From NCBI GenBank assembly GCA_001873365.1, contig MNYZ01000009.1:1-38856 (forward strand): a DNA stretch of 38,856 nt. Reading direction: 5' to 3'. This DNA comes from Oscillatoriales cyanobacterium CG2_30_40_61. Lineage in GTDB: Bacteria; Cyanobacteriota; Cyanobacteriia; Cyanobacteriales; Microcoleaceae. Under the pieces are notes generated by a model. That model saw nothing but the letters and a program-made list of their open reading frames with translations. It did no database searches and had not been told where the DNA came from. Shown one piece after another: positions 1 through 38,856 of the stretch; position 1 is the first letter of the stretch, and the number at the start of each line of letters is the position of its first letter. A program made the translations under genes and the position numbers.

Positions 1-9
1 TGCCTCCGG

Positions 10-64
10 TGCTCCCCCTGCTCCCCCTGCTCCCCCTGCTCCCCCTGCTCTCCCTGCTCTCCCT
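10..64. repeat. 9-bp tandem repeat (TGCTCCCCC type)
   Basis: About six units of TGCTCCCCC, decaying to TGCTCTCCC, run up to just before the ATG at 75. The tract stays open in the frame of the downstream gene and would encode a Leu/Pro-rich leader (LLPLLPLL) if an earlier start were used. I read it as an intergenic simple repeat rather than coding sequence. Confidence 0.8.
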
Positions 65-74
65 GCTCTCCTAT

Positions 75-983
75 ATGGACTTACTCCGATCGCTTCCCAT
101 TGGATTATATTTAGAACAACCGATTACTGGGTTACATCGTCTCGACGCCCGGGTTAAGTTAATTTGGTTAATGAGCTTTTTAGTGGCTCCTTTATTAGCT
201 AACCCGGCGTGGCGATTAGTTTTGGTTGGGTTATTAATTTTAATCACCCTATTGGCGCGAATTCCTTTGCGGGTTTGGAAGCGACAAATGGGGTGGTTAC
301 TGATGTTTTGCGGGTTATTATTTCTATTAAGTTGTGTTATGCCCGATGGTTTGGCAGTTAACCATCAACCTCGACTTCCCGAACAGGAATTAACCTTTTT
401 TTCTGGATCTGGATCAACAGAACCCCTACCGCAACCCAACTCCTATCGGTATGTATTATTTTCCCAAGGGCCCCTAGAAATTACCCGCTATTCCGTGGAT
501 TTAGCAATTAGGACAAGTACCCTATTATTTACCCTGGTTTATAGTACAAATTTGTATTTATTAACCACCGCTTCCGAAGAAATTGCCATGGCTTTAGAAA
601 GCCTCATGGAACCCCTACGAAAGTTAAAATTACCCGTTACCGAAATAGCCTTAACCCTGACTTTATCCCTGCGATTTTTCCCCTTAGTTTTAGAGGAAAT
701 TCAAAATTTAATCCGTTCTGTCAGAACCCGTGCGATTAATTGGAAAAAATTAGGACTACGACGCACCACCCAGGTTTGGTTAACCCTGGCGGAACGACTT
801 TTACAAAATTTATTATTACGCGCCGAACAAATTGCCAGCGCCATGCAGGTTCGGGGGTTCACCAGTCCCGATCAACATCGGGTAGAATGGCATCAACTTC
901 GGTTTAAACCCCTGGATGGAGTAGCTCTGATTTGTCTGATCGTATTCTGGAGTGTGCGGTTGGTTTGGGGAGGAGAAATTTGA
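75..983 (+). CDS. CbiQ/EcfT-family ECF transporter transmembrane (T) component
   Basis: This is the membrane coupling subunit of an energy-coupling factor importer, which links a substrate-binding S component to two ATPases for uptake of vitamins or metal ions. Hydrophobic segments lie near residues 25-65, 75-90, 145-170 and at the C-terminus. The two coupling-helix signatures of the family are visible: an RAINW segment after the helix FFPLVLEEI, and SAMQVRGF near the C-terminus (the Ala-Arg-Gly motif). I start at ATG 75 ([10 protein letters not shown], 302 residues) because the open frame upstream is only a 9-bp tandem repeat. No ATPase or S component is visible nearby, so the substrate cannot be assigned. 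Confidence 0.85.
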
Positions 984-1028
984 ATTGGGATTGTCAACCA
1001 ATAACCTAAAATAGTTCTGTCTCGTGAA

Positions 1029-2237
1029 CTACCCACACTTCTCTACAAGTAAGTGTGGGCTTCCAACTTCAATGGGGATAGCGTCTGAAGAAACAGAAGT
1101 TTGATCAGATGACTGACATCCCCTCAGTGTGGCAGTAGAGCTAGTTCCTAACTCCAGAACCCGCAAGGCTTCATTTTTGATGTTTATTGAGGCATTTATA
1201 TCACGGTCATGGGCTGTTTGACAGTGTTGACAAGTCCAGCTTCTAACATCAAGAGGTAAACTACTGACTTGATTTAGACAGACGTTACAAGTTTTAGAAG
1301 AAGAGAAAAATCTATTGATTTCGATATAGGTTTTCCCTTCTTTTTCGGCTTTGTATTTGAGCATTGTACAGAACATCCCCCATCCACAATCACTAATTGC
1401 CTTAGCTAACTTATGGTTTTTAACCATATTCTTAACCCCCAGATTTTCCACAGCAATCACTTGGTTTTCGTTGACTATCTTGCGGGATAGCTTGTGTAGA
1501 AAATCTTCTCGACAGCGAGAGATTTTAGCGTGGACTTTAGCGACTTTTAATCTAGCTTTTTGTCTACCATTGCTTCCTTTGACTTTTCGAGAAAGTTGTT
1601 GTTGTTTTCGCTTTAAGTTGCGTTGATGTTTAGCAAAATGTTTGGGGTTGCTATACTTGTCCCTATCACTGGTAATGGCAAAGTGGGTTAATCCTAAATC
1701 AATTCCAATTGCTTTTCCATTAGTTGATGGGTTAAGTAGTTGTTTACCATCATCAACTAACACAGATGCGTAATATTTTCCATCGGGATTCTTTGAAATA
1801 GTAACGGTTTTGATTGTCCCTTCAAATTCTCGGTGACGACGGCAATAAACCAACCCCACTTTACCGGGTAGTTTTAGATGATCTCCTTCAAACTTGACAT
1901 TCTGAGGATAATTAATTGATTGTCTACCATGTTTGGATTTAAATTGAGGTAATCTTGTCCGTTTTTCAAAGAAATTTTTGTAGGCTGTATATAAATTGAG
2001 AGCAACAACTTGTAAACACTGGGAGTAAGCATCTGTTAACCAAGGATATTCCTTTTTTAATTCAGGTAACAATCCTTGAATAGCTTTTCTGGATAATCCT
2101 TTTCCCGTTATTTTGTATGTTTTTTGGCACAAGTTTAGGGCATGATTCCAATACCAACGGCAACAGCCAAAGCTTTTTGCTAAGGCGATTTGCTGTTCGG
2201 GTGTTGGATATATGCGATGCTTGTATGCTTGAAACAT
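1029..2237 (-). CDS. tnpB: TnpB, RNA-guided nuclease of an IS200/IS605-type element
   Basis: TnpB proteins are RNA-guided DNA nucleases, related to the ancestors of Cas12, that help IS605-type elements persist. The N-terminus has the helix-turn-helix-like stretch MFQAYKHRIYPTPEQQ. The RuvC acids are in GIDLGL, AVENLG and HDRDINAS, and a four-Cys zinc ribbon (CNVC...CQHC) precedes the last acid. All catalytic acids and cysteines are present, so the protein may be active. The open frame extends to a TTG at 2249; I prefer ATG 2237 (402 residues), where family members start. The last codons run into the right-end hairpin at 1032-1059. Confidence 0.92.
   Translation of the reverse strand: MFQAYKHRIYPTPEQQIALAKSFGCCRWYWNHALNLCQKTYKITGKGLSRKAIQGLLPELKKEYPWLTDAYSQCLQVVALNLYTAYKNFFEKRTRLPQFKSKHGRQSINYPQNVKFEGDHLKLPGKVGLVYCRRHREFEGTIKTVTISKNPDGKYYASVLVDDGKQLLNPSTNGKAIGIDLGLTHFAITSDRDKYSNPKHFAKHQRNLKRKQQQLSRKVKGSNGRQKARLKVAKVHAKISRCREDFLHKLSRKIVNENQVIAVENLGVKNMVKNHKLAKAISDCGWGMFCTMLKYKAEKEGKTYIEINRFFSSSKTCNVCLNQVSSLPLDVRSWTCQHCQTAHDRDINASINIKNEALRVLELGTSSTATLRGCQSSDQTSVSSDAIPIEVGSPHLLVEKCG
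1032..1059 (-). ncRNA. Right-end hairpin; probable scaffold of the TnpB guide RNA (omega RNA)
   Basis: A perfect 9-bp stem (CCCACACTT/AAGTGTGGG) with a 10-nt loop lies inside the last codons of tnpB on the minus strand. In this family the guide RNA comes from the 3' end of the tnpB transcript plus the right end, and the guide reads into the flanking DNA. Here that flank is the minus-strand sequence below about position 1028. The RNA itself is inferred; only the hairpin is seen. Confidence 0.45.
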
Positions 2238-2278
2238 TGTCGCTTTCAAAACACTTTGATATACTTTAACATATTATT

Positions 2279-2313
2279 GTTGATTTTGTCGGGATTTACC
2301 GAACAAAATCAAC
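2279..2313. repeat. Imperfect palindrome upstream of tnpB
   Basis: GTTGATTTTGT (2279-2289) pairs with ACAAAATCAAC (2303-2313), with CGG/CCG continuing the stem towards the loop and one bulged A at 2302. It lies between the tnpB start and the left-end hairpin, and may be an element end or an operator/leader structure for tnpB. Confidence 0.5.
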
Positions 2314-2315
2314 TT

Positions 2316-2395
2316 GGGGGAGTCCATGTAACCCACACTGATTTTTGGTTATTTTTTGGTTTGGAAAAATTCAGTGTGGGACTTATAGCTCCCCC
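2316..2395. repeat. Left-end hairpin of the tnpB element
   Basis: A nested structure: outer arms GGGGGAG (2316-2322) and CTCCCCC (2389-2395) enclose CCCACACTGA (2332-2341) and TCAGTGTGGG (2371-2380). The inner core shares CCCACACT with the right-end hairpin, which supports reading it as the element's other end. Confidence 0.6.
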
Positions 2396-2447
2396 AAACC
2401 CCCTCGTCAGTTAAATCAAGCCATTAATTAGTTCGTTTTGAAACTGA

Positions 2448-2717
2448 ATGACCACAGAAACTTACATGAATCATCCCAACTTCGGGCTATTGTTCAAAAT
2501 ATGCGCCGTTGAGGATCATCAAGAACTATTTACAACCCTTTACGCCCAGCGCCTATTCTTTTTAGTGACTCAGGGGCCGCCCGGACTAAAATTTGAACCC
2601 ATTAGTCGTTCCGACGCCAAACTTTTGCTGGAAATTCGCCTGAGAATGCTCCGCCGCACTGGACAAGGGGAGGAATACAAAAAACTCCAAGAAGTCCATC
2701 GTAATACCTTTCAATAA
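2448..2717 (+). CDS. pipX: PipX, PII-interacting co-activator of NtcA
   Basis: PipX shuttles between the nitrogen sensor PII (GlnB) and the transcription activator NtcA, enhancing NtcA-dependent transcription when 2-oxoglutarate is high. The protein is 89 residues, the family's usual length. It carries the conserved Tudor-like N-terminal half (NHPNFGLLF, then TTLYAQRLFFLVT) and the helical C-terminus ending VHRNTFQ. The 35-nt gap to pipY fits the pipX-pipY pairing known in cyanobacteria. The tnpB element lies directly upstream and could have altered its promoter. Confidence 0.95.
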   Translation: MTTETYMNHPNFGLLFKICAVEDHQELFTTLYAQRLFFLVTQGPPGLKFEPISRSDAKLLLEIRLRMLRRTGQGEEYKKLQEVHRNTFQ

Positions 2718-2752
2718 TTTACCTAAAACCGCCCACCGCCAACTAACGTAAC

Positions 2753-3424
2753 ATGACTGATTTGATTACCGAAAATATTGCTAAAATTCGAGACTCTATT
2801 CCCGAGTCGGTGCGATTAATTGCGGTCACAAAGACAGTTTCTGTCGCAGCAATGCGGATCGCTTATCGGGCTGGAATTCGAGATTTCGCAGAAAATCGAG
2901 TCCAAGAAGCGGCGGAAAAATCTCCTCAACTCCAAGATCTTAGCGATATTACTTGGCATTTAATCGGTCATTTGCAAACTAATAAAGCCGAAAAAGCATT
3001 GCAACTGTTTCAATGGATTCAATCCGTAGATAGTCTAAAGTTAGCCCTACGTTTGAATCGTCTGGCTGGAGAGTTAGAATGTCAGCCCCAAGTTTGTCTT
3101 CAAGTTAAAATTATCCCCGATCCGAATAAGTTTGGCTGGACTATCCCCGAACTTTTGGCAGAATTACCCCAGTTAAATGACTGTCAGCATCTGAAAATTC
3201 AAGGTTTAATGACCATTCCCCCCTTGGGGTTAACCGAGTCCGAAACCCTAGATGTTTTTGACCGCAGCCGGGAATTAGCAGAAACAATTAGACAACAAAA
3301 TTGGACTAATATTAGGATGCAAGAATTATCCATGGGGATGTCAGAAGATTATCCTTTAGCTGTTCAAAAAGGTGCTACCATGATTCGACTAGGACGGATA
3401 ATTTTTGGCCAAAGGAGGAGTTAA
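2753..3424 (+). CDS. pipY: YggS/PipY-family PLP homeostasis protein
   Basis: This is a fold-type III pyridoxal-phosphate protein of the YggS/PROSC/PLPBP family, acting in vitamin B6 and amino-acid homeostasis; in cyanobacteria it is called PipY and is co-transcribed with pipX. The PLP lysine is K27 in LIAVTKTVS. FAENRVQE, WHLIGHLQTNK and the C-terminal LSMGMSEDYPLAVQKGATMIRLGR are family signatures (the last binds the phosphate). The length of 223 residues is normal. The ATG at 2753 gives a family-like N-terminus. Confidence 0.94.
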   Translation: MTDLITENIAKIRDSIPESVRLIAVTKTVSVAAMRIAYRAGIRDFAENRVQEAAEKSPQLQDLSDITWHLIGHLQTNKAEKALQLFQWIQSVDSLKLALRLNRLAGELECQPQVCLQVKIIPDPNKFGWTIPELLAELPQLNDCQHLKIQGLMTIPPLGLTESETLDVFDRSRELAETIRQQNWTNIRMQELSMGMSEDYPLAVQKGATMIRLGRIIFGQRRS

Positions 3425-3469
3425 ATACAACAATTCGGAGTAAAATGGGCGAGTCTTACACAAATTCAA

Positions 3470-3475
3470 TATAAT
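3470..3475 (+). promoter_or_regulatory. Possible -10 box upstream of sepF
   Basis: A TATAAT hexamer lies in the 119-bp gap between pipY and sepF, about 70 bp before the sepF start. No good -35 hexamer is visible at 16-18 bp, so the site is only suggestive of a separate sepF promoter. Confidence 0.3.
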
Positions 3476-3543
3476 CCCAACCCTCAACCCATCTAAACTA
3501 GAAGTTGAGTTGAAATTCTAAAGTCCTATAGGGAGACTAAATC

Positions 3544-4152
3544 GTGAACATTTTTAATAAACTTAAAGATTTTGTAGGGTTCAATGACTCTGTAGAATAC
3601 GATTACGAATACGACGAAACGGAGGGGAATCGCTACCTGGGTAACTATCCCCCCCCACAGGAACAGCCCGCCCCGACCATGGCGGCTGAAGATCCCCGGG
3701 TGTCTCGTCGTTCACAACGGTCTGCTGGATCGATTAATACTGGTGTCATGTCTGAAGTGGGAATTGGATCAACAATGAGTAATGTTATCGGAATGCCTGG
3801 CGCTCTGAATGGAATTTCTGAAGTAGTGGTGATGGAACCCCGCACCTTTGAAGAAATGCCTACGGCAATTCGCGCCCTCAAAGAACGCAAGTCTGTTGTA
3901 CTTAATTTAACCTTAATGGATCCCGATCAGGCCCAAAGAGCCGTTGATTTTGTTGCGGGTGGAACCTTCGCCCTCGACGGCCATCAAGAACGAATTGGGG
4001 AAAGCATTTTCCTGTTTACCCCCAGTTGCGTTCAGGTCAGAACCCAAGGTGGCGGCGTTGTCCACGAAGGCATCCCTCAAGCTCGCACCCCCCGCACCAG
4101 TACCCCGGCAGCCCCCCCCTGGCAGCCCGAAAGAGCGCAGGCTATTCAGTAA
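3544..4152 (+). CDS. sepF: SepF, FtsZ-membrane anchor for cell division
   Basis: SepF tethers FtsZ filaments to the membrane at the division site. Residues 1-20 (MNIFNKLKDFVGFNDSVEYD) form the amphipathic membrane-binding start typical of the family, followed by an acidic, then Pro/Ser-rich linker. The conserved SepF domain runs from about residue 94 (VVMEPRTFEEMP) through LNLTLMDPDQAQRAVDFVAGG to GESIFLFTPS near 160. A Pro/Thr-rich tail ends the 202-residue protein. The start is GTG with GGGAG at 3531-3535 about 8 nt upstream. It lies between pipY and proC, the usual cyanobacterial order. Confidence 0.94.
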   Translation: MNIFNKLKDFVGFNDSVEYDYEYDETEGNRYLGNYPPPQEQPAPTMAAEDPRVSRRSQRSAGSINTGVMSEVGIGSTMSNVIGMPGALNGISEVVVMEPRTFEEMPTAIRALKERKSVVLNLTLMDPDQAQRAVDFVAGGTFALDGHQERIGESIFLFTPSCVQVRTQGGGVVHEGIPQARTPRTSTPAAPPWQPERAQAIQ

Positions 4153-4162
4153 ATTAACTGAT

Positions 4163-4190
4163 GTAGAGGCGTTAAATCAAACGTCTCTGC
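4163..4190. repeat. Palindromic repeat, GTAGAGGCGTT/AACGTCTCT family
   Basis: A 28-bp imperfect palindrome begins GTAGAGGCGTT and ends AACGTCTCTGC, just after the sepF stop. A second copy is at 32293-32320. It is followed by A-rich sequence and could also act as a weak terminator. Confidence 0.75.
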
Positions 4191-4232
4191 AACTAAAAAA
4201 AGACTTTCCATTATTTTTTTTAGTATCTAAAC

Positions 4233-4309
4233 CCATTACCCATTACCTATTACCCATTACCTATTACCCATTACCTATTACCTATTACCCATTACCTATT
4301 ACCTATTCC
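4233..4309. repeat. Heptamer tandem repeat (CCATTAC/CTATTAC), 11 units
   Basis: Eleven back-to-back 7-bp units alternate CCATTAC and CTATTAC, ending CTATTCC, between sepF and proC. This is the short tandemly repeated (STRR) type common between cyanobacterial genes. Related tracts occur at 10761-10802, 16608-16649 and 21588-21622. Confidence 0.9.
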
Positions 4310-4336
4310 CCCATACTATCTACTGAATAAATATTT

Positions 4337-5143
4337 ATGTTTAAATTAGGTGTAATTGGTGGCGGGGTGATGGCAGAAGCCATCATATCCCGCCTAATTT
4401 CTGCCAATATTTATCAACCTGCTGAAATTATTATTAGTGACCCAAAATTAGATCGGCGTAATTATTTAGCCCAACATTATGGCGTGGCGATCGCGGATAA
4501 TAATAAACAAACAACCCAGGCAACAGCAGCCCTTTTATTAGCAATTAAACCCCAAATTTTTGGCGCGATCGCCACGGAATTAGCTGGGGTTGAAACCCTA
4601 TCAAAAAATACTGTGATTTTGTCTATTTTAGCGGGAGTTACCTTAAATAAATTAGAAACAGCCTTTCCCCACCATCCGGTAATTAGAATTATGCCCAATA
4701 CTCCGGCTACTGTTGGCGCGGGGGTAAGTGCGATCGCCTCTGGAAAATTGGTACAACCCGCCCATTTAGATATCACCAGAGGCATTTTTCAGGCTGTTGG
4801 AGACGTGGTAGAGGTGGCGGAGACACTAATGGATGCTGTTACCGGATTATCGGGTTCTGGCCCGGCTTATGTGGCGATTTTAATTGAAGCCTTGGCCGAT
4901 GGTGGAGTCGCCTCTGGACTCCCTAGAGCTATTGCCTCTAAATTAGCATTATCAACCGTATTAGGAACAGCCCAACTCCTATCAGAATCTAAGTTACATC
5001 CGGCCGAATTAAAAGACCGAGTTACCAGTCCGGGGGGAACAACAATTGCTGGGGTTTCCCAACTGGAAAAAGCCGGATTTCGTTCGGCATTAATTGAGGC
5101 GGTAAAAGCCGCAACTCAACGTTCAAAAGAGTTAGGCAGTTAG
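4337..5143 (+). CDS. proC: Pyrroline-5-carboxylate reductase (proline biosynthesis)
   Basis: ProC reduces 1-pyrroline-5-carboxylate to proline with NAD(P)H, the last step of proline synthesis. The Rossmann start LGVIGGGVMAEAII carries the dinucleotide loop. MPNTPATVGAG and VTGLSGSGPAYV are family signatures, and the C-terminal dimerisation domain includes KDRVTSPGGTTIAG. The length of 268 residues is normal. It begins 27 bp after the heptamer repeat tract. Confidence 0.96.
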   Translation: MFKLGVIGGGVMAEAIISRLISANIYQPAEIIISDPKLDRRNYLAQHYGVAIADNNKQTTQATAALLLAIKPQIFGAIATELAGVETLSKNTVILSILAGVTLNKLETAFPHHPVIRIMPNTPATVGAGVSAIASGKLVQPAHLDITRGIFQAVGDVVEVAETLMDAVTGLSGSGPAYVAILIEALADGGVASGLPRAIASKLALSTVLGTAQLLSESKLHPAELKDRVTSPGGTTIAGVSQLEKAGFRSALIEAVKAATQRSKELGS

Positions 5144-5144
5144 T

Positions 5145-5189
5145 GTAGTAAGCCCTTTAGGGCTGAATGAGGCGTGAACGCCTCACTAC
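5145..5189. repeat. Palindromic repeat, GTAGTAAGCCC...CACTAC family, copy 1
   Basis: A 45-bp element beginning 2 nt after the proC stop. Its ends GTAGT/ACTAC are complementary and enclose two hairpins, AGCCCTTTAGGGCT and GAGGCGTGAACGCCTC. Other copies: 9676-9717, 29463-29482 (half) and 31028-31072. Confidence 0.85.
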
Positions 5190-5210
5190 TTGGTTAATAT
5201 TAATTTTATT

Positions 5211-5378
5211 TTAGGCGATCGCTATTACCAAAATCAAGGCGATCGCAAATAAAATAATAAATGTCCAAATAGAATCGGGTTGATTCAGACGTTTTTCGCG
5301 ATCGCATTTCAAACACACATAATGATCGGGGTCTTGGGAATTTCTCACCCAGTTGCAGAAGGTTTTGTTACAGGTCAT
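5211..5378 (-). CDS. Small Cys-rich protein with C-terminal membrane helix (hypothetical)
   Basis: A 55-residue frame from ATG 5378 to TAA 5211. The N-terminal half has four cysteines (C3, C8, and CLKC at 22-25) in a charged stretch, suggesting a small metal-binding knuckle. The C-terminal half (about 38-55, WTFIILFAIALILVIAIA) is one membrane helix. Several HIP1-like GCGATCGC sites fall inside the coding region. No good ribosome binding site is visible. I do not recognise a named family; the Cys pattern plus helix makes it more likely real than chance. Confidence 0.5.
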   Translation of the reverse strand: MTCNKTFCNWVRNSQDPDHYVCLKCDREKRLNQPDSIWTFIILFAIALILVIAIA

Positions 5379-5437
5379 AATATTAGGATTTGGGGTAATA
5401 ATTACAACAGAAGATTGATTGATATTTGATCATGTTC

Positions 5438-5465
5438 GTAGGGGTGAGGCGCGCCTCACCCCTAC
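5438..5465. repeat. Perfect 28-bp palindrome
   Basis: GTAGGGGTGAGGCG is followed immediately by its exact reverse complement, with no loop spacer. It lies 4 nt beyond the stop of the minus-strand gene ending at 5470 and could act as its transcript end, but no T-tract follows on either strand. The GTAGGGG/CCCCTAC ends resemble the longer repeat at 21464-21524. Confidence 0.85.
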
Positions 5466-5469
5466 AGGT

Positions 5470-5949
5470 TTATAAAGAAATCAAGAGCATTACGCTACCC
5501 ATGAAATTGCCGATTTCTACCGCCATAACTTCCTCATTGCACACCCGACCCCAGTGAGAAACTCGATCTAACAAATAATCTAAATTGTTCGCTAAGGTAG
5601 GGGTATCACTAAACGACTTAATTAATAAAATTTCGTCGGGTACTAATTCTTTATAGGAATTTTCCCAGAGTCCTAGAAGTCCATTTTGCATAGTGACACC
5701 ACCTAATGCGCGGGTAAAATCAGTGGCTAAAGCTTTACCTTGAGCAAAGTGGCGATCAGGGAAATAGCAGGCGATAGATACTTCTGCTAATTGAATTTTG
5801 GCGGGATAATCAACAATTTTAGATAAAACTTGTTCGGGTAAAATTTGATTAGCTTGGGTGATCATAGAGGTATTTTTTTGTTGCATTGCCATTTTAATTG
5901 TTGGGTCGTTTTGGGCAAGTTCATTAAGAATATTGTGAATTGATTGCAT
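5470..5949 (-). CDS. Hypothetical protein, 159 residues
   Basis: I do not recognise this protein. It begins MQSIHNILNELAQNDPTIKM from ATG 5949 and looks soluble and mostly helical, with short hydrophobic stretches and a hydrophobic end (FMGSVMLLISL). There is no signal peptide, no clear metal motif and only two cysteines. It is divergent from the pseudogene starting at 6227, with a shared 260-bp upstream region holding three exact TAAAATGTAA repeats. The perfect palindrome at 5438-5465 follows its stop codon. Confidence 0.75.
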   Translation of the reverse strand: MQSIHNILNELAQNDPTIKMAMQQKNTSMITQANQILPEQVLSKIVDYPAKIQLAEVSIACYFPDRHFAQGKALATDFTRALGGVTMQNGLLGLWENSYKELVPDEILLIKSFSDTPTLANNLDYLLDRVSHWGRVCNEEVMAVEIGNFMGSVMLLISL

Positions 5950-6047
5950 GGTTTTGTTCCTCGAAACGTTAATTTTTGCTGTTGCAGTTCTTTAGAATCA
6001 CTTCAGCTATAGTGATATTTTCGGAAATTTTAAGTTTAATTTGGTTG

Positions 6048-6143
6048 TAAAATGTAAGCACTTATTTGATGATATTTTTAGATTAAAAGTCAGAAAAGTA
6101 TTAAAATGTAATCCGAAGTTTTGTCACTAATTTTAAAATGTAA
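6048..6143. promoter_or_regulatory. Three exact TAAAATGTAA direct repeats between divergent genes
   Basis: The 10-mer TAAAATGTAA occurs at 6048-6057, 6102-6111 and 6134-6143, same orientation, spaced 54 and 32 bp, in the region between the gene starting at 5949 (minus) and the one at 6227 (plus). Repeated identical words in a divergent promoter region suggest operator sites, though AT-rich chance repeats are possible. No regulator is identified. Confidence 0.3.
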
Positions 6144-6192
6144 GAAAAAGTATGATCTTGGGATTAGGTAGGCAAAAAGACAAGTTTTTTAC

Positions 6193-6198
6193 TATAAT
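6193..6198 (+). promoter_or_regulatory. Consensus -10 box upstream of the vMAP-type pseudogene
   Basis: A perfect TATAAT lies about 30 bp before the ATG at 6227. No convincing -35 hexamer is present at the expected distance. A start near 6205 would leave a short leader with an AGG ribosome site. Confidence 0.4.
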
Positions 6199-6226
6199 AA
6201 AACTGAGGTGAATGAGGCAATTGGTG

Positions 6227-7214
6227 ATGAGTAACAATTCAAGGTTTACTTGGGATGAAGCAAAAATGATCGCTAATCAGATTCTTAAAGAAAAATATGG
6301 GTTGATGAATGAACTAGAAATTGCTATTCTTCAAGCCGTTTGGAATCATGAAGATTATAAAGATGTTGCGGGTAAAGAATTTAAGGATTATACTTATATA
6401 AGAGGAGTCGCCAGTGATTTGTGGAAAAAATTATCCGATATTTGGGGAGTAAAAGTAACTCGAACAAAAGTTATAAATGGTTTAGAACAGGAATGGTTGA
6501 AAAGTCAAAATACTAAATTTATTAGTGACGGGGGAGATAATAATTTAATTTTAGAATCTCCTGATGATGGGCCAGTTGGTTTAAATTCTGGGTTTTATGT
6601 GGTGCGGGGTTCTACGGAAACAGGTATTTCCTTATACTGAAACCGTTAATACTTTTGCCACTTTATTGCGAAGTTGGCATGAAGAATCGAAAAAAATGGA
6701 GATTTGGAAAAAGCTACGGATGGTTTTATTATATTCAACCAAGATTTATGTTAAATTACCTGATAAACAATCCCCTTTTAATGTCGGTGTTCCCGTAGAT
6801 TTAACAGAATTTAATTCTAAAGCGGTGCAAGATTTAGCGGTACGTCATCAGTTAAAATTAACAGAAAATCAAATTAATCAACTGATGACAATAATTGGGG
6901 GGTTTCCTTATTTGGTGCGGTTGGCATTTTACCGTTTAGCTCGTCAAGAGATTAGCTTTGAACAGTTATTAACAACAGCATCAAGGGATGATGGAATTTA
7001 TGGTCATTATTTAAGGAATCACTGGGCTGATTTACAAGATAATATAGAGTTAAAGATTGCATTTAAGGAGGTAATTATGTCAGACAATCCAGTTAAGTTT
7101 GAACAAATAGTAGAGTTTAAACTATTAGCAACTTCATTAGTTAAATATGAAGGTAATAGTTTGATTCCCAGTTGTCATTTATATCGAGATTATTTTAGAG
7201 AAAAATTCCTGTAG
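6227..7214 (+). pseudogene. vMAP-type HTH + AAA-like ATPase gene, broken by internal deletion and frameshift
   Basis: Residues from ATG 6227 (MSNNSRFTWDEAKMIANQIL) match the HTH domain that opens cyanobacterial vWA/MoxR-associated (vMAP) AAA-like proteins, leading into the family entry motif (GPVGLNSGFYVVRGSTET). The family would continue into the Walker A segment (RQMGKTSL type), but the frame hits TGA at 6638. An overlapping frame resumes near 6625 with VFPYTETVNTFATLLRSWHE, the later part of the same ATPase domain, and runs to 7214 ending LYRDYFREKFL. The Walker A and B regions are missing and the reading frame shifts at the junction near 6620-6626. The ATPase cannot be functional; the HTH part might still be expressed. 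Confidence 0.8.
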
Positions 7215-7274
7215 GGATCTATATATAATCTGTGTAAATTTTAGCCTAAAATCCATACTTGAACCGCTAGATTT

Positions 7275-7433
7275 GATCCCCCTAAATCCCCCTTCCCAAG
7301 GGGGACTTTGACTAACTATCTGGTTCCCCCTTAAAAAGCAGGACTTTGACTAACTATCCGGTTCCCCTCTCAAAAAGCAGGACTTTGACTAACTCTCCAG
7401 TTCCCCCCTTTTTAAGGGGGGTTAGGGGGGATC
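7275..7433. repeat. GATCCCCCTAA...TTAGGGGGGATC palindromic repeat array
   Basis: Part of the 371-bp gap between the pseudogene and the next ATPase. GATCCCCCTAAATCCCCC opens the array and an inverted GGGGTTAGGGGGGATC closes it. Inside, a unit of about 50 bp (GGACTTTGACTAACTATC, then GGTTCCCCC and A-rich sequence) is repeated three times with drift. It is the same family as the repeats at 9404, 20410-20761 and 24114. The rest of the gap (7434-7585) is AT-rich with no gene visible. Confidence 0.85.
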
Positions 7434-7585
7434 AACTAGGGAATAGGAACAAATTAATAGACCTGATCAAGACAGGTTTATAATAGTTAAGGGTGAGATT
7501 TATAACTTTTTTAAACCCGCACCTACAGAATTAAATATTGCTTTAATCTTGAAATATAAAATGATAAATTATGGAGGATTAAACG

Positions 7586-9637
7586 ATGAATTTTGAATAT
7601 CAAACGGGTGGAAGTTTAGAATATGAACATCCCAGTTATATTAAACGACAAGCGGATAAAGACCTGTATAACGCCTTGAAAGCTGGAGAATTTTGTTATG
7701 TATTGAATGCTCGACAAATGGGAAAATCGAGTTTACAAGTTCAAATTCTAAACCGTTTAGAAGTAGAAAAGGTGAAATGTGTTCCCATTGATTTAACCGA
7801 TATTGGCACAAATCTAACTCAAGATCAATGGTATTTTAGCCTAATTGAGCAGATAGTTAGGGTTTTAGAACTTGATGATCTCGATCATGAACAATGGTGG
7901 AATCATCGAAAATCTATCTCCAATAACCTGCGATTATCTCAATTTATTGAAGATGTCGTTTTAGTTCATATTCCTGATAAAATTGTTATTTTTCTCGATG
8001 AAATTGACACAACCTTAAAATTAGAACGGGATTTAACTGATAATTTTTTTGCCCTAATTCGGGTATTTTATAATAAGCGATCGCTCAACCCCAAATATAA
8101 ACGCTTAACCTTTTGTTTATTGGGAGTAGCTGCGGCTTCGGATTTAATGCCAGACCCTCTGACAACTCCTTTTAATATTGGCAGAGAAATTAATTTAAAA
8201 GGATTTAAAGATGAACATGAAGCCGAACGTTTAGCCGTCGGATTTGAGGAGATTTCTGAACAGCCTAAACAAATTTTAGCAGAAATTTTAAACTGGACAG
8301 GAGGGCAATCCTTTCTCACACAATTCTTTTGTCAGTTATTCGTTAAACAATGGCAAAATGGGGAGTGTACGGTTGAAGAAGTGGCAAATTATATTCTGGA
8401 AAATTGGGAAAATTTAGATGATCAATCCCATTTTAAAACCATTCAACATCGGCTTTTAGAAGAATATCATGAGCGCAAAAATGAACTCTTAGACCTGTAT
8501 CAGCAAATTTTACTCGCTCCCCATAAAAAAATATCGGCTCAAGATAGTCCTGATGAAATTAAATTGAGATTAACGGGATTAGTGGTTAAAGAAAACGGTC
8601 ATTTAAGGGTTTATAATCCCCTTTATGCCAATATTTTTAACCTTAAATGGCTGGAATCTCAACTGCCTCAGTTACGACCCTTTAATCAACAATATCAAAA
8701 TTGGTTAGCTTCTCAACGCCAAGATACAACCCAACTTTTAATAGGGGATGATTTAGAGGAAGCATTGCAATGGGCAAAACAGCAAAATCATTTAAGTTCG
8801 GTTTATATTGATTTCCTCAATGCTAGTCGAGACTATGACCGCCAACAACTCAAACAAGCTAAGGAAAAAGCGACAAAAATTATTCAACTAGCCCAAAAAG
8901 GAACCCAACTAGAACGAAAAGGAATACAAACCTTACGATTATTTAATATCACAACATATCAACCGCAAATCCTACGCGATGCTATACAAGCGGGGGAAGA
9001 CTTACAACAATTACAAGCAGAATGGCGAGAACTGGTTCAAGATGACCCCGAACTACTGAAACAGACCCCGGCGGCGAGTCCGGTTTTTACCCTACCAGAA
9101 ATCCTCAGTCATATTCGTCAATGGCATCAACTCACGGGTCATTCTTACGGGGTAAGGGCGGTGGCGTTTAGTCCGGGTGGGGAGTTTCTGGCGACGGCTT
9201 CGGGTGACAAGACCGCCAAACTGTGGAATTTACAGGGAGAGGCATTAACTACCTTCACGGGTCATTCTGACTTGGTAATGGCGGTGGCGTTTAGTCCGGG
9301 TGGGGAGTTTCTGGCGACGGCTTCCGATGACAACACCGTTAAAGTTTGGGATTTACAGGGGAATTTGTTAGCAGATTTTCGGGGATATAAGGGCAATTTA
9401 GTTGATCCCCCCCAGCCCCCCTTAAAAAGGGGGGAGAAAGATGATGCTTTAGAAAAAGGGGATAATCGTGATTTTATTGAGCTGAAAAGTCCGGTTAATA
9501 GTGTCTGTTTTAGTCCCGATGGTAAACAGATTGTTGCGGGTTATGGGGATGGAAAAGTGCGGTTTTGGCCGTTTGAGAGTTTGGCGGAATTAATCGCACG
9601 GGGGAAGGCGTGGTTAGGAGTTGAGGGAGGGAATTAA
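7586..9637 (+). CDS. AAA-like ATPase with C-terminal WD40 repeats
   Basis: A 683-residue STAND/AAA_35-like signalling or scaffold protein. The ATPase domain has a Walker A of family type (ARQMGKSSL, 42-50) and a Walker B (IVIFLDEID, 133-141), followed by the conserved GREINLKGF and WTGGQSFLTQFFCQL region. A charged linker (about 400-500) leads to WD40 repeats from about 511: two clean repeats (GHS...VAFSPGGEFLATAS...WNLQG/WDLQG) and a last one (VNSVCFSPDGKQ...VRFW). Between them residues about 605-634 are an insert encoded by the GATCCCCC repeat (DPPQPPLKRGE). Three blades are too few for a closed propeller, so it is probably truncated or oligomerises. GGAGG precedes ATG 7586. Confidence 0.88.
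   Translation: MNFEYQTGGSLEYEHPSYIKRQADKDLYNALKAGEFCYVLNARQMGKSSLQVQILNRLEVEKVKCVPIDLTDIGTNLTQDQWYFSLIEQIVRVLELDDLDHEQWWNHRKSISNNLRLSQFIEDVVLVHIPDKIVIFLDEIDTTLKLERDLTDNFFALIRVFYNKRSLNPKYKRLTFCLLGVAAASDLMPDPLTTPFNIGREINLKGFKDEHEAERLAVGFEEISEQPKQILAEILNWTGGQSFLTQFFCQLFVKQWQNGECTVEEVANYILENWENLDDQSHFKTIQHRLLEEYHERKNELLDLYQQILLAPHKKISAQDSPDEIKLRLTGLVVKENGHLRVYNPLYANIFNLKWLESQLPQLRPFNQQYQNWLASQRQDTTQLLIGDDLEEALQWAKQQNHLSSVYIDFLNASRDYDRQQLKQAKEKATKIIQLAQKGTQLERKGIQTLRLFNITTYQPQILRDAIQAGEDLQQLQAEWRELVQDDPELLKQTPAASPVFTLPEILSHIRQWHQLTGHSYGVRAVAFSPGGEFLATASGDKTAKLWNLQGEALTTFTGHSDLVMAVAFSPGGEFLATASDDNTVKVWDLQGNLLADFRGYKGNLVDPPQPPLKRGEKDDALEKGDNRDFIELKSPVNSVCFSPDGKQIVAGYGDGKVRFWPFESLAELIARGKAWLGVEGGN
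9404..9436. repeat. GATCCCCC palindromic repeat inside a WD40 coding region
   Basis: A copy of the dispersed palindrome (GATCCCCCCC, then CCCCCCTTAAAAAGGGGGG) lies in frame inside the gene at 7586-9637 and is translated as DPPQPPLKRGE. It matches the intergenic copies at 7275-7433, 20410-20761 and 24114-24148. Confidence 0.88.
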
Positions 9638-9675
9638 GGAATTGAAAATTATTGCCCAAATCAATTCCAGTTAGT

Positions 9676-9717
9676 GTAGTAAGCCCTTTAGGGCTGAATA
9701 CGTGAACGCCTCACTAC
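9676..9717. repeat. Palindromic repeat, GTAGTAAGCCC...CACTAC family, copy 2
   Basis: A 42-bp copy close to that after proC; even the preceding TTAGT matches. The second hairpin has lost part of one arm (ACGTGAACGCCTC). Its last bases overlap the stop codon of the minus-strand acyltransferase gene at 9714. Confidence 0.85.
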
Positions 9718-10736
9718 ATTTGATCATAAAAACGCTGTAAAAAATAGGATAAAATAATTAATAATGGCAGTCCTAAACAAATTAAAATAAATAGGATTAG
9801 ATTCTGATTGGCAATCTGTAATTTATTTTGCATAATTGATACCATCAAAAACCATAAGGGTCGATGGAATAAATACATACAATAGGAAGAATAGGCAATT
9901 AAATCAACTAATTTAGCTGATGGGACTCGATAGGAGAGAGAGTTACAAATTTTGTACATAAATAAAATAAATACCAATTGAATCATATTCACTAGAATAT
10001 AGGCGTAAAGGGGATTAATATTTTTTAAGCCATATTCTCGCAAGATAAAAAATGAGAGTAAAAACACAAAACCAAATATAATCGGAATAATTGGGTTAAT
10101 TTTTTGCCATAGTTGGGATTCAAAAAACAATGTTTCTGCTGAGAATATCCCAAATAAAAAAGTTAAATAATATAAGATTATTTTGAGATCGGTGATCTGG
10201 AAATACAGCTCCAAAGTTACTATTAATATCGGAAACAATAGGATTAAAAATATTTTGTAAATTGGTTTAATTGGTTGATGATTTAAAATCATAAATAAGC
10301 TATAATAAATTACAATTAACCCGACAAACCATAGGGTAGGTAAGGCGGAAAAATTTGCAGATACAAAAAATAACTGTAAACCCAAAATATGAATAATGAT
10401 AGAAACCGGGTCAAAAACCTGATACATATAGATAAAAGCGATTAAAGCTAGATAATAAAGCGGAAAAACTCTAATTATTTTTTTATATAAAAACTTCAGC
10501 AGTGACCTTGAGTTAAGAAAGCGTTGTCTTTTGTGATTAATTAAATAACCAGAAATAAAAACAAATAATCCTAAACTAAAATATCTATTTAATTCATAAA
10601 AAGACAATAAATTCATATCAATTTTATCTTGGTCTAAAATTTGTAAACCTAGATAATATTTCGGTAAATGATGAAGGAGAATCATGAAAATACCAACAGT
10701 TCTCATCCAATCAAAAACAACTAATCGATTTTCCAT
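9714..10736 (-). CDS. Membrane acyltransferase (acyltransferase family 3, OafA/WecH type)
   Basis: Family 3 acyltransferases are integral membrane proteins that move acyl groups (often acetyl) onto surface sugars or lipids. The start, RLVVFDWMRTVGIFMILLHH, carries the family's N-terminal signature of a small D/R-rich turn followed by a catalytic-type His in the first helix. FVFISGYLI follows, and about ten membrane segments fill the 340 residues to SYFLQRFYDQM. The acceptor cannot be told from sequence. It lies 30 bp downstream of the CheB/CheR hybrid kinase on the same strand, with heptamer-like repeats in the gap, so co-transcription is possible. Confidence 0.85.
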   Translation of the reverse strand: MENRLVVFDWMRTVGIFMILLHHLPKYYLGLQILDQDKIDMNLLSFYELNRYFSLGLFVFISGYLINHKRQRFLNSRSLLKFLYKKIIRVFPLYYLALIAFIYMYQVFDPVSIIIHILGLQLFFVSANFSALPTLWFVGLIVIYYSLFMILNHQPIKPIYKIFLILLFPILIVTLELYFQITDLKIILYYLTFLFGIFSAETLFFESQLWQKINPIIPIIFGFVFLLSFFILREYGLKNINPLYAYILVNMIQLVFILFMYKICNSLSYRVPSAKLVDLIAYSSYCMYLFHRPLWFLMVSIMQNKLQIANQNLILFILICLGLPLLIILSYFLQRFYDQM

Positions 10737-10760
10737 ATTTTTCTATAGCAATCCGCAGTA

Positions 10761-10802
10761 TTATCCCTATTCCCTATTCCGGTGTTCCCTTTTCCTATTC
10801 CC
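10761..10802. repeat. CTATTCC-type heptamer repeat tract, degenerate
   Basis: Units of CTATTCC with a GGTGTTCCC interruption lie between the acyltransferase and the hybrid kinase, overlapping the kinase gene's 3' end. The CTATTCCGGTGTTCC form recurs near 24380. Confidence 0.7.
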
Positions 10803-13800
10803 GACAATTTCCAAATATTTAGAAATAGCATTATTAAAATCTTCAATCATGATCGGTTTACTCAGATAATCATTCATCCCTATTTCTAAACATCTTTGAC
10901 GATCGCGCTCCAAAACATTAGCTGTTACCGCAATAATCCAGGGTTGGGTTTGGGAGGATTCACGAATTATTTTTGTCGTGGTTAAACCATCCATCTCTGG
11001 CATTTGCATATCCATTAATATTATATCATAGGATTGTTTTTTTAACATTTCTAATACTTCTAATCCGTTGTTAGCAATATCCGCATCATAGTTAAATAAT
11101 TTCAGGAGTAATAATCCAAATTCCTGATTAATCTCATCATCATCAGCAATCAAAATTTTTAATTGTGATTGATTTCCAAAGGTTTCTTGGTTAAGTAAAT
11201 TGGGATTTGTTTGTCTATTAATTTCAGTTTCAGAAGCTGTTTTTAATTGTAGGGTAAAATAAAAGGTTGAACCTTGGGTTTGAGGTTGTTCGGGATCTAG
11301 GAAAAAATCCGGGGGTGGATTTCCCCCAATCTTACCCATACTTACGACCCAAATTGTTCCCCCCATTAAATTTACTAAACTTTTACTAATTATTAACCCT
11401 AAACCCGTGCCCCCATATTTACGATTAATAGAGGTATCTGCTTGGGTAAAGGGTTGAAATAGATCGTTTATTTTATCGGGATTAATCCCAATTCCTTGAT
11501 CTTGAATCGAGATAATTAACTCATATTTTTCCTCAGAAATAGGTTGACCGATTACCTGAATAGAAACAGTGCTATCATGGGTAAATTTAACCGCATTTCC
11601 CACTAAATTTAAGAAGATTTGTCTCAATCGGTCACTGTCCCCTAAAAAACTATCGGGAATATCGGGATCAATCCCATAGGTGAGGTCAATTTTTTTATCT
11701 GAAATTTCTCTCTGGAGGAGGTCACAGACCGACTGAATTACAGTTTTAAAAACCAAAGGATGTTCTTCTAGTTCAAAATTCCCCGATTCAATTTTTGATA
11801 GGTTGAGAATATCATTAATAATAGTTAATAAAAGATTCCCGCTATCGCGAATTAGATCAACTAATTTTTTTTGTTCCGGGGAAAGATCGGTCATTAATAA
11901 AAGTTGAACAATTCCAATCACGCCATTCATGGGGGTACGAATTTCGTGACTCATATTAGCCAGAAAATCACCTTTAGCTTTAGTTCCGGCTTCCGCGCCT
12001 TCTTTGGCTGCGGATAGGGCGATTTCGGCTTGTTTGCGATCGCTAATATCTAACATTGTTCCATAAATATTTGTGATCTGGTGCTGTTGATTATAACCAG
12101 CCTTACCCATGGCATTAATATACCGAATTTCCCCATTATTGTAACGAATAATTTTGATATCTATATCATAACTAATCCCTTGGGTTTTGAGTTGTTCTAA
12201 AGCCTCTAAAAATCTAGCTTGATCTTCAACATGAACGCGAGTAATTAACTGGGATAAGGTGGGTTCTCCTAAATTAAAATCAACACCAATAATCTTAAAT
12301 AATTCCTTTGAACAGCGCATTTTTTGAGTCTGGAGATTCAATTCCCAATTTCCTAGATGGGAAATACTTTGAGCTTCTTCTAGGCGGTCTTTTGCTCTTT
12401 TTACCTCTTTTTGAATCTGTTTTTGTTCGGTAATTTCTATAATGACTCCCCCAACTCCAGACTGTTCATTTTCTAATAAAACCGGATAAAAACTACCGAT
12501 CCAATATCGGGTTTGTAAAAACACAGGGGTTAGGGTTTCAAATTCTAAATTGCTCAGGGTTTCACCAGTTTCTAAGACTTGACGCATCAACGGTTCATAA
12601 ATATTTGCCCATTCAGGGAATAACTGCTGTCCGGTTTTGCCAATATGTTCCGCTACGGAAAAATTATTAATCTTGGCGAAATTTTCATTAACTTTTACAA
12701 ATTTTAAATTTTCATCCAGTAAACATAATCCCACAGGACTATTAATATAAATATTGTCTAACCAATTATTACTAGCTTGGAGTTGATTTTGAATTTTTTT
12801 TAAATCATTAATATTGACAAAGGTAACAACTACTCCATCATTATGATTATTTTCCCCTTTATAGGTGTTGACGCGCATCAACAGTTGTTCCTGAGTTATT
12901 TGGTTGATAACTTCTAATTCTAAGGGAATTTGATTCACCACAAAATCCGATAAAATTTCAACTAAGTTAGGACAGTTTAAATTATGGGTAAAATGGGTTA
13001 AGGGGCGATTAATATCAGTGGGAAGAATATTAATAATACTGCTGGTGGTGGGGGTAAATTTTCTAATATTTAGATCATTATCCAGAAAAATTACTCCTAT
13101 ATTGGTACTGCGGAGTAAATTATCAATATCGTTAGTTAGTTCGGTGAGTTGTTGAATTTTAATTTGATGTTCCGAATTAACGGTATAAAGTTCTTCATTC
13201 ACCGACTGTAATTCTTCATTGGTACTTTGCAATTCTTCATTAGAAGCCAGTAATTCCTCATTGGTAGCCTGTTGTTCTTCATTGGTTGTTTCTAATTCTT
13301 CAATGGTCGCTTGTAAATTTTCTCGGGTTTGTTGCAGTTCATATTCTAATTCAGTGATTTGTTTGGCGGTTTCAATATTAACCTCAAACTCAATCGGATT
13401 AGATTTGTTTTCTAATGTTGTTTTTACCTCCAACAAAACTAACAAAAATTCATTTTTAATTGAGTATTTACCGGGAAATGCTATTTTTAAACTTAGGCTT
13501 TCATTTACCCCATTTCTAAATAAATTAATCCCCGTATACAGAACATTTTTTTGTTCTCGTTTAGCGCGATGAATAGCGGTTCTCAGGGGTAATTGTAAAG
13601 GAGTGGGAACCAGTTCTGTAATCTCTAATTTAGGCTTTCCTGTCGAAAAGGACAGCAAATCTGCACCATTATGAAAAATATGCAATAATTGGCAGTCTTG
13701 ATTGATTAATACACAGGTCAGATGTTGTTCTGAAAAACAAAGATTAAAAACTGAATCTAAAATTCTTTCATACTGAAACCCATTTCGATTAGTAGTGGGT

Positions 13801-15302
13801 AGTATGGCGACTTGAGTTAATGGAGTTAGCTGGGATAGGGGGATTAAACTCAGTTGAACTTCTCGATGTTTGCGGAAGATTTTATATCTTTGATTAATAT
13901 TAATAAATTCCGTTTCTATTTCTCCCAAGGTTTCGGCATTTCCCAAAAACAAAATCCCTTGGGAAGTTAAAGAAAAATGCAGTAACCGTAATACTTGTTG
14001 CTGAAGCACAGGCTGCATATAAATTAGCACATTTCGGCAACTAATCAAATTCATTTTAGAAAAACCCGCATTTTTAGTTAAATCATGGGGGGCAATAATT
14101 AACATCTCGCGTAAATGCCGTTTGACTTGATAGGAGTCGGCTTTATAGGTAAAATATTTGTCTAAACGTTCAGGACTAATATCATTTTTAATGCTTTCGT
14201 TATAAATTCCTTGAGATGCTACATCTAGCGCCTTACTATCAAGATCGGTGGCAAACATTTTGACGGTGATCTCTTTATTAGCTGCTTGAATTGCTTCATC
14301 AATTAATATGGCTAAGGTATAGGCTTCTTCTCCGGTAGCACAGGCGGGAACCCATACTCGGAGTTGTTCTTGGGGTACTAAAGAGTTGATTAACTCCGGT
14401 AAAACCTGGTGTTCTATAAAAGTCCAGGCGGGAGGATCTCTAAAGAATTGGGTAACACTAATTAATAAATCTTGACGGAGTAATTTTCTTTCGGTTTCTG
14501 ATTGATTTAATAAAACAATATACCGAGTTAAATCCGGGGATTGGGTGACACCACAACGATTCAGAATCCGACGACTCAGGGTACTAATTTTGTATTGACA
14601 AAAATCGATCTTTTCGTATTTGGATAAAATTCCTAGGATTTGTTCAAATTGTTCGACGGGAATTAAATCTGCTGCTTTGACCTGAGAAATCGGATAGTTA
14701 AGGGAATAGCCCACTAAACTATAAACCGCCTGGGCTAAATCCTGGGGGGATAAAATCCCATCCAAGCAATCACAAGGTATCACACTACTCGGCATACTTG
14801 TGAATTGGGCGGTTTCCGGGGATTGAACTAGGGTGATTCCGCCTTTTTGACTAATAGCTTGTAATCCTTCTGTACCATCGTTTCCAGTTCCCGATAGCAG
14901 GATTCCGATGACTTTTTCTCCCCATTCTGTGGCTAGGGATTTGAAGAAGATATCGATCGGATGATTCACCCGCTCAGAAGTATGTTCTTCTAATCTTAAG
15001 CAATCTTTTTCGACTGTTAAAGTATGACGCGGGGGCAATACATAGATATGATTAGGATGTAACTGTACCCCATCTTTTATCTGTTCAACTTGCATTGAGG
15101 TGCGTCTTTGAATTAATTCTGGCATCAAACTGGGAAAATCGGGAGAAAGATGTTGTAAAACTATAAAAGCTGCACCCGGATTATTTGGTAAATTGGTAAA
15201 AAATTCTTCTAAAGGTTGTAAACCTCCGGCCGACGCACCCATGGCTACCACAAAAAATGTTTCTGGCTGTTCCGGGCTATTATTCTGGGTGTTTTCTGTC
15301 AT
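10767..15302 (-). CDS. CheB-CheR-PAS-histidine kinase-receiver hybrid sensor
   Basis: A 1511-residue signalling protein fusing chemotaxis-type methylesterase and methyltransferase to a hybrid two-component kinase. Residues 15-200 are CheB-like, with the triad S24 (GASAGG), H51 (QHLSP) and D142 (GTGNDG) intact. Residues 220-480 are CheR-like with the SAM loop [12 protein letters not shown] (320-331) and SCRNVLIY (421-428). A Glu/Asn/Gln-rich coiled coil (about 644-730, many EEL repeats) leads to PAS domains. The kinase has H1119 in MSHEIRTP and ATP-binding motifs GNAVKFT and GGTGLGL. The receiver has D1431 in [11 protein letters not shown] and SKP near the end. No own receiver precedes CheB, so it is not the classical CheB layout. 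Ligand and output are unknown. Confidence 0.94.
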
Positions 15303-15542
15303 ATTATATTAGGGAAGGTAATTAAAAAGGATTGGTACGGGGCTTAGAGTTTTATTATTAATCGGGGAATTGCTAATAATTTGATTTTAAATAAACGCAA
15401 TTTTTACATTGAATAAACACTTTTGTCAATATATTTAATCTTTTCTTAGTTATTTTAGCCAGAATATTGTTTTTTTCCTTAAGTTACCAAAGATTCTACC
15501 AATTGAATATTCATATTAATTGCTCCTTACTTATACAAGACT

Positions 15543-16124
15543 TTAGAGAATATTTTTCAAATCTAATACAAATCCTGGTAAAATATTTTCTCCCGATAAA
15601 GATTGAGGAGATGAAATAATTTCTACGACTTGATTAGGGCGATAAATTTCCACACGCTGATGTTGTCTATCAAGCAACCATCCTAATTTTGTCCCGTTTT
15701 CTATATATTCTTGCATTTTTGCTTGTAGCTTTTCTAAGGAATCAGTTTTTGAGCGCAATTCGACCACAAAATCTGGAGATAGGGGAGCAAATTTTTCCTT
15801 TTCTGTTGTGGTTAAAACCTCCCATCTTTGGTTACTTACCCAAGCAGCATCGGGGGAGCGATTTGCACCATTAGGAAGTCTAAAACCCGTTGAAGAATCA
15901 AAGGCTAATCCTAAATTATTTTGACGACTCCAGCTTTGCAGTTGATAAGATAGATCAATATTCCGGTTGCCAGTTTCGCTACCCGTAGGGGGCATAATAG
16001 TTAAATCTCCCGATGCACTGCGTTCAAATCTCAAATCCCGGTTATTTTGACATAGCTGAAAAAACTGCTCCTCTGTTAGTTCAATAGTTAACTCAAAGGG
16101 TGTGGGTATTGTAGCAGTTTCCAT
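15543..16124 (-). CDS. Uma2-family (DUF820) restriction-endonuclease-fold protein
   Basis: Uma2 proteins have a PD-(D/E)xK nuclease fold and are strongly expanded in cyanobacteria; their role is unclear. Visible family features are the N-terminal LTEEQFFQLCQNN, ERSASGDLTIMPPTGSETG, the SPDAAWVS strand, the catalytic-type segment SPDFVVELRSKTD (ELRS-K in place of D/E-x-K) and the C-terminal LPGFVLDLKNIL. The length of 193 residues is normal and there is no sign of damage. It stands alone between the hybrid kinase and a small membrane protein, with AT-rich gaps of about 240 bp and 140 bp. Confidence 0.93.
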   Translation of the reverse strand: METATIPTPFELTIELTEEQFFQLCQNNRDLRFERSASGDLTIMPPTGSETGNRNIDLSYQLQSWSRQNNLGLAFDSSTGFRLPNGANRSPDAAWVSNQRWEVLTTTEKEKFAPLSPDFVVELRSKTDSLEKLQAKMQEYIENGTKLGWLLDRQHQRVEIYRPNQVVEIISSPQSLSGENILPGFVLDLKNIL

Positions 16125-16264
16125 GATTTTATCCTAATTAAGTTGGCTATAGTTCAATTATATCAAAATAATACAGACTACCTATTGCCTATTCTAAGAT
16201 TGAATATCGCCCATTCTCGATATCGCCCATTACCCACTACCTATTGATCATCGCTGATTAATAT

Positions 16265-16555
16265 TTAGCTAACAGAAAAGGTAATTAATAGCAGAATAAC
16301 AACCAACAAAACCGCTCCCGCCCCTAGGAAAATATATCGTTTTTGTTGTGTTGGTGAAGGATATTCGGAGGGGTAGACATCAGGCTCGACCGCAAAATTA
16401 TTGATCAGACCTTCATCATCTGTGGTATAACCATTTGCGGGGTCAATATCAGCAGATTGAGGATCATTTGCTGGAATTTCGGCGGGAGTGAGTTCGCTAC
16501 CGTCGCTGCGATGCTCTGGGTTGAGATTTTTCCCTGTTGTTTCGGAGTTGGTCAT
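16265..16555 (-). CDS. Small tail-anchored-like membrane protein (hypothetical)
   Basis: This 96-residue protein is Asp/Glu/Pro-rich for about 70 residues, then has one C-terminal membrane helix (about 73-94, IFLGAGAVLLVVILLLITF), preceded by a basic QQKR. The helix at the extreme C-terminus suggests the acidic domain faces the cytoplasm. I do not recognise a named family. Heptamer repeats lie 50 bp upstream. Confidence 0.7.
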   Translation of the reverse strand: MTNSETTGKNLNPEHRSDGSELTPAEIPANDPQSADIDPANGYTTDDEGLINNFAVEPDVYPSEYPSPTQQKRYIFLGAGAVLLVVILLLITFSVS

Positions 16556-16607
16556 GTTGCTTCTTATTAAATTTATGTTTATTATTATAACATATTTAAA
16601 GAAGAAA

Positions 16608-16649
16608 GGTAATAGGTAATAGGGAATAGGTAATAGGGAATAGGGAATA
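16608..16649. repeat. Heptamer tandem repeat (GGTAATA/GGGAATA), six units
   Basis: Six adjacent 7-bp units, the reverse-strand form of the CTATTCC/CTATTACC tracts elsewhere in the window, between divergent genes at 16555 and 16747. Confidence 0.9.
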
Positions 16650-16746
16650 CTTGGACTTCGCTCAGTAACAAGGGAATAGGGACAGTAATTCTGGCTGCTT
16701 GATATCCGATCCGGTATAATAGATTAACTCCATTTTAGGATTTTAA

Positions 16747-17091
16747 ATGAAAGCACAAGCCTATGATCGGATTAAAACATTAGTGGATATTCCCGCAGAT
16801 TTTGGCAAATCCCTAATTCCAAAAGGAACAATTGGAACAGTTATCGAATGTTATGAACGTCCTAAAGAGGGATATGCGGTTGACCTGACCATTCTTAGTG
16901 AAACTGGAGAATCGGGTTTTGAATATGAGAATGTAATTTTATATCCTGATCAGTTTTCTGTAGTTAATGATACCCCAGAAATGGGGAATTTTATTTCGGT
17001 TTTTGGTGATATTAGTTATGAAGTTCCCCAAGTGGTTCATGAACAATCAAACACCTCAGAAACCCCAGTAGAACAACCAAATCAGGAGTAG
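16747..17091 (+). CDS. DUF4926-like small protein
   Basis: A 114-residue soluble protein. Residues 1-70 resemble the DUF4926 fold: YDRIKTLVDIPADFGKSLIPKGTIGTVIECYERPKEGYAVDL is the typical 'robust start, glycine-turn, acidic' pattern of this family, often found beside toxin-antitoxin or Uma2-type genes. The C-terminal third is acidic and Gln/Glu/Pro-rich. No partner toxin is visible next to it. Function unknown. Confidence 0.7.
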   Translation: MKAQAYDRIKTLVDIPADFGKSLIPKGTIGTVIECYERPKEGYAVDLTILSETGESGFEYENVILYPDQFSVVNDTPEMGNFISVFGDISYEVPQVVHEQSNTSETPVEQPNQE

Positions 17092-17215
17092 TATAAAAGT
17101 CAAAGCACGCCGGGTTAAAATTTTAGCTAAAACTGTATCAAAATTATGCTATATTTCCCTAGGGAGTGTTTAAGAATATTCATTCTGTAGGGAAATTCTA
17201 GTTGTAATTAAAGTT

Positions 17216-18799
17216 ATGAAACGAATATTAAAATACAGTTTTATTCTATTTTTTGTTGGAATAATTTTAGCGATCGCCCCTCCCAGTTTGGGATTATTTA
17301 CCCCTGAATTTGATCTCAGAATTATCCATAGTAATGATCATCATGCCCACTTAGAACCCGTTACCGTTAACGATACGGAATTAGGAGGCATTGTCCGACG
17401 CAAAACCCTAATTGATCGCTTAAAAACCCAAAATCCCCGAGAAACTCTCCTCCTAGATGCGGGAGATATTTTCCAGGGAACTTTATATTTTAATCAATAT
17501 TTAGGTCAAGCGGATTTACCCTTTTATAATCAGATGAATTATCAAGCTGTCACCCTGGGAAACCATGAATTTGACCGAGGACAAACCGTTTTAGCTAATT
17601 TTATTAAAAAAGCCCAGTTTCCCATGCTTTCGGCTAATCTGGAAATCGCGCCTAATTCTCCCTTAGCAGGCTTAGTAAAACCTTGGGTAATTCTATCAGT
17701 TAAAGGCAAAAAAATTGGGGTATTTGGCTTAACTACAGAAGCCACAGCTAATATGTCGAGTCCCGGGGAAGGATTGGTTTTTACCGATGCTATTCAAGCG
17801 GCAAAACAAGCGGTATCGGAGTTAAAAAAACAAGGGGTGAATAAAATTATTGGATTAACCCATATTGGCTTAGAATCGGATTTACAACTAGGTAAAACTG
17901 TGAATGATATTGATATTATTATCGGGGGACATAGCCACACGCCGTTAGGTTCCATGCCCAATGCTAAACAACCCTATCCTATGGTGGAAACTACACCAAA
18001 TGGTCAGAAAGTTTTAGTAGTAACTTCTTGGGAATGGGGGAAATATTTAGGGGATTTACAAGTTAAATTTAATCGCAAAGGAGAAGTAACTTCTTGGCAA
18101 GGAACACCCCATGCTATTGATGATCAAATTCAACCGGATGCCAGTTTTTCCCAACAGTTAGAAAAATTTTCCGCTTCCCTAGAAGTCCTCCGCCAAACTA
18201 TTATTGGAAAAACCCTCACCCCCTTAGAAGGCAGTCGAGATTTAGTTAGAACTCAAGAAACTAATTTAGGGAATTTAATTACCGATGCCATGTTAAGTAA
18301 ATTAAGACCCGATGGTGCTGAAATTGCCCTATTAAATTCTGGAGGAATTCGCTCTAGTATTCCTACCGGAAATATTAGTGTTAGTCAAGTGATTGAAGTT
18401 ATGCCTTTTGGGAATACCATTGCTCGCTTAGATTTAACCGGAGAACAACTCAAACAAGCCTTAGAACATGGCGTCAGTCAAGTAGAATTAGGAGAGGGAA
18501 GATTCCCCCAAGTCTCAGGATTAAGGTTTATTTATGACCGAAAATCTCCGGCGGGTTCGCGGATTATTTCCGTTACCATTATTGATCAATCAGGACAAGA
18601 AAAACCCCTGGATTTAACCGCTACCTATCGAGTGGTTGCCAATAATTTTATGTCTATTGGGGGAGATGGTTATGAGGTGCTGAAATCGGGAAAAAATCAA
18701 GTTGACACCGGATTTTTATTAGCAGATGTGGTGATCGATTATATTAAACAGCAAGCCGAGATTAATGTAAAATCGGGCGATAGAATTATAGCTCAGTAA
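17216..18799 (+). CDS. Secreted 5'-nucleotidase/metallophosphatase
   Basis: A 527-residue two-domain enzyme of the UshA/5'-nucleotidase family that dephosphorylates nucleotides outside the cytoplasm, a phosphorus-scavenging role. A signal or anchor helix lies at about 5-24. The metallophosphoesterase domain shows the metal ligands in SNDHHAH (D41, H43), LDAGDIFQGT, LGNHEFDRG and GGHSHT. The C-terminal nucleotide-binding domain starts near 330 and has NLGNLITDAML, LNSGGIRSSIPTG and NNFMSIGGDGYEV. Length is standard. The stop codon lies in an 8-bp stem (18796-18803/18820-18827). Confidence 0.94.
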   Translation: MKRILKYSFILFFVGIILAIAPPSLGLFTPEFDLRIIHSNDHHAHLEPVTVNDTELGGIVRRKTLIDRLKTQNPRETLLLDAGDIFQGTLYFNQYLGQADLPFYNQMNYQAVTLGNHEFDRGQTVLANFIKKAQFPMLSANLEIAPNSPLAGLVKPWVILSVKGKKIGVFGLTTEATANMSSPGEGLVFTDAIQAAKQAVSELKKQGVNKIIGLTHIGLESDLQLGKTVNDIDIIIGGHSHTPLGSMPNAKQPYPMVETTPNGQKVLVVTSWEWGKYLGDLQVKFNRKGEVTSWQGTPHAIDDQIQPDASFSQQLEKFSASLEVLRQTIIGKTLTPLEGSRDLVRTQETNLGNLITDAMLSKLRPDGAEIALLNSGGIRSSIPTGNISVSQVIEVMPFGNTIARLDLTGEQLKQALEHGVSQVELGEGRFPQVSGLRFIYDRKSPAGSRIISVTIIDQSGQEKPLDLTATYRVVANNFMSIGGDGYEVLKSGKNQVDTGFLLADVVIDYIKQQAEINVKSGDRIIAQ

Positions 18800-18827
18800 G
18801 CAGCCATGACTGCCGTTTTCTGCTTAC
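18796..18827 (+). terminator. Hairpin at the end of the 5'-nucleotidase gene
   Basis: GTAAGCAG (18796-18803, overlapping the stop) pairs with CTGCTTAC (18820-18827). There is no T-run after it, so it is a weak terminator candidate or an mRNA 3' stabiliser. Confidence 0.35.
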
Positions 18828-18831
18828 CTCT

Positions 18832-20296
<1,465 letters not shown>

Positions 20297-20409
20297 ATCA
20301 GTTTAGATATCAACTTTTGCTGCTTTTCACCTGGGAGGGTTTATGTGCCCAAAGTCCGTCAACTTAACCTGAAAAGTAGTATTAGTTAATGGCAAGAAGT
20401 CGAAACCTA

Positions 20410-20601
20410 AGTGATCCCCCCTAACCCCCCTTGGGAAGGGGGAAACGGTGTCAAATTCCCCCTTCCCAAGGGGAAAACGGTGTCAAATTCCCCCTTCCCA
20501 AGGGGGGAAACGGTGTCAAAGTTCCCCTTCCCAAGGGGGGAAACGGAGTCAAAGTCCCCCTTCCCAAGGGGGATTTAGGGGGATCTAATCTACGGCATAA
20601 T
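20410..20601. repeat. Palindromic repeat array, copy 1
   Basis: The 545-bp gap after ahcY holds two copies of one composite block. Each copy starts AGTGATCCCCCCTAACCCC, then has a string of GGGGAAACGGTGTCAAAG units separated by CCCCCTTCCCAAGGGGG palindromes, and ends GGATCTAAT(C/T)TACGGCATAAT. Copy 1 has four internal units. A frame through it (20431-20616) encodes only repeat peptides (PLPKGGNGVKV) and is not a gene. Confidence 0.92.
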
Positions 20602-20761
20602 AGTGATCCCCCCTAACCCCCCTTGGGAAGGGGGGAAACGGTGTCAAAGTCCCCCTTCCCAAGGGGGGAAACGGTGTCAAAGTCCCCCTTCCCAAGGGGG
20701 AAACGGAGTCAAAGTCCCCCTTCCCAAGGGGGATTTAGGGGGATCTAATTTACGGCATAAT
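20602..20761. repeat. Palindromic repeat array, copy 2
   Basis: The second copy of the block, directly abutting copy 1 and ending with the same TACGGCATAAT. It has three internal units instead of four, so the two copies differ by one whole unit. It is not CRISPR: the sequences between the palindromes are themselves conserved. Confidence 0.92.
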
Positions 20762-20841
20762 CAGGGGTTTTAGACTTAATTTGACACCCTGCTATGCCCA
20801 TCACATCATTCTACTTTTGACAATTAATTTAAGAAAAGATT

Positions 20842-21450
20842 ATGGTTGAATGGATTACTAATACAATGACTTCCTTGGGCTACCTAGGAATTGGTTTATT
20901 AATGTTTTTAGAAAATCTATTTCCGCCGATTCCTTCTGAGTTAATTATGCCCCTAGCGGGTTTTACTGTTTCTCAAGGGAAAATGCAAGTTTTACCTGCT
21001 ATTTTAGCGGGAGTTGTTGGAACAATATTAGGGGCATTTCCTTGGTATTATGCGGGTAAATTATTTGGGGAAGAACGGTTAAGAGATTTAGCCGATAAAT
21101 ATGGAAAATGGATTACGGTTTCTGGTAGAGATATTGATAAAGCCAATAATTGGTTTACTCGATATGGGGGAATGGCTGTTTTTTTATGTCGTTTAGTTCC
21201 TGGGGTGAGAACCTTAATTTCTTTACCTGCGGGTCTGAATAATATGCCGTTAATTCCTTTCCTAATCTATTCTACCATTGGCACGACTCTTTGGGTGAGT
21301 TTTTTAACCGGAGCCGGATATTTATTAGGAGACCATTATGAGTTGGTTGATAAATATTTAGGCCCGGTTTCTAAGATTGTGTTATTAATTTTAGTCATTG
21401 GTTTTGGTCTTTGGGTACTTCGCAAAAATATGAGAAAAAGCGCGGAATAA
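20842..21450 (+). CDS. DedA/VTT-family membrane protein
   Basis: DedA proteins are inner-membrane lipid transporters or scramblases that help recycle undecaprenyl phosphate or phospholipids and support membrane homeostasis. The 202-residue protein shows ENLFPPIPSELIMPLAGF (the conserved E-x-x-x-P-x-P start), GAFPWYYAGKLFG, then FTRYGGMAVFLCRLVPGVRTLISLPAG, the family's amphipathic re-entrant region with the functional Arg residues, and a last membrane helix near 170-192. Start ATG 20842. A 61-bp inverted repeat (21464-21524) follows the stop. Confidence 0.94.
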   Translation: MVEWITNTMTSLGYLGIGLLMFLENLFPPIPSELIMPLAGFTVSQGKMQVLPAILAGVVGTILGAFPWYYAGKLFGEERLRDLADKYGKWITVSGRDIDKANNWFTRYGGMAVFLCRLVPGVRTLISLPAGLNNMPLIPFLIYSTIGTTLWVSFLTGAGYLLGDHYELVDKYLGPVSKIVLLILVIGFGLWVLRKNMRKSAE

Positions 21451-21463
21451 TCAGTCATCAGTT

Positions 21464-21524
21464 GTAGGGGCGGGTTCATCAAGGTTTAGGTGATTAACAA
21501 AGATATCAAATAACCCGCCCGTAC
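21464..21524. repeat. GTAGGGGCGGGTT...AACCCGCCCGTAC inverted repeat
   Basis: Arms GTAGGGGCGGGTT (21464-21476) and AACCCGCCCGTAC (21512-21524) flank a 35-bp AT-rich loop. It lies between the convergent dedA-type and murJ genes and could help end both transcripts, but it looks like a dispersed repeat. Confidence 0.85.
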
Positions 21525-21587
21525 CAGTTATTAGTTTATATTTCATCCTTTAATGTTTTCTAAAAATACTTAAGCTAATCACTTTTT

Positions 21588-21622
21588 CTATTCCCTATTC
21601 CCTATTCCCTATTCCCTATTCC
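21588..21622. repeat. CTATTCC tandem repeat, five units
   Basis: Five exact 7-bp units between the DedA gene and murJ, just before the murJ stop codon. Confidence 0.92.
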
Positions 21623-21631
21623 CTTACCTAA

Positions 21632-23245
21632 TTATCTTTGAAATCGTTGGCGAATTCGAGAGACTAATAAATCCACTTCGGGTAATTTGAGAAATAGAAT
21701 TAATACCATAAAAACAATTAAACCGATAATCCCCGGAAGCACTAATTCCAGTAATAAAAATCCAAAATTATCACCGAGGGTTAAAATTCTTAAACCTTGT
21801 AATGTTCCCCAACTGACCAACCCAGAAATTAGACTAATAATAGTTAATCCCAAAAAAGGTAAACTCCACTCCCGCCAGGGTAAACCATTTAATTTTATAT
21901 GTAATAGCCATAAAAACATCACCATAGAAACAATATTAACTCCAACGGTGGCTAGGACTAAACCCGGTGCGCCCCAAGATTTAACTAAAATAAAATCCAA
22001 TAACCCATTCAAGAAAATATTAAAAATACTCACCTTAAATGGCGTCTGTCCATCTCCTAACCCATAAAATACCCTAACTAATACATCCCGTCCTAAATAA
22101 AAGAACATCCCCACGGAATAGGCGACTAAAACCGAAGCCACAAACTCCGAAGCCTCTAAATTAAAAGCATAACGTTCGTAAACTATTCTGACCGTTGGCA
22201 AAGCCAAAGCCACCATTAATGTACTTAACGGTAACATGGTAATTGCTGTTAAGATTAAAGCCTGACGAATCCGATCTTTTAATTCTGGCCATTGTTCAGG
22301 ATCTCTCAAACGAGCAAAAACAGGTAAAAAAGGAACCAAAATCATATTAGAAATGATTCCTAAAGGAGTTTGAACTAATAACCCAGAATAACCCATTGCT
22401 GAAGCAGCTTGGGGAATATAAGAAGCAAAAAATAAATCCGTATATACATTAATTTGTAACATTCCTGATGATAAAGTGGCGGGTAACATCACTTTCATCA
22501 CATCTCTTAATCCGGGTATTTTAAAATTGAATCGTAGCCGCAAAGTTCCTAACCCCGATTTCCACATCGCCGGAACTTGAATAATCCATTGTAAAATCGC
22601 CCCCGCTAGGGTAGCCCAAGCCAAAACTTGACCCCCTAAAACCATATATTTAGGACTACCAACTTCATCCCCTAAAATCCCAATTAAAACCCCTAATCCT
22701 AAAATTAAAGCTGCACTAGAAAATAAGGGACTAATTGACGGCAACCAATACATATCCGCCGCATTTAGTGTCCCAAATCCAATCCCAATTAACCCCGCAA
22801 ATAACGCCATCGGAGCCATAATTTTTAACTGTTCAATGGCAATATTTCGGGTAGCTATACCTTCGGGAGTTAGGCTTAAACCCGGAGCCATTAAATCAAT
22901 TAAGGGGGTGGCAAAAATTACTAACCCTACTGTTACTACTAATAAAACCATTCCCACTAATGTAGAAACCGTTTCAACTAAAGCCTCGGCATCTTTGCGC
23001 TCTCTATTCGCTAAAGCACTAACAATAGCACTATGAAAGGGACCATTAATTCCCCCTAATAAAATTAATAAAAATCCGGGGATAACATAAGCAAAATTAT
23101 AGGCATCAATAGCCGGCCCCACACCAAAAGCCGCCGCCATTACCTGTTGACGAATTAAGCCAAATACTTTACTAATTAGGGTAGCCACTGCAACAATAGT
23201 GGCAATTCCTACTAATGAACGAGAGCGTTTAGGTTCTTCTGACAC
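21632..23245 (-). CDS. murJ: MurJ/MviN lipid II flippase
   Basis: MurJ flips lipid II across the inner membrane for peptidoglycan synthesis. The protein has about 14 membrane segments. The start SLVGIATIVAVATLISKVFGLIRQQ carries the family's first helix with its conserved basic residues. FAYVIPGFLLILLGGINGPFHSA and GLVVQTP-like GLLVQTPLGIISNMILVPFLP are family features. The open frame runs from a TTG at 23272 (546 residues), but I prefer GTG 23245 (MSEEPKRSRS, 537 residues), which matches cyanobacterial starts. It is divergent from sfsA with a 71-bp gap. Confidence 0.93.
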   Translation of the reverse strand: MSEEPKRSRSLVGIATIVAVATLISKVFGLIRQQVMAAAFGVGPAIDAYNFAYVIPGFLLILLGGINGPFHSAIVSALANRERKDAEALVETVSTLVGMVLLVVTVGLVIFATPLIDLMAPGLSLTPEGIATRNIAIEQLKIMAPMALFAGLIGIGFGTLNAADMYWLPSISPLFSSAALILGLGVLIGILGDEVGSPKYMVLGGQVLAWATLAGAILQWIIQVPAMWKSGLGTLRLRFNFKIPGLRDVMKVMLPATLSSGMLQINVYTDLFFASYIPQAASAMGYSGLLVQTPLGIISNMILVPFLPVFARLRDPEQWPELKDRIRQALILTAITMLPLSTLMVALALPTVRIVYERYAFNLEASEFVASVLVAYSVGMFFYLGRDVLVRVFYGLGDGQTPFKVSIFNIFLNGLLDFILVKSWGAPGLVLATVGVNIVSMVMFLWLLHIKLNGLPWREWSLPFLGLTIISLISGLVSWGTLQGLRILTLGDNFGFLLLELVLPGIIGLIVFMVLILFLKLPEVDLLVSRIRQRFQR

Positions 23246-23316
23246 GGAATATCCACAGGGGTTAAAATTCAAACCCTAGTTTAATCGGAATTGACCACTA
23301 TTCAAACCAATTGCTA

Positions 23317-24075
23317 ATGGATTCTTATTTGTATCGCTATCCGTCCCTGGAGTCAGGGGTTTTGCTCAAACGCTATAAACGATTTTTAGCCGATATTCAG
23401 TTAGCCTCTGGGGAAGTAATTACCGCCCATTGTCCCAATACCGGGCCGATGACCGGGGTTTGTATCCCAGGAAACCCGGTGAGGGTGTCCTATAGCCCTA
23501 GTAAAACTCGCAAATATCCCTATACTTGGGAGTTAATTCAGTTAAATTCGGAGGTTGACTCCCTCGGAGAGTTAACCTGGACGGGAGTTAATACCGCTTT
23601 ACCTAACAAGATAATTAATTTAGCTTTAATAGCAAGGTTGTTTCCTGAATTGGGAAATTATAGCGAAATTAAGCCAGAAGTTCCCTATGGGATAAATTTA
23701 AAAAGTCGGGTGGATTTTTTGTTACAAGGGGAAGATAAACCGATTTATTTGGAAGTTAAAAATACCACTTGGTCTGATGGGAAAATTGCCTTATTTCCTG
23801 ATACCGTAACTGAAAGGGGACAGAAACATTTAAAGGAATTAATCGAAGTTGTCAAACAAGGCGATCGCGCAGTTATGTTATATTTTATTAATCGGGGAGA
23901 CTGTACAGAATTTGCCCCCGGAGATTCAGCCGACCCAGTTTATGGTCAACTGTTAAGAGAAGCAATCTTAGCCGGGGTGGAAGTATTACCCTGTCGATTT
24001 AAAGTTACTCCAGAAGGTGTTAAATATTTAGGGTTAGCAACATTCCCGCCGTTGTTGTCTTCAAGCCTATCTTAA
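23317..24075 (+). CDS. sfsA: SfsA, sugar-fermentation stimulation protein / nuclease-like
   Basis: SfsA proteins combine an OB-like N-terminal domain and a PD-(D/E)xK nuclease-like core; the cellular role is uncertain. The signature AHCPNTGPMTGVC is at about 36-48, and RVDFLLQGEDKPIYLEVKNTT carries the D...E-V-K catalytic-type motif. FPDTVTERGQKHLKEL and GDRAVMLYFI(N)RGDC follow. I start at ATG 23317 (MDSYLYRYP, 253 residues); the frame opens two codons earlier at TTG. Confidence 0.94.
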   Translation: MDSYLYRYPSLESGVLLKRYKRFLADIQLASGEVITAHCPNTGPMTGVCIPGNPVRVSYSPSKTRKYPYTWELIQLNSEVDSLGELTWTGVNTALPNKIINLALIARLFPELGNYSEIKPEVPYGINLKSRVDFLLQGEDKPIYLEVKNTTWSDGKIALFPDTVTERGQKHLKELIEVVKQGDRAVMLYFINRGDCTEFAPGDSADPVYGQLLREAILAGVEVLPCRFKVTPEGVKYLGLATFPPLLSSSLS

Positions 24076-24113
24076 AATATACTTAATATTACCTTTGTAT
24101 CAAAATTAAATTA

Positions 24114-24148
24114 GATCCCCCTAAATCCCCCTTCCCAAGGGGGACTTT
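24114..24148. repeat. GATCCCCC palindromic repeat, single copy
   Basis: One GATCCCCCTAAATCCCCC / TTCCCAAGGGGGACTTT unit, identical in form to the start of the array at 7275, placed 40 bp after sfsA. Confidence 0.88.
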
Positions 24149-24194
24149 AAATAAATCAACCCAAAAAAAAGAGGTTTTTTTAAAATTAACAGGA

Positions 24195-24317
24195 TTATTG
24201 TGATTTCTTGGGAGTCGTTACAACTTTCCAGGTCACAAACAATAGAAAACTCAAATATCCAAATACAGCTAACCAGTCAAGAATTCGACTATCAATTATG
24301 AATGTTGTATTTTCCAT
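24195..24317 (-). CDS. Possible 40-residue single-helix membrane protein
   Basis: A short frame from ATG 24317 to TAA 24195: MENTTFIIDSRILDWLAVF, then a membrane helix (about 13-31) and a basic tail ending TTPKKSQ. The shape (short acidic/polar head, one helix, basic tail) is that of the small photosynthetic-membrane subunits, but I do not recognise which, and no ribosome site is seen. Spacing between sfsA and the DUF1517 gene leaves room for it. Confidence 0.4.
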   Translation of the reverse strand: MENTTFIIDSRILDWLAVFGYLSFLLFVTWKVVTTPKKSQ

Positions 24318-24481
24318 GAATTAAGGAGTTTTCCGACCCGCTCAATACTAATATAAAACAACCAGAAGTATTACCTCTATTCCGGTGTTCCGGTGTTCCC
24401 TTTTAATCAAGAATTTTGAACACAATTCAAACATGATTGCTATATGAATAATCAAAAAGGTGGCTTACGCCACCCTAAAGA

Positions 24482-25432
24482 TTAAACTAAGCTCAAATCG
24501 GGATAATATGCCAACATATCATCAGTGCTCAGAGTATCTCCACTAGCTTGAGGTGTCCAGAGAATTTCTACAGCTAATAATTGTTCACTCCCAACCGAAC
24601 CTAAACGACTTAATGCTTGACGTAAAGTTTCAGGACTATTCACTTTAGGAAGTTCAATTTTTCCTAAAGTTCCAACTACTAGTGTCACCACAATATATTC
24701 GTTTTCCGTTGCGGTTAAATCTCCCATTTGACTAACTAAAGTTGGATTATTTCCAGTTAAGGAAGGAGCCATCCCACCGATTAACTGATTATTAACATTA
24801 GACAGGGTTTCTTCAGTAAATTTACTGCGTTCGGCTAAGGCCCATTGATTAAATTTAGCCTCGGCGGAATTCATTCCCGTTTGTTCCGACTGCGAAGACC
24901 CATAGGCCCAATATTCAGGATGGCGTAACAGGGCTAAGGTGGCTTCCTGTAAGACCTGGGCACGACCCGCCGCCGAACCCGTATCAGCAGTCTGGGCCAT
25001 GCGGTCTAAATCCCCCTGTAAATTCCGGGCTTGGGCTAGTAACCCCACCTGTAAACGGGCCACAGAAACCGTTGGGTTACTGCTGTATCCCAGTTCATCC
25101 TCATCCTGTCCCTGTCCCATGACTGAGCGAATACTGTTGAAAATGAACCCAGCCACGGCCATAAAAATTAGTACGGAAAATAACCCGCCCCCACCAAACC
25201 CAAAGAAGGGGATCAGGAAGGGAAATCCAAAACCGCCACCGCCGTAATAACCACCCCCGGAACGACCAGGACTGGGACTATAGCCACGACTGGGAGCGGA
25301 TCTAAAGGAACCACCTCCGATGCGTCCGCCGCTTCTAGCTGCTAATACACCATCAACTTGACTGAAAAATAAAACCGCAGCTAGGCTAAAAATAGCTAAG
25401 GGTTTTAACAATTTTTTAAACATAAATGACAT
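24482..25432 (-). CDS. DUF1517 membrane protein
   Basis: DUF1517 proteins are thylakoid or envelope proteins of cyanobacteria and plastids with unknown role. A signal-like helix (FKKLLKPLAIFSLAAVLFF, cleavage near GVLAA) is followed by an RSGGRIGGGSFRS and Gly/Pro/Ser-rich stretch, a second hydrophobic segment (FSVLIFMAVAGFIFNSI), then the DUF1517 domain from about residue 105 of the chosen start (TVSVARLQVGLLAQARNLQ...LRHPEYWAYGS...EYIVVTLVVGT...AVEILWTPQ). The frame opens at TTG 25477; the ATG at 25432 or 25423 is the likely start, since the hydrophobic signal begins there. Confidence 0.9.
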   Translation of the reverse strand: MSFMFKKLLKPLAIFSLAAVLFFSQVDGVLAARSGGRIGGGSFRSAPSRGYSPSPGRSGGGYYGGGGFGFPFLIPFFGFGGGGLFSVLIFMAVAGFIFNSIRSVMGQGQDEDELGYSSNPTVSVARLQVGLLAQARNLQGDLDRMAQTADTGSAAGRAQVLQEATLALLRHPEYWAYGSSQSEQTGMNSAEAKFNQWALAERSKFTEETLSNVNNQLIGGMAPSLTGNNPTLVSQMGDLTATENEYIVVTLVVGTLGKIELPKVNSPETLRQALSRLGSVGSEQLLAVEILWTPQASGDTLSTDDMLAYYPDLSLV

Positions 25433-25529
25433 CTTATTTTTTTGAGGACATAGAAACTGGAAAATTGTCGAGAGCAAGATAACAGACGCTCTGTTGATTC
25501 GGGTTTACGGATTTCCTCACTCCTTTGAT

Positions 25530-25620
25530 GGTGGGAGGTTTTCAGCGATTTTATCTATACTCTGAAATCCTCCCAACCCTGAAGGGATGGGGATTCCATC
25601 TGCTTCAACAAATCAGGGTA
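25530..25620 (-). mobile_element. Possible decayed end of an IS200/IS605-type element
   Basis: Part of the 613-bp region between the DUF1517 gene and acsF. CCTCCCAACCCT/AGGGATGGGG forms a hairpin-like stretch with one mismatch, in a sequence form often seen at IS605-type ends, and a second GGTGGGAGG lies 60 bp upstream. No transposase remains. A frame at 25525-25752 through it looks like noise. Low confidence. Confidence 0.25.
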
Positions 25621-25802
25621 ACAGATATTGAATTACGGGGTAATTCCCTAGAGCAAACTAGGTTGAGATTACCGATTTTGCCTAAATATATTTTATCTCT
25701 TTTTTATTGTATGCGGGAGCGACCGTCTGGGGGAGGAACACCTTTGAGTTAGCCCCAGCAGAATATTTATCCGAAAGGGTAGAAAAATTTGGTGATCGCT
25801 GC

Positions 25803-25808
25803 TATGAT
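25803..25808 (+). promoter_or_regulatory. Extended -10 promoter (TGcTATGAT)
   Basis: TGCTATGAT fits an extended -10 element, which would start transcription near 25815. It lies 30 bp before a strong terminator, so the transcript would be very short. Confidence 0.35.
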
Positions 25809-25812
25809 AGTA

Positions 25813-25833
25813 AATAACTGATAACTGATAACT
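25813..25833. repeat. ATAACTG tandem repeat, three units
   Basis: Three exact 7-bp units, ATAACTG, just upstream of the terminator at 25839. Confidence 0.85.
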
Positions 25834-25877
25834 GATCTAGCCACGGTTGCTAAAAACTAGCGACTGTGGCTTTTTTT
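25815..25877 (+). ncRNA. Candidate short RNA of about 63 nt
   Basis: Between the extended -10 at 25803 and the terminator at 25839-25877 there is no ORF. A transcript would be an ATAACTG-repeat 5' part plus the terminator hairpin. I checked for the Yfr1 motif (ACTCCTCACAC) and did not find it, so the class is unknown; the RNA is inferred from two signals only. Confidence 0.25.
25839..25877 (+). terminator. Rho-independent terminator
   Basis: AGCCACGGT pairs with ACTGTGGCT (one G-T pair), with the inner part TGCT/AGCG-like, and a run of seven T follows. A plus-strand terminator here has no protein gene directly before it, which is why a small RNA was considered. Confidence 0.75.
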
Positions 25878-26028
25878 GTTGGATCAACCTTCACAATCCA
25901 CTCCCCTGATTTCATCCTTTCGGGCCACCCCCATTAACAAACCTAAAGAGGCTGAACAGCGGTTGGGTGCGTAAGTCTTGTATAACAGAAAACCGGGTAA
26001 AAAGACTCCACCGTCCCAAGAATCAGGT

Positions 26029-26060
26029 AAAAAAAAGAGGTTCTGTGTTTACAAAACCTC
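26029..26060 (-). terminator. Rho-independent terminator of acsF
   Basis: On the minus strand GAGGTTTTGT (26060-26051) and ACAGAACCTC (26046-26037) pair with one G-T pair around a 4-nt loop, and an uninterrupted T-run of eight follows. It lies about 30 bp beyond the acsF stop. Confidence 0.88.
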
Positions 26061-26090
26061 CTCAGCTTAATTTAGATTTGAGAGTGACTC

Positions 26091-27167
26091 TTAATAAACA
26101 GCACCTTGAGACCCGCTCAGATCAATCGGTTTCATGAAGTACAGTTTAATTAACTGCCATCCGTTAGATAGATAATAGGGCAGTTTTTGGAACAACTGAA
26201 CCAATTTAGAACTGCCAGAATTGGCGATCGCCGTCAATTGTTGGTTATTCTTGACACAAACATCCAATCGGTTATAGAACTCAGGATTATCTACATCCAG
26301 CATCACAGGGAAAACACGACCTGCGGTTTGATTGGTTTTTTGAATCACGTGAATGTCATAATCTCGAGCATTTAAACCCAGACAAGCGTAGAAGTCCGCC
26401 CGTTGTAAATCGTTTAAATACATCGTTGCAAACACAGATAATAGGAAGAAACGACACCAGAGTTTAGCCTTCCAATCATTCAGCATTTGGGGTTGAGATT
26501 GCATGATGGCATCAAAGAAATCGCCATGACGGTTCTCATCCTGACACCAATTTTCAAAGAAGCGGAAAATCGGGTAAATCCGGTTTTCAGGATTCGCTTC
26601 TAAATGGCGATAAATTGTGATGTAGCGCCAATATCCAATTTTTTCTGACAAATAGGTGGCGTAAAAAATAAATTTGGGTTTAAAAAACGTATATTGATGG
26701 TTTTTGGTCAAAAATCCCAAATCTAAGGAGAGGTTAAAATCCGACATCGCTTTATTCAGAAAACCCGCATGACGAGCTTCATCGCGAGACATCAATTCAA
26801 AACACTCTGCCAAAACCGGGCTTTTCCCCTTGAGACGACGGCTGAGTTCTTTATAGAGCAGGAAGCCTGAAAATTCGGCAGTGCAGGAACGCTCTAAAAA
26901 TTCAATGAACAAACCACGGGTATCTCCATCAATATGATCCCAGGATTGGTCAAATTGTGCATCCCGGACAAAGTGATGGCGGTTGTAGTCTACACGAAAC
27001 TCTTCCAAAATGGCTAAGAGTTCTTCCTCATTGACGGAGATATCCATTTTCTCCATTTCCTCAAAATCCGTCGTATAGAAACGAGGAGTGAGAATGGTTT
27101 CTTTCGCTGGGCTTTTTACCCCAGGTCGGATTTCGTCAAAAGCGGGTTTTTTCAGGGAATCTACCAT
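26091..27167 (-). CDS. acsF: Aerobic Mg-protoporphyrin IX monomethyl ester cyclase
   Basis: AcsF is the oxygen-dependent diiron enzyme that forms the fifth ring of chlorophyll. The 358-residue protein begins [34 protein letters not shown], as in cyanobacterial ChlA/AcsF. Diiron ligands are visible: E98 (CTAEFSGF), E130-x-x-H133 (DEARH) and E211-x-x-H214 (DENRH). The low-oxygen paralogue often sits elsewhere; only one copy is here. It is transcribed alone, with its own terminator, and diverges from the permease operon at 27546 across a 378-bp gap. Confidence 0.96.
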
Positions 27168-27545
27168 GTCTGTTGGATCTCTATTCTTATCGCGGTGTGT
27201 CTTAAAGTCAGGAGTTCACGGGACACTTCGCCCGTCACCCCGCTTGAGGTTAGGCTTAATTTTGAATTAGCTTAAAATTGCCATGCCATACAGTCTAGCA
27301 ACCTATATAACCAAAAAAGAGGTTGTTTGCGTTAAGAATTGCAACAAAATCAGGTATTGCTTGACAATTGACCATGAATAGTCTAAAGATTTTTTCCTCT
27401 ATAAATGCTTTTGTCTGCTTCTGACAATCGAGGCCTAATATCTGCTAACTTGGATGGATGAACTATACTGAAAAATCGCTCAATTCCAATTGTCTAAATG
27501 ATCCCCTGGATCGTGGAATTGTTTTGTCCTTCCTATAGGTAACGG
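27168..27545. promoter_or_regulatory. Divergent promoter region of acsF and the DUF318 permease
   Basis: This 378-bp gap has no gene. On the plus strand TTGACA (27361-27366) lies 16 nt upstream of a poor -10 (CTAAAG), about 160 bp before the permease ATG. On the minus strand a stem ACGGG/CCCGT (near 27210-27235) sits in the acsF leader. No sharp -10 for acsF was found. Confidence 0.3.
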
Positions 27546-28640
27546 ATGCCAGCAACATTCATCCATCAATTTAGTAGTGGTTTTACCCTATTTCTCAGCT
27601 TACTGGTAGAAGCGATCCCCTTTCTGATGTTAGGGGTTTTGTTTTCCAGTGTGCTGTTGTGGTTTGTTGATGAACGGAAACTTTTGTCTTATATTCCTTC
27701 TAATCCCCTGTTAGGAGCATTTGCGGGCAGTTTAGTCGGGTTTCTGTTCCCCGTGTGCGAATGTGGTAACGTTCCGGTGGCCCGACGCTTAATTTTGCAG
27801 GGAGTTCCCTCATCGGTGGCCATTGGATTTTTATTTGCCGCTCCCACCATTAACCCGATCGTGATCTGGTCAACCTGGGTCGCCTTCCGAGATCAGCCAG
27901 AAATCGTGGTTTTAAGGGTTTTATTTTCCTTAACCATTGCTACAACTTTAGGCTGGTTATTTAGTGTCCAGAAGGACTTAAGACCCCTAGTTCAACCGGC
28001 GATCGCCAGAGCTTTACCCATTGCTGACCTAGTTGAACCCCCACCCTCCGATCTATTGGTTTCTCCCCTACTCCAGTCGGGAACCTATTTTTTAGGGGAG
28101 TCAGCCCAACCCACCCGCCTAGAGTCCCTTCCCGCTTGGAAAACTCAAAACCTGCTGAAAACCCGTAAAAAAGCATCTGTTAGTGTTAAACCTGCCCTTC
28201 CCCCTTGGAAAACAATATTTTTGACCCCGACAAAAGAGCGTTGGGGTTCCATGTTGGAAAATATGGTGCAGGAATTTCGAGAATTGGGGGGAGTGTTAGT
28301 CCTAGGAAGTTTTATCGCTGCTGTGATCCAAGTGACCATTCCCCGGGAATTGATTCTGAATTTAGGTCAAAGTCCCGTGACATCGATTCTGGCGATGTTA
28401 TTGTTAGCGGGAGTTGTTTCTATTTGTTCAACGGTTGATTCATTTTTTGCCTTATCTTTTGCCTCGGCATTTACGAGTGGCTCGCTGTTAGCATTTTTAG
28501 TATTTGGGCCGATGATTGATATTAAAACCGTGGGATTAATGTTATCGGTTTTTAAGGCTCGGGCGGTTTTTTATCTGGTGATTCTTGCCTTTCAGTTAAC
28601 CTTTTTATTCACCCTGGTTGTTAACTTAAATTTCAGTTAA
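27546..28640 (+). CDS. DUF318/ArsP-like permease
   Basis: This family of permeases (YraQ/YcgR, DUF318) has ten or so membrane helices and is linked to metal or metalloid handling. Key signatures are FPVCECGNVPVARRLI (about 69-84; the E-C-G-N metal-type motif) in the first half and VSICSTVDSFFALSFASAFTSGSLLAFLVFGPMIDIKT in the second, forming two inverted repeats. A linker of about 90 residues (180-225) is soluble. It is followed after 24 bp by the DUF1980 partner, as in B. subtilis YcgR-YcgQ. The transported substrate is not known from sequence. Confidence 0.9.
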   Translation: MPATFIHQFSSGFTLFLSLLVEAIPFLMLGVLFSSVLLWFVDERKLLSYIPSNPLLGAFAGSLVGFLFPVCECGNVPVARRLILQGVPSSVAIGFLFAAPTINPIVIWSTWVAFRDQPEIVVLRVLFSLTIATTLGWLFSVQKDLRPLVQPAIARALPIADLVEPPPSDLLVSPLLQSGTYFLGESAQPTRLESLPAWKTQNLLKTRKKASVSVKPALPPWKTIFLTPTKERWGSMLENMVQEFRELGGVLVLGSFIAAVIQVTIPRELILNLGQSPVTSILAMLLLAGVVSICSTVDSFFALSFASAFTSGSLLAFLVFGPMIDIKTVGLMLSVFKARAVFYLVILAFQLTFLFTLVVNLNFS

Positions 28641-28664
28641 TTTGGCTTTGGAGTCCGACCCAGA

Positions 28665-29459
28665 ATGATGCACCTGACTCAACGAATTACCCGCTTCTAT
28701 AATCGATTTTCACTCTTGTTAGAAAACCCTTGGTTAGATGTACTTGCCTTGTTCATTTGGGGGATTTTATTATTAAAATATTGGATTAGTGGAAAACTCT
28801 ATATTCTGATCCATCCTAACTATTTTGGTTTGTCGATCGCGACGGGAATTACACTCTTGATTTTAGCAGGATTAAAAGCTAGACAAATTATTCAAGAAAC
28901 CGCCCTAGGTTCTTCGCTTTCGCTACAACATATCAGCTTATTTCCTAAGGGCTGGGGTAGTTTATTATTAATCATAACCGCCTGTTTGGGATTATTTATT
29001 ACTCCCCAAACCTTCGGGGCACAAATGGCATTAAAACGAGGTTTAACTGAATCTTTACCCATAACTCGCGCTCAACCGCAGAAATTTAGAACCGCAATTC
29101 AATCCGAAAATCGCTCTTTAATTGAATGGATGAGATTAATTAATGTTAATCCTGAACCCGATGCTTATACCGGTCAAAAAGCAAAAATTACCGGGTTTGT
29201 GATCCATCCTCCCGATTTACCTGAAAATTATATTTGGTTAGGAAGATTTGTTCTGACCTGTTGTGCGGCGGACGCTTATCCCGTAGGAATTCCGGTTTTA
29301 CTTCCCCAAGGGAAATCGCGGGAATTATATCCTCAAGATACTTGGTTAGATATTGAAGGTACAATGTTTACAGAAACCTTTAATAACCACAGGAAATTAA
29401 CCTTAAAATCTCAAACTGTTAAAGCCATTCTCCCGCCCAAAAATCCCTACGATTATTAA
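28665..29459 (+). CDS. TIGR03943/DUF1980 permease partner protein
   Basis: DUF1980 proteins pair with DUF318 permeases and are thought to form a two-subunit transporter. The 264-residue protein has three or four N-terminal membrane segments (about 25-45, 50-72, 95-115) and a soluble C-terminal domain. In that domain FVLTCCAADAYPVGIPV carries a paired Cys, and IEGTMFTETFNNHRKLTLK is the family's end. A TGT-type Cys-Cys may bind metal (inference). The gene lies 24 bp after the permease. Confidence 0.92.
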   Translation: MMHLTQRITRFYNRFSLLLENPWLDVLALFIWGILLLKYWISGKLYILIHPNYFGLSIATGITLLILAGLKARQIIQETALGSSLSLQHISLFPKGWGSLLLIITACLGLFITPQTFGAQMALKRGLTESLPITRAQPQKFRTAIQSENRSLIEWMRLINVNPEPDAYTGQKAKITGFVIHPPDLPENYIWLGRFVLTCCAADAYPVGIPVLLPQGKSRELYPQDTWLDIEGTMFTETFNNHRKLTLKSQTVKAILPPKNPYDY

Positions 29460-29462
29460 ACC

Positions 29463-29482
29463 GTAGTAAGCCCTTTAGGGCT
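29463..29482. repeat. Palindromic repeat, GTAGTAAGCCC family, half copy
   Basis: Only the first hairpin half (GTAGTAAGCCCTTTAGGGCT) remains, between the DUF1980 gene and the next gene. Confidence 0.85.
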
Positions 29483-29499
29483 AATTATACTTAATCATA

Positions 29500-31023
29500 A
29501 TGAACAATACCATCTCAAAATTCAAACAATTAAAATGGGTTCAACCCTTAGATCAAGCCGCCTGGATTTTAATGGCGTTTTTAACAATATTAATTGGAAT
29601 TGTTTTATTAACAGGCGATCGCACCACCCCCCAAGTTAAAGAATTTAGTTGGCAAAACAAACAAATTGGGGCAGAAGATATGGGGTTATTGCTGACTTTC
29701 AATCGTCCGATGAATCGACAAAGTGTAGAAAAAAACTTTCAAATCGAGCCACCTTTACCGGGTAAAATTAGTTGGGCAGGACGACGGATGGCCTATACCC
29801 TATCGGAACCCGTACCCTATGGAACCCCCTTTAGTGTGCAGTTAAAAGGGGCTAGAGATCATTTGTATGGCGATAAACAAGGAACATTAATTCAACCCTT
29901 TACTGGCTTTTTTAGAAGTCGCGATCGCGCCTTTGCCTATATTGGAATTCAGGGAAATCAAGAAGGAAAATTAGTTTTAGTGAATCTGAGTGAAAAAGAA
30001 CCTAAACCAGTTATTTTAACGCCTGAAGATTTAGTAATTTTAGATTTTAAAATTTATCCGAAAGGGGATAAAATTCTTTTTTCTGCTATTAACAAAAATC
30101 AGCAAAAACAGGGAACAATTGCCCCGGAATTATATACAGTTACAACCGGAATTAATCCTCAATCTCCTGGTGAAAATCCCCTACCCGTAAAACCTGTGGC
30201 AAAAATTGAAAAGATTTTAGATGCTAAATATTATCGAAATTTAAAATTTGATTTGTCCCCAGATGGTAAAATTATTGTGGTTCAACGAGTCAGTCAAACA
30301 AATCCTAATGATGCCAGTCCTTGGTTTATTGAAAATGGAAAATCTCCTAAACCCTTAAATATACAAGGAGGAGACTTCTTAATTGCCCCGGATAGTCAAT
30401 CTCTGGTGATTGCTCAAGGGCCAGATTTAACAACTATTATACCGTTAATACCCAATGCTGAACCCCTAGAATTTTTACCAAAATTTGGTCGAGTTTTAGG
30501 ATTTGCTGGTGATGGTAGTGCGGCGGCGATGTTAAAATTTAATCCCGATGGAACCCGATCGCTATTTGTTGTCAATAATCAAGGACAAGAACAAGAACTT
30601 TACCGTACACCGCCGTTTGGGAATATCATCAGTGCTGAATTTGATCCCAGTAATAGCCTTTTATATTGTTTAATTACCGAAGTTTTAGATAATCCAGAAA
30701 TCTATAAAGAACAGCCTTATATTGTAGCAATTGATATCAAAACAAAACAAGTTGTTCCCTTCGTAATTTTACCCAACCAACAAGAAATTAATATGAGTTT
30801 ATCTGCCGATGGATTAGCCTTACTTTTTGATCAAACCGTGATTGGAATAGAAGAATCTGATCATCTGAATCAATCCACAAAAACCCAAGGAGGAGATAGG
30901 ATTAAAACCAGTCGGATTTGGATTTTACCCTTAATGATAGATAGACCTACGGATGGGTCTAAACCGCAAGTTAAACCAGAAGAATTACCCTTTTTTGGTT
31001 TTCATCCCCAATGGCTACCCTAA
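29500..31023 (+). CDS. Membrane-anchored protein with Ig-like and propeller-like domains (hypothetical)
   Basis: A 507-residue protein with one N-terminal helix (about 20-42, AAWILMAFLTILIGIVLL) and the rest outside the cytoplasm. Residues 55-140 resemble the bacterial Ig-like Big_5 domain (MGLLLTFNRPMNRQSVEKNFQI...WAGRRMAYTLSEPVPYGTPFSV). From about 150 the pattern of repeats (YIGIQGN...GKLVLVN, ILDFKIYPKGDKILFSA, LKFDLSPDGKIIVV, MSLSADGLALLFD) suggests a TolB-like propeller. It lies 40 bp after the DUF1980 gene on the same strand, so it may belong to that unit. I do not know a named family. Confidence 0.72.
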   Translation: MNNTISKFKQLKWVQPLDQAAWILMAFLTILIGIVLLTGDRTTPQVKEFSWQNKQIGAEDMGLLLTFNRPMNRQSVEKNFQIEPPLPGKISWAGRRMAYTLSEPVPYGTPFSVQLKGARDHLYGDKQGTLIQPFTGFFRSRDRAFAYIGIQGNQEGKLVLVNLSEKEPKPVILTPEDLVILDFKIYPKGDKILFSAINKNQQKQGTIAPELYTVTTGINPQSPGENPLPVKPVAKIEKILDAKYYRNLKFDLSPDGKIIVVQRVSQTNPNDASPWFIENGKSPKPLNIQGGDFLIAPDSQSLVIAQGPDLTTIIPLIPNAEPLEFLPKFGRVLGFAGDGSAAAMLKFNPDGTRSLFVVNNQGQEQELYRTPPFGNIISAEFDPSNSLLYCLITEVLDNPEIYKEQPYIVAIDIKTKQVVPFVILPNQQEINMSLSADGLALLFDQTVIGIEESDHLNQSTKTQGGDRIKTSRIWILPLMIDRPTDGSKPQVKPEELPFFGFHPQWLP

Positions 31024-31027
31024 AATA

Positions 31028-31072
31028 GTAGTAAGCCCTTTAGGGCTAAGAGAGTCCTAAAGGGCTCACTAC
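31028..31072. repeat. Palindromic repeat, GTAGTAAGCCC...CACTAC family, copy 4
   Basis: A 45-bp copy where the second part is the reverse complement of the first (AGCCCTTTAGG and CCTAAAGGGCT), giving one long hairpin instead of two. It sits 5 bp after the propeller gene and 25 bp before sdhB. Confidence 0.88.
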
Positions 31073-31097
31073 GAAATTAACTAAGGAGTGTAAAAAT

Positions 31098-32111
31098 ATG
31101 AGAGTCAAGTTTAATATTGTTCGCCAAAGTCCTAATAGCTCAAGGGAGGTGCAAAGTTATCTCCTTGATGTTGAACCAGGGAATACTATTTTAGACTGTC
31201 TTAACCGAATTAAATGGGAACAGGACGGGACTTTAGCATTTAGAAAAAACTGTCGTAATACCATTTGTGGCAGTTGTTCCATGGGAATTAATGGCCGTTC
31301 TGCGTTAGCTTGTAAGGAAAATATTGGCAGTGAAGTCGCGCGTTTACAAAAAATTGCCGAGGCGAACTCCAGTCAAACCCCCTCAAATGATATTCCAGAA
31401 ATGACCATTGCCCCCATGGGAAATTTACCGGTGATCAAAGACTTGGTGGTGGATATGAGCCGTTTTTGGGATAACTTAGAAACCGTTGAACCCTATATTA
31501 GTACCGCCGGACGGGCTATTCCTGAACGGGAATTTCTGCAAACCCCCGAAGAACGGGCCAAACTTGACCAAATGGGCAACTGTATCCTCTGTGGCGCTTG
31601 TTATTCCGAATGTAATGCCGTAGAAGTTAACCCCGATTTTGTCGGGCCCCACGCCCTCGCTAAAGCGCAACGGATGGTAGCCGACTCCCGGGATGCCAAA
31701 ACCGAACAACGCCTGGAACAGTATAGCGAAGGAACTAACGGGGTTTGGGGCTGTACCCGTTGCTTTAACTGTAACTCCGTTTGTCCGATGGAGGTCGCCC
31801 CTCTGGATCAGATTACTAAAATTAAACATGAAATTCTCGAACGCAAAGATGCCAGCGCCAGCCGTCCCATCCGCCACCGCAAAGTTTTAGTGGAATTGGT
31901 AAAACAGGGAGGTTGGGTAGATGAACGCAAATTTGCTGTAATGGTAGTGGGGAATTATTTCCGCGATCTCAAGGGGTTACTCAGCTTAGGGCCCGTGGGA
32001 ATGCGGGTGATGCTCCGGGGTAAGTTCCCCTTAACTTTTGAACCATCTGAAGGTACAGAAACCGTGCGATCGCTAATTCAATCAATTCAAGACTTAGAAA
32101 AACAACCATGA
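31098..32111 (+). CDS. sdhB: Succinate dehydrogenase/fumarate reductase iron-sulfur subunit
   Basis: SdhB carries electrons between the flavoprotein and quinone side of succinate dehydrogenase. The [2Fe-2S] ligands are C52, C57, C60 and C72 (CRNTICGSC...AC). The [4Fe-4S] motif is CILCGACYSEC (162-172), and a second CTRCFNCNSVCP (219-230) binds the [3Fe-4S] or second cubane and completes the set. The length of 337 residues with a C-terminal extension is like cyanobacterial SdhB. GGAG precedes ATG 31098. The flavoprotein is not beside it, as is usual in cyanobacteria. Its stop overlaps the Hlip start. Confidence 0.94.
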   Translation: MRVKFNIVRQSPNSSREVQSYLLDVEPGNTILDCLNRIKWEQDGTLAFRKNCRNTICGSCSMGINGRSALACKENIGSEVARLQKIAEANSSQTPSNDIPEMTIAPMGNLPVIKDLVVDMSRFWDNLETVEPYISTAGRAIPEREFLQTPEERAKLDQMGNCILCGACYSECNAVEVNPDFVGPHALAKAQRMVADSRDAKTEQRLEQYSEGTNGVWGCTRCFNCNSVCPMEVAPLDQITKIKHEILERKDASASRPIRHRKVLVELVKQGGWVDERKFAVMVVGNYFRDLKGLLSLGPVGMRVMLRGKFPLTFEPSEGTETVRSLIQSIQDLEKQP

Positions 32112-32287
32112 CTTCTCAAACACCTTCTACTCCAGCCCAAACCAACCCCCAACCCGAACCCGCCATGGGTTGGACTCGTTACGCCGAAAAAATTAACGGC
32201 CGTTTTGCCATGTTGGGATTTATTCTATTAATTGTATTAGAATTTTTCACCCATCAAGATTTATTCACTTGGTTGGGTTTACGTTAG
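32108..32287 (+). CDS. High-light-inducible protein (Hlip/SCP), single-helix LHC-like
   Basis: A 59-residue protein: a Pro/Gln/Thr-rich head, then the chlorophyll-binding helix GWTRYAEKINGRFAMLGF and FILLIVLEFFTHQ, ending DLFTWLGLR. The E-x-x-N-G-R-x-A-M motif is the chlorophyll a/b-binding signature of Hlips, which bind and quench chlorophyll during photosystem assembly and light stress. ATG overlaps the sdhB stop (ATGA at 32108-32111), so the two are probably translated together. It is short but unambiguous by motif. Confidence 0.95.
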   Translation: MTSQTPSTPAQTNPQPEPAMGWTRYAEKINGRFAMLGFILLIVLEFFTHQDLFTWLGLR

Positions 32288-32292
32288 GTTTT

Positions 32293-32320
32293 GTAGAGGC
32301 GTTATATATAACGTCTCTAC
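32293..32320. repeat. Palindromic repeat, GTAGAGGCGTT family, second copy
   Basis: GTAGAGGCGTTATA and TATAACGTCTCTAC form a nearly perfect 28-bp palindrome (one G-T pair), matching the copy after sepF at 4163. It follows the Hlip gene by 6 bp. Confidence 0.85.
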
Positions 32321-32380
32321 GCAAATTACTGACCCTATATTCAAAACGAATTTTTTTGTTTTACCTCACTCAATAAAAAA

Positions 32381-33643
32381 ATGTTTAAAAAAATCACCCT
32401 AAAAAACTACAGAACTCATAAATCAACCACCCTGGAACTTCAGCCAATTACCCTACTAATCGGTAATAATAGTTCGGGTAAAACTAACTTTTTATCAGGA
32501 ATACAGCATTTTTCTGGGTTAATTAGACAGGGTAATCCTTTTAAAGAACAGGATCGAAGGGTTCAAGTCAAAGATTATTTTCCTCATCGCTATCGTTTAG
32601 CAAAGGATGATGATACTATGTCTATTGAAATTGAATGGAGTAAAAACAATAATTTTGTCAAGTATCAGATGGAGCTTTATCAAAATGAAAATTTTGCCGG
32701 AAAGGTTGGTTGTCGAGAAAAAATAGAGTTGAGTATTAATAATTTACAAAATCTGCAACCATTTACCAATGGTTATAAAAAAGAAACCGATTTAATTGAG
32801 CTTAGACTAAATATTGAAAAATCTCAAAAAGATGAAGAAAAAGAATTATTGAATTTATTTTTTAGAGATTGTGCTTATACTTTTGGTTACCATTTGCAAC
32901 CTTCTTTTTTAAAAGGTATTATTAATGACACTGCAAATTTTGATAATGCAAATTTTGATAATTGGATAAATCAAGAAATAAAAATCCCTTCATTTTTGGG
33001 TTATGAGGGAAAAAATTTACAAAAGCTTATTTATTATGTAAAAACTAAAGAAGAAAGAGTTTTTACTCGATTTTTAACGTTAATGAGACGTTTTGCAGAT
33101 AATAAAAACTTTCAAGGTATTCGTTATGATCAAAGAAATTCTAAATTGTTGTGGGAATTTGATTTAGGAAGAACAACAACAGATCGCTTAGTAGATGAGT
33201 TTCCCCCAGAGGTTATTTCTGATGGATTGCTAAAAGCAGCAGCGATCGCCTTATTACTTTCTATTAAAAACCCTCCTGCTTTAATGTTAATGGAAGAAAT
33301 TGAAAATGGCATTAATCCTGGCAATATTCAGGAGTTAATGCGATGGATTTGGCAAGCAACTGCTCCCAATCAAAAAGATATTACTCCCCAATTTATTTTA
33401 ACGTCTCATAGTCCTTCTGTTCTTCGAGAATTTCATAAAAATTTAGATTCAGTTTATACATTTCGATTAAATAAACGTACCTATCAAAGTGATGTAAGAA
33501 ACTTGAATCAAGCCTTGGATACTTTGATTGGAATTGGTGCTGTAGAGGGAGAAATTATTGAAGATGAAGCTACTGGAAAACGCTTAGTTGAAATTCCCCA
33601 ATATCAATTAGCGGAACTTTGGTATTCGGGGACTATTGGCTAA
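32381..33643 (+). CDS. OLD/AAA_21-like ATPase, possibly defence-related
   Basis: A 420-residue ABC/RecF-type ATPase. Walker A is LLIGNNSSGKTNF (25-37, consensus GNNSSGKT). Walker B with the switch glutamate region is ALMLMEEIENGINP (about 298-311), and ILTSHSPSVLREF (about 339-351) is the H-loop strand typical of OLD/AbiLi/AriA-type ATPases. The middle part is helical and divergent, without a zinc hook. Such ATPases sense phage or DNA ends and act with a nuclease partner in several systems. The next gene starts 37 bp downstream on the same strand and may be that partner. Function inferred from domain type and arrangement only. Confidence 0.87.
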   Translation: MFKKITLKNYRTHKSTTLELQPITLLIGNNSSGKTNFLSGIQHFSGLIRQGNPFKEQDRRVQVKDYFPHRYRLAKDDDTMSIEIEWSKNNNFVKYQMELYQNENFAGKVGCREKIELSINNLQNLQPFTNGYKKETDLIELRLNIEKSQKDEEKELLNLFFRDCAYTFGYHLQPSFLKGIINDTANFDNANFDNWINQEIKIPSFLGYEGKNLQKLIYYVKTKEERVFTRFLTLMRRFADNKNFQGIRYDQRNSKLLWEFDLGRTTTDRLVDEFPPEVISDGLLKAAAIALLLSIKNPPALMLMEEIENGINPGNIQELMRWIWQATAPNQKDITPQFILTSHSPSVLREFHKNLDSVYTFRLNKRTYQSDVRNLNQALDTLIGIGAVEGEIIEDEATGKRLVEIPQYQLAELWYSGTIG

Positions 33644-33680
33644 TACAACTAATCGAAGTAAATTCAAGGGATTTTGAGTA

Positions 33681-34403
33681 ATGGCACCTATCAAACGCAA
33701 TATTGGGATTATTGGAGATGGCCCTACTGATAGAATAATTTTTACTAAAATTGTGGAATGTATTTTAACAGAAGAAGATCCATCCAAGGAATTGATCGAC
33801 TGTAAGATCATAGAATTACAAAGGCAAAAAATCTTTGACTTTATACAAGAATATGTCAACGCAGAGAAAAAAAATTCATCTCCAAATCCCCAACATTTAG
33901 TCAAATCGGTAACTGGTGTGCTTAATAGTGGATTTAGAGAGTTGATCGACCAAGTTGACATCTGCAATTGCGATATTATTATTTTAACAACTGATTCAGA
34001 AACGGTATTAAAGATGCCTGATGATTATTTCAAATATGGGATTAAATTATTTCATATTTTATCAGAAGCAGCCATTAAGTTTTATGAAACACTTTTGTTA
34101 CAGGGTTATCCCCAGGATAATATTCCCCTGGTTTTACCAATTATTACTTTTCCATCCACAGAAATTTTAATTGCAGCAGCTAAGGGATTAAAAATAGCCG
34201 ATTATTATGATAAAATCCCTTTAGAGTTAAAACAGAAGATTTACGGTGTTCCCGATGATCGAACTGTTCCCTACGAAGATTTAAAAACTAAAGCTCTTGA
34301 TTATATTACACTTGAAGGAATAAAAAACATATATAAAAATATTCCCGAATCACGACATTTTATTCAAACCTTATCCGGTTATAAAGTATCCTGTTTTTTA
34401 TAG
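33681..34403 (+). CDS. Unknown protein, possible TOPRIM-like partner of the upstream ATPase
   Basis: A 240-residue protein that I cannot place in a named family. It begins RNIGIIGDGPTDRIIFTKI, a strand-turn-acid pattern (G-D-G-x-x-D) as at the start of TOPRIM domains, followed near 96-106 by CDIIILTTDSE, where TOPRIM would have its DxD. The middle has a Tyr/Phe-rich helix region and there are no membrane helices or signal. Because it directly follows the ATPase, it may be the effector of an OLD- or PARIS-like pair. The motif match is weak, and the function is inference. Confidence 0.75.
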   Translation: MAPIKRNIGIIGDGPTDRIIFTKIVECILTEEDPSKELIDCKIIELQRQKIFDFIQEYVNAEKKNSSPNPQHLVKSVTGVLNSGFRELIDQVDICNCDIIILTTDSETVLKMPDDYFKYGIKLFHILSEAAIKFYETLLLQGYPQDNIPLVLPIITFPSTEILIAAAKGLKIADYYDKIPLELKQKIYGVPDDRTVPYEDLKTKALDYITLEGIKNIYKNIPESRHFIQTLSGYKVSCFL

Positions 34404-34428
34404 CTTTTTCTGATTAATCTTCAAACTT

Positions 34429-34463
34429 GTAGGTTGAGCTTCCCCGCACTCAACCCAACCTAC
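34429..34463. repeat. TGTAGGTTG...CAACCTACA inverted repeat
   Basis: TGTAGGTTG and CAACCTACA arms enclose about 17 nt, between the convergent partner gene and moeA. It may help end both transcripts, though no clean T-run follows. Confidence 0.7.
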
Positions 34464-34503
34464 ATAAAATAAAAACCAACTCCTGGTAAACGTAGAAATC
34501 AAA

Positions 34504-35733
34504 TCAACGAATTTTTAACACCTTAACAATATCCCCCGGATTAATTTGAGATTGACCTATCGGTAAAACGGCTAACCCGGTGGTTTGTGCCAAATTAATT
34601 AAATTGCCAGAAATTTGACTTCCGGGGGCTAATTGAAATTCATATTCCCCATTGACTAACCATAATTGACCCCAAACATAAATTTCCCGTTTTCCTCCTC
34701 CTTTTAGCTCTTGACGCGATCGCGCCTTCACAAATTCCGGCCCCCAAAACTGAGGTAATAACCCCGATTGTTTTTTAATTGCAGGTTTAACAAACCGCCA
34801 GAAAGTTACTAAAGCAGAAACAGGATTTCCGGGTAAACCAAAATATAAACAATTTGGGAATGAGGCAACAGTTAAAGGTTTTCCTGGTTTAATTGCAACA
34901 GATTGAATATGAATATTTCCCCCTAATTCGGTTAAAATTTCCTCAACATAATCATAATCTCCAACAGAAACTCCTCCAGTTGAGATCACAATATCGGCTG
35001 TTTCTATAGCTTGAGAAATAGCTTTTTTTAACATATCTGGTTGATCACGAATCACGCCAAATTTAATCGCTTCCGCTCCTAAATTCCTGACCGCCGTGAA
35101 GAACGCATACTGATTAGAGTCTACTAATTGTCCCGGTTTTAAAGGAGTATCGGGGGTAACTAATTCATCTCCAGTTGATAATAACGCCACGCGCAAGCGT
35201 CGATAAACCGGAACCTGGGTACACTGTGCCGCCGCTAACACCGCAATCTCCGCCGCATCCAAAGGAATACCAGGAGTCAGCAGGGGTTCTCCAGCTTTGT
35301 AATACGATCCTTGATGTCGAATAAAAGCCTGGGGTTGGGGAGCCGATAAAATTTTAACCTGATTTCCCTCCCGTTTTGTTTCCTCCTGAATCACAATAGT
35401 ATCCGCACCTTTGGGAATACAAGCACCAGTAAAAATTCGAGCAGCTTGTCCCATTTTAATGGTAGATTGAGGAGCAGATCCAGCCGGAATTTCTTCAATA
35501 ATTTCTAATAGTTTAGGATTGTCTATTGAGACATCAGCAACATCTTGATATCGGACTGCATATCCATCCATTGCCGAATTATCCCAATGGGGAAAATCCA
35601 AGGAACTTACTACGGATTTAGCTAAAATTCGACCAGTAACTTGAGTTATTGCTACCTTTTCTTGATCAATTTCAGCATCCAAAGGTGGGACTAAACTTAA
35701 TATGATTGATTCTGCTTGTTCTACAGGTAACAT
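34504..35733 (-). CDS. moeA: Molybdopterin molybdenumtransferase MoeA
   Basis: MoeA inserts molybdate into adenylylated molybdopterin, completing the molybdenum cofactor used for instance by nitrate reductase. The 409-residue protein shows domain order of MoeA: LDFPHWDNSAMDGYAVRYQD, the RIFTGACIPKGADTIVIQEE region, then the MoaB-like core with VALLSTGDELVTP, VISTGGVSVGDYDYV, KPGKPLTVA and LPGNPVSALVTF, and the C-terminal domain ending INPGDIVKVLKIR. All key motifs are intact. Confidence 0.96.
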   Translation of the reverse strand: MLPVEQAESIILSLVPPLDAEIDQEKVAITQVTGRILAKSVVSSLDFPHWDNSAMDGYAVRYQDVADVSIDNPKLLEIIEEIPAGSAPQSTIKMGQAARIFTGACIPKGADTIVIQEETKREGNQVKILSAPQPQAFIRHQGSYYKAGEPLLTPGIPLDAAEIAVLAAAQCTQVPVYRRLRVALLSTGDELVTPDTPLKPGQLVDSNQYAFFTAVRNLGAEAIKFGVIRDQPDMLKKAISQAIETADIVISTGGVSVGDYDYVEEILTELGGNIHIQSVAIKPGKPLTVASFPNCLYFGLPGNPVSALVTFWRFVKPAIKKQSGLLPQFWGPEFVKARSRQELKGGGKREIYVWGQLWLVNGEYEFQLAPGSQISGNLINLAQTTGLAVLPIGQSQINPGDIVKVLKIR

Positions 35734-35891
35734 GATTGTTTTTATCGGATTGACTATACATGAGCTTTAGTATAGTAAAGTTGGAATCATACTTAATCTT
35801 AAATTATCTTAAATTCAGCTAAACCTCCACACCAGATTTTAAAACCAGTTTTAAACTCAAAGGGTTAACTATTTCCCCTTACCCGGCTTTC

Positions 35892-35907
35892 TGTGATCCA
35901 TATCACA
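35892..35907 (+). promoter_or_regulatory. CRP/SYCRP1-type binding site (TGTGA-N6-TCACA)
   Basis: TGTGATCCATATCACA is a perfect match to the CRP consensus used by the cyanobacterial cAMP receptor SyCRP1. It lies in the 341-bp gap before the 88-residue gene, 167 bp upstream of its ATG, and faces away from moeA. A CATAAT at 35962-35967 could be the matching -10, putting the site near -74, a class I position. The rest of the gap has no gene. Confidence 0.7.
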
Positions 35908-36074
35908 AAAAAACATAGAATTGATCATCATTCTTCCCCAATGAGTATCACTGAAATTTATCATAATTTTTGTCATGATTAGATCAGAATCAAGTAGACC
36001 TAAAACTAATCAAAGCGATCTTCCGAGTTTTAAGATAAAAATTTATCAACCCTTCGCCTTACCTTAATATAACC

Positions 36075-36341
36075 ATGAGCAAACCAAACCGGACTAAAAC
36101 TATCATCCCCGATCCCGAGGACTGGATCACAGAGCATCATGTGTTAGCAAGTTTTGCCGAGACTCTCAGTACCCTAAAACAACTTTTGGGGGATGAAGAA
36201 ACCCAGATGGATCATAAAATTTCCTATACCCGCGAAGGCGAATTAATCCTGGGAACTGCGACCCGAAATCTGTTAAAAGAAAGCTATGGTGATGACCAGT
36301 GGCAATATGTAGAAAATTACCTGTCAGTCTGCGAATACTAA
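36075..36341 (+). CDS. Small cyanobacterial hypothetical protein behind a CRP-type site
   Basis: An 88-residue acidic, soluble, mostly helical protein (PDPEDWITEHHVLASFAETLSTLKQLLG, then MDHKISYTREGELILG and a Tyr/Trp-rich end). There is no membrane segment or metal motif. It looks like a conserved small cyanobacterial protein, but I do not recognise a function. The perfect CRP-type site upstream suggests cAMP/light-linked control (inference). It is 165 bp before egtC on the same strand. Confidence 0.75.
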   Translation: MSKPNRTKTIIPDPEDWITEHHVLASFAETLSTLKQLLGDEETQMDHKISYTREGELILGTATRNLLKESYGDDQWQYVENYLSVCEY

Positions 36342-36506
36342 AGATTAAGTAAAGGAATCCGATGATCTTTCCTGGTCAATACAAAAGGACAGATTAATTA
36401 TTATGGTTATTATCAATAATACTATTTTATCAAATTTTAAGTTATTTACTTTTTGTTCTAATTGATAGATAATATAGAAGCTAAACCGTAATTATATTAA
36501 ATTAAT

Positions 36507-37298
36507 ATGTGTCGTCTCTTAGCCTATCAAGGCTTACCAATTCAACTTGATCAAATTTTATTTCAACCCGAACACTCTCTAATTGTTCAGAGCTATCAAC
36601 CTCGTGAAATGACAGAAGCGCTTTTAAATGCCGATGGTTTTGGTTTAGGATGGTATCACAATAAACAGGAAACAGAACCCTTTATCTATCGAAATATACA
36701 ACCAATCTGGAGTGATATTAATTTACCTTATTTAAGTCGTTATATTGAATCGGGTCAAATTCTAGCCTATGTTCGTAGTGCTACGCCCGGTCAAGGAGTT
36801 AATTATAATAACTGTCAACCCTTTCGCTTTGAGAATTTATTATTGATTCATAATGGTTATATTCAAAATTTCCGTCACAGTCTTTATCGATTAATTCGTA
36901 ACCGTTTGTCCGATAAAATTTACCAATTTATTGATGGGACAACGGACTCCGAACATATTTTTGCCCTATTTTTAAATGAGTTATACTCCGACCCCACCCT
37001 CAACTTAGTAGCAGCCATCAAAAACACCTTAAAAATTGTGGCTGAATTAATAGGAAGCACGGGTATAAAAGCCCTAATTAATGTCATTATTAGTGACGGT
37101 CATCAAATGGTAGCCTCCCGTTTTGCCTTGGGAACTATTCCACCCACATTATATTGGTTGCAAAATCACCCAAATTTTCCCCAGGCTGTAATTATTGCAT
37201 CGGAACCCCTATTTCCGGCACAATGGAATACTTGTCCAGAACAAAGTATCATTACTTTAGGAGAAAACCTTGAGATCAACATCCAAAAACTCTGTTAA
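36507..37298 (+). CDS. egtC: EgtC, class II glutamine amidotransferase-type hydrolase
   Basis: EgtC removes glutamate from the gamma-glutamyl-hercynylcysteine sulfoxide intermediate in ergothioneine biosynthesis. The protein starts MCRLLAYQG, so Cys2 is the N-terminal nucleophile after Met removal. GFGLGWY, AYVRSATPGQGVNYNNCQPF and LLIHNGYIQNF are class II amidotransferase signatures, and the 263-residue length is normal. It overlaps the egtB start by 29 bp in another frame, which supports one operon. Confidence 0.9.
   Translation: MCRLLAYQGLPIQLDQILFQPEHSLIVQSYQPREMTEALLNADGFGLGWYHNKQETEPFIYRNIQPIWSDINLPYLSRYIESGQILAYVRSATPGQGVNYNNCQPFRFENLLLIHNGYIQNFRHSLYRLIRNRLSDKIYQFIDGTTDSEHIFALFLNELYSDPTLNLVAAIKNTLKIVAELIGSTGIKALINVIISDGHQMVASRFALGTIPPTLYWLQNHPNFPQAVIIASEPLFPAQWNTCPEQSIITLGENLEINIQKLC
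37259..37272 (+). promoter_or_regulatory. egtB: Ribosome binding site that fixes a TTG start of egtB
   Basis: AGGAG (37259-37263) lies 6 nt before TTG 37270, a strong spacing, inside the end of egtC. It supports the TTG as start, although no ATG is available earlier in that frame. Confidence 0.7.
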
Positions 37299-38526
37299 AG
37301 AAAGTCTTAAACAATCTTTTAATCAATGTCGTCAAGGCACACTGAAACTTTTTGAAAATATTGATGATGTCACCTTTCGCGCCCAACCCCATCCCGACTA
37401 TAGCCCTATTGGTTGGCACCTGGGGCATATTGCTTACACCGAAGCCTATTGGTTATTAGAAAAATGTGCCGGATTTGCACCCCTATTTCCTGAGTATGAT
37501 CAACTATTTAATGCTAACGGATTACCCAAAGCAGAACGGGTTAATTTGCCACCTTTAGAAGTAATTTATCATTATTTAGAAACCGTTCGTTCCCAAGTCA
37601 ACCAATATTTAGAAAATGCTCCCTTAGAAAAAGAGCACCGTCTTTGGAAGTTTCTCTTACAACATGAAAGTCAACATAGCGAAACTATTGTTTTTGTTTT
37701 GCAGCTACAAAAGTTAATTACACTAAATCAATCCATCCATCCTCATCCCAACTTTAACCGCCCCATATCTGAACTTAGTCCATCTCCCACAATGATTCAG
37801 ATTCCTGCCGGAGAATTTATCATGGGGAGCAACGCCATAGACGGCTTAGATAATGAAAAACCCGCCCATCACCACTATTTAGAAACCTATTCCATTGACC
37901 GTTATCCGGTTACCTGTGGACAATACCGAGAATTTATTCAAGCCCAGGGTTATCAAAATCCTCAATGGTGGTCAACTCAAGGTTGGCAATGGTTACAACA
38001 AAACCCAGTTAACCAACCCCTCTATTGGTCGGATGAATCTATATATAGTCATCATCCTGTTTGTGGGGTAAGTTGGTATGAAGCCCAAGCCTATTGTAAC
38101 TTCGTCGGCCAGCGATTACCCACCGAGGCAGAATGGGAAAAAGCAGCCTCTTGGAATCCCTCTACTCAAACCCAACATTTCTATCCTTGGGGCGAAGCAG
38201 AACCCAGTCCAGAATTATGTAATTGTGATCAAGTCCAACTATGCACCACCCCAGTAAATTTCTATCCCGATAGTGTCAGTCCCTACGGTTTATATGACAT
38301 CCTCGGTAACGTTTGGGAGTGGACAGCCACTTGGTTTAACCGCTACGAAGGATTTCAGCCCTATCCCTACACAGGATATTCACAAATTTACTTTGATGGT
38401 CAACACCGAGTTCTCAAAGGTGGAAGTTGTGGAACCCGCCCCTGGGCTATGCGGTCTAGCTTCCGCAATTGGTATCACCCCCATGTCCGACAAATTTTTG
38501 CTGGATTTCGTTGTGCGTCCACTTAA
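37270..38526 (+). CDS. egtB: EgtB, iron-dependent sulfoxide synthase of ergothioneine synthesis
   Basis: EgtB joins a thiol (gamma-glutamylcysteine or cysteine) to hercynine using iron and oxygen. The DinB-like N-terminal domain has H50 in IGWHLGH and the HX3HXE motif HESQHSE (H132, H136), the three-His iron site. The C-terminal formylglycine-generating/sulfatase-type domain (about 176-418) has IPAGEFIMGSNAIDG, RLPTEAEWEKAA, DILGNVWEWTATWF, RVLKGGSCGTRPW and AGFRCAST. The 418-residue length is normal. The methyltransferase EgtD is not in the window. Confidence 0.93.
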   Translation: MRSTSKNSVKESLKQSFNQCRQGTLKLFENIDDVTFRAQPHPDYSPIGWHLGHIAYTEAYWLLEKCAGFAPLFPEYDQLFNANGLPKAERVNLPPLEVIYHYLETVRSQVNQYLENAPLEKEHRLWKFLLQHESQHSETIVFVLQLQKLITLNQSIHPHPNFNRPISELSPSPTMIQIPAGEFIMGSNAIDGLDNEKPAHHHYLETYSIDRYPVTCGQYREFIQAQGYQNPQWWSTQGWQWLQQNPVNQPLYWSDESIYSHHPVCGVSWYEAQAYCNFVGQRLPTEAEWEKAASWNPSTQTQHFYPWGEAEPSPELCNCDQVQLCTTPVNFYPDSVSPYGLYDILGNVWEWTATWFNRYEGFQPYPYTGYSQIYFDGQHRVLKGGSCGTRPWAMRSSFRNWYHPHVRQIFAGFRCAST

Positions 38527-38602
38527 TCTTTCAGACCCACCCAACCGAAATGGGCTAGAAAGCCGATTTTGATTAGGAAAAAAAATTTTTTTCAGAAAAA
38601 GC

Positions 38603-38631
38603 TTGACAAAGCTGGGGAGGTTAGATACATT
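38603..38631 (+). promoter_or_regulatory. rRNA operon promoter
   Basis: TTGACA (38603-38608) and TACATT (38626-38631) are separated by exactly 17 bp. Transcription would start near 38638, giving a leader of about 178 nt before 16S. Confidence 0.75.
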
Positions 38632-38637
38632 GGTAAA

Positions 38638-38815
38638 TGCGCTGGAGAAACGAAAGCGACGAAAGCGCGCCGAACCTAGAAAAAAGAATACGTTTGAAAG
38701 TCGAATTTACAAACTCCTAGTCAAAAAACTAAACGAGGAGTCAACTGTAAAGTTGATGACTCGAAAAATAACATGACTAATTAAATTAGTCAAGATCAGA
38801 GCTAACAGATTCTTC
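38638..38815 (+). other. Leader of the 16S rRNA transcript
   Basis: The leader holds a hairpin GAGTCAAC (38738-38745) with GTTGATGACTC (38752-38762), and a perfect 8-bp stem TGACTAAT/ATTAGTCA (38774-38781/38785-38792). These are probably processing stems. No tRNA or protein is seen here. Confidence 0.5.

Positions 38816-38856
<41 letters not shown>

Follow-up and report, generated by a model that had tools for sequence, protein, structure and literature searches.

The window, that is the whole stretch of 38,856 nucleotides analysed here, carries an ATPase ORF followed by a partner ORF, both on the forward strand and separated by a gap of 37 bp. This is where an earlier note on the same DNA, made from the sequence alone, had placed the two genes. 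The features of the pair, with their positions in the window, are as follows.

32381..33643, + strand: ATPase gene, 420 aa, AAA_21/AAA_15 (OLD/RecF/SMC-type ABC ATPase); proposed sensor and restrainer
32462..32485, + strand: Walker A, GNNSSGKT, ATPase aa 28-35; G28, N29, N30, S32, G33 and K34 invariant in 12/12 rows
32555..33055, + strand: variable central segment, ATPase about aa 59-225; proposed recognition region
33218..33226, + strand: S-D-G motif, ATPase aa 280-282; S280, D281 and G282 invariant in 12/12 rows
33290..33310, + strand: Walker B, MEEIENG, ATPase aa 304-310; E305, E306, I307, E308, N309 and G310 invariant in 12/12 rows
33398..33415, + strand: H-loop, LTSHSP, ATPase aa 340-345; H343 in 11/12 rows, Tyr in genome G157
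33681..34403, + strand: partner gene, 240 aa, no Pfam or NCBIfam match at E<=1; proposed TOPRIM-like effector
33714..33731, + strand: GDGPTD, partner aa 12-17; G12, D13, G14, T16 and D17 in 11/11 rows; aligns with EGxTD of PDC-M31B
33972..34001, + strand: DIIILTTDSE, partner aa 98-107; D98, T103, D105 and E107 in 11/11 rows; D105 and E107 align with both Asp of IDTD
34152..34163, + strand: PSTE, partner aa 158-161; P158, S159 and E161 in 11/11 rows
about 32358..34485, no strand assigned: inserted unit between an hli-like ORF and moeA, from alignment with four congeners; borders accurate to some tens of bases

Conservation of the ATPase was read from a 12-row alignment in which one row is truncated, and that of the partner from 11 rows, one of them truncated downstream of the scored residues. 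The ATPase matches Pfam AAA_21 at 4e-21 (76.8 bits against a cut-off of 27), AAA_15 at 3.5e-14 and SMC_N at 1.9e-10. With its motifs conserved as well, it is of the OLD/AAA_21 type that the earlier note had recognised from the Walker A, Walker B and H-loop. The S-D-G motif at aa 280-282 we take to be signature-like. In the partner, the GDGPTD and DIIILTTDSE motifs that the same note had picked out are both present. Full-length homologues keep the motifs down to 44% identity for the partner and 51% for the ATPase, and this retention in distant homologues, together with the AAA_21 match, shows that the motifs of the two proteins are not due to chance.

Linkage and distribution of the two genes

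Of the 386 genomes sampled from the phylum, 11 have a match to the partner (E<=0.001), and a search for the ATPase (E<=1e-30) picks out exactly these genomes. The two genes are adjacent and in the same order, which contradicts the possibility raised in the earlier note that homologues of the two are rarely neighbours. An ATPase profile search at E<=1e-15, with up to six candidates scored per genome, recovered only the same 11 among 292 genomes. That sample, and another used with the partner profile, overlap with the 386 genomes and are not independent of them. Two weak matches of the partner profile (E 0.001 and 0.007) lie inside open frames of more than 1100 aa and were taken as chance. Within the sample, every member of the ATPase subfamily that was seen is accompanied by the partner or by remnants of it. 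There is a twelfth copy of the pair on plasmid p1 of Planktothrix pseudagardhii; the plasmid search returned one record matching the partner, and the same record matches the ATPase. Searching genome contigs with the partner returned one locus, that of G262 (L002). No relatives of the partner were found in the phages or in the viral contigs searched, nor were any of the ATPase in the viral contigs searched.

Both genes are open over their full length in nine genome copies and in the plasmid copy, and the intergenic gap ranges from 6 to 37 bp over the nine loci measured (G074, with an uncertain start codon, was left out). Both are broken in G149. In G155, an assembly of 1110 contigs, an intact ATPase is found with an internally deleted partner (locus L035, G155:C745:1-9000, 1266-2953), a kind of remnant found in none of the other ten genome copies. 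That only the partner was lost fits a partner that is the harmful part of the pair, albeit in one case.

Insertion, mobility and the Hma context

Upstream of the pair in the window are an Fe-S protein gene, which we take to be sdhB-like, and then a short ORF that is presumably hli-like; downstream lies moeA on the opposite strand. The inserted unit is slightly wider than the two ORFs, at ~2.1 kb. An empty site was found in G403, G400, G255 and G411, each having the sdhB-like gene, the hli-like ORF, moeA and a short spacer with neither pair gene. Ten genomes of the window's genus were covered: three carry the pair, one (73% complete) has no sdhB match, and the site was read in the other six, being empty in four, with moeA outside the stretch in the remaining two. 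In G255, the only one of these six to be searched genome-wide, the pair is absent from the whole genome too. Within this genus, then, the pair sits at the hli/moeA site as a discrete insertion.

Across all copies the pair occupies at least six neighbourhoods. Three genomes of the window's genus have it at hli/moeA, and four have it downstream of mfd (TRCF), as identified with Pfam in G127 and by size and position in the other three. In G284 it lies alongside aminotransferase and XPB/DUF790 genes, in G074 between FMO-like and MurJ genes, and in G149 alongside chemotaxis-like genes, as it also does in G155, judged by gene sizes. This range of neighbourhoods, together with the insertion and its empty sites, shows that the pair is mobile. 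At three of the four mfd-type loci a 1280-aa protein is encoded downstream of the pair (L028 11812-15654, L030 11731-15573 and L031 12566-16408), and for that of L028 neither Pfam nor PADLOC gives a match at 1e-5. The fourth, L033 in G103, has a transposase ORF (DDE_Tnp_1, 12081-17722) in its place.

Other window ORFs were scanned with Pfam (three, and a further ten) and with PADLOC (ten, of which three are among the Pfam ten and one is among the Pfam three). Among those scanned, most named ORFs are housekeeping or regulatory, and no PADLOC defence system lies beside the pair. The only strong PADLOC match among them is a TnpB/Cas12f-like ORF of 406 aa at 1029-2249 on the minus strand (Cas12u4, 1.7e-58), 30 kb from the pair, which is most likely a transposon TnpB. 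At 36507-38526 there is a class-II glutamine amidotransferase gene followed by one for a DinB_2/FGE-sulfatase protein; the two presumably resemble an EgtC/EgtB pair.

Mostly housekeeping surroundings would also suit a cellular role outside defence, for example in chromosome maintenance or cell-cycle control. The archaeal OLD ATPase Cran1 offers a precedent, reported in PMC12796447, and by profile the nearest solved structures to our ATPase are Rad50 ATPases, over 40 residues. The patchy presence of the pair (11/386), the empty sites within one genus and the plasmid copy inside Hma all speak against such a role, which we consider improbable.

On the plasmid the gene order is HmaA helicase, ATPase, partner, HmaB methylase, a 194-aa protein and HmaC ATPase, the best PADLOC E-values being 4e-157 for HmaA, 5e-127 for HmaB and 1e-125 for HmaC. 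HmaC also occurs in five of the 11 pair-bearing genomes, always away from the pair, and only the plasmid copy sits at an HmaC locus. The Hma loci of three of these five genomes (G000, G157 and G245) were read and contain no relatives of the pair. Two of the three have another ORF in the hmaA-hmaB interval, and the third is without one. The locus in G000, the window's own genome, has relatives of HmaA, HmaB and HmaC and lacks the pair (L109, G000:C55:40000-59900, 5420-15623). The ORF between hmaA and hmaB in G157 encodes 96 aa (L110, 8272-8562), and we take it to be of a HigA-like antitoxin type; that in G245 encodes 360 aa (L111, 10581-11663). PMC12988326 and PMC12255303 mention defence genes that are embedded in Hma, and PMC8565338 the Hma system itself. 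The Hma embedding, in one copy of twelve, supports a defence role for the pair, which adds one more case of a gene pair found both alone and as Hma cargo.

The partner and its relation to known systems

The canonical TOPRIM acidic set consists of a Glu followed, further on, by a DxD motif. The earlier note had called the partner reminiscent of TOPRIM, and of this the part that stands is a distant similarity to PDC-M31B and DUF4276 proteins; the canonical set is not what the partner has, since D13 takes the place of the Glu and D105xE107 that of DxD. PADLOC assigns the window partner to PDC-M31B at E 0.0015, over aa 6-33 only. Nine of the 11 partner rows match this model at E<=1 (best 9e-4) and no other PADLOC model matches them at that level. 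Two further PADLOC models for PDC-M31B, run on the window's own genome, gave no match to the partner there at E<=1. Searched over the phylum, the first model found matches in 6 of 194 genomes. The window's own genome also has an ATPase and DUF4276-like pair of PDC-M31 type (L062, G000:C113:19500-29500, ORFs 3860-5020 and 5023-5694), which is more canonical than the window pair, has the same gene order and lies downstream of a 1224-aa ORF. DUF4276 of Pfam, which we take to be TOPRIM-like, is matched below the cut-off by two of three PDC-M31B-type proteins, at 1.6e-5 (the G000:C113 protein) and 3.1e-4.

Aligned with the PDC-M31B group, the partner shows 15-19% identity and a colinear series of motifs (GDGxTD/EGxTD, DSE/DTD, STE/SIE and PESRxFIQ/NPSxKxFIE), from which single rows depart, L057 among them. 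The local profile-profile score against six PDC-M31B sequences was 27.7, a value that none of 100 column shuffles reached (best 24.5) and that compares with 15.2 for the reversed profile. The global score of 20.0 was reached by two of 100 shuffles, one of them an outlier (128.8). An HMM of the six sequences, run with a search space of 10,000, found the window partner at E 0.05 and the best row at 0.0075; in the opposite direction the lowest E was 8.6, and a first hhalign run gave 7.7% probability, at the C-terminus. Most of the similarity lies in about 30 N-terminal residues. From these comparisons, homology of the partner to PDC-M31B is likely but not proven.

On this alignment we propose GDGPTD as the counterpart of the TOPRIM E-G motif, with Asp13 replacing Glu, DIIILTTDSE as that of the D-x-D strand, in the form D-x-E, and PSTE as that of SIEC(W) in PDC-M31B proteins, whose Glu is retained in four of five PDC-M31B-type rows and absent in L057. 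Where the partner has D13-G and DSE, the PDC-M31B rows show EG and DTD. A HAD-type motif (GDGxND) was also considered for GDGPTD and was dropped on account of the N-terminal position and the alignment with EGxTD. In AF2 modelling the partner reached a mean pLDDT of 50.7 and a pTM of 0.53, and the ATPase a mean pLDDT of 33.8. The low-confidence partner model would place strands at 7-11, 97-104 and 150-155, just ahead of the acidic residues, which would be compatible with the proposed counterparts, and two structure searches with it returned no TOPRIM chain among the matches listed.

The altered acidic set, with Asp replacing the first Glu and DxE replacing DxD, might instead mark a catalytically dead TOPRIM-like domain acting as regulator or adaptor of the ATPase. 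Constraint on the partner is loose among congeners (dN/dS 0.52-0.65 among three), as would suit this explanation. Against the plasmid copy, dN/dS is 0.18-0.20, which indicates purifying selection over the longer term, and D13, D105, E107 and E161, identical in 11/11 rows, could still bind metal. We think it improbable that the partner is dead. Alternatively, the partner could be a toxin of another fold, such as a nucleotidyltransferase-like one, with the ATPase as its regulator in a toxin-antitoxin type pair. The partner belongs to no Pfam family, G155 has kept the ATPase and lost the partner, and a Pfam scan of four partner homologues gave one sub-threshold SMODS match (E 0.22). This SMODS match, however, comes from one of five partner sequences and is far below the cut-off; a match to the unrelated ADSL_C in another homologue (0.17) is equally weak and sub-threshold, and PDC-M31B is matched by 9/11 rows. 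We give the toxin-antitoxin explanation a slim chance.

The earlier note had found no clear match for the partner among named systems, and the profile searches agree with it. Among the closest is PDC-M31, a PADLOC candidate defence system seen here as an AAA ATPase plus a DUF4276-like protein, in which the ATPase gene likewise precedes a smaller one, there of TOPRIM type, with acidic motifs colinear with those of the partner. It differs in that the partner has Asp for Glu and DxE for DxD, the partners are 15-19% identical as given above, and the ATPases are 20% identical over 372 columns; moreover, of three models for PDC-M31B that were applied, one matches the window partner, and only in part. 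This partial match and the different acidic set are why we did not file the pair as PDC-M31. PARIS (AriA/AriB; class 4 OLD) resembles the pair in that an ATPase and a nuclease-like protein are encoded by two genes lying next to each other. Our ATPase has its best PADLOC match in AriA (7e-27), but over the same span as the generic AAA_21. None of the 11 partner rows matches a PADLOC model for AriB at E<=1, a search that very remote homology could escape, and the pair was therefore not filed as PARIS. AbiL (AbiLi and AbiLii) is similar in that AbiLi models match the ATPase (best 7.5e-17); at E<=1 none of the 11 rows matches AbiLii/RloB in PADLOC, and Pfam shows no RloB in the window partner or in four homologues. 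The Hma-embedded candidate HEC-01 shares an ATPase matched by HEC-01A (best 1.9e-21) and, with the plasmid copy, the embedding in Hma. Unlike HEC-01, the partner rows match PDC-M31B only, and the window copy stands alone. The literature searched yielded nothing on PDC-M31, on HEC-01 or on DUF4276 together with toprim, and no experimental work on the ATPase-partner pair.

Gabija and the single-gene OLD nucleases have an OLD-type ATPase as well, and a TOPRIM-type nuclease of the kind we propose for the pair. According to PMC10568477, OLD proteins combine an ABC ATPase with TOPRIM and cut DNA, the TOPRIM domain of OLD and Gabija being within the ATPase protein and Gabija having a helicase partner. 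The Pfam matches of our 420-aa ATPase include no TOPRIM family. The pair, as a split version, could be a stable complex after the manner of OLD or Gabija, acting directly on incoming DNA by degrading or nicking it and releasing no cell-stopping effector. Helicases do neighbour it elsewhere (mfd in G127, an XPB-type gene in G284 and HmaA on the plasmid). They differ from each other, however, and none adjoins the pair in the window, where the neighbours are the Fe-S protein and MoeA. A DNA nuclease complex of this sort seems unlikely to us, if less so than the other alternatives. All of these explanations overlap with the one that we prefer and with each other, and their likelihoods are not exclusive and need not sum to one.

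The ATPase central segment and a proposed mechanism

In 90-column steps the DNA of the unit is 82-100% identical to the copies in G262 and G157, and at 32561-33139 this falls to 55-83% with gaps. Synonymous divergence follows the same pattern. Between the window and G262, dS is 0.82 over aa 59-225 of the ATPase, as against 0.08 over aa 1-58 and 0.22 over aa 226-420; the corresponding values for G157 are 0.70, 0.21 and 0.25. Compared with the plasmid copy, dS is 0.69-0.89 in all three parts. Since dS is raised mostly in the middle alone, it looks as if the middle of the window's ATPase allele was exchanged by a segment from another allele. Positive selection on the middle was considered and rejected: dN/dS there is 0.25-0.47 in the three comparisons that involve the window allele, and dS is raised too, which allele exchange explains better. 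Between G262 and G157 the middle has a dN/dS of 1.11, on a very small dS of 0.052. The central segment may be the region with which the ATPase recognises its cue.

We hypothesise that the pair is a compact, mobile two-gene anti-phage system, made of a split OLD-type sensor ATPase and a TOPRIM-like nuclease effector, and judge this to be probable. We infer the TOPRIM fold, the nuclease activity, the sensor role and the defence phenotype. The model for it is PARIS, in which, as PMC12409363 reports, phage proteins are sensed by a hexamer of AriA that keeps AriB bound and then lets it go to cut tRNA. By analogy, our best reading is that the pair works in a similar way even though the partner matches no AriB model. 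The ATPase would hold the partner inactive before any trigger and would sense a cue of infection, probably by way of the variable central segment; this cue would most likely be a phage protein. The trigger would set off ATP-dependent state changes by which the partner is freed or switched on. The partner, as a putative metal-dependent TOPRIM-like nuclease with D13, D105, E107 and E161 as its acidic set, would then cleave nucleic acid, perhaps tRNA or DNA, and so stop the infected cell.

More tentatively, and with rather more doubt than confidence, the pair might be a distinct split OLD-type module in which the TOPRIM metal site has been rebuilt (Asp for Glu, DxE for DxD) and the central recognition segment is swapped between ATPase alleles by recombination, the effector and the catalytic ends being conserved. 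The copies seen so far come from two families within a single cyanobacterial order and from one plasmid of Planktothrix. To our knowledge, few systems of this kind have been tested in relatives of Planktothrix. If our reading is true, the OLD/PARIS group would gain, in these organisms, a split module of ATPase and TOPRIM protein whose acidic site departs from the standard one. Moreover, an ATPase whose middle is exchanged next to an effector that is conserved would, if true, give a direct handle on what the sensor recognises.
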